In this document: one piece after another, positions 1-64,000 of the stretch
How the letters are laid out: every line of letters starts with the position of its first letter
Numbering within the stretch: the first letter of the stretch is position 1
Origin: Alicyclobacillaceae bacterium I2511
GTDB lineage: Bacteria > Bacillota > Bacilli > Alicyclobacillales > Alicyclobacillaceae
NCBI GenBank assembly: GCA_003584005.1
Contig: QXHL01000002.1
Span: 62,001-126,000, forward strand
Length of the DNA: 64,000 bases
Direction of reading: 5' to 3'
Position numbers and translations under genes: made by a program
Notes under the pieces: generated by a model
Database searches by the model: none
What the model was told of the DNA's origin: nothing
Seen by the model: the letters and a program-made list of their open reading frames with translations, nothing else

Positions 1-152
1 AAAGGTGAAGGCCCCAAAGCGTTCTCATTCGCATTGAGCTTCACAATTTTCTGTAGCCCGTATTGAAGTTTGAGTTCATCATCCGTTAACCCCGGGACAT
101 AGGGCTGTATTTCAGAAATTCCGGGACGAACCTGGTTTGCGATTGGCGCCAT
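1..152 (-). CDS. hisC: Histidinol-phosphate aminotransferase, N-terminal part (runs off window)
   Basis: Read on the minus strand from an ATG at 152, this encodes about 50 residues starting MAPIANQVRPGISEIQPYVP and including VKLNANENALGPSP. That is the classic N-terminal signature of the PLP-dependent HisC family, which transaminates imidazole-acetol phosphate in histidine biosynthesis. A purine-rich GGGGAGAGG lies just upstream of the ATG as ribosome binding site. The gene continues beyond base 1, so the catalytic lysine is not visible. It diverges from the threonine dehydratase gene. An aromatic aminotransferase of the same fold is the main alternative. Confidence 0.82.
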   Translation of the reverse strand, partial: MAPIANQVRPGISEIQPYVPGLTDDELKLQYGLQKIVKLNANENALGPSP

Positions 153-337
153 GCGGTATCCTCTCCCCTGCCATGTTCCGTTGGTGCAGTTTTACACTGT
201 GGGAGGACTGTGACGAGAGCCTTCTCCGCCTTGTTTCTTCACCATCGGGTGTTAAAATAAGATTCTACGGGCATTTTAGCACAGTTTGTGAACCTCTGAC
301 ACGCAGCTACATGGGGTTCAGAAAGAAGGTTGATTCT

Positions 338-1570
338 TTGGTACACACCGCAATTCCAGACAAGCCGACCCTCCAAGATGTTCAGCAAGCGCAACAAATT
401 TTAAAATCCGTGGTCAAACGCACGCCTTTAGACGCTTCAAAAACATTTTCCTTATTGTCACATCAAGAAGTGTATTTGAAACTCGAAAATTTACAAACAA
501 CGGGTTCTTTCAAAATTCGAGGTGCCTATTATAAAATATCCAACTTGCCTGACCAAGAACTGCAACATGGCGTCATTGCCGCCTCTGCAGGAAATCACGC
601 ACAAGGCGTCGCTTTGGCGGCCCAGCTCAGACAGACACCCTGCACCATTGTCATGCCGGAAAACGCTAGTCTAGCAAAAATTGCCGCCACGCAGGCCTAT
701 GGGGCTAAAGTGGTGCTTCAAGGGAACTCGTACGATGAATCTTACGAACACGCCCGCATGCTTCAGCATAAATTTGGCTACACCTTTGTCCATGCTTTCG
801 ACGATCCCGACGTCATTGCAGGTCAAGGAACGGTTGGACTGGAAATTTTAGAACAACTTCCTACCGTCAATGCTGTTGTTGTTCCCATTGGAGGTGGGGG
901 TCTGGCCGCTGGCGTAGCAATTGCCATCAAATCACTGCGGCCCGACGTGTTGGTCTTTGGAGTCCAAGCAGCCGCAATCCCCGCCTTTGCACAAGCCTTT
1001 CAAACGGGTCAATTGACTTCTTTACCCGCTGCCGCCACCATTGCAGATGGAATAGCTGTGCGCATGCCTGGTCAGCTCACTTTTCAATTGGTAAAATCCT
1101 ACCTGGACGGAATTATAACTGTGGAGGAAGAAGAAATTTACAGAACCCTGGTTTTGCTTCTGGAACGCAGTAAACTCGTGGTAGAAGGGGCTGCTGGGGC
1201 AGCCTTGGCTGCCTGCATAGCACAAAAAATCCCACCTAACTTAGGTCAAGTTGCGGTCGTTCTGTCAGGAGGGAACATTGACATCACGCTATTGTCACGT
1301 CTGATTGAACACGGCCTTGTAGAATCTGGTCGGTATCTCCGACTTGCCGTGCAGCTGGCGGATAGACCAGGTGCGCTACGCGATCTGTTGGATGGCATTG
1401 TTCCTCTTGGAGCAAACGTATTGTCGATTACTCACCGTCGAATTGGTGCCAAAATTTTACTTGGACAGACTGAAGTGGAGATTGACTTGGAAACTCGCGA
1501 TGCCCATCACATTCAACAAATTTTAAAAGTACTTCAAGAAAAACATTATAAACCATCTCTACGAGATTGA
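338..1570 (+). CDS. ilvA: Threonine ammonia-lyase (threonine dehydratase) with ACT-like tail
   Basis: A 410-residue PLP enzyme that deaminates threonine to 2-oxobutanoate, the first step of isoleucine synthesis or of threonine catabolism. The PLP lysine lies in SFKIRGAYYK, the substrate loop is SAGNHAQGVA, and the phosphate-binding glycine loop is GGGGLAAG. The last ~75 residues (RLAVQLADRPGALRDLLD onward) form one ACT-like domain, as in the ~400-residue single-ACT threonine dehydratases. An in-frame ATG exists at 311 and another at 137. I prefer TTG at 338 because AAGAAGGT sits seven bases before it, while the upstream starts lack a site. The 3' end overlaps the convergent DUF502 gene by 25 bp. 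Confidence 0.85.
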   Translation: MVHTAIPDKPTLQDVQQAQQILKSVVKRTPLDASKTFSLLSHQEVYLKLENLQTTGSFKIRGAYYKISNLPDQELQHGVIAASAGNHAQGVALAAQLRQTPCTIVMPENASLAKIAATQAYGAKVVLQGNSYDESYEHARMLQHKFGYTFVHAFDDPDVIAGQGTVGLEILEQLPTVNAVVVPIGGGGLAAGVAIAIKSLRPDVLVFGVQAAAIPAFAQAFQTGQLTSLPAAATIADGIAVRMPGQLTFQLVKSYLDGIITVEEEEIYRTLVLLLERSKLVVEGAAGAALAACIAQKIPPNLGQVAVVLSGGNIDITLLSRLIEHGLVESGRYLRLAVQLADRPGALRDLLDGIVPLGANVLSITHRRIGAKILLGQTEVEIDLETRDAHHIQQILKVLQEKHYKPSLRD

Positions 1571-2196
1571 GCGGGAAACGGTGGGACAGGGGGCTGCTGA
1601 GAAACTGACGGATGTTCCACTCCGTTAGACTGGCCCAACCCTGCAGACAGGACAAATTTCAGTCCTTCTTCGACACTTAAATTGCAGGGTTGGATACGCC
1701 TTCGTTCCACCATCACCGTGACCCCTGCAAATTGGAAAGCGAAGGGAAGGAAAACAGCAACCCTATCCCCATCAGGATCTAAGGAAGTAGGTAACATCTC
1801 CTGGGTCAAAAAACCTAATGCGAGACTGTGCTCGTCAGGCCAGGGAACCAGCACCACTCGTTGAAAGCCACGGTGATGTCCTAACACGTTGTTGACGATT
1901 TCTTTGACTAAAGTGTATAAAGAACGAACAAGGGGGATATGAGAAAACATCAGGTCTAGCCATGTAATAATTCTACGACTGATATAGGTTCGCGTGAGAA
2001 TCCCCAAAGCCGTGATGCCCAGCATGACCATGACAAATCCCAGTCCGGGAACTGTAATTCCCAACCAGCTCTCCATGAGGTTACCAAACCATCCGTCTAC
2101 CCACTCCACCACCGACACAACAACCCAAATTACCAAAGCAAAAGGTAAAATTGTAGCCAAACCAACGCCAAAGTATTTTGCAATTCTTGAAATCAT
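1546..2196 (-). CDS. DUF502 family membrane protein
   Basis: A 216-residue protein with two N-terminal hydrophobic segments (about residues 10-30 and 45-68), then a soluble domain with SHIPLVRSLYTLVKEIVN and FQRVVLVPWPDEHSLALGFLTQE. These are recognisable features of the DUF502 family, whose biochemical role is unknown. The C-terminal tail is proline-rich and hydrophilic. It lies 63 bp downstream of the Ca2+/H+ exchanger gene on the same strand and may be cotranscribed with it. The end overlaps ilvA tail to tail. Confidence 0.75.
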   Translation of the reverse strand: MISRIAKYFGVGLATILPFALVIWVVVSVVEWVDGWFGNLMESWLGITVPGLGFVMVMLGITALGILTRTYISRRIITWLDLMFSHIPLVRSLYTLVKEIVNNVLGHHRGFQRVVLVPWPDEHSLALGFLTQEMLPTSLDPDGDRVAVFLPFAFQFAGVTVMVERRRIQPCNLSVEEGLKFVLSAGLGQSNGVEHPSVSQQPPVPPFPAQSRRDGL

Positions 2197-2259
2197 TTTC
2201 TCACCCTATCTAATGGAAATTCATCTATTCACTATGTTAAATACGCCAATTCACCACTC

Positions 2260-3366
2260 CTAGCCAATCCCTGAAATGTTAAAAAACCCGACGGCCATAA
2301 CAAGATAGGCCCCGACGGCCATGGCTCCCTCTAACCAGTTGGATTCACCATCCATCATTAACAGAGTAACCAGTAATACGGCGGCGCCCATACTCGCCAG
2401 TTCCGGTCCAGTGAACAGCAGTGGCATGGGATGATGAACCAACAAACTGGTGGCAAAAAGAATGGGGGCTACAAACATGGCGACTTGTAGGCTGCTGCCC
2501 ACCGCAATTTCTAAAGACAATTCCATGTGATTTCGCCATGCCATCCACACGGCTGAAGCGTGTTCTGCAGCATTCCCAACAATCGCAATTACAATCACCC
2601 CGAGAAACATTTCACTCCATCCAAGGACATGACCGAACTCGTTAATACTGCCCACCAGCCATTCACTCTCAATGCCCACCAGTACGGTGGCCACGGACAA
2701 TCGAAGCACGGCAGACCAAGGTACGGTACGAGTGATCTTTATCCCCCCACGCTGTTCAGAAAAATCTCCTCCCACCGAAGTAGTAACCAACATACGGTGT
2801 GTGAATAAAGCGAAGTAAAGCCCTGAGAGATAAAGAACGAACGATACGACGGCGGCCACTGCTGCCAGAGTAGACTGTTTTCCCGCCACACCCAGAACAA
2901 AAAATCGGGGCAAGATAAAAGCCACAAATACGCTCATCAGTAATAAGGATGCATTGTTTCGAGCAGCCCGGATATTGAATGTTTGAATAGGATGACGTAT
3001 GCCACCCACAAAAAAACTAACACCCAGCACAAACAGCAAATTACCCAGTATGGAACCCGTAATAGATGCCTTCACCAGAGTTGTCAAGCCGTTCTTTAAT
3101 GCAAGAATGCCAATGATGAGCTCCACGGCGTTACCGAATGTTGCCGAGATTAATCCTCCAATCCGTGGACCTGCAAATTCCGCAATATCTTCTGTAGATT
3201 TACCCATAACCCCGGCTAAAGGAATGATGACCAAACAACTGGTTATAAACACCCATACCATAGACAAATGGAAAAACTCCGTAATAGCGCTCAATAAAAC
3301 CAGGACGACAAGGATAGGTACTGTCCACTTATACACACAATTTCGCCGGTCTGCGCGGGTTTGCAT
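2260..3366 (-). CDS. cax: Ca2+/H+ antiporter, CAX/ChaA type
   Basis: A 368-residue integral membrane exchanger with about eleven hydrophobic segments. The two alpha-repeats that form the ion site are visible as GNAVELIIGILALKNG (first half) and GNAAEHASAVWMAWRNHMEL (second half), each with the conserved glutamate of the CaCA superfamily. It should export Ca2+ from the cytoplasm in exchange for protons. Length and repeat spacing fit the CAX subfamily rather than YrbG. The ATG at 3366 has only a weak ribosome binding site, so the exact start is uncertain. Confidence 0.85.
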   Translation of the reverse strand: MQTRADRRNCVYKWTVPILVVLVLLSAITEFFHLSMVWVFITSCLVIIPLAGVMGKSTEDIAEFAGPRIGGLISATFGNAVELIIGILALKNGLTTLVKASITGSILGNLLFVLGVSFFVGGIRHPIQTFNIRAARNNASLLLMSVFVAFILPRFFVLGVAGKQSTLAAVAAVVSFVLYLSGLYFALFTHRMLVTTSVGGDFSEQRGGIKITRTVPWSAVLRLSVATVLVGIESEWLVGSINEFGHVLGWSEMFLGVIVIAIVGNAAEHASAVWMAWRNHMELSLEIAVGSSLQVAMFVAPILFATSLLVHHPMPLLFTGPELASMGAAVLLVTLLMMDGESNWLEGAMAVGAYLVMAVGFFNISGIG

Positions 3367-3458
3367 TCACAAAACTCGCATGCTATTCCGCAAAGTGGGC
3401 CCGGCTCCTCCTCTCATGACGGGAACGACACAAGTTTCAGGTTCATTTTATCAAGCAA

Positions 3459-3719
3459 TTATGACAGTAGAACCTGCCCCATCTTTTTCAATGAGCCCCC
3501 CGCCCACATGGACAGTCCAGTCCCTAACCATCCCAAAATCAACAATACCCACTCAGCAACAATCATAAAATGTCCAATCCGAATCCATAAAAAGGCATTG
3601 AGTAAAGCATATAAGCTAGGAGCCACCCAAATTCTTCGAAATATCATGTGAAACGTCAACCCAAAACTGAATGTTGCCGCGAGGTCAAGAACCGCCAACA
3701 TCAGCCAAAAGCTAATCAT
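3459..3719 (-). CDS. Small membrane protein, possibly YuiB-like
   Basis: An 86-residue protein that is almost entirely hydrophobic, with probable segments near residues 4-25, 32-48 and 52-72 and a basic C-terminus. The pattern FGLTFHMIFRRIWVAPSLYALL is loosely like Bacillus YuiB, a small membrane protein of unknown role; I offer that only as a suggestion. It lies between the crotonase gene and the Ca2+/H+ exchanger gene on the same strand. Confidence 0.5.
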   Translation of the reverse strand: MISFWLMLAVLDLAATFSFGLTFHMIFRRIWVAPSLYALLNAFLWIRIGHFMIVAEWVLLILGWLGTGLSMWAGGSLKKMGQVLLS

Positions 3720-3765
3720 TTGCCTTTCCCCTTTGTGTCTCTTTTATCAAAACCTCTTTTGTTAA

Positions 3766-3782
3766 AACCTCAAATTGAGGTT
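3766..3782 (-). terminator. Weak hairpin downstream of crotonase gene
   Basis: AACCTCAA-A-TTGAGGTT is an 8-bp perfect stem with a single-base loop as written; on the minus strand it is followed by TTTT. It lies about 90 bp beyond the crotonase stop codon and could end that transcript. The stem is AT-rich and the T-run short. Confidence 0.4.
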
Positions 3783-3869
3783 GGCCAAAACTTTATGATT
3801 TAAACCGAAAAAAAGACACGTTATTTAAATCAAGCCAGCAAAACAGCAACCCATTTCTTCCTGTACCCA

Positions 3870-4643
3870 TCAGTGACGGAAAACAGGAACTCTTTTCTCA
3901 ATAAAGGCAGACACTCCCTCCCTTGCATCCTCCGTCCTAAAGGCCTCCCCAAACAGTTGCGCTTCCAGGTGCAGCCCGTCTGTCAAGGGCAGGTCCAATC
4001 CCTCATTCATGGCCAGTTTTGCCCGCGCCAAAGCCACTTGACTCTGTTGCGCAAACGGTTGAACCCATGCGCGCGCTGCTTGAAGTCCATCGCCTGTGGC
4101 TACAACACGGTTGACTAAACCCACAGACAAAGCCTGCTGTGCCCCTATGGAATCCCCAGAAAAAATCATCTCTTTGGCCCGAGACAAACCTATCAAGCGC
4201 GGGAGCCGCTGGGTTCCCCCTGCACCTGGAAAAACCCCCAATTTAATTTCCGGGAAACCCAACTGCGCGTGAGCTTCGGCAATCCGAAAATCACATGCTA
4301 AAGCGAGTTCCAAGCCACCGCCAAGAGTGAGGCCGTTCAACACTGATACGGTTGGTTTGCTGAGATTTGCAAGCTCTGTCATGACCTCGTCAAATAGCTG
4401 TGCCATGTTTTCAGCGTTGTCATTTTTAATATAGGAAGGGAACTCCTTGATGTCGGCACCTGCCATGAAAGCTTTGCTGCCAACTCCTGTAACAAGCACA
4501 GCAAAAATATATGATTGTCCAGACACCCACGCTACCGCTTCGCGTATCTTGTGAGCCATAGCGATACTCAGCACATTCAACGGAGGATTATCGAGTAGCA
4601 AAGTTGCAAGCCCATCGTTCACTTCGATACGAACCGTGGTCAT
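3870..4643 (-). CDS. Enoyl-CoA hydratase/isomerase (crotonase) family protein
   Basis: A 257-residue crotonase-fold enzyme. The oxyanion-hole region is SKAFMAGADIKEF, the first catalytic glutamate lies in LGGGLELALACDFRIA, and the second in FPEIKLGVFPGAGGTQRL, so both acid residues of a true hydratase are present. It probably hydrates short or medium enoyl-CoAs in fatty-acid beta-oxidation. No other beta-oxidation gene is adjacent, so the substrate cannot be inferred. Length matches the monofunctional hydratases. It is distinct from MenB further along, which belongs to the same superfamily. Confidence 0.82.
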   Translation of the reverse strand: MTTVRIEVNDGLATLLLDNPPLNVLSIAMAHKIREAVAWVSGQSYIFAVLVTGVGSKAFMAGADIKEFPSYIKNDNAENMAQLFDEVMTELANLSKPTVSVLNGLTLGGGLELALACDFRIAEAHAQLGFPEIKLGVFPGAGGTQRLPRLIGLSRAKEMIFSGDSIGAQQALSVGLVNRVVATGDGLQAARAWVQPFAQQSQVALARAKLAMNEGLDLPLTDGLHLEAQLFGEAFRTEDAREGVSAFIEKRVPVFRH

Positions 4644-4721
4644 CCGTATTCACACCTTCCTTCTTGTACGCTGTACACCTCTTAACACGACTACATGTAT
4701 ACTTTCACAGGTCTTTAACTG

Positions 4722-4949
4722 TCAATAGTGTTTCCATTCATCTGGGTCTGAAGGTGGGGCAGGATGGCGAACGCGCCGTATCCAGCGAGTCACATACCTC
4801 CCGACTAAAAGTGCAGCACATCCCCCAATGACAATCCACTCAGCCAGGCGAAGGTGTGGAACGTTCCAATGTTTAGAAATCCAGTCACTTAAGGACCAAG
4901 CCATAATTGCAATGGATGCAATCATCCAATCAGGAAATACCGAATTCAT
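4722..4949 (-). CDS. Small hypothetical membrane protein
   Basis: A 75-residue protein with two hydrophobic stretches (about residues 8-22 and 36-53) and a charged, proline-containing tail. I do not recognise a family. It sits alone between the crotonase gene and a hypothetical gene on the same strand. Coding status rests on a clean reading frame and the membrane-protein-like composition only. Confidence 0.4.
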   Translation of the reverse strand: MNSVFPDWMIASIAIMAWSLSDWISKHWNVPHLRLAEWIVIGGCAALLVGRYVTRWIRRVRHPAPPSDPDEWKHY

Positions 4950-4980
4950 TTAGAACCGCCCATTTCCAATTAGAGTGCAT

Positions 4981-4998
4981 GTCCTAAATCTTTAGGAC
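4981..4998. repeat. Perfect 8-bp inverted repeat in intergenic region
   Basis: GTCCTAAA-TC-TTTAGGAC is a perfect short hairpin in the ~250-base gap between 4949 and 5201. It is followed by partial echoes of its arm (AGGACTAACGAC twice). There is no T-run on either side, so it may be an operator or transcript end-structure. The rest of the gap shows nothing I can name. Confidence 0.35.
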
Positions 4999-5200
4999 TA
5001 ACGACAGGACTAACGACCTGTGTCACAGACAAAAGCGAGTTTAATACTCCGCAATAAAATAGTGTGTGCTACTGACAAGCCCATAGACTGCACATCACTG
5101 CCATGGAATGTCCTCCCAAAATGACATGAATTCAATTTATTATACCATCATTCGTCTACAAGCGGACAGGGACTGCAAACAAACGAAACCCCACCGCTGC

Positions 5201-5608
5201 TCACCACCAATAGCCCACTCCAGCCTCCAGAGACCACCCATCCAACCAGTCTGGATGGGGTGTGGGCAGGTAGTAATAGGGCATCAGCCCAGGATAAGAT
5301 TGCGTAAAAGACAGCGTGTCCCAGCGGATTGGGATGACCATCAGAGTAGGCAATCTAGCGTCTTGACCCTGCCAGTAGACACTAGTAGCGGGTTGTGCCC
5401 ATAACCAGAAAAACGATTCATCTTCAGGCCCGAACGGGTCTATACTCAACCATCCAACATCGTGGGGTATTCCCCACGTCCAGTCCCGGCCAGTCTCCTT
5501 ACCCCAAATCCGTGCCACCGGTTTTCCCTCCTGCCATCCTCGGTGGTACAGTATACGAGACTCTTGGGTAAGGCGTTCCCATCCTGCACAGCTCAAGTCA
5601 ACGCGCAT
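5201..5608 (-). CDS. Hypothetical protein rich in tryptophan and tyrosine
   Basis: A 135-residue soluble protein with eleven tryptophans and many tyrosines (for example WTWGIPHDVGWL, FFWLWAQPATSVYW). I do not recognise a family. There is no signal peptide or membrane segment. It starts at ATG 5608, just 15 bp after the MarR gene stop, so the two are probably cotranscribed. It may be a small ligand-binding protein, but that is only suggested by its aromatic content. Confidence 0.5.
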   Translation of the reverse strand: MRVDLSCAGWERLTQESRILYHRGWQEGKPVARIWGKETGRDWTWGIPHDVGWLSIDPFGPEDESFFWLWAQPATSVYWQGQDARLPTLMVIPIRWDTLSFTQSYPGLMPYYYLPTPHPDWLDGWSLEAGVGYWW

Positions 5609-5623
5609 TTTTGTTACATCTAG

Positions 5624-6076
5624 TTAGCTTTTATCCTCAACATTTTTTTCTAAAATTTCTACCACTCTGTGCAAAATTCTCATGAAGTCACGAGCATCTT
5701 GTTCCCCGAGTTGATTAAGAATCTTTAGCATTCGCCCACTCCGAACACTACGGACCTCTGACAAACGACTTTTTCCAAGCAAAGTAATGGCAATATAGAC
5801 CACACGTCTGTCCTCGTCCGAACGAGATCTCTCCACTAGGTTCATACGAACCAACTCATCACACACCTGTGTCACTGCCCCCGGACTGAGTCCGGAAACA
5901 CGGGCGATATCTGAGGCCTTAGCATACTCCTTCGTATCCAAAAAGCGCAGAATAAACACTTGGCTTGCTGTCAATCCCAAAAACTTGTTAACCGACTGCA
6001 TATGAACCACCCGCTGAAACCGGGCCATCAAATCTTCAAAGGTGTTAAACGGTTCTCGAGCCTCATTTTCTGTCAT
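5624..6076 (-). CDS. MarR family transcriptional regulator
   Basis: A 150-residue winged-helix regulator. The core helix-turn-helix is in AKASDIARVSGLSPGAVTQVCDELVRMNLVERSRSDEDRR (read in parts), with the wing arginine/aspartate residues DEDRRVVYIAITLLG typical of MarR. It should bind DNA as a dimer and respond to a small ligand. I chose ATG at 6076 because GGGAGTGG lies just ahead of it; a GTG three codons upstream is less likely. It diverges from bcrC with a ~290-base spacer, so bcrC or itself is a plausible target. Confidence 0.82.
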   Translation of the reverse strand: MTENEAREPFNTFEDLMARFQRVVHMQSVNKFLGLTASQVFILRFLDTKEYAKASDIARVSGLSPGAVTQVCDELVRMNLVERSRSDEDRRVVYIAITLLGKSRLSEVRSVRSGRMLKILNQLGEQDARDFMRILHRVVEILEKNVEDKS

Positions 6077-6369
6077 GTAACCCACTCCCAGATGTGGCCT
6101 GTCTTCATTTTAACAATCTAATATTTGTCTGTACAATCGTTTTCCTCCAACATCTATTCTTTGTTTGCCTTAACCCAGTAAATACTGTAAATATTGGCTA
6201 ATTAACGTCGATTCATGTATCAAATAGACTTTTAGCTGACAAAGGCCGCCGTTTATAGGTATACTGAACGTGTATCCTGTCAAAATTTTTGTGACTTGAA
6301 CCTGCTGTAACTTGAATCTGTCTATTGTGTCGTAAGGATGCTTTACTTAAGGGAGTGCGAAAAGAAACA

Positions 6370-6984
6370 ATGAATCACTTCGATATGGAAGTATTTTATA
6401 CAATAAATCATCTAGCCATCTACACACCCTGGTTAAACCCAATTATGATATTTTTTGCCAAATTTTCGCCTGAACTTTATGCAGGAATGTTTATCCTCAC
6501 ATGGTTTGCACTTCCCCGTTCAGATGGGAAGGCACGGCACGCCTTGGTTGTGTCTGTTTTTGCCGGAATTTTTGCGCTAGTTATCAATTTAATCATTGCC
6601 CACTTATGGTTCCGATCACGTCCATTTGCGGTTTTGCCTCCAGGTTCTGTAGATCAGTTGTTGGCTCACTCTGCTAATTCATCCTTCCCCAGCGACCACA
6701 CAGCCGGAAGTTTTGGATTTGCTGCGGCTGCCTGGGGTAACAATCGGCACTGGGTGAGCTATCCCTTTACCTCACTAGCAATCCTTGTCATGGTGGCGAG
6801 GGTCTACTGTGGATTGCACTGGCCCACAGATGTCATTGCGGGGATGGTGATTGGCATCATCGCCGGGCGGAGTGTTTGGTTACTCTCGCGCGTTATTTAT
6901 CCCATCACCACCATGGGATTACGGCTCTTTCACTACGGACCCTACCACAGACTGCTCACTTCAACCCATCACACCCAAGTCTGA
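6370..6984 (+). CDS. bcrC: Undecaprenyl-diphosphatase, BcrC/PAP2 family
   Basis: A 204-residue membrane phosphatase of the PAP2 family. The three phosphatase motifs are visible: WFRSRPF (motif 1), PSDHTAGSFGFA (motif 2) and RVYCGLHWPTDVIAG (motif 3), together giving the lipid phosphate phosphatase active site on the outer membrane face. It should recycle undecaprenyl pyrophosphate for cell wall synthesis and can give bacitracin resistance. Five to six hydrophobic segments surround these motifs. The ATG at 6370 begins MNHFDMEVF, the usual BcrC N-terminus; a GTG at 6355 is an alternative start. Confidence 0.85.
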   Translation: MNHFDMEVFYTINHLAIYTPWLNPIMIFFAKFSPELYAGMFILTWFALPRSDGKARHALVVSVFAGIFALVINLIIAHLWFRSRPFAVLPPGSVDQLLAHSANSSFPSDHTAGSFGFAAAAWGNNRHWVSYPFTSLAILVMVARVYCGLHWPTDVIAGMVIGIIAGRSVWLLSRVIYPITTMGLRLFHYGPYHRLLTSTHHTQV

Positions 6985-7060
6985 ACGAAAAGTTCAGGTT
7001 GAACAAAAGTGATTGGGGGTCTAGAACAGCCAGGCGGTTCTGCATTTCGCACATTTCACA

Positions 7061-7113
7061 AAAACAAGCAGCATCCTGAGAGCCCATGGGGCTTTCTAGG
7101 CGCTGCTTGTTTT
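7061..7113 (+). terminator. Long bidirectional intrinsic terminator
   Basis: AAAACAAGCAGC (7061-7072) is perfectly complementary to GCTGCTTGTTTT (7102-7113), with an inner AGCCC/GGGCT stem. T-rich tracts follow on both strands. It can end bcrC (plus) and the membrane-protein gene at 7180 (minus). Confidence 0.8.
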
Positions 7114-7179
7114 TGCGGACCTATCCAGAAAAAGTGTATCATGCACATTGAAACCCCATGTGATTAACAAAACCACTAT

Positions 7180-8154
7180 TTACATTGGATGGGATGCAGG
7201 GCGTTGATTCAGTCTCATCAACCACTGTGTCACCGCACCTACCCCGATACACCACAGCATAATAAACAGCAACCAACCTACCACGGGAATATTGGTGAGC
7301 ATCATAGCGACTGCCGCGCCAATCAACGCCTCTTGCCAACGCGATTGGGATTGTGCCTGGGGTCGATGGCGTAAAATCAACTTCCCCATCCACAAAGAAA
7401 CGGCTGTCCAACCCATGATACCAAATACAAGATAAAGAACTGCGAATACCACGGCCACCGGCAGGGCCACCAGGGTTACGCTTAACAAAGTCATGATTGC
7501 AAGAAACACCAAAGAGAGCAGAAGCCCAATCCAGCCACTACGGTGTACTGACTGTCGCAATTGTCCTAACGGCACTTCCAACCAAGGCCGGAAAATGAAC
7601 ACTCCGCCAATGGGAAGGGTCACTAGGACTACACTAAAGGCCACCCATGCTCCCCACAAAATCAGCAACAAAACACCGCCTACCAAAAGACTGTTGCGAA
7701 ATTGAGACGTCATGGAGACCGCATACACGGCATGTGTTTGCGCGCCCGGTTCAGTGCGAATGGACCCCCCCAGGTCAATGACCAAATCAGTATTAGAGTG
7801 TGCACCCAAAAGAAGGTCCCCATCAATCACCAGTACCGTATCCGTGACTTGACCATTTACGATAGCATTATGCCCCACAACCACCACATGATCTATTACT
7901 TTACCCTGCGGAATCACCGTAGGAGTAGGCTGTGTGGTCTCTGTATGAAGCGGATTTGTCGCCGCAAAAACAGTCTGCGTGCTTATTCCCAGCCCAACCA
8001 GCAGTAACCCCAAGAGTACTCCAGCGCCCAAAAGTAATCTGAGTGCCAAACTCCCATCAATTAGCCACCCTCTATTGGCTGACTTTTGCTCTTGCAACTT
8101 CTCACCCATTTCAACAGGGCCCCGCGCAAAGGTTGACATCATCCACTCACTCAT
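7180..8154 (-). CDS. Membrane protein with bactofilin-like repeat, in sigma/anti-sigma operon
   Basis: A 324-residue protein. It has one N-terminal membrane segment (about residues 38-60), then an extracytoplasmic stretch (VVVVGHNAIVNGQVTDTVLV, GDLLLGAHSNTDLVIDLGG) that looks like short beta-helical turns similar to polymer-forming bactofilin-type domains. About four more membrane segments follow in the C-terminal half. It starts 10 bp after the anti-sigma gene stops, so it belongs to the ECF sigma operon and may be the sensor, effector or target of that stress response. The function is not known; the bactofilin resemblance is pattern-based only. Confidence 0.6.
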   Translation of the reverse strand: MSEWMMSTFARGPVEMGEKLQEQKSANRGWLIDGSLALRLLLGAGVLLGLLLVGLGISTQTVFAATNPLHTETTQPTPTVIPQGKVIDHVVVVGHNAIVNGQVTDTVLVIDGDLLLGAHSNTDLVIDLGGSIRTEPGAQTHAVYAVSMTSQFRNSLLVGGVLLLILWGAWVAFSVVLVTLPIGGVFIFRPWLEVPLGQLRQSVHRSGWIGLLLSLVFLAIMTLLSVTLVALPVAVVFAVLYLVFGIMGWTAVSLWMGKLILRHRPQAQSQSRWQEALIGAAVAMMLTNIPVVGWLLFIMLWCIGVGAVTQWLMRLNQRPASHPM

Positions 8155-8163
8155 TTCCCGTAG

Positions 8164-8655
8164 CTACGCCGGCGTATTTCTCATGATCTGGCGAATTCCA
8201 TACACCCCCGTTACCGCCAGGAAAGTACAGACTACTCCAACCACAACCAACGTAGCCGTGTCGGTCAGGGCCCAGAGCATTGACATACCATGCACCAAGT
8301 GCCAAGTCAGGCGGGTAAATCGCCATACCACCTGTCCCCAAGGTGACATCACAAGTCCTACTTCGAACGCACTGACAATCGCCACTGCTACCAAAAGAAT
8401 ACCCAGCAAGCGGGTAATTTGTTGACGTTGACGCAAGGCGAAGACGTGCGTCCACACCCGTTCTTCAATATTTCCGGGAACAGGCCATTGATATACGGCC
8501 ATTTGGTACCGTTTCGATACCTGTGACATGACAGCGAATTGCTGATGACAATGAGGACACGCCTGCAGATGGGCCTGCACCTGTACGGCCAATCCAGGTT
8601 CCAATTCACCATCCACATAGGCAGACAACCACATGTCTACTTCCTGGCAATTCAT
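8164..8655 (-). CDS. Anti-sigma factor with zinc-binding ASD (zf-HC2) domain
   Basis: A 163-residue protein. The N-terminal ~45 residues carry the HxxxCxxC zinc motif (HLQACPHCHQQF), the anti-sigma domain that holds an ECF sigma factor inactive. It is followed by two hydrophobic segments around residues 78-100 and 130-155, placing the sensor part in the membrane. Its ATG overlaps the sigma factor stop codon (ATGA), so the two are translationally coupled. This is the standard arrangement for an ECF sigma factor and its cognate anti-sigma. The inducing signal is unknown. Confidence 0.85.
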   Translation of the reverse strand: MNCQEVDMWLSAYVDGELEPGLAVQVQAHLQACPHCHQQFAVMSQVSKRYQMAVYQWPVPGNIEERVWTHVFALRQRQQITRLLGILLVAVAIVSAFEVGLVMSPWGQVVWRFTRLTWHLVHGMSMLWALTDTATLVVVGVVCTFLAVTGVYGIRQIMRNTPA

Positions 8656-9197
8656 TCTGAATCCCCCCGTTCACCATCCCAAACGGAACGCAATTGCAAG
8701 CGGGCTGCATGTAACCGGGAACGTACTGTGCCTAACGGAATATCAAGCACATCGGCAATTTCTTTGTAGTCTAAGCCATCCAACTCCCTCAAAACCAGAA
8801 TCACACGATGTTCTGGAGACAAGCGAGCCAGAGCCGCAGCCAAATCCAATGTAGTGTCTACCCTACCTGTGGGGTCTGGCACTGCCGCCGTGTAAAGCTT
8901 GTCTTCGTCCCTCACTGCGGCTTCAAAACGTTTCCTTTTCTGGAGTAAATTTAAGGAGGTGCGAACCGCAATGGTAGCAAGCCATGTAGGAAACGTGCGT
9001 TCCTCTTTCAAATTGCGCAGAGACGTAAATGCCTTTACAAAAGTTTCTTGCACTGCATCCTCTGCGTCCGGTCCCGGCCGAAGCACTCCTGCCGCCGTTC
9101 GATAGACATAGTGCTTGTAATTGCGAACCAAGGTGGTGAATGCCTCGGTGTCTCCACGTTTAGCGGCGCGGATTAACCTTAGGTCTTGTTCATCCAA
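8652..9197 (-). CDS. ECF RNA polymerase sigma factor (SigW/RpoE type)
   Basis: A 181-residue sigma-70 family protein with region 2 (YKHYVYRTAAGVL, DAEDAVQETFVKAF, TFPTWLATIAVRT) and region 4 (LSPEHRVILVLRELDGLDY, KEIADVLDIPLGTVRSRLHA). Regions 1 and 3 are absent, as in ECF factors. The reading frame stays open upstream to 9305, but I chose TTG at 9197 because AGGGGTGAG precedes it at good spacing and the protein then begins with the usual DEQDLRLIRAAKRGD. It heads a three-gene operon with the anti-sigma and a membrane protein. It resembles the SigW branch that responds to envelope stress. Confidence 0.88.
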   Translation of the reverse strand: MDEQDLRLIRAAKRGDTEAFTTLVRNYKHYVYRTAAGVLRPGPDAEDAVQETFVKAFTSLRNLKEERTFPTWLATIAVRTSLNLLQKRKRFEAAVRDEDKLYTAAVPDPTGRVDTTLDLAAALARLSPEHRVILVLRELDGLDYKEIADVLDIPLGTVRSRLHAARLQLRSVWDGERGDSE

Positions 9198-9387
9198 TAA
9201 GCACTCACCCCTGAAGTCGGGAAGAGTCCACTTACGACCCCTCCACAAAGCATAGTGTGTTTCCGTTCCGGTTTGGTTCACCCGGGAAATGTGGTGTCTG
9301 TGCAACGTGTCCTACGTGGATTCCAATTGCCCCATGATTGTGTCGACTTAAAGATGAGCGACTTAGTCCCGAGAGTCAAGTCTTATG

Positions 9388-12300
9388 CTAACACTTGCTG
9401 TATCCACACGCCTCACACTCATAACACCCACCCGTGCGCACCAGTGCATGCTGGTGACAATTGGGACAAAGGTCCTTGCCAATCCCATATGAGCGCAGTG
9501 ATACCTTACTCGTTTCGTCGACGAATTCAACGGGCTGGCTACTCGACTCAGTCGTGGCCGTTTCCTCATCCTGAGCAAAATCCACACCGGTCTTACGCAG
9601 CGGAAACGTCTCGGAATGCTCAATGACAGCTTTCGCAATGGCGTCAGGCACAGAAGTAATCCGCCGATCCCCAAATCCAACGGCCGATTGGCCCCCGATA
9701 CCGCTAAAGTGCTTGACCAATTCCGCTTCTTTGTTAGGATTGCGGGAATCTCGGAGATATAACGTGATGGCTCGCCCAAGTGCCTCATTGGCCGCGTACA
9801 CATCACTGCCCGCTTTTCCAATGTTTACAAACATTTCCAATGCCACGTGTTCTTCTGGGTCATCGTTAATTGTAATGTAGGCCTTACCTAAGGGGGTTTC
9901 TTTGCGATATGTAGCCCCATACAGCACATCCGGGCGCTTTCTCGGGATATAGGGAACGAGATCAACACTCGTTGGCTGATGATCCGACCAAGAAGAAACA
10001 GTCTCCGCTGCAACATAAATTTTTTCTTGCTCCTGTGCGACATCTGTCGGCATTAGAGAAGTGGAAGAGTCCCTCAAATCCGTAGACTCAGTTTCATTCT
10101 CTGTCCAATCTAATTTGTCCTCTTTCAGGGACAACACCTGCTCGGACCGAGATCCGTCCCGATAAATGGTTATTCCCTTACACCCCAGATCGTAAGCCAA
10201 GTCATACAGGCGCAGGGTATTTTCCACCGTATAAGAATTGGGCGCATTACAGGTTTTAGAAATTGAACTGTCAATCCACCGCTGCAAAGCTCCTTGAACG
10301 CGCACGTGTGCTTCCGGTGTCAAATCCATAGCAGTTACAAACCACTTTGGCAATGAAACCTCCTCACTGTGTGACTCATAATACTCTGCAACCACGCTGG
10401 CGTGCTCTTCAAACATTCCCAACCGAGAGTTGCGAAAATAGCTCCAGGCATAATAGGGCTCACACCCCGTAGAACACCCCACCATGGTCCCCGTAGTACC
10501 TGTAGGTGCAATCGTCATGGTGGTGACATTACGTACTCCGTAGCGACGAATGGCTTCTGTTACATGGGGACGTTCTTGGGCCATCTGCATCATGTAACCG
10601 GACTGCAAAAATTTTTCTACATCAAAGGCTGGAAAGGATCCATTTTCTTTAGCCAATTCCACAGACTCCAGATAACACCACTCTGCCATCATGCCCATCA
10701 ATACATCAATAAAGTGAACGGATTCTTCCGAGCCGTACAGAATGCCCAGATACAACAGTAAATCATGTAGCCCCATAATCCCCAAACCAATCCGTCGTTC
10801 ACTCATCTGCGTCTGTCGATTTGCCGCGAATGGATAGTAGGTAGCATCAATCACTGCATCTTGAAAGCGAATCCCCGTGCGTGTGACATTTTCGAGCTCT
10901 TCCCATTTAATATGGTGAAGGAAAAACTCGGTCCGCTCCTGGTCAAAATACCGCTCCAGCCAACCGCGAATAATCTGCTTTTTTGTGGTATCCGCAAACT
11001 CTATCGTTTCGCCGGTATCGGCAAACCCTGTTGCAAACTGTTTCAACACGACGGCCCCTAAATTACAAATTCCATTTGCCGGCAGCGGCTGTTCCCCGCA
11101 GGGATTTGTGGCCACCAAGGGATTGTAATAATAGGAGTTAGACATGCGATTAGCTCGACCCAAAAATACCACGCCAGGTTCTGCAGACTTCCAGGCCGAC
11201 GCCACCAAAGTATCCCACAACTCCTGGGCCGTCAGGGCTACAGTTGCCTGAAATGGTTTGTCCAACTCTAACCACTCGTCAAAATCCCCATTAAAATCCC
11301 GCCACAGTTCTTGAGGAACAAATCCAATTTCCCATTTTTCTCTTTTAGCCTTGGCCGCCATGAAAGTTTCGGACACCCCTACAGAAATATTAGCTCCGGT
11401 GATGACTCCCTCCACCTGCTTGGCTCGAATAAATTTCAGAATATCGGCATGCCGATCATTCAAAATAAGCATCAGCGCTCCCCTTCGTGAGCCTCCCTGA
11501 AGGGTTAACTGACAACCTACGCTCATGATTTCGCCGACTCCCACCGGACCAAATCCATCTCCAAACACCTGATTCCCCTTGTCGTACAAAAGTCCCCAGG
11601 AGAAGGCACCACTGGACCGTCCATTGACACCCCGCACATAACTATATCGAGGCCGCAAGGACGAAAGAACCACCGACACTCGTTTACCAGAAGCCATCCA
11701 TTCCCACATGTCCCCTAAAGTTGATGCGATGGTACTGCGCTGATCCCCCGGGTAGAGTGTGGTGCCGAGCACCTCGTTAAGTACCAAGGCCCCACTGTGC
11801 ACAATTCGGTCATACAGTTCCCGGGCAGAAACACTTGACAACCACTGCACCGGATGTCCCTGGGATAGCCAGTCCTCCAAACGACCCTTCCACAGCACAT
11901 CGTATTGGTCCGCTGTGGTATCAGGAAACCCAAATTGCCAAGTGGCGTCCTCTTCAACGGCGCGTAAAAACTCTCGGTTGACCCGTACTACCTTCGTACT
12001 GTTAGGATAGACTGTGTTCAAAAAATCGTCTAAGTCCGCATGCCAAACGTCCATCACTAAGTTTAATTGCACTTGGCGAGGATTCACAGTCACATCTATG
12101 TAGTGGCCCTGTGGTGGGATACGAGACAAATTCATTCCAACACCGCCACTGCGGGCCTGAATTTCCAAAGTTTGCCCAAAAGACTCCGCATAATCTCGCA
12201 TGGTGGGACCCACACTGGGAATTACGAAACAGTTGTAACTGGTGGTCTGCATCCCTGTTCCCAGTGAAGCGTTAATTCGACCGCCAGGGACATATTTCCA

Positions 12301-12708
12301 TCCGCTCTGCAAGTCATAAAACTTTTCTTCCCAGTATTCCGGATTCTGTGTGACCTGTGCTGCTCCTCGTGCCACCCGACGCCACATTTCCCGCGGTGTC
12401 GTTTCCAGCAGAACATCTACCTGTTGTAAGGGCAACACCTCCTGGCTAGCATCCTTCAGTTCCACCGTCACCGTCTGACCGTCCACACCGATGGATACAA
12501 CGCGAGCCAATTCATGGTAAGATCTTTTTTTATCTAATACAGCCACTACGAGGGATCCTACCTGCAGACCTTCTTTTTTAACATCCTTCAGTAAATAGCG
12601 GTCTGCTACAATGCGCTCGCCAGTACTTTGCAAGTGGTCTTCTTTCGTGAAGGGCAGCATGCTACTTTGTGTCGCATCCCTCATTTGAACCTTTATCCTT
12701 GCTTCCAT
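9388..12708 (-). CDS. nrdJ: B12-dependent (class II) ribonucleoside-diphosphate reductase
   Basis: A 1106-residue class II reductase that makes deoxyribonucleotides using adenosylcobalamin as radical source. Visible features are SYNCFVIPSVGPTM, the radical-site loop ATNPCGEQPLPANGICNLG holding the active-site cysteine, SEEVSLPKWFVTAMD, the APTGTTGTMVGCSTGCEP loop, and a C-terminal zinc-type segment CPNCHQHALV...CYECEACGYSKC that fits the TSCPxC-like redox tail. Between ADRYLLKD and TTPREMWRRVA there is an extra ~50-residue, beta-rich segment. AAAGGTG lies before the ATG. It follows nrdR by 17 bp and is almost certainly regulated with it. Confidence 0.95.
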   Translation of the reverse strand: MEARIKVQMRDATQSSMLPFTKEDHLQSTGERIVADRYLLKDVKKEGLQVGSLVVAVLDKKRSYHELARVVSIGVDGQTVTVELKDASQEVLPLQQVDVLLETTPREMWRRVARGAAQVTQNPEYWEEKFYDLQSGWKYVPGGRINASLGTGMQTTSYNCFVIPSVGPTMRDYAESFGQTLEIQARSGGVGMNLSRIPPQGHYIDVTVNPRQVQLNLVMDVWHADLDDFLNTVYPNSTKVVRVNREFLRAVEEDATWQFGFPDTTADQYDVLWKGRLEDWLSQGHPVQWLSSVSARELYDRIVHSGALVLNEVLGTTLYPGDQRSTIASTLGDMWEWMASGKRVSVVLSSLRPRYSYVRGVNGRSSGAFSWGLLYDKGNQVFGDGFGPVGVGEIMSVGCQLTLQGGSRRGALMLILNDRHADILKFIRAKQVEGVITGANISVGVSETFMAAKAKREKWEIGFVPQELWRDFNGDFDEWLELDKPFQATVALTAQELWDTLVASAWKSAEPGVVFLGRANRMSNSYYYNPLVATNPCGEQPLPANGICNLGAVVLKQFATGFADTGETIEFADTTKKQIIRGWLERYFDQERTEFFLHHIKWEELENVTRTGIRFQDAVIDATYYPFAANRQTQMSERRIGLGIMGLHDLLLYLGILYGSEESVHFIDVLMGMMAEWCYLESVELAKENGSFPAFDVEKFLQSGYMMQMAQERPHVTEAIRRYGVRNVTTMTIAPTGTTGTMVGCSTGCEPYYAWSYFRNSRLGMFEEHASVVAEYYESHSEEVSLPKWFVTAMDLTPEAHVRVQGALQRWIDSSISKTCNAPNSYTVENTLRLYDLAYDLGCKGITIYRDGSRSEQVLSLKEDKLDWTENETESTDLRDSSTSLMPTDVAQEQEKIYVAAETVSSWSDHQPTSVDLVPYIPRKRPDVLYGATYRKETPLGKAYITINDDPEEHVALEMFVNIGKAGSDVYAANEALGRAITLYLRDSRNPNKEAELVKHFSGIGGQSAVGFGDRRITSVPDAIAKAVIEHSETFPLRKTGVDFAQDEETATTESSSQPVEFVDETSKVSLRSYGIGKDLCPNCHQHALVRTGGCYECEACGYSKC

Positions 12709-12725
12709 TTTCCCACACCTTTCAA

Positions 12726-13196
12726 CTAGTTTCCAGACGATTCCCGGAGTAGCTTTAATACTTCCTGTGCCAAAGTCTCCACATCTCGAAACTCCCGATA
12801 TACACTGGCGAAGCGCACGTAAGCCACCCCATCTAGATTGCGCAGTGCCTCCATGACGCGTTCTCCAATCACCGCAGAGGAGACCTCCTGTTCATACTCC
12901 AAGCGCAATTCCTGAACCATTTGTTCTACAACTTGGCCAACCTGCTGTGCAGAAATTGGCCGTTTTTCACAGGCCTTTATGAGTCCCCTATACAATTTTT
13001 CATAGGAAAACTCCTCCCGTTTACCGTCTTTCTTGACTACCATTAAAGGTCGCAGTTCCACTCGTTCATAGGTGGTAAACCTGCGACCGCACGCCTCATT
13101 CGCACACTCCCTACGACGGCGAATGGTAGACCCGTCCTCGCCTGCTCTGGATTCAATGACCTTGGAACTATCATGACCACAGTAAGGGCAGCGCAA
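12726..13196 (-). CDS. nrdR: Transcriptional repressor NrdR
   Basis: A 156-residue repressor of ribonucleotide reductase genes. The N-terminal zinc ribbon is RCPYCGHDSSKVIESR...CANEACGRRFTTYERVE, followed by the ATP-cone domain (VVKKDGKREEFSYEKLYRGL, KRPISAQQVGQVVEQ) that senses ATP/dATP. I chose the TTG at 13196 because AAGGATGT sits seven bases before it and NrdR proteins start with M-RCP; an ATG at 13217 would add seven residues. It is cotranscribed with nrdJ just downstream and preceded by palindromic NrdR-box-like sites. Confidence 0.93.
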   Translation of the reverse strand: MRCPYCGHDSSKVIESRAGEDGSTIRRRRECANEACGRRFTTYERVELRPLMVVKKDGKREEFSYEKLYRGLIKACEKRPISAQQVGQVVEQMVQELRLEYEQEVSSAVIGERVMEALRNLDGVAYVRFASVYREFRDVETLAQEVLKLLRESSGN

Positions 13197-13220
13197 TGAA
13201 TTCACATCCTTAAACAAGCG

Positions 13221-13240
13221 AAAACTATATATAGTGTTTT
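13221..13240. promoter_or_regulatory. NrdR box 1 (palindrome ACTATATATAGT)
   Basis: The 12-bp perfect palindrome ACTATATATAGT at 13224-13235, flanked by AAA and GTTTT, matches the known NrdR box core (ACAcTATATATaGTGT). It lies just downstream of the nrdR -10 element, at about the expected transcription start, where bound NrdR would block transcription. Confidence 0.8.
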
Positions 13241-13256
13241 CGCTCTATGGATTTTC

Positions 13257-13286
13257 ATTATACACGCTATATGTCGGGAATAACAA
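13257..13286 (-). promoter_or_regulatory. nrdR-nrdJ promoter
   Basis: On the minus strand TTGTTA (13281-13286) and TATAAT (13257-13262) are separated by 18 bp, a good sigma-A type promoter. It is about 60 bp upstream of the chosen nrdR start and is embraced by two NrdR-like boxes. Confidence 0.75.
13262..13277. promoter_or_regulatory. NrdR box 2 (degenerate)
   Basis: ACACGCTATATGTCGG reads on the minus strand as a 10-of-16 match to the NrdR box. It fills the spacer between -35 and -10. Its centre is about 40 bp, close to four helical turns, from the centre of box 1; NrdR boxes are known to occur as phased pairs. Confidence 0.55.
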
Positions 13287-13325
13287 GGCTGATTGAAAGT
13301 GTAGAGAGATGAAAGTGTGAAGGCA

Positions 13326-14114
13326 TTAGAAGAGACTGGCTACAGAATCCCATACTTCGTCCGCCAGTGTGTTAGCCGTGGAACACATTGTCCCCGTCCG
13401 CACCTGAATGGTATAAACCCCAGCCTGCCGGCCACAAGCCAGGTCCGTGTCTGGGTTATCCCCAATCAGCAATACCTCATCCGGGGGTACCCCAATTTTT
13501 TGCAACGCATAATCCACAAAACCCGGATTCGGCTTGCCTACCACATAAGGGGTCACCCCGGTGGCCGCCGTAACAATGCTTCCCACAGCACCATTACCAG
13601 GAATGAATCCTTCCACCACGGGTACCTGCAAATCTGCATTGGTCAAGATGAACTCACCCAACCGATTTACCAAACGGCTAAACTGTGCCAATTGTTGATA
13701 AGTCACCTGACGATCGAGTCCCATGACAGCGGCTGAAAGCCCCTCATGAAAGCCTTCCTCTCGGGGGGAACAAGCCTGTAAGCCCACTTCTCGCAACGCG
13801 GTTTGCAACCCCAACTCACCAATGAACCCAACCGTATCTTCGCCAACCCTTTTCCGGATGTAGACCGCTGTTGCCTGTGCGGACGTACATACTTCTGTAG
13901 CCTTAGCGACAATCCCCATGGATTGTAGATGGCTCACCACCTGCAACGGCGTACGAGTCGCATTGTTGGTGAAAAATACTGGCTGAATTCCCTGTACCCG
14001 CAATCGATACACGAATTCCACAGCCCCAGGAATCACGCTGTTACCCCGATACAAAGTTCCATCCAAATCTAATAAAGCTGCACGCCAAACTCGCTGCCGA
14101 TGCAATCCCTCCAT
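13326..14114 (-). CDS. HAD-superfamily phosphatase, NagD/glycerol-1-phosphatase type
   Basis: A 262-residue HAD phosphatase. The nucleophile motif is LLDLDGTLYRG, motif II lies in VFFTNNATRTP, and the C-terminal motifs are VVGKPNPGFVDYAL and EVLLIGDNPDTDLACG. The mid-chain cap places it in the IIA subfamily (NagD, phosphoglycolate phosphatase-like, p-nitrophenyl phosphatase). The substrate cannot be told from sequence. The ATG at 14114 immediately follows the stop of the adenosyltransferase gene, so the two form an operon. Confidence 0.85.
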   Translation of the reverse strand: MEGLHRQRVWRAALLDLDGTLYRGNSVIPGAVEFVYRLRVQGIQPVFFTNNATRTPLQVVSHLQSMGIVAKATEVCTSAQATAVYIRKRVGEDTVGFIGELGLQTALREVGLQACSPREEGFHEGLSAAVMGLDRQVTYQQLAQFSRLVNRLGEFILTNADLQVPVVEGFIPGNGAVGSIVTAATGVTPYVVGKPNPGFVDYALQKIGVPPDEVLLIGDNPDTDLACGRQAGVYTIQVRTGTMCSTANTLADEVWDSVASLF

Positions 14115-14115
14115 G

Positions 14116-14703
14116 TTATTGCTCAAATGTCTGGAGGGGGTTAGTCTTCTGCGATTGAAAATCAACCCCTGGTTCCTGCCAGTTTGTACGTCGATTAACA
14201 CATCGGGCCAGCACAAACAGCAGATCTGACAGTCGGTTGAGATATTTTTGCAAATCAGCGGATACGGTTTCCTGTCGGGACAGAGCCACCACCATGCGTT
14301 CAGCCCGCCGTGTCACCGTCCGAGTATGATGCAAAGCCGCCGCAGCAGGGTGCCCACCAGGCAATACAAATTGGTGGAGAGGGGTATTTTCACTCTCCAC
14401 CCGATCTATTATTTGTTCCAACAGATTTACATCATCGGCAGTAATAAACAAACCGTCCCGTTTATCTTCCGGCGTTGCAAGGTCTCGACCCACGTCAAAT
14501 AGATCCCGCTGCACCCGCGTCAAATAGGAATGCAAATCTACATATGAGGTTTCTTCCGGCAACAGGGCAATTGCCAAACCGATGCTGGAATTTGCCTCGT
14601 CCACCGTCCCGTAAGCCTGTACCCGCAGGGCATCTTTGTCCACTCGATGGCCGTAAATTAAACTGGTCTGGCCCGCATCCCCGGACCGCGTATAAATTTT
14701 CAT
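14116..14703 (-). CDS. Cob(I)yrinic acid a,c-diamide adenosyltransferase, PduO type
   Basis: A 195-residue ATP:cob(I)alamin adenosyltransferase. The N-terminal ATP site is TRSGDAGQTSLIYG, followed by VQAYGTVDEANSSIGLA, and the C-terminal helical motifs are LPGGHPAAAALHHTRTVTRRAER and YLNRLSDLLFVLARCVNR (in parts), with the arginine and aspartate positions of the family. It makes adenosylcobalamin, the cofactor needed by the NrdJ reductase encoded nearby. The ATG at 14703 follows GTGAGGCG; a longer upstream extension in frame has no homology-like features. Confidence 0.92.
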   Translation of the reverse strand: MKIYTRSGDAGQTSLIYGHRVDKDALRVQAYGTVDEANSSIGLAIALLPEETSYVDLHSYLTRVQRDLFDVGRDLATPEDKRDGLFITADDVNLLEQIIDRVESENTPLHQFVLPGGHPAAAALHHTRTVTRRAERMVVALSRQETVSADLQKYLNRLSDLLFVLARCVNRRTNWQEPGVDFQSQKTNPLQTFEQ

Positions 14704-14787
14704 GATGATCGCCTCACTCTGGCATCCTTTGCTTCCCCATAGTACCATGAAACCGAAACCCAAACAGCATCTTGGAGGCACACCCTA

Positions 14788-15669
14788 ATGGACACATCCA
14801 AGGCGTTACCCATGCTTCCCATGTCTGCTCACGTCGTGCAAGTGCCCATCCCCGCGGCCACTCTACCCCCAGAGAGTGAAACCAATACCTATCTCATTTT
14901 AGATGCACATGTCGGAACGCGAGAGGCTGTACTAGTAGATGCCGGAAGCAGCAATCCACTGCATCTCCAGCGATTACTGGATCTTTTATCACAATTAGGA
15001 ATCCGTCACGTCAAAGCCTTGGTTGCAACCCACTATCATCCAGACCACGTGTGTGGATTCCCAGCCTTGCAGGAGTTGTTACAGGCGCCTATTTTTGTTC
15101 ATGAAGCGGATTTACAAGGAGCATTACAGGTATTTGCGTGCAGCAATGTTCACAGTCTGACTGTCTACCCCTTACCCGATGAACTGTCTGTGGGAAGCAT
15201 TTCGTTGAAAATGCGCCACGCACCCGGTCATACCCATGGACATATTCACGTCGAAATTGCAGCCGATGCCGTAGTCCTCGTAGGAGACCATCTGTCTGGG
15301 TTGGGCACGGTGTGGATTGGCCCACCCGATGGCCACATGCAAACCTATTATGAAGCCTTAACGTCATTGATGGCAGGACCCTGGGAAGTCGCGGGGCCGG
15401 GACATGGTGCACCGTTGATGGACGTGCCACAGGCTGCACAAACATTGTTGGCCCGCCGTCATACCCGAGAAGAACAAATTCTCAGTTTACTGCAAGCAGG
15501 ACCACAAAACCGTTTCTGGCTCACTCAGGCCATCTACTCCGCCACCGTGTTGGCACAAGCCCGTGGGGTCGCAGAACGGACAATTCAGGCCCACCTACAG
15601 TACCTGTTAGAAAATGGACGTTTGAGACGAGAGTACCTTCCAAACACAGGTTTCGTTTATTACCTATGA
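14788..15669 (+). CDS. MBL-fold metallo-hydrolase, glyoxalase II-like
   Basis: A 293-residue metallo-beta-lactamase fold protein. The metal motif THYHPDHVCG, the next histidine in APGHTHGHIHVE, the aspartate in VLVGDHLSG, and the later GPGHGAPL complete a dinuclear zinc site. The C-terminal ~60 residues (ILSLLQAGPQNRFWLTQAIY...VAERTIQAHLQYLLENGRL) look like a winged-helix tail, as in the LACTB2/RNase-like group. GGAGG lies a few bases before the ATG. It diverges from the adenosyltransferase operon. The substrate is unknown. Confidence 0.82.
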   Translation: MDTSKALPMLPMSAHVVQVPIPAATLPPESETNTYLILDAHVGTREAVLVDAGSSNPLHLQRLLDLLSQLGIRHVKALVATHYHPDHVCGFPALQELLQAPIFVHEADLQGALQVFACSNVHSLTVYPLPDELSVGSISLKMRHAPGHTHGHIHVEIAADAVVLVGDHLSGLGTVWIGPPDGHMQTYYEALTSLMAGPWEVAGPGHGAPLMDVPQAAQTLLARRHTREEQILSLLQAGPQNRFWLTQAIYSATVLAQARGVAERTIQAHLQYLLENGRLRREYLPNTGFVYYL

Positions 15670-15688
15670 AAACTAGGCGGAACTTAGG

Positions 15689-16540
15689 TTAGTGCCCAGC
15701 GAAGTGATACTCGCCGCGGAAAATTTCCACTGCCTCGCCAGACATCCAAATCCTCCCCTCACGAACTTCGATTTCTAAATCCCCCCCTAAAAGGTGCACC
15801 ACCACCTTGTCCTCCAGCAATCCCTTAGCAACTCCCACGGCAACACTGGCACATGCCCCTGTTCCGCAGGCAAAGGTTATGCCTGATCCCCTTTCCCAGA
15901 CTCTAAAATCCAATTCTTCGCGGTTCCTGGGTGACACAAACTCGACATTAATTCGCTGTGGAAAATAGGAGTGGTTTTCTACCTGTGGCCCAAAGTCAGC
16001 CACCGGGAAGTCTTTTGCATCCGGCACAAATACTACAAAGTGAGGGTTTCCCATGGACACCATTGTTCCCTGTAAAGACGTTTGACCAGGCAAGGGAAGT
16101 GCAGTTTCCACGCGACCGATTGGCATGGGCCCCAGATACCCCACAGCCTCTGGCCCAAAAACTGCAGGTCCCATATCCACAGTCACCCGATGCACGTCTC
16201 CATCTTCCATCGGAAATACTTGCACACCCACCACGCCCGCCAGAGTTTCAATCTTAAATTCTGAAGTTGTCACATAACCGCGGTCATATACATATTTGGC
16301 CACACACCTCAGACCGTTTCCACAGGTTTCTGCTTCCGAACCATCCGCATTAAAGATGCGCATTCGCACCTCTGCAACCTCAGAAGGACTCACGAGAATT
16401 AGTCCATCCGACCCAATCCCTTTGCGAACATCACTCACTTGTCGCACTAAATCAGGAAGTTCTATGTCTTTCAGAGACTCTTCCCATTCGCTAATGTAGA
16501 TGTAGTTATTGCCTAAAGCATGCATCTTTGTCACTCGCAT
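15689..16540 (-). CDS. dapF: Diaminopimelate epimerase
   Basis: A 283-residue PLP-independent epimerase that converts LL- to meso-diaminopimelate for lysine and peptidoglycan synthesis. It starts RVTKMHALGNNYIYI. The first catalytic cysteine lies in NADGSEAETCGNGLRCVAKY and the second in ITFACGTGACASVAVG, both conserved. GGAGGGG precedes the ATG. The gene stands alone, convergent with the MBL-fold gene 20 bp away. Confidence 0.95.
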   Translation of the reverse strand: MRVTKMHALGNNYIYISEWEESLKDIELPDLVRQVSDVRKGIGSDGLILVSPSEVAEVRMRIFNADGSEAETCGNGLRCVAKYVYDRGYVTTSEFKIETLAGVVGVQVFPMEDGDVHRVTVDMGPAVFGPEAVGYLGPMPIGRVETALPLPGQTSLQGTMVSMGNPHFVVFVPDAKDFPVADFGPQVENHSYFPQRINVEFVSPRNREELDFRVWERGSGITFACGTGACASVAVGVAKGLLEDKVVVHLLGGDLEIEVREGRIWMSGEAVEIFRGEYHFAGH

Positions 16541-16620
16541 ATGCGGCCCCTCCCACCACTAAGTTGGTCATTGCCGTCAGTTTATCATAAAGAATTTACT
16601 TAAAAAACGGCTGCGTTACC

Positions 16621-16649
16621 TTGCAAGCACGGGATGCACCTGTTATAAT
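16621..16649 (+). promoter_or_regulatory. Promoter of tRNA-Leu gene
   Basis: TTGCAA (16621-16626) and TATAAT (16644-16649) with a 17-bp spacer, ending 21 bp before the mature tRNA 5' end. Confidence 0.7.
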
Positions 16650-16670
16650 TTATGACGTTGTCAGTCACGA

Positions 16671-16757
16671 GCGGTCGTGGCGGAATCGGCAGACGCGCAA
16701 GATTCAGGTTCTTGTGCCCGTCAGGGCGTGGAGGTTCAAGTCCTCTCGACCGCACCA
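16671..16757 (+). tRNA. tRNA-Leu (anticodon CAG)
   Basis: The acceptor stem GCGGTCG pairs with CGACCGC, followed by A and an encoded CCA. The anticodon stem-loop is CAAGA-TTCAGGT-TCTTG, giving anticodon CAG. A long variable arm (GCCCGTCAGGGC) marks a class II leucine tRNA, and the T-loop is GGTTCAAGTCC. The D-arm has GGCGGAATCGGCAGACGC. It is followed directly by a terminator. Confidence 0.96.
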
Positions 16758-16763
16758 ATACAT

Positions 16764-16804
16764 CGCGATATTTCAAGAAGTCACTTGAAATATCGCGTTT
16801 TTTA
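16764..16804 (+). terminator. Intrinsic terminator of tRNA-Leu
   Basis: CGCGATATTTCAAG (16764-16777) pairs perfectly with CTTGAAATATCGCG (16784-16797), followed by TTTTTTAT. It lies seven bases after the CCA end. Confidence 0.9.
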
Positions 16805-16942
16805 TGCGATTTTATAGCGATTTTCAATTATTGGAAAAGAAATGTAACAGTCCAAAGGATATATTTAATCGACATGTCAATGCCAAAAATCCTCTAAATT
16901 CGAGCTATCCGTTACAAAAAACTCACAAATCAAATATTCTCC

Positions 16943-16973
16943 TTGACATTTAGCCACATTCATCTGATAGAAT
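16943..16973 (+). promoter_or_regulatory. Possible promoter for small membrane protein gene
   Basis: TTGACA (16943-16948) and TAGAAT (16968-16973), spacer 19 bp, which is long. A leader with an AAGGACC/GGTCCTT hairpin (around 17012-17030) follows before the small gene at 17081. Confidence 0.45.
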
Positions 16974-17080
16974 TAACTTACACACCCTGTGTGTACACGG
17001 GGTGTCATGGTAAGGACCACAAGGTCCTTGTCATAAAATTCCATCCGCAACTAAGGGATGGTTTAAGTAGGTGATAGACT

Positions 17081-17230
17081 GTGGCTAGGAAATCAAATCG
17101 GCAGGTAGATCTGAATCCCATTGTGCAGTTCGAAACCGTTTGGAAGATTGCTGAAAGGATTTCCACTGCTGTAGCATTTTTACTTGTCTTTGGAACTGTG
17201 GGAGCTATCTCCGCACACGCTTTCATTTAA
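17081..17230 (+). CDS. 49-residue single-pass membrane protein, unknown function
   Basis: A GTG at 17081 opens a 49-residue frame that starts MARKSNRQVDLNPIVQF and ends in one hydrophobic helix (STAVAFLLVFGTVGAISAHAF). AGGTGA lies six bases before the GTG, and a promoter-like pair and hairpin leader lie upstream, all of which support expression. The basic N-terminus suggests an N-in orientation. I do not recognise the family. It is too short for most gene callers. The flanking stretch 17231-17335 shows nothing further. Confidence 0.55.
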   Translation: MARKSNRQVDLNPIVQFETVWKIAERISTAVAFLLVFGTVGAISAHAFI

Positions 17231-17335
17231 TTCCTGTGGTGGCGAAGAAATCAACCAATGCTCTCATTTTCTCCAAAACATTGTGCATGTGCGCCGTACT
17301 AGGGTCAGAAGACGTGGATTTGGGGAAAGTCTCAT

Positions 17336-17371
17336 AAAAAAGTAGGGCAGGCACTCTTAGCCTGCCCTACT
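17336..17371 (-). terminator. Strong intrinsic terminator after NlpC/P60 gene
   Basis: AGTAGGGCAGGC (17341-17352) pairs perfectly with GCCTGCCCTACT (17360-17371); on the minus strand a T6 run follows. It ends the hydrolase transcript. Confidence 0.9.
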
Positions 17372-17419
17372 GCCTGCTGGTTCACAATTCCAGAAACCGT
17401 CTGAGAAACTTCACTTCAC

Positions 17420-18097
17420 TCAACTCACTGCACGTACGCCCAACAAGTGACTATTCCAGTAACCCGCATTTACGGAACTAATGCGCACTCCATCGCTTTC
17501 CGCGTCAATAAAGTGGCCATCGCCTAAATAAATGCCCACATGTGAGGCACCAGGTCCATCCGCGTTAAAAAAGATGAGGTTCCCAACCTGGGCATTTGAT
17601 AAAGACACTGGGTGGCTGACATTGTACATGTCGTAACTGGTCCGCGGCAAATGCACGCCTAATTGACCATACACATACTGAACAAACCCAGAGCAATCAA
17701 ACCCCGCGGGGCTCGTTCCCCCCCACTGATAAGGTGTACCTACCAGTTTTTCAGCAGACAAAGCGATGGACTCCCCCAGTAGAGCCGCACTACTCAAGTA
17801 TGTAGGCCCTCCCCCACGGCCACTCAGAGGGGTGTCCGTTGAGCTACTTTGGGCAACACTTCCATCCGGAAGTGTTAGAAGTTGACCGGGGTGAATAAGA
17901 CTGGATTGGAGATGGTTCGCACTTTCTAGTGCCGTGACACTGATGTCATAGCGTTGGGCAATGGCCCATAAGGAATCGCCCGAGTGCACCGTGTACGTCG
18001 TAGCAGCCTGAGCCAAGGTGGAAAATGAAGATGCGGCAAACAAGAATGCAGCAGACATTAAAAAAGCCTTACCAAACCTGGCAGAAAAAATATTCAC
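17420..18097 (-). CDS. LysM and NlpC/P60 peptidoglycan endopeptidase
   Basis: A 225-residue secreted cell-wall hydrolase. It has a signal peptide (basic start, hydrophobic core, cleavage after TLAQA), one LysM peptidoglycan-binding motif (YTVHSGDSLWAIAQRYDISV to LHPGQLLTLP-like end), then an NlpC/P60 domain. The catalytic cysteine lies in GFDCSGFVQYVYG and the histidine in GASHVGIYLGDGHFIDA. It should cut the peptide stem between D-Glu and DAP. It starts at GTG 18097 with AAGGGG nine bases before. A c-di-AMP riboswitch ends right at this ribosome site, so control by c-di-AMP is very likely. Confidence 0.92.
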   Translation of the reverse strand: MNIFSARFGKAFLMSAAFLFAASSFSTLAQAATTYTVHSGDSLWAIAQRYDISVTALESANHLQSSLIHPGQLLTLPDGSVAQSSSTDTPLSGRGGGPTYLSSAALLGESIALSAEKLVGTPYQWGGTSPAGFDCSGFVQYVYGQLGVHLPRTSYDMYNVSHPVSLSNAQVGNLIFFNADGPGASHVGIYLGDGHFIDAESDGVRISSVNAGYWNSHLLGVRAVS

Positions 18098-18112
18098 CCA
18101 AACAGCCCCTTG

Positions 18113-18262
18113 GATCCTGCGAGGTTAGCTGACGGGCTCGGGAAAGGGCTTCCTTCCCTACTGGGTGTCAATCTACAATATTGGTTGACAACCTAGACTC
18201 GCCCCAGAAAATATGGTCCCCCGCCTCCCGCGCCATGGGAGTTCGGAATTTTACGGCGCACA
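18113..18262 (-). promoter_or_regulatory. c-di-AMP riboswitch (ydaO-yuaA class)
   Basis: The minus-strand leader contains in order AATTCCGAACTCCC, CGGGGGACC, TGGGGCGAG, TAGGGAAGGAAGCCC, CCGAGCCCGTCAGC and TAACCTCGCAGG. This is the conserved core of the ydaO-yuaA riboswitch, which binds cyclic di-AMP and commonly controls cell-wall hydrolases and ion transporters. Its 3' end lies only one or two bases from the AAGGGG ribosome site of the NlpC/P60 gene, which suggests control at translation initiation rather than by a separate terminator. Confidence 0.93.
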
Positions 18263-18276
18263 ACCAAACTATCGGT

Positions 18277-18305
18277 AGTATAGTAGAGTCAGTGAAAATT
18301 GGCAA
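18277..18305 (-). promoter_or_regulatory. Promoter of riboswitch leader
   Basis: On the minus strand TTGCCA (18300-18305) and TATACT (18277-18282) are spaced by 17 bp, placing the transcript start just ahead of the riboswitch. Confidence 0.75.
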
Positions 18306-18404
18306 GCAGGATTACTTTAAAAACCACAGAATTCGACACCTGCAAAAAAAGTGACACATAAATACCTGAAAGGGATGTAACCATGTGCATAAATTTGCGT
18401 ATCC

Positions 18405-19625
18405 TCAGACATCCTCCACAGCCAGACCCTGCCCTTCTAAAACCCCTAACTTCCGAGCAACCATACGGGTGCTTGTGGCCTGCACGCCAATAGTCATGAA
18501 AATTGTCAGAAATGTCACAGCGGCGAGCTGACTTGCTCCGCTAATGCCTGTAGCGGCAACGACCCCTGTCAAGACGGCCGGGATGACCCCCGTTTCACGA
18601 ACCCAAAAGAGCAACAACAGCTCTCGCCAACGCCATTGTGCCCTCTTATCCAACCAAGTAGATACCAGCACTGTGGCAGGCCGAGCAATCAACATCAGTA
18701 CCAGGGTCAAACCTAACCCCATCCAGATATATTGAGCAATCAAAGAAAAGTTCACTTGGCTGCCAAGAAACTCAAAAATCAACATGCGCATCAACAGGGT
18801 TATAGCATTGAAAAAGTGACGGATGTTTGCTTGTGTATGCTCAGCTAAGGGAAAGTGAAATGTATTCCCGTTCCCGACAACCAGTCCGGCAACAAAAGCC
18901 GCCATGAAACCACTGCCATGTAAATTTTCGGCCAGCTGAAAGCTGCCTAAAGCCACTGCCAGCATGATTAATGAGCCAAACTCGTGGAATACGCCCCAAC
19001 CCTTATAAGACACTAAGTACAACCCCAGTAGTCCAATAACCCCCCCACACACAAGACCCATACCAGCCGATTGTGCGAAGCTGCTTGCCAAGTTGAGCAT
19101 ACTCACACGGGTTTTTCCGCTTCCTGCAGCCAGTAATACCATGACAAGAATGGAGCCGACTGCATCGTTAAATGCAGATTCGGCTTCTGCAGTAACCTGA
19201 AGTTTTTTAAGTACAGGAACCTGTTTAAATACGGGAATGAGGGTGGCGGGGTCTGTAGAAGCCACAACAGAGGCGGTCAACAGACCCAGAATCCAGGGCA
19301 TTCCAAACGCCCAGTGGGCCGCTCCAGCTACCACTGCTACCGTAATAAACACACCCAGGGTTGCCAGCAAAACAATACTTAACCAAACCTGTCGCAATAC
19401 GGAAAACTGTATTCCGCGACCACCATCAAATAAAATGAGCATCGCACCAAACTCGAGAATAAACTGATTTACCTGGGACATGAGCGGAACGGAAATCCAG
19501 TGCAGGATGGAAGGACCCATGATAATTCCTAAAATCAGGAATGCAACGACATCGGGAATGTGCAGTTTTTCTGCCAATTTTCCCAGCAGAAGTCCCCCCA
19601 CAAGCACCCATAACAAAATCATCAT
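18405..19625 (-). CDS. Na+(K+)/H+ antiporter, CPA family
   Basis: A 406-residue cation/proton antiporter with about twelve hydrophobic segments. The ion-site region TASVVASTDPATLIPVF holds the aspartate, and AEAESAFNDAVGSILVMV holds the conserved Asn-Asp pair typical of the CPA1 group. The C-terminus ends soon after the membrane part, without a TrkA domain. The frame is open upstream to 19811, but that extension overlaps the divergent gene. I chose ATG 19625 because GGGAG precedes it; the nearby ATG at 19670 is an alternative. It lies next to the c-di-AMP-controlled gene on the same strand; c-di-AMP often regulates ion transport, but no riboswitch is seen here. Confidence 0.82.
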   Translation of the reverse strand: MMILLWVLVGGLLLGKLAEKLHIPDVVAFLILGIIMGPSILHWISVPLMSQVNQFILEFGAMLILFDGGRGIQFSVLRQVWLSIVLLATLGVFITVAVVAGAAHWAFGMPWILGLLTASVVASTDPATLIPVFKQVPVLKKLQVTAEAESAFNDAVGSILVMVLLAAGSGKTRVSMLNLASSFAQSAGMGLVCGGVIGLLGLYLVSYKGWGVFHEFGSLIMLAVALGSFQLAENLHGSGFMAAFVAGLVVGNGNTFHFPLAEHTQANIRHFFNAITLLMRMLIFEFLGSQVNFSLIAQYIWMGLGLTLVLMLIARPATVLVSTWLDKRAQWRWRELLLLFWVRETGVIPAVLTGVVAATGISGASQLAAVTFLTIFMTIGVQATSTRMVARKLGVLEGQGLAVEDV

Positions 19626-19764
19626 CGTGGTCTCCCACGAATTTATGTTCAAAGAACTGCCCCCAATCATCACTGCCCACACAAAATAGGATGTTCCCTT
19701 CCTACCAAACAAAGTGTACCATAGCCAGGAGACGCGCAAAACTTGCCGAAAAAGGGGAATGGAC

Positions 19765-20487
19765 GTGCATACGGTTCGATTTACCTCGGAGGAACTGCCT
19801 GTTGAAATCATTTACAGTCCACACCGCCACAGAACGGTCTCACTGGAAGTCCACCTGGACAAGGTTTTAGTCCGCGCACCACACATGGTTTCTGCTGAAA
19901 GTATAGATGCTCTGATTGAGCGCAGAAAATCATGGTTGCATAAGCGTTGGCAGGCACTGCAAGAAAGGCTACAGCGGCAATTTACGGAAGAAAAGGACCC
20001 GTCTGGTACAGGCTTGTGGTTGTTTGGACAGCCCCTAACAGCCGATGTGAAATATACCCCCATGAATTCCTATACTGTGCATGCAAAATCTGACGCTCAT
20101 CTATCTATCCACGGTCCAGCCCACACTCCACGAGACCTTGGCGCACAAGCCGCGATGGTTGAGTGGTTGAAAGCGCAGGCAATGCAAACTATCCCAGCCC
20201 GGGTACAGCAATGGGCTGCTCAAATTGGGGCCACCTATAACAAAATCCGCATCAAAGACCAGCGGAGTCGCTGGGGTAGTTGCAGCAGCCAGAGAAATCT
20301 AAATTTTAACTGGCGGCTGGTGCAGGTTCCGGAGTTTGTACTGGATTATGTGGTAGTACATGAATTGTGCCACTTGTGGGAAATGAACCACTCGACGCGC
20401 TTTTGGAGCCTAGTGGGAACCCACTTTCCAAGATATGAAGAAGCACGAATTTGGTTACGACAAAATGGAGTGGCCTTGTTACATTGA
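19765..20487 (+). CDS. YgjP-like (SprT/M48-type) zinc metallopeptidase family protein
   Basis: A 240-residue protein with the conserved block KDQRSRWGSCSSQRNLNFNW followed by the metal motif VVHELCHLWEMNHSTRFW (HExxH plus a downstream histidine). This is the DUF45/YgjP family. Some family members have been linked to UTP hydrolysis, but the usual annotation is M48-type peptidase. GTG at 19765 is preferred because GGGG lies seven bases before it; an ATG two codons earlier sits too close to the same site. It diverges from the antiporter. Confidence 0.78.
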   Translation: MHTVRFTSEELPVEIIYSPHRHRTVSLEVHLDKVLVRAPHMVSAESIDALIERRKSWLHKRWQALQERLQRQFTEEKDPSGTGLWLFGQPLTADVKYTPMNSYTVHAKSDAHLSIHGPAHTPRDLGAQAAMVEWLKAQAMQTIPARVQQWAAQIGATYNKIRIKDQRSRWGSCSSQRNLNFNWRLVQVPEFVLDYVVVHELCHLWEMNHSTRFWSLVGTHFPRYEEARIWLRQNGVALLH

Positions 20488-20544
20488 ACACACGGACAAC
20501 TGGGAACACATAGACAGCCGGGAACACATGGGCAACCGGCAGCG

Positions 20545-21381
20545 TCAAACGGGAACGCGCAGGAAACGATGCACTTGCTGAATAAACACCTCAGTCTGTT
20601 GCAAATGAACCGCATGTCCAGCCGCAAAAATAGATTCAACCTGTGCTGTTGGCAGGTGACTTTTCATTTTCTCTGCGATTGTGCAGAACTTTTTATCTGT
20701 CTCGCCAGTAAGGAGCAAAACAGGCAAAGTGAGAGATTCTATTAAATCCCAAAATGAAGGCTGCGCACCAGTTCCCATCCCTCGTAAACTGCCTGCCAAT
20801 CCCACTTTGGTATGGGAAAGTCGAATCGCCCGCACCTGCCGCTGTACGTCCAAAGGAAGCATTGAGTATTCCGCGAAAATAGGTAGCTGTTCCCAATAGT
20901 CCACAAACTGTTCTTTTTCAACGGACATCAACCAATCGGCCAAATGCTCATCTGCGGTCCGGCGAGCCTGGCGTTCGGCCGCCGTCGCTAACCCCGGTGA
21001 TCCGCTTTCCACTATCAATCGCTTCACCTGTTGCGGGTATAGGCATGCTAAGGCAATCGCCAGTCGTCCCCCCATGGAGTAGCCCAAGCAAGAAAAACGA
21101 GGGTGTTCCAAGGCTACCATCACCTGCGTCAAATCCAACGCCACCTGTTCCATTTGGTAGCGTAAGCAATCTGTCGGTGCAGAGGTCTGGCCATGGCCAA
21201 GGATATCCACTGTGACCACGGTAAAGTTTTTCGCTAAGGCGGCCGCTATAGCACTCCACGAATGGGCACTGCCAGTAAACCCGTGCAGGAGTAAAACAAC
21301 ATCCCCCTGCCCCTGTGTGTATGTTTGATACGAAACCTCTCCCAACCTAACCTTTTGTTCGTGTAACACGGGTTCACTCAT
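20545..21381 (-). CDS. menH: 2-succinyl-6-hydroxy-2,4-cyclohexadiene-1-carboxylate synthase
   Basis: A 278-residue alpha/beta hydrolase. The oxyanion-loop motif is LLLHGFTGSAHSW, the nucleophile elbow SCLGYSMGGRLAIALA, and the catalytic histidine lies in FAAGHAVHLQQ. It removes pyruvate from the MenD product in menaquinone synthesis. Its ATG overlaps the menD stop (ATGA) and AGGGGTAAC precedes it, so coupling to menD supports the MenH call over a general esterase. It is the last gene of the cluster. Confidence 0.88.
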   Translation of the reverse strand: MSEPVLHEQKVRLGEVSYQTYTQGQGDVVLLLHGFTGSAHSWSAIAAALAKNFTVVTVDILGHGQTSAPTDCLRYQMEQVALDLTQVMVALEHPRFSCLGYSMGGRLAIALACLYPQQVKRLIVESGSPGLATAAERQARRTADEHLADWLMSVEKEQFVDYWEQLPIFAEYSMLPLDVQRQVRAIRLSHTKVGLAGSLRGMGTGAQPSFWDLIESLTLPVLLLTGETDKKFCTIAEKMKSHLPTAQVESIFAAGHAVHLQQTEVFIQQVHRFLRVPV

Positions 21382-23174
21382 GATCTTGTTACCCCTAGAG
21401 CGACTGCAACTTGAGCGGCAATGGACTGCCGAATGTCGGTACTCGCCTGGGCATCCGTATCCACTTGAACCACAGTCCACGTATCTTGGGCCAAGCCCTG
21501 TTGTACCGCCCCACGAAATTCCTGCCAGTTTTTTGGATGCTGGTACTGTCCCCCATACATTTCCACAGCGGATTGAAAATCAAGCCCGTGGGAAGTTCTA
21601 AAAAAACCAAAGGTGTCTGGCTGGGTCGCCTGTGGTAACCCGTAAAAAATGCCCCCGCCATCATTGTGAACCAGCACAATCAAACAGTGTAAGTGGTGCC
21701 TTGTGGCAGCCATCAAGCCACCCAGGTCATGGTAAAAAGACACGTCCCCAATCACCAATACCAAAGGGTCTGTTCTCCCGCCACAAGCCCCGAGAGCGGA
21801 AGAAACCACGCCATCAATGCCACTCAATCCGCGGTTGGCCAATATTCGGGTGGGTCCGGAAACACGGTTAGGCCAGAATGCATCCAAGTCCCGTACGGGC
21901 ATGCTGTTGCCCACAAACAAAGTGGAACGTGATGGGAGAACATTGAACAATTCTGTAAAAATTCGTCCCTCGAAAATGCCAGATGCAGCTTTTACTCCGG
22001 CAGACATGCTGTGAGCAGAAATTTTTTGTATTTCTGTCCATGATTGCAACCACTCCCCCCTTGCCTGCGGTCCATCTCCAACCGACACAGTGGCACTAGC
22101 TTGGGAGAGACACTGTGCCAAACGGTGGCAGGTGTCTTCAGGGTCTGCAAACACTCGCCCAGTCACCCGAAAAAACGGATCGTGCCAAGCCTGTCCATCA
22201 TCTACCACTACCTGTGAGGCTGTCACCTCGGCCAGCCAAAGACCTAAAAATTTTGAAGTTGGAACGCGGCCTAAACGCAGTATCAAATCGGGTCGTAAAG
22301 ACTCCCGTAAAGTGGCGTTGCGCAACCACAAATCATAGGTGGTCTGTAGCTGTGCCTCGATGGGACTGCCGCCGCCACGCAGCTGTGACAGCGGGTCCGC
22401 CAATAGAGGAACCCCCCAAACCGCAGCCAGTTCTGTGACGGCACTAGCCAATCCAGGGGAATCCTGGGGTCCACAAACCAAGACACCCGCACGGGATTTT
22501 TGCAACATAGCCGCCAAACGATGAATTTCCTCATCACTGAGCACGACTTTCCCCCAGAAGGCACGGGTAGGCTGTGTTACAGAAAACAGCTCGTCCGTTG
22601 TCGAAAAATTGCTCTCTTTCGGCTGCTCGGCCAATGGCGGTAGCAAGGGCTCACGAAATGGCCAGTTCACCTGCACCGGACCGGCTGGTGGAGCCATCGC
22701 CTTCATCACGGCTCGAGAGGCAGTGTCTTTGGCCTGGGCAAACAGTTGGGGCGTGTTTTCTGGCACAGGCATCTGTGTGAACCACTTGGCGTAACTTCCA
22801 TATAATTTTAATTGATCCCCTGTCTGATTGGCCCCTGTATCATACAGCTCCGGGGGTCTGTCTGCAGTCAGCACTATTAGGGGTACCCGGGCAGCAGCCG
22901 CTTCCATGACAGCAGGCAAGTAGTTTCCGGCGGCTGTTCCGGACGTACACACCAAAGCGACCCCTGTCCGGGTTTGCTTGGCCAGACCTAAGGCGAAAAA
23001 ACCTGCAGACCGTTCGTCCAACAACAGCCAGGTGTGCAACTGTGGATGTCTTGACAACACAATGGTCAAAGGGGTAGAGCGTGAACCTGGAGATATGCAC
23101 ACGTGACAGACCCCCGCCTCCACCAATCCCTGTGCAAATGCATGCACAGGGCGCAACTGCTCATTTCCCTGCAC
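21378..23174 (-). CDS. menD: SEPHCHC synthase MenD
   Basis: A 598-residue ThDP-dependent enzyme that joins isochorismate and 2-oxoglutarate. The N-terminal part has ISPGSRSTPLTIVLSRHPQ and VCTSGTAAGNYLPAVMEA, and the C-terminal ThDP-Mg site is GDVSFYHDLGGL followed by VLVHNDGGGIFYGLPQ. The middle has NSMPVRDLDAFWP. It starts at a GTG with AAGGAGGA eight bases upstream and overlaps the menF end by 14 bp. Length and motifs match MenD well. Confidence 0.95.
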   Translation of the reverse strand: MQGNEQLRPVHAFAQGLVEAGVCHVCISPGSRSTPLTIVLSRHPQLHTWLLLDERSAGFFALGLAKQTRTGVALVCTSGTAAGNYLPAVMEAAAARVPLIVLTADRPPELYDTGANQTGDQLKLYGSYAKWFTQMPVPENTPQLFAQAKDTASRAVMKAMAPPAGPVQVNWPFREPLLPPLAEQPKESNFSTTDELFSVTQPTRAFWGKVVLSDEEIHRLAAMLQKSRAGVLVCGPQDSPGLASAVTELAAVWGVPLLADPLSQLRGGGSPIEAQLQTTYDLWLRNATLRESLRPDLILRLGRVPTSKFLGLWLAEVTASQVVVDDGQAWHDPFFRVTGRVFADPEDTCHRLAQCLSQASATVSVGDGPQARGEWLQSWTEIQKISAHSMSAGVKAASGIFEGRIFTELFNVLPSRSTLFVGNSMPVRDLDAFWPNRVSGPTRILANRGLSGIDGVVSSALGACGGRTDPLVLVIGDVSFYHDLGGLMAATRHHLHCLIVLVHNDGGGIFYGLPQATQPDTFGFFRTSHGLDFQSAVEMYGGQYQHPKNWQEFRGAVQQGLAQDTWTVVQVDTDAQASTDIRQSIAAQVAVALGVTRS

Positions 23175-24675
23175 TGTCAGCGTCCTCCTTGTGCCATGCT
23201 AACGCAGTCCGCATGGGAGTTAGTTTCAATTCCGTCTCTGCCCACTCTTCCTCCCCATCACTTGCATCCACAATTCCCGCGCCTGCATACAACCAAGCTG
23301 TGGAGCTCTCCAGCAGGGCACTGCGCAGGGCCACAAAAAATTCACCATTTCCCCTTACATCCACCCAACCGACACCACCGGCGTACCAACCGCGATCAAA
23401 CGGTTCCTGGCGCAAGACAGCGGCCATCGCTGCCGTTTGAGGTACTCCAGCCACCGCTGGAGTGGGATGCAGACGTGCGGCCACATCTAGTGCTCCCACA
23501 GAAGCTCGCAAGCGGGCTCGAATAGGGGTGTGTAGATGTTGCACATTGGTCAATTTGCGCAGTTGGGGAATCTCGGGTGCTTGTACTTCGGATGTCAAAT
23601 CTTTCAACTGACTGCAAATCCATGTTCTTACAATTGCGTGTTCATGGCGGTTTTTTACACTGTTCAATAACCCCTGTCCAAGTTGTTCATCCGCCACCTC
23701 GTCCTTCCCACGGGGTGCCGTCCCCGCCAAACAATCGGCCAGCAATTCGCCATCCACCACCCGTACCAGTTGTTCTGGACTGGCTCCAATAAACCAGGAA
23801 TTCGCTTGACGAAGTAAATAGGTAAAACTGTTGGGATAGGCCTGTTCAAGCGTCTTTGCGGCCTTTTGCAGTCCTTCCCGTGCATCTCCTACAATTTGCT
23901 CACGCCTCGCCAAAACAACCTTTTCGTATTGACCCATGCGAATGTCTGCCACGCACTGCTCCACACCTGACACGAATGTCTGGTGTTCCAACTCGTCGCT
24001 CCAGGGGGGAAACGGGCCGTTTGTCTGGGTCCTCCCAGCGACAACTTGAGCAGTATGATTTAATCTGTTGAGCCCAGCCACCGCTGAAATCTGCCGCAAG
24101 GATTGATAGGCAGCCACAGTATTCGCAACGGCTTCTTGAGGACTTTGTCCTGGCGTTAGCGCCAGGTTGACGGTTAGCCAAACCCCTTGCGGAGTATCCA
24201 CCCAGGAAAGTTGCGGCAATGTGAGTATTGCGTCTGGCCAGTTCTGCCATGGGCCAAGCCGTGGCCCTGGGGCGAAAGAAAATCCACCAAACCATTGGGG
24301 GGGTTGATGTAGCCAAACCTGTGCCGCAGAAGCATCCCGCAACAAGTCTGCCAGATCTTTCACCCGTTGTGTCCCTGTCGCCGTTAATTGATCCACACAA
24401 CCCCAAGTTACAAGACGCAGACCGCGAACTGGGTACACCCCATAGAACCCCTGGTGTGTACCTGTTTCCAGCCCACTTGTAGAGCGTATCAGACGGTCCA
24501 ATAAATCTTCTGGCCACGCAGGCAAAGACAAGGTCACAGACCCTGTGACACGTTGCTGTAATTTGGCGGCCTGTTGCGCCGCCAAATTGGCGACTTCCAA
24601 CAGCCAAGGCCGCAATTCGACACCCTCTGGCCACTGTGTGCGTAGACCGGGAAAGGTAGAATTTAGTGCAGCCAC
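23161..24675 (-). CDS. menF: Isochorismate synthase MenF
   Basis: A 504-residue chorismate-binding enzyme that isomerises chorismate to isochorismate at the entry to menaquinone synthesis. The C-terminal catalytic domain has KVVLARREQIVGD, FIGASPEQLVRV, ADCLAGTAPRGKDEVAD, NRHEHAIVR, HPTPAVAGVPQ and WYAGGVGWVDVRGNGEFFVALR, all in family order. It begins at GTG 24675 with a perfect AAGGAGGT six bases ahead and overlaps menE by 13 bp. Placement next to menD favours MenF over a siderophore isochorismate synthase. Confidence 0.93.
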   Translation of the reverse strand: MAALNSTFPGLRTQWPEGVELRPWLLEVANLAAQQAAKLQQRVTGSVTLSLPAWPEDLLDRLIRSTSGLETGTHQGFYGVYPVRGLRLVTWGCVDQLTATGTQRVKDLADLLRDASAAQVWLHQPPQWFGGFSFAPGPRLGPWQNWPDAILTLPQLSWVDTPQGVWLTVNLALTPGQSPQEAVANTVAAYQSLRQISAVAGLNRLNHTAQVVAGRTQTNGPFPPWSDELEHQTFVSGVEQCVADIRMGQYEKVVLARREQIVGDAREGLQKAAKTLEQAYPNSFTYLLRQANSWFIGASPEQLVRVVDGELLADCLAGTAPRGKDEVADEQLGQGLLNSVKNRHEHAIVRTWICSQLKDLTSEVQAPEIPQLRKLTNVQHLHTPIRARLRASVGALDVAARLHPTPAVAGVPQTAAMAAVLRQEPFDRGWYAGGVGWVDVRGNGEFFVALRSALLESSTAWLYAGAGIVDASDGEEEWAETELKLTPMRTALAWHKEDADSAGK

Positions 24676-26189
24676 TGTCGTACCTCCTTGCGCATCAACT
24701 TACCTGAAGCATTTCTAGGAAGAGTATCCACCCAAAAAAATTTTTGTGGAATTTTATATCCTGCTAAGCGATGGCGACAATAATCTTGTAACTCTTCCAC
24801 GCTCACTCGCATCTGCTGCACGCCCGGTGCAACCGCCACGACGAAAGCCACTGGAATCTGGCCCCATTGCACATGGGTTACACCTACCACCGCTGCATCT
24901 TGAATGGCAGGGTGGGCTGTCAAAATCTGTTCCACTTCTGCAGGGTAAATATTTTCGCCCCCTGACACAATGAGGTCACTGCGTCGATCTAACACGTACA
25001 GGTACCCCTCAGTATCTAAGCACCCGATATCCCCAGTGTGCAACCAACCCTTCTGGAGAGCCTGCACAGTGACTGTAGGTTGACCAAAATAGCCAGGGGT
25101 CACGGTAGGTCCCCGCACCACAATCTCTCCTGCTTCCCCCGCGGCCACCATACACCCATCCTGCATAATGGCCACTTCAGTGAACAGCAAAGGCAATCCA
25201 GAAGATCCGATTTTTGTCGATGCCTCTTCAGGCGCCAGCGTAGCGACCTGTGAATTTGCTTCAGTCAATCCGTAACTTTGTGCCATCGGAAGCCCCGCTT
25301 TCAGACAGCGCTCGACCAAGTAGGTGGGGGCAGCGCTCCCTCCCAACAGCACCGCTCGTAAGTGCCCCTGAAAGGGACGCTCACCGTGAACATCTAACAT
25401 TCTCAAAAGCATGGTGGGCACTGCAGACAACAGGGACACACGGCCCCTGTCAATTTCCTCATTAACCCGCACAGGGTCAAATTCATCATGGAGGACCGCT
25501 GTTGTCCCATAGATGAGGCTACGCATGAGCACTGCAAGTCCACCGACATGAAACAAGGGCATTGGTACCAGCCAACGGTCCTGCTTATTTAAGCCTAGAC
25601 GTTGGGCAGAGCCCATAGCTCCGGCCAAGTGATTTCCATAAGTAATTAAGGTCCCCTTGGGATGCCCGGTAGTCCCCGAAGTGTAAACGATGGCATGAAT
25701 TGCTTGTAAGTCAATGTCTTCTCTACTGTGCCGATGCAATTCTTCGCTAGCAAGGGGCCCCGATAACTCTTCCAAATTCCACTGCCCCATCGATAGGTCC
25801 GTACTGGCCAGCACACGTTGGGCCAATGAAGCATGTCCATTGTCGAACAGGACCGCCACCACCCCTGCATCCTGCCACTGCCAAGCAAGTTCCTCTGGTG
25901 TCAGGCGGGTATTGCCTGGAACGAGCACCATTTCCCCTTGAATCAGACTGTGTACTCCTAGAGCAAACGCTGTCCCCCGCCTGGCCAGCAACGCTACGCG
26001 GTCCCCACGGCGAATACCGGCGGCACCCAATTCAGCAGCAAGCCACTGTGCCCTGTCCCACAACTCCGCATAAGTCCACTGTACGGAGTTATTTTCAATG
26101 GCTAGGGTAGTTCCACGGGTCATGGCTTGGCGTTGCAACCAGTCGGGCACCCGCCCGCTCCACCTGTAAGACTGTGCATTTTCCTCCAT
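24663..26189 (-). CDS. menE: o-Succinylbenzoate--CoA ligase
   Basis: A 508-residue acyl-adenylate ligase. The AMP-binding P-loop is IVYTSGTTGHPKGTLITYGN; other motifs are AQSYGLTEANSQV, GWLHTGDIGCLDTEGYLYVLDRRSD and the C-terminal lysine in LPRNASGKLMRKEV. It activates o-succinylbenzoate to its CoA thioester for MenB. It lies between menB and menF in one transcription unit; AAGGTGG precedes the ATG. On sequence alone it could be a fatty acyl ligase, but the context makes MenE convincing. Confidence 0.92.
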   Translation of the reverse strand: MEENAQSYRWSGRVPDWLQRQAMTRGTTLAIENNSVQWTYAELWDRAQWLAAELGAAGIRRGDRVALLARRGTAFALGVHSLIQGEMVLVPGNTRLTPEELAWQWQDAGVVAVLFDNGHASLAQRVLASTDLSMGQWNLEELSGPLASEELHRHSREDIDLQAIHAIVYTSGTTGHPKGTLITYGNHLAGAMGSAQRLGLNKQDRWLVPMPLFHVGGLAVLMRSLIYGTTAVLHDEFDPVRVNEEIDRGRVSLLSAVPTMLLRMLDVHGERPFQGHLRAVLLGGSAAPTYLVERCLKAGLPMAQSYGLTEANSQVATLAPEEASTKIGSSGLPLLFTEVAIMQDGCMVAAGEAGEIVVRGPTVTPGYFGQPTVTVQALQKGWLHTGDIGCLDTEGYLYVLDRRSDLIVSGGENIYPAEVEQILTAHPAIQDAAVVGVTHVQWGQIPVAFVVAVAPGVQQMRVSVEELQDYCRHRLAGYKIPQKFFWVDTLPRNASGKLMRKEVRQWLH

Positions 26190-26237
26190 TGTGACGCCAC
26201 CTTCATGAAAACTGAAGCCGTGCAGTGTGAATCTCCC

Positions 26238-27056
26238 TCAAGGTAAGCGACGAAATTTGCTAAAATCGGGCTCTCTTTTTTCCAAGAAGGCATTCTTTCC
26301 TTCGTGGGCTTCTTCCGTCATGTAGTACAGCATGGTGGCATCCCCAGCCAACTGCTGTAACCCCGCCAGCCCATCTGTGTCCGCATTGAATGCCGCTTTC
26401 AAAAAGCGAATCGCAATCGGACTTTTAGTCAGAATTTCTTGGGCCCATTGAACACCCTCTGATTCCAATTGTGCCAAGGGTACCACGGCGTTGACAAGGC
26501 CCATGTCGAGGGCCTCTTGGGCCGTGTATTGACGACACAAGTACCAAATCTCACGGGCCTTTTTGTGCCCCACTGTTCGTGCCAATAAAGTGGCCCCATA
26601 CCCAGCGTCAAAACTGCCAACCTTCGGCCCGGTTTGGCCAAACCGAGCGTTGTCAGCAGCAATGGTGAGGTCACACACCAAGTGCAATACGTGTCCGCCA
26701 CCGATGGCATATCCGGCCACCAGTGCAATGACAGGCTTCGGCAGTGTACGAATCAGCCGCTGCAAATCCAGCACATTCAAACGGGGAACTTCATCGTGGC
26801 CCACGTACCCCCCCTGCCCACGAAGCCTTTGATCCCCTCCAGAACAAAACGCATCCTCCCCTTGTCCCGTGAATAAAATGACGCCCACCTGGTCATCTTC
26901 ACGGGCCAGGGAAAAAGCATCAAGCAGTTCCTGTACTGTCTCGGGACGAAAAGCATTGCGAACTTCCGGACGGTTGATAGTGATTTTTGCAATCCCCTCA
27001 GCCTTTTCAAACAGGATATCCTGATATTGTTTGACAGAATGCCATTCTGGAATCAT
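26238..27056 (-). CDS. menB: 1,4-Dihydroxy-2-naphthoyl-CoA synthase
   Basis: A 272-residue crotonase-fold enzyme that closes the naphthoquinone ring. It has [15 protein letters not shown], the MenB-specific QxxRGxGGY-like segment, and the loop [22 protein letters not shown], then [16 protein letters not shown] with the MenB-type aspartate in place of the second glutamate of hydratases. It ends with the FxxKRxPDF-like tail. I chose ATG 27056 after GGAGGGTGAAT; the frame stays open to 27152. It is the first gene of menB-E-F-D-H. Confidence 0.95.
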
Positions 27057-27296
27057 ATTCACCCTCCAGTTTCGGTCCAAAATCATAAGAAACGACACAG
27101 TGCCAGTATAACAAACCTGTCCTTGCGGATGAAACAAAGCCATCGGCTCCACAGAAAAAGGTCAACACTCCCATAGACGCGGCAAACGTGCCTTGCTAAG
27201 ATATAGACGGTTGTACCAAGACACCTCTGATGAAAAGGGTCTGGGTGGTACTGTCCTGCAATCATCCCTATGTGTAAAGAAAGGAGGCTTGGGTCT

Positions 27297-28205
27297 ATGA
27301 CCTTTAAGCAGCGCTTCGACATTGCTTGGCGACTGTTGCGCCCCTTTACTCTTACGGCTTCTGTGGTACCCGTACTGGTGGGTAGCGGCATCGCATTCAG
27401 TCAACACCATGCCCAGTGGGGCTTATTTATTGCTTTTTTGGTGGCCTCCATCCTCATCCAAGCTGCCACCAACATGTTCAACGAGTATTTTGACTACCGT
27501 CGTGGTCTCGATCATTCCGGCATGGTCGGAATTGCGGGAACCATCGTTCGCGATGGGGTTCAGCCAGCGACAGTCTTGGCCACAGCATGGACATTTATTG
27601 GAGTTTCCGTGCTGTTGGGGGTCTATATCTGTCTGTGGACCACCTGGTGGATTGCTGTGGTTGGCACAGCTTGCCTAGCGGTGGCCTACCTTTATTCGGG
27701 TGGGCCCAAACCATTGGCATACACCCCATTTGGCGAGTTGGTGGCCGCCCTTGCCATGGGTCCCGTCATCGTCCTGCTGGCCTATTACCTACAAACCGGA
27801 ACCATCAGCGGGTCTGCACTGTGGGTTTCAGTACCCATTGGTTTGCTGATTGGAGCCATATTATTAGGTAACAATTTTCGGGACATGGACCAGGACCGAT
27901 TGGGTGGCAGGCGGACCGTAGTCATCCTATTGGGGCGTAAACGGGGACGCATTCTGTTTGGAGTCGTGTTTACCGCCGCTTATTTGGTTATCATCGGCAT
28001 GGTTGTCAGTCAAATATTAACTCCCTGGGCATTATTGGTGCTCGTGACTGTACCCACCGCCTGGTATGTCAGTCGGTTATATTTTCGTTATTCCGAGGCC
28101 AAACAACTCCATCCCGCCGTGAAGGGCACTTCAGGCTTACTGCTGAGATTTGGCGGCTTGTTGTTTGTGGCTTTTCTCGTCTCCACTTGGTTTCCCATTC
28201 ATTGA
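27297..28205 (+). CDS. menA: 1,4-Dihydroxy-2-naphthoate polyprenyltransferase
   Basis: A 302-residue UbiA-superfamily membrane prenyltransferase with about eight to nine membrane segments. The first aspartate-rich motif is NMFNEYFDYRRGLD and the second NNFRDMDQDRLGGRRTVVILLG, which bind Mg2+ and the prenyl diphosphate. It attaches the isoprenoid tail in menaquinone synthesis. AAAGGAGG lies nine bases before the ATG. It is divergent from menB with about 240 bp between starts. Confidence 0.94.
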   Translation: MTFKQRFDIAWRLLRPFTLTASVVPVLVGSGIAFSQHHAQWGLFIAFLVASILIQAATNMFNEYFDYRRGLDHSGMVGIAGTIVRDGVQPATVLATAWTFIGVSVLLGVYICLWTTWWIAVVGTACLAVAYLYSGGPKPLAYTPFGELVAALAMGPVIVLLAYYLQTGTISGSALWVSVPIGLLIGAILLGNNFRDMDQDRLGGRRTVVILLGRKRGRILFGVVFTAAYLVIIGMVVSQILTPWALLVLVTVPTAWYVSRLYFRYSEAKQLHPAVKGTSGLLLRFGGLLFVAFLVSTWFPIH

Positions 28206-28276
28206 TGGGAACCGCAAAGGCCCGCGTTTTAACGTTTTATAACTAAGTCGCTCGCCATATGGCAGAAGTCATAGGT

Positions 28277-30787
28277 TTAATTCGTAGGTACAGGGTTGGG
28301 CAGGGGTTGCAAGGTTGCTTGTGTAGTAGCGATGTAGCCAGTAAGTATTGATCCCGATTGTTGATTGGCAATTTCCACTGCAACAAAACTCTGCCCTGCG
28401 GGGGGAGTCGCAATTGAATAGAGTTGCGACGTGACAACGTCGTCCCCCTGATGCAAAGTTGCCACAATTTGTGCTGTGCTGCTGGCAGAACCATAGACAT
28501 TCACAGTGTACCCTGACAGTGGGAACACCCGGAACCAGTTTGTAAAGATCTGACTGCCACTTTGAACCTGCGGATTGACATCCATGCCATCCACCCAGCC
28601 ACTCACACCGTTGCTTGCCACCACGTGATCCCATTGTGTGACGGTGCTTCCCAACCATCCTTGCTGGACTTGGTCAATAGTGACCGGAGTCCCTGTGGGC
28701 AAAGCTTGGCTTGCCGCAAGCAATTGGCTCCATGTGCTGGCATCACAGATCCCTGTTACGGGCAATTGATGGGCCGCCTGCCATGCCTCAAGTGCTGTTT
28801 CAGTCATCGGACCGAACTGGCCATCCACCGTAAGTCCCGGTTGTAAAGGACCGGCATTTAGCTGATTTTGCAATTCTGCCACCGCACTGCCGCTACTATT
28901 GAGCTGCAAGGGGCCTGGATACATGGCATTATACCCTTGACTTGCCTGTGCATACACTGGCAAGTTTGTCAATGAACCCGCATTGATGGAGCCTTTGGCG
29001 CCGCCAGTGAAGTACAGGGGCATGACACTCGATTTGGGAGCAGGAGGAACGTTGCTTGTCTGGTATTGCGTGTAGGCATTCACCGAGCTTTGATTATCTG
29101 TAACGTACTGAGTCATCACCGATGCAATGCCTTCTGGCCAATTTGGGTCTGTGGCATAATGCACCCCCATGCCATCCAACGTTGGACCCTTTGTGGACGC
29201 ATAAAAACTGCCATTGGGGCTGAGGTACTGTTGGCGAACAAACCACGCTACCCAGCGAATGGAATAGTCACTCGTAGGAAAACTACCTGCATAGTTCGCC
29301 GGATTGTTGTCATAGGCACCAAAGCCGAATAAATTATTTTTAGCTTGATAAATGCTGCTGTTTCCCCACCCAGTTTCCCAAATTGCATGGGCCATCAGGT
29401 AAGTGGCATCCACTCCATACAGTTGTTGAGCGGTCACAAACGAGCTGCCTAACCCTTGTAGAGGAGACTGGTTTTGCGCCAACCACTGATCTATTTGAAT
29501 GGGTGTGACGGATGCTGGAGCGGGAAAGCGCAGGTCCACACTCTGAAAGGGATTTTCTCCAGAGTTTACCGACGTGCCAAGATAAGTACCATCCTGGGTT
29601 GATAACGTAAAGTATGTTACTTGACCTGATGTACTACTGACTGATTGAAGATACTTCATGCCAGGTTGTGCAAACGCAGGCGGGGACTGTGAAACAACCC
29701 CACTTTGGCTGTTACTCCAACCTCCATTTGAGTTAACATAGTCATAGCTGGGAGGATTCTGTAGGACGCGATTTTGACTTAGGTCCACCACGTAGGCATT
29801 GCCACCCGTGGCATTGAGGGCGGCGGCGGCAGCTAGACTGGCAGCGGACTGAGCAAACTCCTGAGGTGTTTGTTGGGGGCCTGAATACACCCCATAATCC
29901 CCCTGGGTAAACACCACCTGGCCTTGAATATTTTTCACCACGCCAGCGGGAACTTGTGCCAAGACAGCTTGCGCTGCAACTTGACTCACAAAGTCCCCCG
30001 GAATGCGGGTGCCATCCTTGCGATAATCTGTGAAGTCGGGGACCTGAAAGACCACATTCCCCGTCAGATCTTTGACACTTCCACCGGGAAAAGACAACGC
30101 CGCTTGTTCCGCTTGCTGAAGTTGTGCATACAGGGTAGGTTGTAGTGTTCCTGCCTGATTGTAAACTTGGTACTCGTTATGAGAATGAATTTCCCATGTG
30201 GTACCATTCCACTGGTTTACCACGTGCAGACGGTTGAGTACCTGCATGATGTACCAAGCTGGCAAATATGTGGTGGCCGGTTGTCCAAGGACAAATCCGT
30301 CAATCCGACACACCGCAGTGTCGTTGACCAAAATCTCATATTTTCCCTTCGCCAAGGGGGACAGTTGAGTTAAATCAGGTACGTTCCCCGAACCCGCAGT
30401 AATGTTCCAAACTGTTCCGTTCCACTGGTTATTTATCCCCAGCCGCTTTAACGTCTGCTGCATATACCACACTGGAACATAGGTCGTGCCACCCGAAACA
30501 AACCCGGCCGGGCGATACAGCACCTGTCCATCTAAATCGATTTCTTTTTGTGTCATGGCAACAGACCGCGCCGTCGGTTTTCGCGTCTGACCGCCCCCGC
30601 TTGACTGAACGGAGGTCCCTCCGTTCACAGCGACATTGGACCCACTTGGAGACGACGAATTCTGAGACAACGTGCCACTTGTGTACTGCCCAACGGTTGC
30701 AGCCTGCGCTAGCGGAGCTTCCGCTACACCGGTTGGCACAACCATAAACACAGCTGCTGCCAGAGTGGCCCACACCGTCCACTTCAA
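28277..30787 (-). CDS. Secreted multi-domain peptidoglycan hydrolase (glucosaminidase domain)
   Basis: An 836-residue secreted protein. It has a signal peptide (cleavage after PLAQA), two repeats of a copper-amine-oxidase-N-like stalk domain (YVPVWYMQQTLKRLGINNQWNG and YLPAWYIMQVLNRLHVVNQWNG), and short repeated segments containing VKDLTGNVVFQ and VKNIQGQVVFTQGDYG. A glucosaminidase domain follows around residues 445-580 (YLMAHAIWETGWGNSSIYQAKNNLFGFGAYD, in parts), then a peptidoglycan-binding domain (SSGSAVAELQNQL, VDGQFGPMTETALEAWQ) and a C-terminal SH3-like region. It starts at TTG with GGGGGAG seven bases ahead. It probably remodels the cell wall. Confidence 0.85.
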   Translation of the reverse strand: MKWTVWATLAAAVFMVVPTGVAEAPLAQAATVGQYTSGTLSQNSSSPSGSNVAVNGGTSVQSSGGGQTRKPTARSVAMTQKEIDLDGQVLYRPAGFVSGGTTYVPVWYMQQTLKRLGINNQWNGTVWNITAGSGNVPDLTQLSPLAKGKYEILVNDTAVCRIDGFVLGQPATTYLPAWYIMQVLNRLHVVNQWNGTTWEIHSHNEYQVYNQAGTLQPTLYAQLQQAEQAALSFPGGSVKDLTGNVVFQVPDFTDYRKDGTRIPGDFVSQVAAQAVLAQVPAGVVKNIQGQVVFTQGDYGVYSGPQQTPQEFAQSAASLAAAAALNATGGNAYVVDLSQNRVLQNPPSYDYVNSNGGWSNSQSGVVSQSPPAFAQPGMKYLQSVSSTSGQVTYFTLSTQDGTYLGTSVNSGENPFQSVDLRFPAPASVTPIQIDQWLAQNQSPLQGLGSSFVTAQQLYGVDATYLMAHAIWETGWGNSSIYQAKNNLFGFGAYDNNPANYAGSFPTSDYSIRWVAWFVRQQYLSPNGSFYASTKGPTLDGMGVHYATDPNWPEGIASVMTQYVTDNQSSVNAYTQYQTSNVPPAPKSSVMPLYFTGGAKGSINAGSLTNLPVYAQASQGYNAMYPGPLQLNSSGSAVAELQNQLNAGPLQPGLTVDGQFGPMTETALEAWQAAHQLPVTGICDASTWSQLLAASQALPTGTPVTIDQVQQGWLGSTVTQWDHVVASNGVSGWVDGMDVNPQVQSGSQIFTNWFRVFPLSGYTVNVYGSASSTAQIVATLHQGDDVVTSQLYSIATPPAGQSFVAVEIANQQSGSILTGYIATTQATLQPLPNPVPTN

Positions 30788-30978
30788 TGAAACTCCCCCT
30801 CATCCCAGAACCGACGCCAAGGAGTGTCCACCCCTTCGCCACACCAAACGAATTCCACGGGAATTGTAATTGCGGTTCACACGTTTGGAAATATACGGAG
30901 TGACAGAAAGCGACACTCTTCTATCTTCTGCGCCCACCCTAAATCTCCTGCCGCAATGGACGGTTGGCGGAAAAAGAC

Positions 30979-31020
30979 AAAAAAAAAAGCGGGCCACTCG
31001 TGGAGACGCGGCCTGCCCCT
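30979..31020 (-). terminator. Intrinsic terminator downstream of yyaL
   Basis: GCGGGCC (30989-30995) pairs with GGCCTGC (31010-31016) with one G-T pair; on the minus strand a run of about ten T follows. It ends the yyaL transcript. The 300-base gap 30788-31091 otherwise holds the leader of the glucosaminidase gene. Confidence 0.7.
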
Positions 31021-31091
31021 TTTTATTCACACACTTTGCGAAAGTCTTTTATTCACCGATTCTATTCATGGTCTTTCATGGTCTTTCATCG

Positions 31092-33287
31092 TCATGTCTG
31101 ATGCAGAATTTGCCTGGCCTCATCCAAGGAAGTTACCGGTTGCTGACAAGCATAATTTTCACAGACATAGAATGTCAACTGCCCATTTTTCATGCTGTAA
31201 GCTGCAGTAAAAGGTGCGTATTCGGCCATCTGAGACGGTGTGGTGGCAGGGACCCACAAACGGACGGCATGGGGCAAATAGGTCTGTCGGAGCCAGCGCA
31301 GGGCAGGCCCAAGTTGTACATCTTGGGGCGTTGCCACAACCACAATCTCTTGACTGGCATAGCGGCCAAACAACCACGCTTTGAGCAGAAAAGTGAAACC
31401 CGCCGGAGCCTGCACCATTGCCGCGTCAAGACTGCGAAAAACGGCGAGCGCCCGTTGTTCCCAATCACCGTCCGCCGTCAGTCGAGCCAAATGTAGCAAA
31501 TTCCACGCAGCCACAGAATTGGCGGCGGGTGTGGCTCCGTCGTAAGATTCTTTCGGTCTCATCACCAATTGCTCCGCGTCTGCACCGTACACATAGTAAC
31601 CGCCTGCTTCATCATCCCAAAACAGATGGTCCATTGCTTTCTGCCAATGCAAAGCACGCCCCAAATCTGCTGCTTGAAAGTCTGCTTGGTACAGTTCCAG
31701 ATAAGCCCAAACCAAGTTGGCATAGTCCTGGGCATATGCGGGGTATGCGGCTTCCCCATCGCAAAATCGCGCCAACAGCCGCCCCTGGGACACAAGTTGG
31801 TTTTCCAGGAAATTCACCGTCCTGCGAGCTGCCTGAAGGTAATCTGGCTGGTCAAAAGCGGCCGCCGCCTGCGCTAAGGCCACCACCATCCAGGCGTTCC
31901 AGCCCGTCAGAATCTTTTCATCCCGCTGCGGTCGCACCCGTTTTTCCCGAGCCATGCGCAGTTTATGGTTGGCCTGGAGAACCCGTAGCCGCCATGCCTC
32001 CGGATCTATCCCTTCAGATTCAGCAAACTGCTCCAGGGTATGTGCAACAAGATTAGGAATGTCCTCACCGGCTGGAGGTGTGGCAAGATGGGAAATCTCG
32101 TCACCAAGGGCATAGGCATTCGTGCCTATTCCATAGCATCGGCAATACAAGTCACCCTCTACGTCCCCCAATACCTCCTTCACCTGCCGAGCGGACCAGC
32201 GATAAAACTTGCCTTCCTCCCCCTCCGAATCCGCGTCTTCAGCCGCATAAAATCCACCTTGAGGGTCGCGCAAATCCCGCAACACATAGGCCAAAATGTC
32301 CTTTGCCACCGTCCCCAACCACGGTTCTCCTGTTGCCTGGTAAGCCAGCGTGTAAGTGTAGGCCAACAGAGCGTTGTCGTACAGCATCTTTTCAAAGTGA
32401 GGAACCAACCAACTCCTATCTGTACTATAGCGGGCAAAGCCAAATCCCACGTGATCATAAATCCCTCCGCGATACATGCCAGACAAGGTCTGCAAAACCA
32501 TAGACACCGCAGCAGATTTCCCTTTGGATTTTTCCTGGGATTCGCCCAATGAAGCCCCATACTGCAAAAGAAACAGCAGTTGATGTGGGCTGGGGAACTT
32601 TGGTGCATCGCCAAAACCGCCGTATTGGGAGTCAAATCTCTCAGCCAATTGAGCATAAGCTCGGTCTACAACAGTGGCGTCTGAAGGGTGCGCCATATTC
32701 TTTTCAAATCCTCTTTGCAACGCGGTGAGCAGTGATTCACCCGCGCGTTCGAATTTATCCCTGTCTGTGGCCCAACGCTTTTCCGTGGATGTGAGTAAAT
32801 CCAACAGTCCCATCCGCCCAAACTGCCGTTGCTTAGGAAAATAGGTGCCCGCAAAAAACGGTTTCTGATTCGGAGTCAATAGCAGGGTTAAAGGCCAGCC
32901 CCCCTGCCCGGTCATGGCCTGACAGGCGGCCATATAGACCGCGTCCACATCGGGGCGCTCCTCCCGATCTACCTTCACGGGGACAAAAGAACGGTTCAAA
33001 ATCTCAGCAACCTCAGGGTCTGCAAAAGACTCGTGTGCCATGACATGACACCAGTGACAGGTCGATAAACTACTCCACTTTCAGCGTATAGTGCTATTCG
33101 TAGCCCCGCAGGGCTACGAATAGCCGATGGAGAGGAACACGGCCTTCGACTCGCGTGCGGCCTTTTGGAACGCCTCTGGCCCCCAGGGGTACCAGTCGAC
33201 GGGGTTGTGCGCGTGCTGAAGCAGGTATGGGGATTTCTCGTGGATTAGGCGGTTGGTGTGGTTGTGTCCGCCGTTGTTGGAGTTCAC
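31092..33287 (-). pseudogene. yyaL: DUF255 thioredoxin-like/six-hairpin protein (YyaL family), interrupted near the 5' end
   Basis: The main open part starts at an ATG at 33041 and encodes 649 residues (MAHESFADPEVAEILN, VDREERPDVDAVYM, then a glycosidase-like helical domain, for example VPHFEKMLYDNALLAY and NAWMVVALAQAAAAF). The missing N-terminus lies directly upstream from a GTG at 33287 ([23 protein letters not shown] in part, ending FLSIGYS), in the same frame. Between them is a 54-base insert (33063-33116) with in-frame TAG and TGA. Without it the frame reads GYS-TCHWCHVMAHESF, restoring the thioredoxin-like CxxC. So the gene is probably broken, or is read only from 33041. The insert is part of the direct repeats of the neighbouring island. 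Confidence 0.8.
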
Positions 33288-33350
33288 GGATGAATCATCC
33301 TCTCTGGATGGTTTTACCGTTAGTATACACCCACGTGGCGGAAAGTATTT
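33050..33350 (-). repeat. Island direct repeat, copy A (core, stem-loop, yyaL 5' segment)
   Basis: Copy A begins with the core CAGTGACAGGTCG at 33053-33065. Then come TACTCCACTTTCAGCGTATA and the stem-loop GCTATTCGTAGCCC/GGGCTACGAATAGC, followed by the first ~57 codons of yyaL and a conserved TATACTAACGGTAAA upstream of them on the minus strand. In this copy the core is fused to the real 3' part of yyaL. Copies B, C and D lie near 36.5, 41.4 and 60.8 kb in the same orientation. Confidence 0.85.
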
Positions 33351-33455
33351 GATACGTGGAAAACAGCATAAAGCTGAGCCTGTGGTTCTCCGAAGTGAAG
33401 AACCATGGGCTCATGTTGTTCAATGATCCAGTATCTTACTGGTGGTCGTCAGTTG

Positions 33456-33700
33456 TTACATGCTCACCATCGCTTTCGAGATATACTGCCATAGCTGCTG
33501 ATCCATGCCGTATTCCGCTGCTCGTTCAGGATTTTCCCCGTAGTAGCGTTCAGCGGATCGCGTGATGCCAGAATCGCCCCCGGTAAAGAGGTTGACGAGT
33601 TCTTTCCAACGCTTGTACCTCGGGACTCTCGGGTGACGACCCCTTTTCCAATTCCGCACGCACCTTAGCAATAAGGCTTGGCCATTCGTTCTTATTGAAC
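33456..33700 (-). pseudogene. C-terminal fragment of MerR/TipA-type regulator
   Basis: Minus-strand frames encode NEWPSLIAKVRAELEKG and then, in another frame, WKELVNLFTGGDSGITRSAERYYG to the stop at 33456. Both match the C-terminal TipAS-like part of the intact MerR protein at 36909-37640. An 11-base deletion relative to that copy (around 33608) causes the frameshift, and the N-terminal half is missing. The downstream hairpin and intergenic sequence are also duplicated. Confidence 0.8.
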
Positions 33701-33796
33701 TGTGGCGACCTACGCATTGAGTCATTCGTCGGATGCCCATTCAAGCAAACCTGTGCAACGTCAAAGGTACCCGTGGACGTATCCCCCTTTCCACGC

Positions 33797-34054
33797 CTAT
33801 TCCTCTATGTAAACTGTTTCAAACCTTACGTTCGAAGATGGAACAACGACGGTCTCCCACCTAATCGTAAGTTTGTTGTCTGTAGGTATTTCTGTGTTCT
33901 GTGGATGCCATTCGTGCTCTTGCAGATATTTGGTAACTTCCTCATTAACTTTGTCGATGTCGTCCTTGGATGCCGACTTGCCAAACTCCACGGGAATAGT
34001 AACCACTTCACCATTGTTATTGTTGAAGAAAGAAACTTTCCAGCCCATAGCCAT
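33797..34054 (-). CDS. Hypothetical 85-residue protein
   Basis: An acidic small protein beginning MAMGWKVSFFNNNNGEVV, with a predicted mixed beta/alpha pattern and no membrane segment. GAGAGGG precedes the ATG, which supports translation. I recognise no family. It lies in island element 1 between the MerR fragment and the nuclease-like gene. The stretch 34055-34337 upstream holds a small GGGGCTaAGCCCC hairpin and nothing else I can name. Confidence 0.5.
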   Translation of the reverse strand: MAMGWKVSFFNNNNGEVVTIPVEFGKSASKDDIDKVNEEVTKYLQEHEWHPQNTEIPTDNKLTIRWETVVVPSSNVRFETVYIEE

Positions 34055-34337
34055 AACCCTCTCGCTTCGACCGAATGTGAAACTTTCTTCCTATCATACC
34101 CAATTAAATGATGGCTTGTACAGAAGGTCATGGAAGTATCTCATATCGGTCGAATACCAATGGATTCACGGAGACACCGCGTAAATTTTTAGCCACGTTG
34201 CGATATTGTGTTATCGAAAATCGGATGGGGAACAGACGAAAGGGGCTAAGCCCCAAAATTGACTCCAAGTAAGGCAATCAGTGCTATACTGGGTGCTACA
34301 TATCATACCGTAAAAATGGGGAAGGTGAATCGGTCGC

Positions 34338-34814
34338 ATGCCTTTATCATTCCGACACTCAGCTGGATTCGGCAAACGCATTGAATACTATGTTATCGGC
34401 TTGATGTTAAAAGAAGGATTGGACGTGTATGTGCCGCTCGTTGATGATAATGCGGTGGACGCAATTGTCCGCAAATCCGACGGAATATTCATTGAAATTC
34501 AGATAAAGGCACGAGGCAATGATATAAAAATGGGAGACGGAGCGTTATTTGCGGCGATACCGCACGAGCCTAGAGAAAACTATTATTTCATCTTTTATTC
34601 AGAAAGACTTCAATGCATGTGGATTATGTCGTCGGAGGAATATTTACAAGAATGTGTCACCAACATGACGGGAAAGAATGTAGGTAAAACATCAATTTGG
34701 TTCAACGGAACCAAGACAGACCAGCAGACAAAGGAAAAATATGAATATCCGAAAGAGCGATACAACAAATATCTTGCAAAAAACATGAAAGTAACGTCTC
34801 GATTGCCTGTTTGA
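34338..34814 (+). CDS. Small protein with PD-(D/E)xK nuclease-like pattern
   Basis: A 158-residue protein. The N-terminal segment FGKRIEYYVIGLMLKEGLDV, followed by VPLVDDNAVDAIVRK and then FIEIQIKAR, follows the alpha-beta order and acidic residues (E, D, ExxxK-like) of the restriction-endonuclease-like fold seen in DUF4365-type and similar proteins. The core is E-x-Q-x-K, so activity is plausible. GGGGAAGGTGAA lies 11 bases or more upstream of the ATG. It is an orphan in island element 1, with no methylase beside it. It could be a defence or repair nuclease. Confidence 0.5.
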   Translation: MPLSFRHSAGFGKRIEYYVIGLMLKEGLDVYVPLVDDNAVDAIVRKSDGIFIEIQIKARGNDIKMGDGALFAAIPHEPRENYYFIFYSERLQCMWIMSSEEYLQECVTNMTGKNVGKTSIWFNGTKTDQQTKEKYEYPKERYNKYLAKNMKVTSRLPV

Positions 34815-34872
34815 ACTGAGTGTACATAAATTTCATATTCAGGAATCTCTTGGAAGGTGATTCCGTTAAGTC

Positions 34873-35202
34873 TTGGCTCTCCCGCAAATTAGTTGATCCC
34901 TCATCGAGTGGCAGTTTACCCTGGAATACTTCAACAGCACATGTTGATTCACGAAATTTTCCATTTCCAAGAGCTCGTGCAGGTTTTAAGCGAGGTCCCG
35001 TGACGAATTAGCCAGCAGAAGGCCCTGTCTGTCGATTAGAATTGAGTTCGCCATTTTGGCCTGTACAGACCCGAATGAAAACAATAAGTAAATTATTATA
35101 ATTAAAGGATATTCTAAGATTATGTAAAAAAGTGTTTGACCCATTTAATGGTTTTATTTTGTAGTGAGGGGTTTATCATCAACTAATTTGCGGGAGAGCC
35201 AA
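34873..35202. repeat. Inverted-repeat-bounded 330-bp remnant (ISL3-like ends)
   Basis: TTGGCTCTCCCGCAAATTAG (34873 onward, 25 bases in all) is repeated in inverted orientation at 35178-35202. The ends resemble the GGCTCTT...CAAATT ends of ISL3-family insertion sequences, but the ~280 bases between encode no transposase. No clear target duplication is seen. The right end abuts and truncates the recombinase fragment. It may be a MITE or an internally deleted IS. Confidence 0.6.
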
Positions 35203-35636
35203 ATTTCATCGTAATACGCGAACACGAGGCGGAACTTCTGAAAACGCCGGTTGAGACCAACGAATCAGACATTCCCACGGAGTATCTGCTGCATATGAAG
35301 GAGCGGGAACTCGAATCGCTGCGGGACGGAGTGAATCGGTTCAAGGACCTGTTCGTGATGGGCGATGTGACAAAGGCGGAGTACAAGACGCGGCTGGAAC
35401 GCCTGAAGAATCTGGTAGTGAGAAAGGAGAATGAGTATGAACAACTGAAGGAAAGCCTCGACGGATGCTCGCCCCTCACTCACGCCGAACGGCTGCAGTT
35501 GATTGACAAACTCAAAGCCTCCTGGAAAACCGCCATCGACGTGCAGGAGCGAAACCGGCTCATGAAGCTGATCACTCTGCGGATCGAATATACTAGGAAC
35601 GGGGATGAGGTCGACATTAAGGTGAAGTTTCGATAA
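35202..35636 (+). pseudogene. Large serine recombinase, C-terminal fragment
   Basis: The frame is open from the inverted repeat at 35202 to the stop at 35636. It encodes a coiled-coil-rich piece (EREHEAELL-like helix, VNRFKDLFVMGDVTKAEYKT, RLERLKNLVVRKENEYEQLKE, RLQLIDKLKASWKTA, then LITLRIEYTRNGDEVDIKVKF). This is the C-terminal region typical of large serine integrases. The catalytic domain is missing. A shorter, deleted copy of the same C-terminus lies at 59575-59683. It is likely the remains of the integrase that built the island. Confidence 0.75.
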
Positions 35637-35785
35637 GTGAAGGGGAATCGTACGAACTTCTCCAAAATCATGACCAATAGTTGGATGGCAATGACTGTTT
35701 TGCTCGCCTGTTGAAGGTGATCATAGCTTCCACTGGACGCTGCAGCACGAAACCACAGTGAAAAGCCGATCGTCATCTGCGCAAG

Positions 35786-36046
35786 TCAGCGTTTGTACGC
35801 TTCACCCCGAGGCAACACGGCCTGGATGAGCATAATTTGAATCTCCCTATGAACAAGGCGGAACCGAACTCTCCACTCGCCCACTCGCAAACGATACGCG
35901 CCATCCGCGTTGATCAGACGCTTCACGTCGCCACGACCCGTCTCGGCGAACACCTCAATGGCCCGTGTAATCCGCGCGATCAGCGGTTTGTCCAACCGCC
36001 GAATGTCCTTCAGAGCCCCTTGAGACCATTCAATCTCGTATCTCAT
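35786..36046 (-). CDS. RelE/ParE-type toxin
   Basis: An 86-residue toxin of the RelE superfamily: YEIEWSQGALKDIRRLDKPL, then GDVKRLINADGAYRLRVGEWRVRF with the YRLRVGxWRxxF motif of mRNA-cleaving RelE toxins, ending VLPRGEAYKR. It overlaps the upstream antitoxin gene by 4 bp, a typical toxin-antitoxin arrangement. It probably cleaves mRNA on the ribosome and helps retain island element 1. Confidence 0.88.
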   Translation of the reverse strand: MRYEIEWSQGALKDIRRLDKPLIARITRAIEVFAETGRGDVKRLINADGAYRLRVGEWRVRFRLVHREIQIMLIQAVLPRGEAYKR

Positions 36047-36297
36047 AGCCCCAGTTCTCTCTTGAGTTCGTCCATCGACGTCGTTCGCCCAGCCATGAAA
36101 TCCTCATCCGCCCGTTCAGCACGTTCCCTCTCTTCATCTGTTTCTGGTTCATCATCAAGCATAGCGTTTTCAAGTGCAAAGCGAACAGGATCCTTCCCCA
36201 CGTCTCGAATGAATTCGAGGTATCGGCGTGCCGCATTCAGCTCATTTTCAGGGAGTTCATCCACCAAACGCCGCAGTTCTTCCCGCTCCACAGTCAC
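36043..36297 (-). CDS. Antitoxin partner of RelE-type toxin
   Basis: An 84-residue acidic protein (VEREELRRLVDELPENELNA, RRYLEFIRDVGKDP, then a charged tail EPETDEERERAERADEDFM) that matches small antitoxins paired with RelE toxins. The GTG at 36297 is preceded by AAAGGATG at seven bases; an in-frame ATG at 36318 is an alternative. It overlaps the toxin gene by ATGA. The antitoxin is expected to neutralise the toxin and repress the operon. Confidence 0.8.
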   Translation of the reverse strand: MTVEREELRRLVDELPENELNAARRYLEFIRDVGKDPVRFALENAMLDDEPETDEERERAERADEDFMAGRTTSMDELKRELGL

Positions 36298-36465
36298 CGA
36301 CAGCCATCCTTTCATCATAACAGCATAGACCCGTACAATATTGCACAACTGCATAAGGTAATTATAACGCGCGCGGGTCGTTTTTTGAAGACGTCAAGTT
36401 TGCGTGGTACTGCGTTCAGAAGGGAAGTGAAACAAAGTGAGGTCATGTAAATAAACGTATTGGTT

Positions 36466-36822
36466 TCTTGAAAATATCTCGGCTGGATTACTTTATGGAC
36501 CTGTTATCAGTGACAGGTCCATATATTACTCTATTACCGTATATTTCTACTCGTAGCTCCGCAGGGCTACGAGTAGCCGATGGACAAAAGAATTGGCCGA
36601 TTGAACCTGCGAGCGATGCGAAACGCCTCGTCACACCAAGGGTACCAGTCGACCGGGTTGTGGGCATGTTGAAGCAGGTACGGGGACTTCTCATGAATGA
36701 GGCGGTTGGTGAATTTATGGTTCCCGTTGTTGGATTTCACGGTGGAATATTCCTCTATGGAGATATTTACCGTTAGTATACACCTGGGCAGCGGAAAGTA
36801 TTTGATACGCGGGAAACAGCAT
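36466..36822 (-). repeat. Island direct repeat, copy B
   Basis: Shared order with copies C and D: TCTTGAAAATATCTCGGCTGG, the inverted repeat GGACCTGT/ACAGGTCC, the core CAGTGACAGGTC, a stem-loop (here CTACTCGTAGC/GCTACGAGTAG), and the first codons of yyaL from a GTG. One base pair of the stem has changed from T-A to C-G on both arms, so the structure is kept. The yyaL part ends at SIGYS followed by a stop. Confidence 0.85.
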
Positions 36823-36828
36823 AAACAT

Positions 36829-36865
36829 GAGCCCATGGTTCTCCGAAGTGAAGAACCATGGGCTC
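36829..36865 (-). terminator. Hairpin downstream of MerR gene
   Basis: GAGCCCATGGTTCT (36829-36842) is perfectly complementary to AGAACCATGGGCTC (36852-36865). It lies about 45 bp beyond the MerR stop on the minus strand. A less perfect copy occurs near 33395 beside the MerR fragment. The minus-strand side has no T-run, so its role as a terminator is uncertain. Confidence 0.5.
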
Positions 36866-36908
36866 ATGTTGTTCAATGATCCAGTATTTTACTGGTTGTC
36901 ATCAGTTG

Positions 36909-37640
36909 TTAAATGCTCACCATCGCTTTCGAGATGTACTGCCATAGCTGCTGATCCATGCCGTATTCCGCTGCTCGTTCAGGATTTTCCCCGTAGTAGC
37001 GTTCAGCGGATCGCGTGATGCCAGAATCGCCCCCGGTAAAGAGGTTGACGAGTTCTTTCCACCGCCTGGCCAACGCTTGTACCTCGGGACTCTCAGGTGG
37101 CGTCCCCTTTTCCAGTTCCACACGCACCTTGGTAATCAGGCTTGGCCATTCATTCTCGACCTCTTTGATTTTCTCGACTCCCAGAAGTTCGCCTTGCTTC
37201 TTGAGTTTCTCCATTTGTTCTGGCGAAAAATACTTTTCCGTCATCTTCATCACCTCGATGATTTTGATGAGTTCCGCTCCAGTCAGTTCTCGCTGAGCTT
37301 GAACTAGTTCATAAAGATGCTCCAGTCGGCTTCGCAACTCTTCCTGTATTCGGATCTGCTCATCCAAACGGTCCAACTGCATTCGAACGGCCTTATCCGA
37401 ACGAAAACTGGGATTGTCGAGCAAAGCCCCGATTTCGTCCAGTGAAAAACCCAACTGCTTTAGGGAGATGATTTGTTGTAGACGGGCGATGTCCTTCCCC
37501 GAATACAGTCTGTGACCAACGTCAGAGTGCAATGAAGGAACGAGCAACCCGATCTGGTCGTAATGGTGCAGCGCCCGGACCGTAATGCCCGTCAGTTTGG
37601 CCAACTCTCCTACTTTCCATCGTTCCTTTTCCGCCATCAT
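36909..37640 (-). CDS. MerR family regulator with TipAS-like C-terminal domain
   Basis: A 243-residue regulator. The N-terminal helix-turn-helix is WKVGELAKLTGITVRALHHYDQIGLL, with the wing HRLYSGKDIARLQQI and the long dimerisation helix. The C-terminal ~100 residues (WKELVNLFTGGDSGITRSAERYYG, then MDQQLWQYISKAM) resemble the antibiotic-binding TipAS domain. It should activate a multidrug or stress gene by untwisting a 19-bp-spacer promoter. It is the intact version of the fragment at 33456. The target is unknown. Confidence 0.88.
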   Translation of the reverse strand: MMAEKERWKVGELAKLTGITVRALHHYDQIGLLVPSLHSDVGHRLYSGKDIARLQQIISLKQLGFSLDEIGALLDNPSFRSDKAVRMQLDRLDEQIRIQEELRSRLEHLYELVQAQRELTGAELIKIIEVMKMTEKYFSPEQMEKLKKQGELLGVEKIKEVENEWPSLITKVRVELEKGTPPESPEVQALARRWKELVNLFTGGDSGITRSAERYYGENPERAAEYGMDQQLWQYISKAMVSI

Positions 37641-37794
37641 CCCCTCATTTCGTGCACATCGATTTTGCCGGCAAACTCATCCTACAACCTGACGTTGCGT
37701 CAGGATCAAGGGGTCTTTCGTAATTTTTCGTAGCGACTGTTTATGTCATTGTAATCAATAAAAGTGCCGACATTGCATTGGGCTATGCAGTTCT

Positions 37795-37810
37795 TCAACC
37801 AAATGGTTGA
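37795..37810. promoter_or_regulatory. Probable TetR operator 1
   Basis: TCAACCAAATGGTTGA is a 16-bp near-perfect palindrome. A second, perfect copy lies 41 bp downstream, on the same helix face. Both sit ahead of the membrane protein-TetR-MFS genes. Confidence 0.7.
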
Positions 37811-37835
37811 TAGTTGTGAATCCTGTCGTGTAAGA

Positions 37836-37851
37836 TCAACCATATGGTTGA
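37836..37851. promoter_or_regulatory. Probable TetR operator 2
   Basis: TCAACCATATGGTTGA is a perfect 16-bp palindrome just upstream of the membrane protein gene. With operator 1 it fits autoregulation by the downstream TetR protein. Confidence 0.75.
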
Positions 37852-37870
37852 CTCAGAACAGAGAAGGAAG

Positions 37871-38353
37871 ATGCCTCCCTGTGGCGAATTCACACGCGCG
37901 ATTTGGCGCACGCTAGCGGCGCAGTTGATTTTGCTCGTTCTTCAGTTTCTACTCGGCATGGTCGTCAATCTCTGGGTGGTCATCCCCGCCATTCACCCTG
38001 GCGCGCATCCAGCGAATTATTTCGCTGGGCTGGCCCAAGGCATCGTTTGGGCGCTCGTGTACGGGAACGCATTCTTGCAACTCCATATCGCGGTCGGTAT
38101 CGTACTCTGGCTGCTGTCCCTCCTGTTGATTGCATGGGCGATCCTCATTCGCGCCCGGGTTCTGATCCTCGCAGCCATCCTCGCCTGGATGGGACTGACC
38201 AGCGCCGCCTTTAATGGCGGGAGCTTTCTCAATGAGGGCGGCATGGCGTTCAACTCGCTTCTCATGGCGGTGGGTATGGTCCTCGCCGCCTGCAGCTATG
38301 GGTGGGCGTGGGGGTCGAGAATAGGCATCAATGCACATGGGAGGGGCTTGTAA
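37871..38353 (+). CDS. Four-helix hypothetical membrane protein
   Basis: A 160-residue protein with four hydrophobic segments (LAAQLILLVLQFLLGMVVNL, LAQGIVWALVYGNAFL, IAVGIVLWLLSLLLIAWAIL, and a last pair near the C-terminus). I do not know the family. ATG 37871 lies after AGAAGGA; an earlier in-frame ATG at 37844 falls inside a TetR-type operator and has no ribosome site. Its stop is directly followed by the TetR start, so they are cotranscribed. Confidence 0.6.
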   Translation: MPPCGEFTRAIWRTLAAQLILLVLQFLLGMVVNLWVVIPAIHPGAHPANYFAGLAQGIVWALVYGNAFLQLHIAVGIVLWLLSLLLIAWAILIRARVLILAAILAWMGLTSAAFNGGSFLNEGGMAFNSLLMAVGMVLAACSYGWAWGSRIGINAHGRGL

Positions 38354-38935
38354 ATGACGCGAGAACATCGCCGACGAGCGATTGTCGAGGCGGCCTATCG
38401 CCTCATTGCCGATGCAGGGTTCGAAGGCTTTCGTGTGCGCACAGTGGCTCTGCATGTGGGAATTAACCACGCCACGTTGCTCCACTACTTTCCCTCCAAG
38501 GAAGTTCTGGTGGAGGCCGTGCTGGAGCATATGCTCGAGGAACTTCGACAGGAGGGGTATCGTCACGGAGAAATCTGTGCGATGGACGCACTCTGTCAAG
38601 AATTTGTAGATATGCGCAAACGCCTCATCGACCAACCAGAGTTCCTCACGGTCCTGAATGAACTGCAACTGCGGGCGCATCGCGATCCCCTCATTGCGGT
38701 CCCCATGGAACGCATGGATCGCGCCTGGCGCCACTATTTGTCCGGTTTGCTGGTCAAAGGAATGACAAGCGGCGAACTTCGCTCAGATCTAGTAGTCGAT
38801 TCCGTGGTGAATGTGCTCATTCTGCAATTTCGTGGATTCGGATTACGGGCACTGGATTTGCACAATGAACAGGCACTGGACGGGATGATCGCGATGGAAT
38901 GCGCCATGCTGCGGCAGTGGCTGATGACTCAATAA
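38354..38935 (+). CDS. TetR family transcriptional regulator
   Basis: A 193-residue regulator with the N-terminal helix-turn-helix RRAIVEAAYRLIADAGFEGF...VALHVGINHATLLHYFPSKEVL. The rest is the usual helical ligand-binding and dimer domain. It lies between a membrane protein gene and an MFS exporter remnant, the classic arrangement of a drug-efflux repressor. Two palindromes upstream of the unit are its likely binding sites. Confidence 0.87.
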   Translation: MTREHRRRAIVEAAYRLIADAGFEGFRVRTVALHVGINHATLLHYFPSKEVLVEAVLEHMLEELRQEGYRHGEICAMDALCQEFVDMRKRLIDQPEFLTVLNELQLRAHRDPLIAVPMERMDRAWRHYLSGLLVKGMTSGELRSDLVVDSVVNVLILQFRGFGLRALDLHNEQALDGMIAMECAMLRQWLMTQ

Positions 38936-39049
38936 CATCCGAGCACGCAGTTAGGGTTTCTTCACCTGATGACCGGATCCGACCACAGACGGAAGTCACG
39001 TACCAAAAGGTTAGTTATGCTGGCAACAGATTGAGGAAGGAGAACGTAA

Positions 39050-40305
39050 CGAACGACCAGAATTGGATTTGTGATTGCCGGTCTGCTGCTCGGCATTTTC
39101 ATTTCGGCGATGGATAACACGATTGTCGCGACGGCGCCTGGCAACATTGTGTCACATCTCGGTGGACTCGACAAAATCGTTTGGATTACAGCGGCTTATC
39201 TCATGACTGAAATGGCGGGCATGCCGATTTTCGGCAAGTTATCCGACATGTATGGCCGCAAGCGATTCTTCGTCTTTGGACTAATTGTGTTCTTGCTCGG
39301 GTCCATGTTGTGCGGCACCGCGCAAAGCATGGATCAACTCGCCCTGTATCGCGCCATTCAGGGCATTGGCGGCGGGCGCGCTGATGCCGATTGCCTTCAC
39401 AATTATTTTCGATGTAGTACCTAGAGAACGCGCGGGTCGATTTTCCGGGATGTTCGGCGCAGTGTTCAGGATCGCCAGCATTTTCGGTCCCTTGCTGGGA
39501 TCCTTCATCACGGAGCACATCAGTTGGCGGTGGGTGTTTTATATCAATGTGCCGGTCGGAATCGTCACGTTTATCCTGATCGCCTTCTTCTACCACGAGT
39601 CGGTTCAACATGTGAAGCAGCGCATCGACTGGTGGGGTGTCTTCACGCTGGTGCCCGCCATCGTGTGCATGACGTTTGCGCTTGAGTTTGGCGGCAATCA
39701 GTATGCTTGGGGCTCAGCTCCCATCGTCGCTGGATTCATCGTAGCCGGGCTTTTGTTCGCAGAATTCGTTTGGGCGGAAATCAAGGCGTCAGAGCCGATT
39801 GTCTCATTTGATATGTTTCGCAATCGGGCATTCGCCGGGAGCAATCTGGTGGGCGTGTTCAGTGGCGCCGCATATATTGTGGCGGTGATTTACATTCCGA
39901 TTTACATTCAGGGCGTGCTTGGCGGGTCGGCCATCAATGCAGGGTTGGACCTGCTGCCGATGATGCTTGGGTCTTCACTGACGGCTCCGATCGGGGGCAT
40001 ACTCGGCAACAAGCTCTCCTACCGCAGTATTCTCGCACCATTTGCCGTTCTGTTCATCCTTGGCATCCTGCTCTTGACCACCCTAACCCCTACCAGCGCA
40101 ACGTGGCAAGTGATGGTTTACATGGCGGTTGTGGGCCTAGGGCATAGGACCGACCTTCTCGGTCACAGGGATGTCCGCCTGGGTCGCCAGTGGAAGTACA
40201 GACTTGTCCCATTCCAGCATCTCCATGCGCTCCGGTCTACTCAGGGTTGAGGCCAGATTTTTTTTTGATCCACGTCAATTGCGTGGTAAGTCGACCGATT
40301 TCTGA
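39050..40305 (+). pseudogene. MFS drug exporter, DHA2 family (EmrB/QacA-like), frameshifted and truncated
   Basis: Three reading frames together give an exporter: frame one has GLLLGIFISAMDNTIVATA, the motif-A segment GKLSDMYGRKRFFVFGLIVF and ALYRAIQGIGGG. A one-base insertion near 39375 moves on to GALMPIAFTIIFDVVPRERAGRF, SWRWVFYINVPVG and so on. A second shift near 40140 is needed to read VGLGIGPTFSVTGMSAWV. The start region also looks out of frame, and the final helices are missing. It is certainly not functional as it stands, unless the shifts are sequencing errors. The TetR regulator beside it was probably its repressor. Confidence 0.85.
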
Positions 40306-40391
40306 ATAGACACCCATGCCGCCTTGCGGCACCATCGGAAGGATGAAAATGGGCACCTGCGGCTATTTTCGGGATAGTGGACTCTCCCCTG

Positions 40392-40562
40392 TTACAAAGC
40401 ACTCTTGAGTTGTTCCGCTCCAACTGCCGACGTGTCATGGAGAATTTCGTCACGTACTGCCATGGGTACCATGACTTCATCGAAAAGTTTCCCTAATATA
40501 TGAAATGAGCCGATGGATGACAGTGCAATGATGGGACTTGCGTTACATACGATTCTCGTCAT
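40392..40562 (-). pseudogene. DUF3368 PIN-domain toxin, N-terminal fragment
   Basis: From an ATG at 40562, overlapping the end of the UPF0175 gene by 20 bp, 56 residues are encoded before a stop: MTRIVCNASPIIALSSIG and LGKLFDEVMVPMAVRDEI, the first half of a DUF3368 PIN domain. Family members are about 150-160 residues, so the catalytic core is incomplete. The overlap with UPF0175 is the normal toxin-antitoxin order. Confidence 0.75.
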
Positions 40563-40863
40563 TTGCTGGCTCCGAATCTCCTAAGAGTTTCTTGATGAAC
40601 GCTGCGTCGTCTTTCAGATCTTCGTCCCCGTAGTTGGTCCATGAAATATTTCGTTGGCGCAAGACATCGATAAATTGATGAAGGGATTGTCCGGCAATTT
40701 CCGCAGCCCGTGCCAGTGAAACAACATGGCCTGTGTAGAGTCCAATAGCAATCGAAATAATGACCCGTTCATCAGCTGTTTGTCCGATGCCAAGCTGATC
40801 GAGTACGGGAATTAACTCGGATGGAAGTTCGACTTGAAACTTGGATGGGTTAAGCGACATCAT
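40543..40863 (-). CDS. UPF0175 family protein, antitoxin-like
   Basis: A 106-residue protein with the UPF0175 signature LARAAEIAGQSLHQFIDVLRQRNISWTNY (in parts). These proteins usually pair with DUF3368 PIN toxins, and the remains of one follow directly. GAGGTGATTC precedes the double ATG. It is predicted to bind DNA and the toxin. It lies near the right end of island element 2. Confidence 0.82.
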   Translation of the reverse strand: MMSLNPSKFQVELPSELIPVLDQLGIGQTADERVIISIAIGLYTGHVVSLARAAEIAGQSLHQFIDVLRQRNISWTNYGDEDLKDDAAFIKKLLGDSEPANDENRM

Positions 40864-41399
40864 GAATCACCTCACAATGATGAGGATTCAGCGTTTTTAC
40901 GTCATTTCAACCTGCACAACTCCTGCACTTCCAGTATACATCACAGTTGGCGATGATGATTCTAAGCCGAGTGGTTTCAAGCCTATAAAAAGAACGCCTG
41001 TACGTATCCTGGGCAGGATACATTCAACCTCTGTCGAGTTCATCCACTGGCATATCCATGAAAATACGCCGAATACGATCTATTACGTTGCGCATTCCGG
41101 TAGAGCGCTGTCCTGATCTTCTGATCCCAGCTTTTGCGCACCGTGGTGCGTTAAGATGTCGTGAATTAGACTCGGTCTCCATACTCGCCCCACTTCTGAA
41201 TTCCCGTGAATTCTTCCAGCATAAATGCCTAGCGGGTCCACGAGTATACACCTTGGCTCAACAGTACTCATTCAGACCACCCATAACCATTGTATACCAA
41301 CTGCATAACTTGTGGCTTTCCTTTAGATGCTCCTAGTTCGACGGAACTCTGATTTCTTTCGTGTAGTGGAATCAAGTTGATTTATGCAGATAAAATGGA
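40864..41399. other. Gene-poor stretch at end of island element 2
   Basis: No convincing gene is seen on either strand. A minus-strand segment near 41040-41110 reads like the end of a helical protein (RNVIDRIRRIFMDMPVDELDR) and could be a decayed remnant. Nothing else can be named. Confidence 0.4.
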
Positions 41400-41745
41400 T
41401 GCTCTACTTTCTCTTTTCTCAACTGGATTACTTTACGGACCCGCTATCAGTGACAGGTCGGTACAGTACTCCACTTTCAGCGTATACGGCTATTCGTAGC
41501 CCCGCAGGGCTACGAATAGCCGATGGAGAGAAATACAGCCTTCGACTCGCGGGCTGCTTTTTGGAACGCCTCTGGCCCCCATGGGTACCAGTCGACGGGA
41601 TTGTGCGCGTGTTGGAGGAGGTATGAGGATTTCTCGCGGATCAGGCGGTTGGTTTATTGGTGGCTTCGCGTGTTGTTGAGCTTTATGGTTGAATCATCCT
41701 CTCTAGATGGTTTTTCCGTTAGTATATACCGACGCTAAGAAGCAG
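41400..41745 (-). repeat. Island direct repeat, copy C
   Basis: Order as in the other copies: TTTTCTCAACTGGATTAC, CAGTGACAGGTCGGTA, TACTCCACTTTCAGCGTATA, stem-loop GCTATTCGTAGCCC/GGGCTACGAATAGC, then the yyaL 5' segment. In this copy the first codons are degraded (a stop near the start), so it cannot encode the N-terminus. Similarity ends near 41745. Confidence 0.85.
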
Positions 41746-41923
41746 TCACGTATAGTCTACAGCATCCGGTAACCACTCGAGTCATTTGCCGTTCCCGATT
41801 CGAGATGATATTCATCGGTGTACTATAAATGGCTTACACACTTCCGATGGTCTGCTTCGGGTATATTGACTCTTTTCCAAATGCAAGTTACAAAATCAAA
41901 CATTTTAGGCTGTCCAGACAAAG

Positions 41924-43045
41924 TTAGAACGGCAAGTCGTCGTCCTTTCCCACTGGAAGAGTATAAAATCGAGCGTACAAATTATCCAATATTACCCTTC
42001 CGACAACATCGTCCTTCGATTTAATCATTTCATAAAAGTTCTTTACCTTGACAACCTCTATATTTTGGATGGGTATATAGGTGTATCCGCTACGAATGAA
42101 ACACGAAATGAGCTTCGCATTGTTCTGAATGTAATCCTCCAGCATGCTAGTTCTCAAAACATCCCCTAACTTATTAAAAATCACTGGTAGATCATATGAC
42201 GGTTCAAATTCCGAATGAAGACGAGTAACGTGCTGTAACAAGTCATCGGCGAATTTCTGATATATGGATCTCTCAGTGTTGGTAAAATCCAAGTCAACTA
42301 AGGTTCCGGCGGAAATGTCTTGAATAATTTCTTCGAAATGCTGGTACCTAGAGTGAGGATCCGTACGAGTCATTTTGTCTAAAATCGCACTAAATTTAAA
42401 CTCTGCGGAATATTCATCAATGATTTTCTTGTATAGTTTCCCGACAAAATAGATCTCAGATTTATGGTTGTAATCGTGATCAATCGCGACCTCGTTGGGC
42501 AACTCACTTACAGGCCAATTGAGAAGAATACTATTCTTGTCATTGGCATTTTCATCGAGTTTTTTACCAAATCCAAAGTCAATAATCTTCACCATTCCGT
42601 TATTTGTAACCAGGATGTTTTCCGGCCTAATATCTCTATGTAATATACCATTCTGCTCCAGGTGATTAAATCCGTTGATGATCTGTATAAATATTTCGTC
42701 GAAATTGTCGTCAATCAGCATGAAGTGATCATTTATATTGAAACCTGAAATATACTCCATCTGAATGAATCCGGTTTGCTTTTCCGGATAGAGATAATAA
42801 TTGTAGATACGTACGACATTAGGATGTGTGATCAAAAATAAGATTTTTATCTCATCCACAAAACGGGCATACAAATCTTCTATAATGTCTTCATCATATG
42901 GTACAAATTTCTTTATTGCAAACAATAGTTTGGTTGTTGTGTCCTTAACAAGGATTGTCTCGCCAGTACCTCCTTTACCCAAAGGCTTCTCGTATGCAAA
43001 TACCTTCCTGTTAAAGACCAATTCGTCGCCATTTTTCAACGTCAT
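41924..43045 (-). CDS. Serine/threonine protein kinase
   Basis: A 373-residue Hanks-type kinase. The glycine loop is PLGKGGTGETILV, the ATP lysine lies in FAIKKFV, the catalytic loop is GILHRDIRPENILVTN, and the metal motif is KIIDFGFGKK. The kinase domain covers about residues 12-265; the C-terminal ~100 residues are unknown and there is no membrane segment. AAGGGGTGA precedes the ATG. It lies 117 bp downstream of the helicase operon on the same strand. Its base composition is clearly more AT-rich than the helicase genes, which suggests separate acquisition. Kinases occur in BREX (PglW) and other defence systems. Confidence 0.85.
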   Translation of the reverse strand: MTLKNGDELVFNRKVFAYEKPLGKGGTGETILVKDTTTKLLFAIKKFVPYDEDIIEDLYARFVDEIKILFLITHPNVVRIYNYYLYPEKQTGFIQMEYISGFNINDHFMLIDDNFDEIFIQIINGFNHLEQNGILHRDIRPENILVTNNGMVKIIDFGFGKKLDENANDKNSILLNWPVSELPNEVAIDHDYNHKSEIYFVGKLYKKIIDEYSAEFKFSAILDKMTRTDPHSRYQHFEEIIQDISAGTLVDLDFTNTERSIYQKFADDLLQHVTRLHSEFEPSYDLPVIFNKLGDVLRTSMLEDYIQNNAKLISCFIRSGYTYIPIQNIEVVKVKNFYEMIKSKDDVVGRVILDNLYARFYTLPVGKDDDLPF

Positions 43046-43162
43046 TCACCCCTTACGCAGCAATCCTCATAACTATTCGCACTGAAATAATAGATAAGTC
43101 AAACGAGGCGCAACAATTTTTCTGGTAGTGATATACTGAATCCAACACGGTCAGTTCAATGT

Positions 43163-45283
43163 TTAAAGGATCCAATATCTGCTCGCCGTACCGTTCGAAT
43201 ACACATACAACCGTTCCCGCGCACGTGTGGCAGCCACGTAGAGAAGGGACCGTTCCATTCGCTCCACATCGTCGCGTTCCTCCTGACCGAGTTCGTGCCA
43301 GTCTTGCCGAAACGGTGGAATCAGACCTTCATTAACGCTGGCTAAGAAAACGACCCGAAACTCGAGGCCCTTACTACCATGCATGGTTCCGCAACGAACA
43401 CCAGGTTCAGCCGTCATGCCCCCGCGACGAATCATCACAGCGGATAGTCCATCCTGCCGCAACGCCTGTTCATAGCTCTCCACCAACGATCTCGTCCGTG
43501 CCAATACCGCGATATCTTCCACACGGATGCCGAGTTCCAGCAACTGACGAATCTCTTCGCACAAGGCGTTTTGTTCCTCCCGCAGCCCAGTAAAATGTCT
43601 GCGTTCTGGAGCCTGTCCACTCAAGAGCGACACATCGCGTCCAGTGTCAATGCCGCCATCGAGATCGTCAAAGGAGAGTCCGGTCAACACCTGCATGGCC
43701 TGGCGCCGGATCTGTTCTGTTGTTCTATAGTTGATACGCAGCCGCTTAGATCGCTGTCCGCGTACATGGATACCACAACGGCCCAGTATGGCTTGTCTTG
43801 CATAAATTCGTTGATGAGCATCCCCGACGATGAACAAGTCGTTCTCCGCTGGTGGAATGAGAGCTCGTAGAAACCGATACGCCTCTGGATGTAAATCCTG
43901 TCCTTCATCGACGACTGCGGTACGGTACCCGCCAAGCCCGGGTTGTTTCTCCACTGCGGCGCGCGCCCAAACAAACAGGTCAATGCCATCGACAGAGTGG
44001 CGGTCGCGCATCAATTCGCGAAAAGCTTCCACTGTCCGCCAAACCTGCAGACGTTCTGCTCTTGAGATGCGCACCGTCCTGCCAGTGCGCGACACATCTC
44101 GATATTCATTCCAGGTGGTAATGCCATTTTGCTGGATGACCCGCCGATACTCCTCGCGGATGAGCGATAGCTGTTCGAGTCCTTGTCCGCAGCGCGACAG
44201 GGCCTCACGCCAAATCGACTCCAATTCCGAATCCTCGTAAAGAACGCGTAGACCTGTCCCTGTTTGATCAAGAACACGTTTTGCCAAACGGTCGATGGAC
44301 ACCACATCGATTCGTTCCATTTCCTCTTTGGTACACAAGGTGTCTAAGGTTGCTCGAATGCTTTCTGCAAGATTGACTGAAAATGTTGTGAACAACAAGC
44401 GTTCACCCGATTGCAATCGTTCTCTCGCCAATCGTCGAGCCCGGTGCATGGCGACCACCGTTTTGCCCGTACCAGCCCCCCCAAGCACGCGCACGGGGCC
44501 TCGAAAATTCGAGTCCACCAGCGATTTTTGCAACGGATGTAAAAAGATTCGCCAACGTTCCAGCGGTTGGTCCAGGATGGCCGCCAAGTCTTCATCGGAT
44601 TGTAAGACACGGATACTCGCGGACGCATTCCCGTTCAGCAGGGCACGGGCAAACGTAGAGACCTCATCGCCTTGAGCGGCGTCAAGGTCATCATCGTCCA
44701 AATCCCAGGCCTGTTCGATGCGTTCCTGCTCCAGAAACTGCTTCACGTCCTCGTAAGGGTCTCCCGTTGCCAAGCATTGCAAGGCAAGTCCAACATCGAG
44801 TGAGAACTCAGAAATCCTGTCATCTAATTCGTCACTGGTACCAATGGTTCGCAGTAGCGATAGGGAACTTTCCGGAATCCCCAGTTCAACCAGTTGCGCA
44901 TCTGTGAAGGCGGAAAACAGCGCTCCCCTGACCGGAGAATCCGACTCTGCCACAGACCACATGCGAATGGAACCGGATGCAAGATCTGCATCAAATCGCT
45001 TGTTGCGCGCCCATTGATACGCCTTGTCGTGCTGGTCCACCCAGACAAACAACACGGCATCGTCCGCAGGGGATTTGACGAGGATGGCGCGGTGCCCTTG
45101 GGATACTCTTACCGAGTAGAGCTTGTCATCGACGGCTTGGTGAATTGGCTCAACATGAAGCCCTGAAGACCCCGAATGGTGTTGAAATGCACGCACGGTC
45201 TCCCAAGCTCGCCGCCCGTCCGACTTGCTCAGCCGAGATACCGCTTCGATAAACGTAGTCTGAATGCCCACATACATCCTCAT
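43163..45283 (-). CDS. UvrD-type helicase with RelE-like N-terminal domain
   Basis: A 706-residue superfamily 1 helicase. Walker A is GGAGTGKTVVAMHRARRLA (about residue 268), Walker B is VVDEGQDLHPEAYRF (about 450), then VGDAHQRIYARQ, LRINYRTTEQIR, GTMHGSKGLEFRVVFLA and YVAATRARERLYV. The first ~95 residues (SKSDGRRAWETVRAF, YSVRVSQGHRAILV, VLFVWVDQHDKAYQWA) follow the fold pattern of RelE/HigB-type toxins. It overlaps the large helicase gene by 4 bp, so it is part of that operon. It probably unwinds or translocates on DNA in phage defence; the RelE-like domain could be a sensor, a nuclease or a binding module. Confidence 0.85.
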   Translation of the reverse strand: MRMYVGIQTTFIEAVSRLSKSDGRRAWETVRAFQHHSGSSGLHVEPIHQAVDDKLYSVRVSQGHRAILVKSPADDAVLFVWVDQHDKAYQWARNKRFDADLASGSIRMWSVAESDSPVRGALFSAFTDAQLVELGIPESSLSLLRTIGTSDELDDRISEFSLDVGLALQCLATGDPYEDVKQFLEQERIEQAWDLDDDDLDAAQGDEVSTFARALLNGNASASIRVLQSDEDLAAILDQPLERWRIFLHPLQKSLVDSNFRGPVRVLGGAGTGKTVVAMHRARRLARERLQSGERLLFTTFSVNLAESIRATLDTLCTKEEMERIDVVSIDRLAKRVLDQTGTGLRVLYEDSELESIWREALSRCGQGLEQLSLIREEYRRVIQQNGITTWNEYRDVSRTGRTVRISRAERLQVWRTVEAFRELMRDRHSVDGIDLFVWARAAVEKQPGLGGYRTAVVDEGQDLHPEAYRFLRALIPPAENDLFIVGDAHQRIYARQAILGRCGIHVRGQRSKRLRINYRTTEQIRRQAMQVLTGLSFDDLDGGIDTGRDVSLLSGQAPERRHFTGLREEQNALCEEIRQLLELGIRVEDIAVLARTRSLVESYEQALRQDGLSAVMIRRGGMTAEPGVRCGTMHGSKGLEFRVVFLASVNEGLIPPFRQDWHELGQEERDDVERMERSLLYVAATRARERLYVYSNGTASRYWIL

Positions 45284-48200
45284 TCTCTCCCCTCATGAAA
45301 ACTGGACCATTCATCCATCAGCTTTTGCCTGGCATCTGGCGTGTTTTGCACCCACGAAAGATCCCAGACTTGCCATCCCAACCTTGTGGCAACTTCCGCA
45401 TCATCGACCATCTCAGTTGCAAACACAGCAACACGCTCATCTGGCCATGCCAATTCGGCTTCTGCCACAACCCTGCCACCATCCATCAACTCGTAGCCCA
45501 CTTGCGGCTCTGGCAGCCCTAATTCAATGAGTAGCATCGCGGATGTTCGGAACGATTCACCCACCCACTGCAACCATTCCGGCACACGCTCCACATGTCG
45601 GTCGCCCATCCAAACGCGGAAACCGTGAACCGGGCGCAGAATGTCCAACTGACGCCACTCGTCGCGATATTCCCGTAAACTTCGGGTCGTGACAAAGCGA
45701 ACATCGGGGAGCCACTGCAGGATGTTTGACCAGTGCAGAAAGGTACGCCAGGCATCCACAAATAACGGTTTGTTGCGAAACTCCGTGTCATCCTCCAAAC
45801 GGACGACACCGTCGAAACGAAATACATGTTGTGAGGGTCTGAACACCGACATGACAGCCGCAACCGACTGACCTGCAGCAAAGTGATGTTCTGCCAACAC
45901 GACCGATTGTGCCGACTTTCCCCCTGTCTCGACATTGTGAGCAGAATACGGTGCCTTTTCTTCTGCCACCTGCACACGGTCCAGCACGCCGACGGCTGAT
46001 TCAGCGGTTGTCTTGTATTGCGGCTTTGTCACCTGCCCGATGGCCAGCCCCACTACCTGCGAGAACTGCTCCCATTCGGATTCATCTGGATTCATTAGGT
46101 ATCGGGCGAGAAGGTCTAGTCCTGATCCGCGCCATATAGATACTGCAGGTTGACGTAGTTGCAATGCTGTGGCGAAGCTCGTTAACTTTTGTGGAAACTC
46201 CGGATAGGGATTCATCCCAGGTAATTCACTATTATCTCCGATAATATCCCGTCGAGTGATGGAAAACACTCTGTACTCTCCGGACCGACGTAGTGCTTCT
46301 CGTTGCAGGACATCCCTCGGAAAACGGTCAAACTGCCCTTGACCAATATGATAGGTTTCTCCGTCCACGTAAATGGCCACCGGTTTGACATTGCGCAACC
46401 TCGTCAATGCAACAGATTCATCCGCTTCTCCTATAACCGGAACCGCCAAGAAGTCGGGCCGGGTGTGAAACAATGCGGCATCCTGACTGGGCAGACCCTG
46501 GCGGATTAAGTCCCACGCGAACCCGTTTCCGTTTCGCGCCACGGTAATGCGCACACCATACCGCCCCGGGATACTGAGCGCATCCGTTTGCACCTGGGCA
46601 GATCTGTCCAGTGCAGCCAGGTGCTCGACCAACTTCTGCTCTGTCAGGTATTCCAAGTCGCTTTCCTGCATCTCGGGGCGTCCTGCAATGGCATTCGCCT
46701 GCAGGCGCTCGACAATTTTCCAATCCTCTGGTTGTATTCCCGCCAGGGGTTGCAGCAGTTCCACCGCCAATCGGCGCGAGAGAAACGCTTGCTGATACTG
46801 CGACTCATACCTCAGTAAGCAGCGATAACAGGCCTTCTTCTGCGTATTTTGGCAACTGCACTGGCTGAGCGCCCGATAGGCAGCCTGGATGAGTCTGGAG
46901 ATGTCCTCTGGCTGTGCCAACTGACGCAAATAACCTGTTCCACCGGGTACACTGTCGTAGAGCGCAATATAGCGTGCACGCACTGCGCCATTTCCGCCCA
47001 GCGGCTCGTCATAGAAGGCCATCTCGATTTGTCGAGCAGACCCCCCCAAGATTTGACGTAACCCCAATCGCAGTGCAGCCATCCAGTTGACGCTTCGCTC
47101 CTCTACCGCCGCCTCGCCCACGGGCAACAAAAAGCGCAGGACCTCTGACTGAAACTCGCGGTACAGATACACATGGGCCTGATGCTCGTCCGTTGTCGTA
47201 CGACGCTCATTTGTCCCCTGATTGACCATCTGCTCGCTCACGTCGTGCACCCGTACCCGGTCACAAGCGAAGCCCCGTACATGGCGAATGGGCAACTGCC
47301 CCCCATGCCCATCCGGCATGGCCGCCGCTCCACATTTCTCACAAATCGTAAAACCGTTCTTTGGCACAGGTGCACCCGCTGCTTGGCGTTCTCCTCCGTC
47401 TCGATTCGGCTCACCAAAGTTGATTTCTCTCACCGTCACCCGTGAAAACCATTCGAACCCAAACAGTCGATTGCGAAGTTCTGCTGCCATTCCTGGACTC
47501 TCTGTGAATTCGAAAAACAGTCGCACCTGGGCTCGTGAACGCGTGCGTTCCTCTTGGTCATCCCGAATCTTTTCTTCTTGGCTGCTGTCGCGTGCGGAAA
47601 CACGGCGCAATCGCACCATCTGCACAATCTGGCCTGTATCCCGCCACTCCGGCGTTCCACAACTCGGACACGGTCCCACAGGCACGTCCACTTCACGCTC
47701 CATGTGTTGACACACAGGACAGAGCCGCCACCGCTCCAGTCCCTGTTCATGTCCACCCAACCCCAATTGGGTCACAGGCGTTCGTCTGCCGTGAGCGTAG
47801 AATACGCGTCCCGGCGCCAGTTCTCGCAGCGCTTCCCGTTGCGGGCGGTCAAAGGCCTCTACCACACCGCGGCGCCGGTAGCGGCGAATCGTGACCGGAC
47901 GTTCTGGAAACGTGTAATTAGGTAACAATCCCTCATTTGTCCACCATTCCGTGGTGGATTCCCTAAGCAACGAATAGTGACGCGCTCGTGCTTGATAAAC
48001 CGTCCTTTCTAGTTCTTGATATTCCTCGGTACGAATACCCTCCTGAGACTGAAATTCGCGTTCTTGCAGGCGCCGGTTCAAGCGCTCTAAATGTCGGCGA
48101 GCCTCGCGCTCTTCTTCGCGACGCTCACGAATGACCTCATCGATTTCATGGCTCCATTCACCCTCGAAGAAAAATTGTTTGAGTTCAATCACGCTTTCCG

Positions 48201-51200
48201 CACGCAGATGCCCCTGAAACAGTTCCGAAAAATGATCCCATAAAGCCTCTCGATTCGCATCGGCATAGGCATAGAATAGCGTTGGAAATCCCTGTGCAGA
48301 TGCTTCTTCCAGGACCACTCGAGACGCTTGCCGCGGAATTTCTGCTTCTGGACGATCCCGTATCCAGGCGTCGAACAAAAATGCGCGCAGGTGGCGCTTG
48401 AGCACCTCGGGTGCATCCATCGGACAGGTGGGAGACTCCACCTTACCCGCCAACAGTTCTACCGGCGACTCCCAGAAATACTGGTCATGGGGCTGTTCTC
48501 GGACGACTTGCCCAATCAAGGAGCGCCCCGATGAGCGCCCGGCCCGGCCCATCCGTTGCACCCGATTGCTCAGCGTTGGAGGCACCCCAGCCAAAAATAT
48601 GGTGGACAAATCGCCAATGTCGATGCCCATCTCCATTGTCGGTGTGCAAATCAGCACATTCAAAGGCTGTGGCTTTCCCGTCTCAAATCGCTGTTCCATG
48701 AGGCGCCGTTCCTCATTCGGTACGAGACTGGAGTGCTCTTTCACAGCCGGGGGCAATACGCGGGACTCTTCGTACAGTCTCGTGGCGTAGCGACGACGGC
48801 GACGCTCTGTCTCAACCAATGTCCCCCCACAGCGATAGGCAATACAACGAACATGCGCCACAAAAATCGGAACATCCTCCGTGGCCACGGTGACTTCGGC
48901 ATGACACTTTGTACAGACGAGTCTTGCTGTGGTGGTTGCAGTATTCAGCGCATCTGGGCGCAAACCGTAGGTCGAGTCCGCCCCATGATGGCGAACGTCA
49001 ACGACTTTTGCCTCCTGTAGCGCTATAAATAACGTATGGACCACATCCCCTGCATCCACGTCGGAAACGAACCCGGTCTCCTCCAGTGGCAGGGTGAGTG
49101 TGGCCTTCATATACAACGCGAGCCAGGAGTTCGCCGCACCAAACAATGAATCCAACCCATCCGATGGACGCCCCGTGGTATAAAAAGACGGAATGCGCGT
49201 GGAACACACATAATCTTGATTCTGGTCCCGAGAGAGTAGATAAGGCTCACCACCGCCCTCCCGGAAACCATCCAACAACGGGTGGGAGATGCCGCCATTC
49301 ACCACCATCCGGTGCAAAATACCCAGCGCCAAGCCATGGACACGGTCCCGCAACTTGCCATCCTGGTTTAGTTGCGGATGCCGCTCCCGCAATGTGGCAT
49401 ACGCCAAATCCACCGCCTGCGCCATACGCACCGAGTCTTGCTGTAAAGTGGCCACTCCCGTTTGATACAAGGACCGACCGAGTCGCGCATGGAGGCCAAA
49501 TTCCTGTAACACACGCATGGAAACAAAACGTAACACACGTGTCCACGTTTCATCGGTCCACGTCTTCAACTCTCTTGGATAGCGTCCGGCAATCTGCTCA
49601 TCGTCTTCGTCTTCCTCCACGAAGGCCCGTACAAAATCTCGGTCACCCAGGCTGCTGCGCCAAACAGACGGCCAATCCACAATGGCATCTGCGAGGGTTG
49701 CCCCGGCAGGCGTCATCCTCAACTCACGGACAAGCGCTGTCCGAAGCAGAGAATTTTTTGCTCGATGCTGAATGAACCCGGCCAAAAGCGCAGAATCTTG
49801 GACAGAGTCGACAAACGAGAGAACTTTCGGATCCTCCACATGGTCGGACGACAACACATGTCCCGCGAACGTCGCGCCAATGCTCGCTCGACGCATGGAA
49901 ACGGGCAACATCGCGTCCGCCTGTCTGCAATGCGGACACGTACGGGCACCGAGCCGCTTGCCGCCGAATCCCGGTCGATGAACATATGGCATGGCCACGT
50001 ACACTGGAATGGCGTCCGTTATCTCCCGTTCAAGCAGATCTGCCCGTGGTGTGAGGTACGCACTCTGCACATGTCCATGCAAGGGCTCCGATTCTGTGAA
50101 TGGATAAAGATAGACAATCCGTTCACGGTCTGGCGTCGGCAACCGATTTGGCTCCGTGAACGCGGGGATAATGTCCGCCGGGTTGGTCAGCAAACGCTCG
50201 GAGTTGTCTGTTTGTCGCAAAGTCACCCACCCGGAGGCCCCACAGCGGTTGCAGACAATCATTGGAAATGCGGCAGTTTGGTGCGCCGGAGAACCGAAAT
50301 GCAACGGATAACCGCTTGTCACTGAAGACTCAACTTGCTCTTCTCCAACCCCGTCCTCTATCCCTGATATGTCGCGTCCTGACCAGGAAAAACTTGGTGC
50401 TTCACGGATTTCCCGGACGAGTCCCCGCAACTCACGCACCCACACCTGCACCTGAATGGGCAAAAGAGGGCGAATCCCACCCTCCCACTTCGCTTCAGAA
50501 ACGACGCTCAAAAAGGACAGCAAGTATTGCTCCGCATCGGCTTCGCTCCGTAGATCAAACTCAGAAGTAAACCGCTGCACGAGTTTTGCCCACGTAACCG
50601 GGTCGCCAGAAGCGACGCGGCATAAGACATGAAACCAACTGTGGCGACGCAATCGCTGCGGCAAATCTTCTGCAGACGCTGCACCAAACCAGAGTACGGT
50701 TTGGCGACGCACGTAATCCGCCGCGGGTTCCCGGGCATGGGGGCGAAGCTCTTCCGTCAAATCTGGGATTTGCTCTTCATGAAGCGGTAACAAGTACTCT
50801 GATAGGGCGGGCCGTGCTTCCTGGACAATGGCTTCTCGCGCAAACGCTGTGCCAAATACCGTTCCGGCGTAGTCGAGCAGTTTCTTGAAGGCCTGCTCGC
50901 TGCCGTCGCCCAGCGTGGCCGAGGTGCCCACCGGGCACAATGTACCGTCCGGTATCCGCAAGCGGCCCCGCAGGCGCCGCACCAAACAAGCAATATCTGC
51001 GCTTTGCACCCCATCGTACGTGTGCAGTTCATCCAGCACCAAATAGCGCAAGGTTTCTGATCCGTTTTGCGACCACAGCGGCCAGTCCACCTTGCGCAGG
51101 AGAAGCAAATCCAGCATTTTATAATTGGTCAACAGGATGTCGGGGGGAAACTTGCGCAATAGTTTGCGGTCTTCAATCAGCCGCTCTGCCGTCATCACCC

Positions 51201-51750
51201 GACTGACATCCCCACCTGCAGCCGTGGCACGTTCCCCGTGACCGACGTACAGCCCCGCGAGGAGGGATTTCGTCGCCTTATTCTGATGCAGGATGCCCGC
51301 CAAGCGTTTCGCCTGATCTTGCGCTAGGGCATTCATCGGATATAAAATAATGGCCTTAATCCCCTGTTGGCCCGCCTCACGCATGCGAATGCAGTGGTCG
51401 ACAATGGGATAGAGAAACGATTCCGTTTTCCCCGACCCAGTCCCTGTCGTCACCAGCGTTGGCTGCGGCCCATCCGCGCGGGTGGACGAAAGGCGTTCAA
51501 ACGCCTTCAATTGGTGCTCGTACGGCAAAAAGGGCGGGTGGAGAGCCGTGAGCGGACTCTCATACCCTGTTTCCACTTGGCGAAAAGGCAACCTCGCCTG
51601 GACATACGGTCCATGAAACATGCCATTGACCGGATCGCGCAAAAAATCAAGCAGAGCCGCCGACAGGCGGTCGTCTCGAAACGGAAAGATGGTGTCGATG
51701 TATTCCAACAGAGTTGCCTGCCACTCCTGGGCCACCAGTGCCGGTATCAT
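45280..51750 (-). CDS. Giant DEAD/DEAH helicase with zinc/DUF1998-like regions (DrmA+DrmB or DruE-like)
   Basis: A 2156-residue superfamily 2 helicase. Walker A is TTGTGSGKTESFLYP (about residues 101-115), motif II DELHTYDG (240), motif III SATLGDG (277). A ~700-residue insert with CNRCG and CPHC pairs follows. The second lobe has CTPTMEMGIDIGDLS and RVQRMGRAGRSSGRS (about 1050-1090). Cysteine clusters follow at about 1350 (CPVC/CPSC), 1473 (CEKC) and 1640 (CSCQ...CYRCLL), the last typical of DUF1998-type regions. Residues ~1760-1850 (RPDFLAVP, VAIYVDGETYH, REALRRSGEYRVFSITRRDI) look like a DUF559/Vsr-type nuclease fold. It overlaps both neighbours by 4 bp. Confidence 0.82.
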   Translation of the reverse strand: MIPALVAQEWQATLLEYIDTIFPFRDDRLSAALLDFLRDPVNGMFHGPYVQARLPFRQVETGYESPLTALHPPFLPYEHQLKAFERLSSTRADGPQPTLVTTGTGSGKTESFLYPIVDHCIRMREAGQQGIKAIILYPMNALAQDQAKRLAGILHQNKATKSLLAGLYVGHGERATAAGGDVSRVMTAERLIEDRKLLRKFPPDILLTNYKMLDLLLLRKVDWPLWSQNGSETLRYLVLDELHTYDGVQSADIACLVRRLRGRLRIPDGTLCPVGTSATLGDGSEQAFKKLLDYAGTVFGTAFAREAIVQEARPALSEYLLPLHEEQIPDLTEELRPHAREPAADYVRRQTVLWFGAASAEDLPQRLRRHSWFHVLCRVASGDPVTWAKLVQRFTSEFDLRSEADAEQYLLSFLSVVSEAKWEGGIRPLLPIQVQVWVRELRGLVREIREAPSFSWSGRDISGIEDGVGEEQVESSVTSGYPLHFGSPAHQTAAFPMIVCNRCGASGWVTLRQTDNSERLLTNPADIIPAFTEPNRLPTPDRERIVYLYPFTESEPLHGHVQSAYLTPRADLLEREITDAIPVYVAMPYVHRPGFGGKRLGARTCPHCRQADAMLPVSMRRASIGATFAGHVLSSDHVEDPKVLSFVDSVQDSALLAGFIQHRAKNSLLRTALVRELRMTPAGATLADAIVDWPSVWRSSLGDRDFVRAFVEEDEDDEQIAGRYPRELKTWTDETWTRVLRFVSMRVLQEFGLHARLGRSLYQTGVATLQQDSVRMAQAVDLAYATLRERHPQLNQDGKLRDRVHGLALGILHRMVVNGGISHPLLDGFREGGGEPYLLSRDQNQDYVCSTRIPSFYTTGRPSDGLDSLFGAANSWLALYMKATLTLPLEETGFVSDVDAGDVVHTLFIALQEAKVVDVRHHGADSTYGLRPDALNTATTTARLVCTKCHAEVTVATEDVPIFVAHVRCIAYRCGGTLVETERRRRRYATRLYEESRVLPPAVKEHSSLVPNEERRLMEQRFETGKPQPLNVLICTPTMEMGIDIGDLSTIFLAGVPPTLSNRVQRMGRAGRSSGRSLIGQVVREQPHDQYFWESPVELLAGKVESPTCPMDAPEVLKRHLRAFLFDAWIRDRPEAEIPRQASRVVLEEASAQGFPTLFYAYADANREALWDHFSELFQGHLRAESVIELKQFFFEGEWSHEIDEVIRERREEEREARRHLERLNRRLQEREFQSQEGIRTEEYQELERTVYQARARHYSLLRESTTEWWTNEGLLPNYTFPERPVTIRRYRRRGVVEAFDRPQREALRELAPGRVFYAHGRRTPVTQLGLGGHEQGLERWRLCPVCQHMEREVDVPVGPCPSCGTPEWRDTGQIVQMVRLRRVSARDSSQEEKIRDDQEERTRSRAQVRLFFEFTESPGMAAELRNRLFGFEWFSRVTVREINFGEPNRDGGERQAAGAPVPKNGFTICEKCGAAAMPDGHGGQLPIRHVRGFACDRVRVHDVSEQMVNQGTNERRTTTDEHQAHVYLYREFQSEVLRFLLPVGEAAVEERSVNWMAALRLGLRQILGGSARQIEMAFYDEPLGGNGAVRARYIALYDSVPGGTGYLRQLAQPEDISRLIQAAYRALSQCSCQNTQKKACYRCLLRYESQYQQAFLSRRLAVELLQPLAGIQPEDWKIVERLQANAIAGRPEMQESDLEYLTEQKLVEHLAALDRSAQVQTDALSIPGRYGVRITVARNGNGFAWDLIRQGLPSQDAALFHTRPDFLAVPVIGEADESVALTRLRNVKPVAIYVDGETYHIGQGQFDRFPRDVLQREALRRSGEYRVFSITRRDIIGDNSELPGMNPYPEFPQKLTSFATALQLRQPAVSIWRGSGLDLLARYLMNPDESEWEQFSQVVGLAIGQVTKPQYKTTAESAVGVLDRVQVAEEKAPYSAHNVETGGKSAQSVVLAEHHFAAGQSVAAVMSVFRPSQHVFRFDGVVRLEDDTEFRNKPLFVDAWRTFLHWSNILQWLPDVRFVTTRSLREYRDEWRQLDILRPVHGFRVWMGDRHVERVPEWLQWVGESFRTSAMLLIELGLPEPQVGYELMDGGRVVAEAELAWPDERVAVFATEMVDDAEVATRLGWQVWDLSWVQNTPDARQKLMDEWSSFHEGRE

Positions 51751-54700
51751 GCGGTCGCCTCCCGCAGCAAGCGCGAGAAGGCGCGATAGGCTTGCCGCAA
51801 GTCGTCTTCCCGATGACAGTTGTCAAACGGTTCAGCGGTGCCTGGAAACATCGGCGGATAAGGTGCTTGCAGCGCCGCTTCATGGGCGATGAGTGCCTTG
51901 CCGCGTGGGTGGGCGGCGAGATCGTGATTGATTTGGTACTGGAGCCGATGCGCCTGAACCACAGGTTTCGGTACCAACCGCCCCGTCGCGTCGTAGAAAC
52001 GGTCTTCGCGTTCGTATTTTTGCAGTACGGGGAAATAGACGCGATAGAGTGTGAGGAGTTCCTCCTCGGACAGGCCATACGCGAGTGCCGTGAGTGCGTC
52101 CAATTCCACCAATGCCTGGCGTCGCTCATAGTCGGTGCGCAGGGCCACATCGCGGTTCCACACGGACGTGAGGTCAGACCAGGAAGGGAGGCGCGGGTCA
52201 GACTTGACAAAGCCGTCCCCCGTGAATGCGGGGTCATACAGGGCCTCCCACAGGTCCTGGTAGTGGACGGTTAGGCAGTTCAAACGCAGCGCCCGGGCAA
52301 CCATGGGATCACACAGTCGGGGGTCTGTGGGGAGTGGAAGTTGCTCCAGTTCGGAGTAGATGTGACTCCGGCCTGTCGTTTTGATGAAGAAATCAGCCAC
52401 CACTGAGAAGGTCACTCCCGCGAATACTGTCATAGCATACAAATCATTCATGACGATGGCCCGTACCGTATGTACATGTGCCACACCCGGAGGAAGTATA
52501 GCGGAAATCAGGGTCCGTTCTGACGTTGGACCAACCATATTCCGATGCGCCAACCGATAATACGCCAAGAACGACTGGTCCCCAAAGCGCGGCGCCCGCT
52601 GATGATACTCCTCCATGTCGACCGCCGGAACATAGTTTGTCCTGGGCAAATAGTCATCCGGGATTGCGGTAAGATCAATCTCCGAATAGTCCTGGTTGTG
52701 CTTGCAGCCTTCGTTCGGATTTTTGAACAGCGGGTTACCCACATGAAGGTGCGGTCCGTTTAGGATTAGACGGTCCACTTGTCCAGGGTATTGGGTATCC
52801 CGTCGAATGGTGTGTGTCGTTTTCACATCTGCCGTCTCATGCCAACACTCTGTCCGCGCGTACTCCACCCCGCTCGCACTCAGCGACGCCCCCGCGTCCG
52901 CCAAACGTTCCAGGACAGCAAGAATCTCCTGACTGTGCACGGCAGGCAGGGGTTGCTCCAAGGGATTTACAGCCTGTCCAGTGCCAAACAACCGTCCGAA
53001 AAGCGAAAGTTCCTTTACCGCTATCGTGACAACCCGGTGGCGATGCCCCCGCGTCTCCCATTCGTCCTGGGCGGTCTTGTAGCCAGGTACCGGGCCGTGG
53101 CCGTGATGCGCCAGGGACCAGTCAATGGTTTCCGGGAGGAAGAGATTGCTCATATGTTGGAACGATACCTGCTCCGCCGAATGGGCGCGATAGATGTTAA
53201 TGCTGAACCGAACAAGATGATGGATGTCCTGAAACAACTGCTTCTCATTCACAAATTGATAGTGGGCCAATAACCGGGGGTATAATTCCGACCGAAACGT
53301 CCCGCCGTTCGATTCATCGTAAACTCCGTCCGGATGTAGTAATCCCACCACGCCCCTGGCCGACCCCACCCGCCAAGTCTGGCCAATGAACGCCTTGTAG
53401 AGATTCGATTTTGACCCGCTCAGTTCGCTGTACAGGGCAGGGGCATTGAGGAAGGCCTGCATGCCACTGCGAGAAACGTACAGGTGCAAATAAGCCTGCC
53501 GCGCCTCGTCGTTCTGAAGAATATCCGCGCGTTTGCGGGCCACCGCATCGGCCCCTTCGCCGCGCACGCCAATCAGCGGATCGAAATCGGCAAGCACATC
53601 CGCTTCTTTCCACTCCACAGGCACCCAGGGTGGATTGCCAAGGATGATGTCAAAGCCGCCCCGCTGTGCGAATACTTCGCCAAACGCCAATTCCCAGTGA
53701 TGAAACCTCTGTTCTTCGGCGACCCGTCTTGACACAGCCAGCCATGGATACCGTTGCACCACATCATCTACCGTGTGATTCTCGGCAGTTGCCGCATCAA
53801 GCAACGCCTCCACCCCTCGCAGCCACTCGGCATGGGTTGGCAGAAGAGCCGCTTCCTCAATGGGCCAGAACCAAAACGATGCCCACAGGTCAAGAATATA
53901 CTGTATGATCCGATAAGCACTGTGTTCCCCTTGCTGCAGTTTTACGAGTAGTTCCTTTCGTCTCGCGATACTGAGCGTGTTGACTTCATCCTTGCCTCGT
54001 ATCTGCGGCCACACCGTCAGTTGGTCATCGACCTTCGCCAGCAGCGCTTGGCGCGCGACAACTGCCCGGTCCCACAAGGCATCGATGCGGTCGGACAAAT
54101 CGGATAAAAAGCGAATTTCCTCATCATCAAAACGCTCGGGGAAACCACGTTTCCAGTCACGGATGATTTGCAACTCTGCGTGACACAAGCCCGTTATCGC
54201 CTTGTCCCCTTCGTAGTCGCACATACCCTTGTCGGGTAACAAGAAGTGGTAGACGGCTCCCTGTGCAGACTTCACCCGAGTGGGTCCGGTTCCGCGCCAT
54301 TGACCCGTCTGCAGAGTCTGTGCGGCATACACGGCACGCCAAGCGCCAACCAGGCTGTTGCCGTTGGCTAACCGCACTTCATACCATGGACCAGCTTGCC
54401 TTGCGTGTAGGGTGTTCAACCACAGGCTAATTCCCGCCAGTTCCACCGCCAGTGCGTTTTTGTCCACACCATACACACGCTTCGCCGCGAGGAACGCCTT
54501 CACCCGCGCCAATTCCCCGCGCCGCTCATCATCTGGCAAGGGGCGCACGCCTGCTTGCGCTAGTTCCTGTTCTTTTTTATCCAAATAGGCGTTCGCCAAT
54601 TGTTCCACCGCTGTGTTCAAAAAAGCACCAGAACCCATCGCGGGTTCGAGAATATGTAAATTCAGGATCTCATCGGCAGATAATTCCGGCACAATCTGTG

Positions 54701-56285
54701 CAAGCGTATGGCGCACCACAGCCTCCGTCAGCTTCGCGGGCGTGTAGTAACTCGCTGAATCCGCGCGCTCGCGGCCGCGAAGTCGGAAAATGAAAGTGCC
54801 TTTCTCATAGTGGACGATTTGACGCACGCCGTCCACTTCGCGGGAAACAAATTCGTCTTGTCGCAATCCGAGACGAGCGACTTCTCGCTCGGGAACAAAG
54901 TAAGTTTGTGCCAATTCATCCACATCGTCCTGTGCACGCTTCACTTCGACGAGGGGCTCCTCCGCGAAAAACCCCGCGTAGGACAGCAAACCCTCGTAGA
55001 TACTGCCAAGATCATTCGTACTCAGTTGGGCGTAACTGATGCGCTCCCGGCCATTGGCGCCCCCCTTGCTCAGGGACAGCTTTTGCAGAATGTCTTGCAA
55101 GACAAAGTTGCGGATACGAATGGAGGACAAGAGCGGCGTAGCCGCCGAATCGAATAGCCAACTGCGGAGTCCAAAGAGCGTAAACCCACCGTCCAAAAGC
55201 TGAGCATCGTCGAGATTGACACTGGCCTGGAGACCTGTGGCATACGGCGGTTCTCCTTCGTTCATGAGCCGGAACAATTCGGTTAAGCTGTCGTGAAAAT
55301 AGGTGCCATTGCGCGCCCCATCTGTCACCAGCGGCTGCAGTTCCAAGTCCCTTAGGGCTTCCAGACTGTAGGCTGTGCGGTACTCCTCACTCTTCATGGG
55401 AACAATCTCCAACTCCGCATCCCGCGACTCCACATAAAGCAGAAACAAAATCCGGTAGACGTAGCGCAGGCATTCGGCCGTGAGCCGTCCCGCCAAGGCC
55501 GCGTCGGCCAAATACCCACGGTGCGTCTGGCGGCAGAAATCCACATACTCCTGTCCGAGCAGTTCCACCGCAACGCGCGCGGTGTATTTGAGATCTTTTG
55601 AAACACCCGTCGCATGCCGTCGCGACGCCTCTTCCAGCGCGTCGTGATGACCGGTTTTGCTGAGCAGTCGGGCATGCAAAAGCCCGATGACGAGCTTAAC
55701 CTCTCCACTGCCAAGCGGGCCAAGCAGAGCGTCCCAATCCACAATGAGATACCGTCTGTCCGCCCATTTGGCTGCATCAAACAGGAGAGCGTACCGCCCG
55801 CACAAGGCCACAATGCGCCGTTTACGGTCTGGCAAGCGAAACAGCGCACCCACGCACTGCTCAAGAGTCAATTCTGGACTCTCTTGAACAGGGACGACCC
55901 ACTGCGTTTCCAATAGGCTTTCTTCAGCGTGTACATAGGGACCCATGAGGAGTATCGGGGATTCTGGATCTTCTTGACCCTCCGGTGGCAACAGGGTCTC
56001 GATGGTGTGGAGGTCATCCTGCAGTGCGATTTCCGTGTTGACCCAATCCAGATACCCGAGCCATTCGAGCAGCGCACCATGCCAGTCTTCCTGCTTTTCC
56101 GACAATGCCTGCCCCACTTCCCGACTCTTCAGGGTGCGGTACATTGGAGCCAATTCGCGCAGGCTGCGGACGGACGTTTCCCAGTTCGGAAAGTGGACAC
56201 GGAGTGCTTCCTCTATATCTCTTGAAAAACGCGTGTCCAAATAAAATGGACTATAGAAATCATTCACATTGATGATGGCGTTCAT
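51747..56285 (-). CDS. Large N6-adenine DNA methyltransferase (DrmMI/PglX-like)
   Basis: A 1512-residue class I methyltransferase. The target-entry signature SASYYTPAKLTEAVV is followed by the SAM motif LHILEPAMGSGAFLNTAVEQL (about residue 545), YGVDKNALAVELAGISLWL, and the catalytic motif IILGNPPWVPVEW (about 880), which marks N6-adenine methylation. The ~500-residue N-terminal and ~600-residue C-terminal parts probably give target recognition. There is no separate HsdS-type subunit or clear nuclease motif. It overlaps the SNF2 gene before it and the giant helicase after it by 4 bp each. It likely marks self DNA for the defence operon. Confidence 0.88.
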   Translation of the reverse strand: MNAIINVNDFYSPFYLDTRFSRDIEEALRVHFPNWETSVRSLRELAPMYRTLKSREVGQALSEKQEDWHGALLEWLGYLDWVNTEIALQDDLHTIETLLPPEGQEDPESPILLMGPYVHAEESLLETQWVVPVQESPELTLEQCVGALFRLPDRKRRIVALCGRYALLFDAAKWADRRYLIVDWDALLGPLGSGEVKLVIGLLHARLLSKTGHHDALEEASRRHATGVSKDLKYTARVAVELLGQEYVDFCRQTHRGYLADAALAGRLTAECLRYVYRILFLLYVESRDAELEIVPMKSEEYRTAYSLEALRDLELQPLVTDGARNGTYFHDSLTELFRLMNEGEPPYATGLQASVNLDDAQLLDGGFTLFGLRSWLFDSAATPLLSSIRIRNFVLQDILQKLSLSKGGANGRERISYAQLSTNDLGSIYEGLLSYAGFFAEEPLVEVKRAQDDVDELAQTYFVPEREVARLGLRQDEFVSREVDGVRQIVHYEKGTFIFRLRGRERADSASYYTPAKLTEAVVRHTLAQIVPELSADEILNLHILEPAMGSGAFLNTAVEQLANAYLDKKEQELAQAGVRPLPDDERRGELARVKAFLAAKRVYGVDKNALAVELAGISLWLNTLHARQAGPWYEVRLANGNSLVGAWRAVYAAQTLQTGQWRGTGPTRVKSAQGAVYHFLLPDKGMCDYEGDKAITGLCHAELQIIRDWKRGFPERFDDEEIRFLSDLSDRIDALWDRAVVARQALLAKVDDQLTVWPQIRGKDEVNTLSIARRKELLVKLQQGEHSAYRIIQYILDLWASFWFWPIEEAALLPTHAEWLRGVEALLDAATAENHTVDDVVQRYPWLAVSRRVAEEQRFHHWELAFGEVFAQRGGFDIILGNPPWVPVEWKEADVLADFDPLIGVRGEGADAVARKRADILQNDEARQAYLHLYVSRSGMQAFLNAPALYSELSGSKSNLYKAFIGQTWRVGSARGVVGLLHPDGVYDESNGGTFRSELYPRLLAHYQFVNEKQLFQDIHHLVRFSINIYRAHSAEQVSFQHMSNLFLPETIDWSLAHHGHGPVPGYKTAQDEWETRGHRHRVVTIAVKELSLFGRLFGTGQAVNPLEQPLPAVHSQEILAVLERLADAGASLSASGVEYARTECWHETADVKTTHTIRRDTQYPGQVDRLILNGPHLHVGNPLFKNPNEGCKHNQDYSEIDLTAIPDDYLPRTNYVPAVDMEEYHQRAPRFGDQSFLAYYRLAHRNMVGPTSERTLISAILPPGVAHVHTVRAIVMNDLYAMTVFAGVTFSVVADFFIKTTGRSHIYSELEQLPLPTDPRLCDPMVARALRLNCLTVHYQDLWEALYDPAFTGDGFVKSDPRLPSWSDLTSVWNRDVALRTDYERRQALVELDALTALAYGLSEEELLTLYRVYFPVLQKYEREDRFYDATGRLVPKPVVQAHRLQYQINHDLAAHPRGKALIAHEAALQAPYPPMFPGTAEPFDNCHREDDLRQAYRAFSRLLREATA

Positions 56286-59149
56286 GGCCGACCCTCCTCC
56301 AGACCCGTGAACCTGGCACCCACACGCAAGATGGGCTGCTCTTCCACGGCGAACAAATCCTCCAGGTTCTTCCTCGTCCTATGGTACGTCTCATCCCAAT
56401 AGGCCCGCTGACGTTGCAAGCGTGCACGCTGTGCGGGCGGCGGCGTCGGTCCAGAATGTTTCATTGATGAATCCAATACTTCCTGATACCACGACTCGAC
56501 CCGGACGAGTTCGGTCTCTACCTTCGCCCTCAAGTCCGCCAGATTCGTCGCAGCACGATCCGTTGCATAGGCGTTCGCCGCTGACAACACAAGTGCGATT
56601 CGCCCATCACGAGAAGGGGTAACTGGGGTAACTGGGGTAACTGGGGTAACTGCGGTCCCCGCATTCACCCAAGGGACGGATACAAGCGGATCGGCATTCC
56701 CTGCAAAAGGCCGCACCGATAGCCTTTGACTGTCATCCGTCACCACAAGCCACTCGGCATACGCAGGATATCCGCTCTTCGTAGTTAACAACGCCTGAAT
56801 TAAGTAGTGGCACACCCCGACGCGAAGGTCCGAAAGGGCAATATCTGGCACCGATTGTGCCGAAAAAAAAGCTGCTGCCCGATCCAGCATCCAATCCGCC
56901 ACCGGGTGAACATCCCACAACAAATCTTCCGTAGACCAGTCGCCGCGATTCGTGGCGTTCTGAATATGACGCAACGCCCGTTGAACATCCGTGGTCAGGC
57001 GGATTTGTCCTCGCTGCAGAACACTGGCCGGGAGAGAACGCAAGCGAGCGTGCAAATCCTCCACGCCTGTGAGGGTCACCGTCTTTTGCGCAGCATCCAC
57101 TTCAATGCGCTCGTACTTGCGGCGTTCGTCGTCAAAACCCGTCCGTGTCCGGTAGCGTGCTCGTTCTTCCGCCAACTCGCCCTGTAGGTCGCGAACCAAT
57201 GGCAACCAATCGTCGTAGAGACGCGGAACATCCAGAGACAGAATGGACTCCGACTTTGTCGTTGGCACCAGTAAATCCGAAAAATCTACCGACCAATCCG
57301 GAATCAATTCGGTCAGCGAACGCCCCTCCGCAATGCCTTGCTCCAAATATGCTTCCTCTTCCTCAGGTGTGAACAGCTTCAACGCACTCGCCGGGTCCCC
57401 GAGATTCAGTTCGATACTACGCGCCTTCTCAACCAATTTGTCGACAATGCGGGTATCAGCCGCATGAGCCTCGGATGCCATGGCCAAATAACGAATCTCC
57501 GGCGTTTCCATTTGTCCAAACCGGTCAATTCGCCCGTTTCGCTGTTGCAGGCGGATGAACGACCAGGGGATGTCGTAATGAATCATGTGATGACAACGAT
57601 GATGCAGATTGACGCCCTCTGAGGCGACATCCGACGCGAGAAGAAGGCGAATCGGTGAGTCCTCTTCGTTAAACTCACGCACAATCGCTTCCTGTTCCGT
57701 ATCCGCCAACTGCGCTGTGAATTCACGAATCGCTCCATCCGGACACTGCAAGTCCTCCTGCAACGCGGTTTGCAATGCACGCAGGGTTTCAATTCGTTCC
57801 GAAAACACGACAACCCGCGGCGATTTTGGCTTCCCAGTAAATTCCCATGCTAGAAGGAGTTTTTTTAACTCCTGGTATTTGGACGTATCCCGAATCGAAA
57901 GCGTATTCTGCTTCGCAGCAAGTTCCCCGAGTCGTTCAAGATCTGCTTGCCATGCATACAACACGCTCTTTGGAGCCGTCGCATTTTCCACCCTTCGGGT
58001 CAGTGTGATCATGCGATGACGCAATGTTTCTCGCAACGCCTCTGGGCTAGAGAGAAACGATTTGAGCAAAGTTACGGAAAACAACCCATCCGGTCGAGCC
58101 ACAGTTCCTGCAATGTCATGGGTGACAAGGTCGGCCAAAGCTCCCAATACGCCATCTTCACCGCCTGTGGTCAAGCAGGTAATTTTGTCGTCATGTGCCT
58201 GCTGAAATCCTGGCGTCTGAACAAGCACATCGGACTTGAATCGGCGCACCACCAGGTGCTCAATGTCATCCTTGCAAAGCGTTTCTGCATCGGCAACCGC
58301 GGTGGGATCGAGCATCCTCATCAGGGAAGCAAAACTCTCCGGTTTCCCATTGTGGGGCGTGGCTGAGGTGAGAATCAAACTGTGGCTGTGATTGGCCAAC
58401 AGATTGGCCAATTGGTTGCGCTCCGTGCTGGCGTTTGCGGCGTTGTGACACTCGTCTATCCAGACGATATCCCACTGGCATGCCTCCAAGTAACGCCGAT
58501 ACTGTTCATCGTTCTTCAGGGTATCAACGGAAATAATGACTTTATCATAATAATGGAAAGGATTTTTGTTCCGCGGAATGTCGCGACGAATACGGGCGAT
58601 TCCCACCGAATCCAAACGCATCAAAGGTATGGTGAACCTTGTCCACAGTTCCTTCTGAATCTGCTCCAGCGTGGAACGCATGGCCACCACCAGAACCCGC
58701 CGCCCCCGGCCACGGCGGATGAGCTCTGCTAGTAAAATGCCTGCCTCGATGGTTTTTCCTAGTCCTACACCGTCGGCAATGAGCAGCCGCGGCCGTACCA
58801 ATGACAGCGCTCGTTGCGCCGGGATGTATTGATACTCGCTTTCCTCCATCGCCGCCTGTCCCCGTGTCGTTATCCCCGGTTGCGTCAATGGCGTACGCGT
58901 GAGTAGGGCGTGCAAAAACAAGCGAGATCGACGATAGCCTGGTGAATCATCTCGGACAAACTTCACATCTTCTGGTGAAAGGACCTTCACGGTGTCGAGT
59001 GAATCAAGAAATGTCGCCTCGTAATCCCGGACCGTTTCACTTAACCCCGTCACATGCAGCGCAAACACATTGTGTTGTACGGGACGCGAATCACGGACCA
59101 GCCACTCCTCTCCGCGAATTTGAACTCGGGAACCCGGTGCATATGTCAA
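56282..59149 (-). CDS. SNF2-family helicase (DrmD-like), first gene of defence operon
   Basis: A 955-residue superfamily 2 ATPase. Walker A is LIADGVGLGKTIEAGILLAE, motif II WIDECHNAAN, motif III SATPHNGKPESF, and the second lobe has LLLASDVASEGVNLHHRCH and QQRNGRIDRFGQ, typical of HepA/RapA-like proteins and of DISARM DrmD. A VTP tripeptide repeat (four copies) lies near residue 850. TTG at 59149 has AAAGGGG eight bases upstream; an ATG at 59191 extends the frame by 14 residues but lacks a site. It overlaps the methyltransferase by ATGA. Confidence 0.85.
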   Translation of the reverse strand: MTYAPGSRVQIRGEEWLVRDSRPVQHNVFALHVTGLSETVRDYEATFLDSLDTVKVLSPEDVKFVRDDSPGYRRSRLFLHALLTRTPLTQPGITTRGQAAMEESEYQYIPAQRALSLVRPRLLIADGVGLGKTIEAGILLAELIRRGRGRRVLVVAMRSTLEQIQKELWTRFTIPLMRLDSVGIARIRRDIPRNKNPFHYYDKVIISVDTLKNDEQYRRYLEACQWDIVWIDECHNAANASTERNQLANLLANHSHSLILTSATPHNGKPESFASLMRMLDPTAVADAETLCKDDIEHLVVRRFKSDVLVQTPGFQQAHDDKITCLTTGGEDGVLGALADLVTHDIAGTVARPDGLFSVTLLKSFLSSPEALRETLRHRMITLTRRVENATAPKSVLYAWQADLERLGELAAKQNTLSIRDTSKYQELKKLLLAWEFTGKPKSPRVVVFSERIETLRALQTALQEDLQCPDGAIREFTAQLADTEQEAIVREFNEEDSPIRLLLASDVASEGVNLHHRCHHMIHYDIPWSFIRLQQRNGRIDRFGQMETPEIRYLAMASEAHAADTRIVDKLVEKARSIELNLGDPASALKLFTPEEEEAYLEQGIAEGRSLTELIPDWSVDFSDLLVPTTKSESILSLDVPRLYDDWLPLVRDLQGELAEERARYRTRTGFDDERRKYERIEVDAAQKTVTLTGVEDLHARLRSLPASVLQRGQIRLTTDVQRALRHIQNATNRGDWSTEDLLWDVHPVADWMLDRAAAFFSAQSVPDIALSDLRVGVCHYLIQALLTTKSGYPAYAEWLVVTDDSQRLSVRPFAGNADPLVSVPWVNAGTAVTPVTPVTPVTPSRDGRIALVLSAANAYATDRAATNLADLRAKVETELVRVESWYQEVLDSSMKHSGPTPPPAQRARLQRQRAYWDETYHRTRKNLEDLFAVEEQPILRVGARFTGLEEGRP
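56616..56651. repeat. Four tandem copies of GGGGTAACT inside the SNF2 gene
   Basis: Four perfect 9-bp units in a row encode a Val-Thr-Pro repeat on the minus strand. The unit length keeps the frame, so copy number can change without breaking the protein. It probably forms a flexible linker. Confidence 0.95.
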
Positions 59150-59191
59150 GTGGAAAACCCCTTTGATTTTCCCCATGCAGAGGAAAGGCAT

Positions 59192-59574
59192 GATGATTTA
59201 ATTTACGATGGGAGCAAATACTAATCTCTGGTAACCATTCTAGCGGAATTTGACGAAATTCGCACTATAGTAAAAAGGCTTTCCAGAGATGAAGGATTAA
59301 GTCTCGTATCATCTGTACGTGGAAACATCACCATCTGGCTCACCTGCAATGAACCGTCAACTGCCGCATTGCAAAACTTCCGGATGGCCTTGTATGAAAT
59401 CCTCGCCCGGATGGTTAACCGTGAGATGCCCCTTCAAACTTTCTTGCCATGAATGGATTGAAGACAACTTCCCGATAAGCACCCGTTTCTCATCGGAAAC
59501 ATCAAAGAATGGACGGCACACTCGTGAAGAAGTGCCAGAAGACAGATGCATTCGGGAATTGTTGTGGCAATCGC
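59192..59574. other. Upstream region of defence operon
   Basis: No gene is evident. On the minus strand TAGAAT (59237-59242) could be a -10 element, but no good -35 is seen. Part of 59500-59574 may be decayed recombinase sequence. Confidence 0.35.
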
Positions 59575-59683
59575 GGAATTGAACTCGAATCGCTGCGGGA
59601 CGGTGTGAATCGGCTCAAGGACTTGGCGGATCGAATACAGGCGAATCGTGGGTGAGGTCAACATTCGGGTGAAATTCCTATGA
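59575..59683 (+). pseudogene. Serine recombinase C-terminus, internally deleted remnant
   Basis: ELESLRDGVNRLKDL matches the fragment at 35300 almost exactly, then jumps (after an internal deletion of about 200 bases) to sequence equivalent to LRIEYTR and EVNIRVKFL just before a stop. It shows that element 3 once carried a related integrase at the same relative position. Confidence 0.75.
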
Positions 59684-59699
59684 TCCGCGCGTTTTGCGC

Positions 59700-60254
59700 C
59701 TACTGAATCCCCTTCGAACTCTGATAGCTCTCGATGGTACGCAACTTCGCCAATTGAATTTCCATTACGATATCTTCCACCGAAACACCGCGCTCGGAGG
59801 CTTCGCGGTCAGCAACATGAAGTCGGTCATCAATTTCCGCAATTTCATGTAAGCAATCGGAAAACAGTTGAGCGGGCAAGATTCGCGTTTCATGGTGATA
59901 TTGCAGCGCTTGGAGTCGTTTATCGCCCGTAATCAAAAAATCTGCCAATGCCTCCTTCGCCGTTGCCAAAATAAAATCGTCCTCTCGATGACTTGCGACT
60001 CGGGGTACAAACAGTGGGATAGGATGAACGACTGAAGTGGCTCTCAAACTCATCACAAACAAGCGAACCTGTTCACGACTCAGCCGCGACGAGAAATAAG
60101 GGTTCGCCAGGGTCCGCTCCAATTCATCCAAAATAGGCTTCGATATATGCAGATGAAATTGCCCTGACAACCACGCTTCCCGAATGTCCGCAATCGGTCC
60201 ACGTCCGGCTCGAATGGCTGAAGCCAAAATATTCGTGTCCAATACGACCCGCAT
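59700..60254 (-). CDS. PIN-domain toxin (VapC-like)
   Basis: A 184-residue protein with the PIN pattern: MRVVLDTNILASAIRAG (first acidic residue), KPILDELERTLANPYF, SHREDDFILATAKEALADFLITGDKRLQAL (in parts) with the later aspartates. It should cut RNA. Its ATG overlaps the antitoxin stop (TAATG). The C-terminal ~45 residues are an extension beyond the PIN domain. It is the toxin of the pair near the right end of island element 3. Confidence 0.85.
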   Translation of the reverse strand: MRVVLDTNILASAIRAGRGPIADIREAWLSGQFHLHISKPILDELERTLANPYFSSRLSREQVRLFVMSLRATSVVHPIPLFVPRVASHREDDFILATAKEALADFLITGDKRLQALQYHHETRILPAQLFSDCLHEIAEIDDRLHVADREASERGVSVEDIVMEIQLAKLRTIESYQSSKGIQ

Positions 60255-60568
60255 TATGCCTCTCCCTCAGTACCTTGCCCAGCTAACCCTGAGCGTACAC
60301 CAGATAGAGCGCGTTCCACTTCCTTGTTGAATTCATCCTCGGGAACGTCAACGAAAGCATCCCGCATTTGATCCATCACACGGCGCAGGTCCATCAGACG
60401 ACTGTCACGCTGCTTCAGCCATTCCAAATCCTCCGGGCTCACCAGACCAGCAACTGGAACACCGCTCTTTTCTACAACCACTCGCGCCTGATCCCGCGAC
60501 ACCAAATTGATGACTTCACTCCAATGTTCCCTTACATCTGAGGATTTCATAACCTGTTGCTCTTTCAT
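60254..60568 (-). CDS. Phd/YefM-type antitoxin
   Basis: A 104-residue protein with the Phd/YefM N-terminal pattern VMKSSDVREHWSEVINLVSRD and ARVVVEKSGVPVAGLVSPEDLEWL (in parts). The C-terminus is acidic and should bind the toxin. The ATG at 60568 follows a G-rich site; the open frame extends upstream without family similarity. It overlaps the PIN toxin by one base. Confidence 0.85.
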   Translation of the reverse strand: MKEQQVMKSSDVREHWSEVINLVSRDQARVVVEKSGVPVAGLVSPEDLEWLKQRDSRLMDLRRVMDQMRDAFVDVPEDEFNKEVERALSGVRSGLAGQGTEGEA

Positions 60569-60724
60569 GCCCCACCCCGATCCGTACGTTATCGTACACT
60601 TTTGTACAGCTATTATAACATGACAGGTTGTGCTATGCGAGTAGGAAATCGCGGAGAGAGGTAACTCAAAGTGAAGGGGAGAAGTACGAAACAACCAAAT
60701 GTAAATGAATATCTTTACTTCTTG

Positions 60725-61065
60725 AAAACATCTCGGCTGGATTCGTTTATGGACCTGTTATCAGTGACAGGTCGGTAAAGTACTCCACTTTCAGCGTATA
60801 TTGCTATTCGTAGTCCCACAGGGCTACGAATAGTCGATGGAGAGAAATATAGCCTTCGATTCGCGCGCGACTTTTTGGAACGCCTCTGGACCCCATGGGT
60901 ACCAGTCGACTGGGTTGTGCGCGTGTTGCAGGAGGTATGGTGACTTTTCGTGGATCAGGCGGTTGGTGAATTTGTGACCGCCGTTGTTGGAGTTCACGAG
61001 GGAATCATCCACTCTGGTGAGATTTACCGTTCGTATAGACCTGGGTGGCAGAAAGTATTTGATGA
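60725..61065 (-). repeat. Island direct repeat, copy D (right boundary)
   Basis: Same order as copies B and C: GAAAACATCTCGGCTGG, the GGACCTGT/ACAGGTC inverted repeat, the core CAGTGACAGGTCGG, TACTCCACTTTCAGCGTATA, the stem-loop and the yyaL 5' segment from a GTG at 60997 to a stop after FLSIDYS. Similarity ends near 61065. It is the last copy in the window and the likely right edge of the stacked elements. Confidence 0.85.
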
Positions 61066-61214
61066 GTACGCAAGGCATGTACGTGCCAGTAAAGCCGTTT
61101 GAGTCTGACATTCAACAGCCATGCCGCATAATTATTCAAGATTATGGCAGGTCCCCTCTGTCGTATTCGCCCCCGTTAATGACAGAAGGACTTCACGTCC
61201 GTCAAAGACTTGCT

Positions 61215-61946
61215 TCATTTTACGGCGGCAATCAAACCGCGATTTCCATGCACATGCAGAGTAGTTGTGTGAAACTCGCATTCCCGTAGCCAGGCGAGAT
61301 GAGTTTCCAAATTTACAGGAAAGTCGCCCTCTTCTTGAAGAGTCGTCTCGTGTATAGCAAAACTATCGCCTTCTTCGGGAGCAGTTTCTGAACCATGATA
61401 TCCATCGAGACGCTTCCACACGGAACGAAACAAAGGAAACACAACCTCATCTTCAACTTTTAGCCGATCCAACAGGAGAAATATGCCACCAGGACGTAGG
61501 AAGCTATGGATATGGCGGTATGCTTTCTGCATATCTTGGGCGGATAAGTGATGGAGTGATTGAATCGCGATTACCGCCCCTATTTCAGATACTGGTAACT
61601 GAAGTTTCGATAACTCCGCTAAGTCCCCGTATAGAGGAATAAAGCGGTTCGCATATGGACTTAAGCACTCTAATGCCAATTGTGCCATAGCTTCAGAATT
61701 GTCAATACCAATCACTTGGCTATGAGGTATCCGTTCAAAGATAAGTTCTTCTACCTTGCCAGAGCCGTATCCTAAGTCAAGAATCCACTCGCCTCGATGT
61801 ATAAATTCAGCCAATAAATATACTAAAATGTCCAACTGTTCTCCGCGAGTTGGATTGATTTTGTCACCACTCGTATCCCAAATGCGGGCAGTGATAGGGT
61901 CTTTCCACCCCTGTGTCACAGAATCACCGTCTTCCTTAAAGTTCAC
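61215..61946 (-). CDS. Class I SAM-dependent methyltransferase
   Basis: A 243-residue methyltransferase. Motif I is WILDLGYGSGKVEELIFERI, motif II ends in VIGIDNSEAMAQLA, motif IV is IGAVIAIQSLHHLSAQDM, and FLRPGGIFLLLDRL is the post-motif strand. It resembles small-molecule methyltransferases of the UbiE/trans-aconitate type. The substrate is unknown. The frame opens at a GTG without a clear ribosome site; a later GTG at 61919 is an alternative. Confidence 0.82.
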   Translation of the reverse strand: MNFKEDGDSVTQGWKDPITARIWDTSGDKINPTRGEQLDILVYLLAEFIHRGEWILDLGYGSGKVEELIFERIPHSQVIGIDNSEAMAQLALECLSPYANRFIPLYGDLAELSKLQLPVSEIGAVIAIQSLHHLSAQDMQKAYRHIHSFLRPGGIFLLLDRLKVEDEVVFPLFRSVWKRLDGYHGSETAPEEGDSFAIHETTLQEEGDFPVNLETHLAWLRECEFHTTTLHVHGNRGLIAAVK

Positions 61947-62156
61947 AAAAACAGTTTACATGTATCCTCCAGCACAGAAATAGATTGTTATTGCTTGAAC
62001 GCCTGTTTTGAATACGATTTCCCTTCTGTCGCTAAACGCCCCGTTAATCCAGAATGGACTACTCGCGCGCCGCTGTATATCGATGCAGATGTCAGTAGAT
62101 TGAATTTGCCCAACAAACTCAATTGAGATAACATTTCTACAGAACCACCATCATTC

Positions 62157-62567
62157 TCATCCGGTAACGGTTGCTGCCATTTCATCTTGCGCAGCACCTT
62201 GCGTGTTCGTAGGTCCCACTGAACGTGCAAGCTGGTAGAGCATGTACTGATTAAGACTTACACCCTCTAATTTAGCTCTGAAAGCCAAGTCACGTTGCAG
62301 TGATTTTGGTAAGCGCAAAAGAAATTTGCTGGGTTCAGCATCAGTTAAATCAATCGGCTCAGGAATTTCAATGCCATCCTGTAACGCACCATCTAACCAA
62401 CAACGCTTAGCATCTTGAATCATATTCATCAATTCAGGTAGAGACTCCGCTTGCGTAATGCATCCGGGCAACTCGTTGATCTTTGCAACATAGCCCCCTG
62501 AATGGGAATCAGGAATCACCGTGATTGCATATGGCAAAGACATATAATAATCCAAGTCCTTCTTCAT
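62157..62567 (-). CDS. hicB: HicB family antitoxin
   Basis: A 136-residue antitoxin. The N-terminal partially degraded RNase-H-like domain reads YAITVIPDSHSGGYVAKINELPGCITQAES (in parts), with LDGALQDGIEIPEP, and the C-terminal ribbon-helix-helix reads KFLLRLPKSLQRDLAFRAKLEGVSLNQYM (in parts). ATG 62567 overlaps the hicA stop (TGATG), and GGGTGG precedes it. The partner toxin gene upstream carries an in-frame stop, so this antitoxin may be an orphan. Confidence 0.9.
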   Translation of the reverse strand: MKKDLDYYMSLPYAITVIPDSHSGGYVAKINELPGCITQAESLPELMNMIQDAKRCWLDGALQDGIEIPEPIDLTDAEPSKFLLRLPKSLQRDLAFRAKLEGVSLNQYMLYQLARSVGPTNTQGAAQDEMAATVTG

Positions 62568-62809
62568 CAAATCCACCCATTTTCGCTGAGAATTTCAATA
62601 ACTTGCCTCACATACACTTCTTTCACGTGATTCCTGTGGCGAGGAACAACGATCTGATCTGTACCTAGAACGTATCAGTAATGACTCGTACCCTTACCGG
62701 ACTGTTTTCTCTCGAATCCTGTATTACGCAATACCTTATCGAGCTCTTCGAACCGCACAGACTTAGGGTTGTTTCGAATGCTCTCCAACAATTTTTCCCA
62801 CTGACTCAA
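62567..62809 (-). pseudogene. hicA: HicA toxin interrupted by an in-frame TGA
   Basis: From a TTG at 62809, with GAGGTGA ahead of it, an 80-codon frame reads SQWEKLLESIRNNPKSVRFE, then GFERKQSGKGTSHY, a TGA at codon 45 (62675-62677), then YVLGTDQIVVPRHRNHVKEV and ILSENGWI to the TGA that overlaps hicB. It has the HicA double-stranded-RNA-binding-like fold and the catalytic histidine region. TGG to TGA would be a single-base change. The toxin is therefore inactive unless the stop is read through. Confidence 0.85.
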
Positions 62810-63084
62810 GCTTTCACCTCGTGTCGAGCAATATCATATACGATATTATATCGTGTTTGGCCCTAAATTACAATCGTGGAGTCCTTCTTGCGTTAAACCT
62901 GCCCGATTGTTTAAGATTTACGCGTTTCCGTCGGCGTATGATTATGCAGATTCCACCATGTTTTGGACCTAATGCATGAGTCCTGAATCCAAATCGTTGA
63001 TACTCTGATCCTCACCTTTGGTCTTCGCCATTTTAGATGTGTTGGATTTGCGGCTGATGAAGAGTTTGGCGGTAAGGTGTTCAG

Positions 63085-63468
63085 TCATTGATTGAGTTTC
63101 TGGTAAATCTCCATGGAATCCAGATTGATAACAAAGCTTCCAGCTATGAGGATATCCAGTCCGATGAGGCCGTTAATATCCCAATCAATTTGTCCGAAGT
63201 CTATGACCATACGAGATATTCTGAATCCACAGAATTCAGCATGCTCAACTGTCTTTTCAAATGCGTAGTCAGCACCACCAATCCCTTGTGAACGGTTAAT
63301 ACGGTCTCCGTTTTTATAAGCAATCCCAAGGTCATCAACCGCATCGGAAACGATGATGGTGTGTTCTGCTCCCGTATCAATTGCCATACGATCAATCGTT
63401 TTAGTTCGGCGGTTATAAGTGATATTTAGGGAGGCCAAAAGGAGTCCTTCCGAATCGTCAATGTGCAC
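63085..63468 (-). CDS. Retropepsin-like aspartic protease family protein
   Basis: A 127-residue single-domain protein with the catalytic motif RMAIDTGAEHTIIVSDAVDDLG and the later WDINGLIGLDILIAGSFVINL, matching bacterial retropepsin-like proteins that act as dimers. I prefer the GTG at 63468, which has GGGGTAGG upstream and overlaps the preceding gene by 11 bp; the frame also opens further upstream at 63540. The target is unknown. Confidence 0.75.
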   Translation of the reverse strand: MHIDDSEGLLLASLNITYNRRTKTIDRMAIDTGAEHTIIVSDAVDDLGIAYKNGDRINRSQGIGGADYAFEKTVEHAEFCGFRISRMVIDFGQIDWDINGLIGLDILIAGSFVINLDSMEIYQKLNQ

Positions 63469-63709
63469 GTAGCCTACCCCGCAGTCCTGGTCTCCGGCGT
63501 AATTCAATGACAACGGAGTCATTAGATGTATGATACACAAACATCGTGTCTTTACATTGCATCAGAGTTTTTGTTGCTTCTTCGTCAGGAACGGCACGGA
63601 CGACAGCCATATCATCGATCAACACCATGTCACCTTCAATATGAGACGACAACTCCTCGACCAACACAAACTGATTTGGGAATCGTTTACGGACTTCTGA
63701 CCATTGCAC
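63458..63709 (-). CDS. Small hypothetical protein paired with aspartic protease
   Basis: An 83-residue protein (QWSEVRKRFPNQFVLVEELS, then GDMVLIDDMAVVRAVPDE) with no membrane segment and no family that I can name with certainty. GAGGAGG lies seven bases before the GTG at 63709. It overlaps the protease gene, so the two are likely coupled and may act together, for example as substrate or regulator. Confidence 0.6.
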   Translation of the reverse strand: MQWSEVRKRFPNQFVLVEELSSHIEGDMVLIDDMAVVRAVPDEEATKTLMQCKDTMFVYHTSNDSVVIELRRRPGLRGRLRAH

Positions 63710-64000
63710 GTTCATGCCTCCTCGTATACTCGGTTCCAACGTTCCAACTGAGCTGATTTTGTTAACAATCATTGTACTGCGTCCGATAGTTATTAGCGAC
63801 ATAATCGGTTCCATGAGAGATTCGTGCCATCTTACATTTTTTGAGACATTCAATATAGGACATTCCTGCCTCTTAGCCGAAGAAGAACAACGAAGGTGGG
63901 CGCATGTTTATGCACTAGTTGCTTCATTGGGTTCCTGCGATTATACCTTGTTACCTCCAAGGATATCCCGTGATTTCTGGCAACAGGAATGAAAAAATTT
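63710..64000. other. Window end, no gene supported
   Basis: A leader of the small gene at 63709 and about 290 bases in which I see no supported gene. The stretch 62880-63084 is likewise empty apart from a short minus-strand frame of 20 codons that I do not trust. Confidence 0.3.

Follow-up and report, generated by a model that had tools for sequence, protein, structure and literature searches.

The window (the whole analysed stretch of 64 kb from Alicyclobacillaceae bacterium I2511) contains four large co-directional genes on the minus strand, named here armA, armB, armC, and armD, and a Ser/Thr kinase ORF (Table 1). All three junctions between the four genes are ATGA overlaps. An earlier note on this DNA had described four same-direction genes with 4-bp ATGA overlaps, and all of the ORFs were recovered at those places; the protein families that it had proposed (SNF2, N6-adenine methylase, DEAD helicase with a zinc part, UvrD, and Ser/Thr kinase) agreed with the profile matches. 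ArmA matched SNF2/RapA helicases, with DrmD as its best PADLOC and NCBIfam match, and ArmB matched N6-adenine methylases (Eco57I, type IIG, and DrmMI). ArmC was recognized as a DEAD helicase with MZB/DUF1998, its best PADLOC matches being DruE3 (top) and DruE1, and ArmD as UvrD (PADLOC GajB). The PADLOC 2023 library, which predates ARMADA, spread the four proteins over four systems (DrmD, type IIG, DruE3, and GajB) and no single one, so the operon looked like a hybrid. Promoter and terminator scans gave counts not above what shuffled sequence allows.

Table 1. Coordinates of the operon genes, their domains, and the bordering repeats in the window.
Feature	Position	Strand	Characteristics
armA	56282..59191	minus	969 aa; BrxHII/RapA (SNF2)-like helicase; Walker A K146, Walker B D246
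armB	51747..56285	minus	1512 aa; PglX-like N6-adenine DNA methyltransferase; EPAMGSGAF motif (G551), NPPW (N884)
armC	45280..51750	minus	2156 aa; YprA-like SF2 helicase with Zn-binding MZB/DUF1998; Walker A K108, Walker B D240
armC RecA1 (DEAD domain)	50908..51519	minus	residues 78-281, Pfam DEAD
armC RecA2 (Helicase_C)	48532..48744	minus	residues 1003-1073, Pfam Helicase_C
armC MZB/DUF1998 Zn-binding domain	46816..47079	minus	residues 1558-1645, Pfam MZB
armC putative Vsr-like nuclease region	46231..46653	minus	about residues 1700-1840; D1766, D1796, H1801, D1813, R1817
armD	43163..45283	minus	706 aa; GajB-like UvrD helicase, N-terminal RelE-like domain; Walker A K274, Walker B D459
RelE-like domain of ArmD	44999..45283	minus	residues 1-95; AlphaFold2 model, Foldseek and VIA matches to RelE/YafQ/YoeB
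Ser/Thr kinase ORF	41924-43045	minus	373 aa; Pfam Pkinase
Degenerate yyaL 5'-end and hairpin repeat, low-coordinate border of operon block	41417..41734	minus	
Degenerate yyaL 5'-end and hairpin repeat, high-coordinate border of operon block	60731..61045	minus	

ARMADA was defined as a "missing link" between DISARM and Druantia in the preprint of Bell et al. 2025 (PMC12458937). Its type II comprises a BrxHII/RapA-like ArmA, a PglX-like methylase ArmB, a YprA-like helicase ArmC with a predicted C-terminal Vsr nuclease, and a GajB-like helicase ArmD with a RelE-like N-terminus, and the gene order ArmA-ArmB-ArmC-ArmD is nearly always kept (PMC12458937). In E. coli, all four type II genes and most active sites were required, and protection was non-abortive, with infected cells surviving (PMC12458937). 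The window matches this type gene for gene, both the set and the order armA-armB-armC-armD being present, and its ArmD combines the GajB-like helicase core with the RelE-like N-terminus. An E. coli plasmid locus (L002) encoding the same four proteins was used as a reference set; its proteins carry K136/D236 (ArmA), G605/N971 (ArmB), K110/D234 (ArmC), and K266/D454 (ArmD) at the numbers mutated in PMC12458937. Over most of their length, the window proteins aligned to those of L002 with identities of 37% (ArmA), 38% (ArmB), 30% (ArmC), and 39% (ArmD). All eight mutated residues are conserved in the window, namely Walker A/B of ArmA, ArmC, and ArmD together with the SAM-site glycine and NPPW of ArmB.

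The phylogeny of ArmC was built from the helicase core only and comprised 26 proteins. The 12 type II rows formed one group with 100/99 support, which included the window ArmC on one branch with its closest relative, L041, while five type I rows formed a separate group (92/83 support). Plain YprA and the DruE of E. coli Druantia III were placed outside the type II clade; the exact place of DruE is unsure because its branch is long.

Two structural models, each built from an alignment of five sequences, were obtained for the terminal regions of ArmD and ArmC. The RelE-like start of the UvrD protein, suspected in the earlier note, was confirmed in the AlphaFold2 model of ArmD residues 1-95, for which the best Foldseek match was 1wmi (E 2.6e-4) and VIA gave a Z of 10.7 to Thermus RelE 2khe; the fold of this model by itself does not establish RNase activity. 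The low-confidence model of ArmC residues 1680-2156 (mean pLDDT 64) gave no Foldseek match at E below 0.001, so the case for the candidate nuclease activity is one of motif conservation and of the prediction in PMC12458937. A profile search of PDB sequences with the C-terminal region returned chance-level matches only. The putative nuclease residues listed in Table 1 were invariant in 11 aligned proteins, a D, D, H, D, R pattern that, judged by sequence, would be as expected for the Vsr domain predicted in PMC12458937.

The nearest described operons are those of ARMADA type II in E. coli NCTC 12900 and ATCC 8739 (PMC12458937), which share with the window the four genes, their order, the domains, the RelE-like part of ArmD, and the eight tested catalytic residues; the differences lie in the 30-39% protein identity, in the host, which belongs to Bacillota, and in the surroundings, a Phd/PIN pair upstream and an unrelated-looking kinase downstream in the window. 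ARMADA type I has the YprA-like helicase, BrxHII-like helicase, and PglX-like methylase in common with the window, but the ArmC of the window does not fall within the type I group, and the window has armD, which is tied to type II in PMC12458937. DISARM class 1 has SNF2-type DrmD-like and DrmMI-like proteins as well; unlike its separate DrmA and DrmB genes, however, the DEAD, Helicase_C, and MZB domains of the window occur in one 2156-aa ORF, in line with the DrmA-like helicase and DrmB-like DUF1998 fusion proposed in the earlier note. The absence of the phospholipase D gene drmC was also borne out, no PLD family being found among the eight proteins scanned at 41924-61946. Druantia type III shares a giant YprA-like helicase, and DruE3 is the best PADLOC match of ArmC, whereas the window additionally has methylase and SNF2 genes; armC is flanked by armB and armD, neither of which matched the DruH profile among the matches listed, and so no DruH-DruE pair was seen. 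The UvrD helicase core of ArmD is related to GajB of Gabija, but the window has no GajA and ArmD bears the RelE-like N-terminus.

We consider it nearly certain that armA-armB-armC-armD is an ARMADA type II anti-phage operon, and we hold this to be the best explanation of the locus with only slightly less assurance. The earlier note rightly read the four genes as one defence operon and placed the set between DISARM and Druantia, where PMC12458937 has its "missing link". It went on to regard the operon as an undescribed branch between these systems and hence a new one, a view that the division of the proteins by PADLOC 2023 among DrmD, type IIG, DruE, and GajB might favour; exactly this gene set and order were, however, described and tested in PMC12458937, and the window ArmC falls within the type II clade. 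That reading was rejected on the published set and order, and we leave it a very slight chance. Since a single, already named system accounts for all four proteins and for their gene order, which is the finding that the earlier note itself had given as contrary to novelty, the operon is not new: it is a further member of ARMADA type II.

The survey of gene neighbourhoods showed that the A-B-C-D order is conserved in other genomes. It recurs in E. coli, Aulosira, Pseudanabaena, Gemmobacter, Microvirga, and Tsukamurella (with armC split in the last), and also in L043 and L044/L071, two genomes from the phylum of the host. One scan of genome contigs gave a single relative. The closest relative, L041, is of the same class and has an ArmC 46% identical to that of the window; its contig ends inside armD. 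The strict ArmC cut-off was passed by 3 of the 398 sampled genomes of the host's phylum, the host itself counted, and the system is therefore uncommon in that phylum. Among 5426 complete E. coli genomes, 518 contain the armC stretch of E. coli; in an O157:H7 strain, this stretch adjoins Zorya II and a DruE-like helicase gene, as PMC12458937 reports for its strains; no Zorya or Druantia neighbour was recognized in the window. Several plasmid loci differ in arrangement. On a Cylindrospermopsis plasmid (L034, 10001-26168), the type II genes run C-D-A-B and so depart from the strict order described for this type. A Thermus thermophilus plasmid (L037, 9455-16976) carries an ArmC of the type I group directly followed by an ArmD homologue with a RelE-like N-terminus, and thus ArmD is not confined to type II. 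On a Tsukamurella plasmid (L004, 1-20383), two genes with DISARM-like annotation, one for a helicase and another for DUF1998, immediately precede the ARMADA type II set, in which armC is split in two.

The two border repeats listed in Table 1 enclose the operon, the kinase, and a Phd/PIN toxin-antitoxin pair at 59700-60694, directly upstream of the operon. Further copies of the repeat were found at 33021-33468 (native yyaL) and 36524-36921 (degenerate), and relatives also carry extra yyaL 5'-end/hairpin copies, up to several per genome; judged from their sequences, the extra copies would fit marks of repeated insertion beside yyaL. No intact integrase was identified for the island. The earlier note had placed the operon in a mobile island beside toxin-antitoxin modules: the repeats on both sides of the block support the island, and the Phd/PIN pair is indeed adjacent, but mobility did not find the same support. 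A short ORF at 35295-35636 and a 45-base repeat (93%) at 59581-59681 look by eye like the C-terminal end of a putative large serine recombinase; Pfam gave a weak coiled-coil match only.

We take the Ser/Thr kinase to be, most likely, a gene in its own right within the same island. It is encoded on the same strand as armD, 117 bp downstream, and its top PADLOC match is MAD6, a likeness of sequence only, so that a five-component ARMADA variant might be imagined, with the kinase in a regulatory role such as kinases have in some BREX-type and MADS systems. Its GC content, however, is 37.3% versus 54.5-56.5% in the four operon genes, and the plasmid homologues listed for it, most of them ordinary protein kinases, share less than 30% identity with it. 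Moreover, no kinase homologue adjoins any other ARMADA copy in the panel, where the contigs of the two nearest relatives, L041 and L042, end inside armD. We therefore regard a five-component variant as improbable, and as a shade more improbable the narrower idea that the window copy and L041 form a separate ARMADA type II branch which recruited the kinase as a fifth, regulatory component. The kinase, named along with the system in the earlier note, found no support as one of its components.

The native yyaL gene (31092-33287, minus strand; DUF255, Pfam Thioredox_DsbH) lies outside the operon coordinates. Its reading frame is broken within 33021-33287, where IGYS is followed by TAG and a 54-base gap, and reading resumes at TCHWCHVM with a long intact ORF; a 14-bp hairpin starts in the codons ahead of the TAG stop. 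Among the loci read, many members of the family to which the host belongs have their interruption at this codon too, and a protein search indicated a split at that residue across most of the host's order, with uninterrupted yyaL in a few genomes (G016, G017, G024, G028, and G058). The gap, of 36-61 bases, varies in length and frame, and the long ORF beyond it remains open. Across 13 variants, pairing in the hairpin amounts to 95%, one pair being changed on both sides in four and several G-U changes occurring, which suggests pairing in RNA. GGAG-like sequence is often found ahead of the point where reading resumes, and the gap is often flanked on either side by TCG, in four genomes by TGG instead. 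Of 18 distinct loci, 11 have no in-frame ATG, GTG, TTG, CTG, or ATT ahead of the CHWC motif; counted by rows, with two loci entered twice, the figure is 13 of 20. In its layout, the locus is similar to the T4 gene 60 bypass, and the interruption is possibly a candidate for translational bypassing. Its rivals are re-initiation at a downstream start (an in-frame ATG follows GGAG in four loci), a split protein, and an integration scar. A brief search of an open subset of papers gave no account of yyaL as a place of integration or an instance of bypassing. The interruption looks more novel than the operon. Elsewhere in the window, a c-di-AMP riboswitch (ydaO/yuaA leader) was detected at 18099-18258 with 65.5 bits.

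As to the mode of action, homology points to a direct, non-abortive, restriction-like attack on phage DNA, to which we give roughly even chances. ArmB would recognize self DNA and probably methylate it, while ArmA and ArmC would act as ATP-driven motors loading on unmodified or replicating phage DNA, which the putative nuclease at the ArmC C-terminus would cut. ArmD may assist DNA processing, with its RelE-like domain possibly serving as an RNase or an interaction module. We infer that the present copy may be active and that its proteins may divide the labour as proposed. Methylation-based self/non-self marking may be incomplete or wrong, because the ArmB SAM-site mutant G605A loses protection only in part (PMC12458937). 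The same operon might instead work with ArmB chiefly as a DNA-recognition subunit and sense replication intermediates (ssDNA), like Druantia III. The partial effect of G605A would agree with this, and DruE is proposed to act on ssDNA-containing intermediates (PMC13192584); on the other hand, the ArmB NPPW mutant N971A abolishes protection (PMC12458937), and the window ArmB retains both the SAM-site glycine and NPPW. We see this alternative as a tentative one, somewhat less probable than the restriction-like attack.

Defence libraries of 2023 assign ARMADA genes variously to DISARM, Druantia, type IIG, and Gabija; ARMADA loci are therefore easily read as novel. The window represents a divergent, apparently intact copy of ARMADA type II in a host far from E. 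coli, which helps to map the residues that the system needs.
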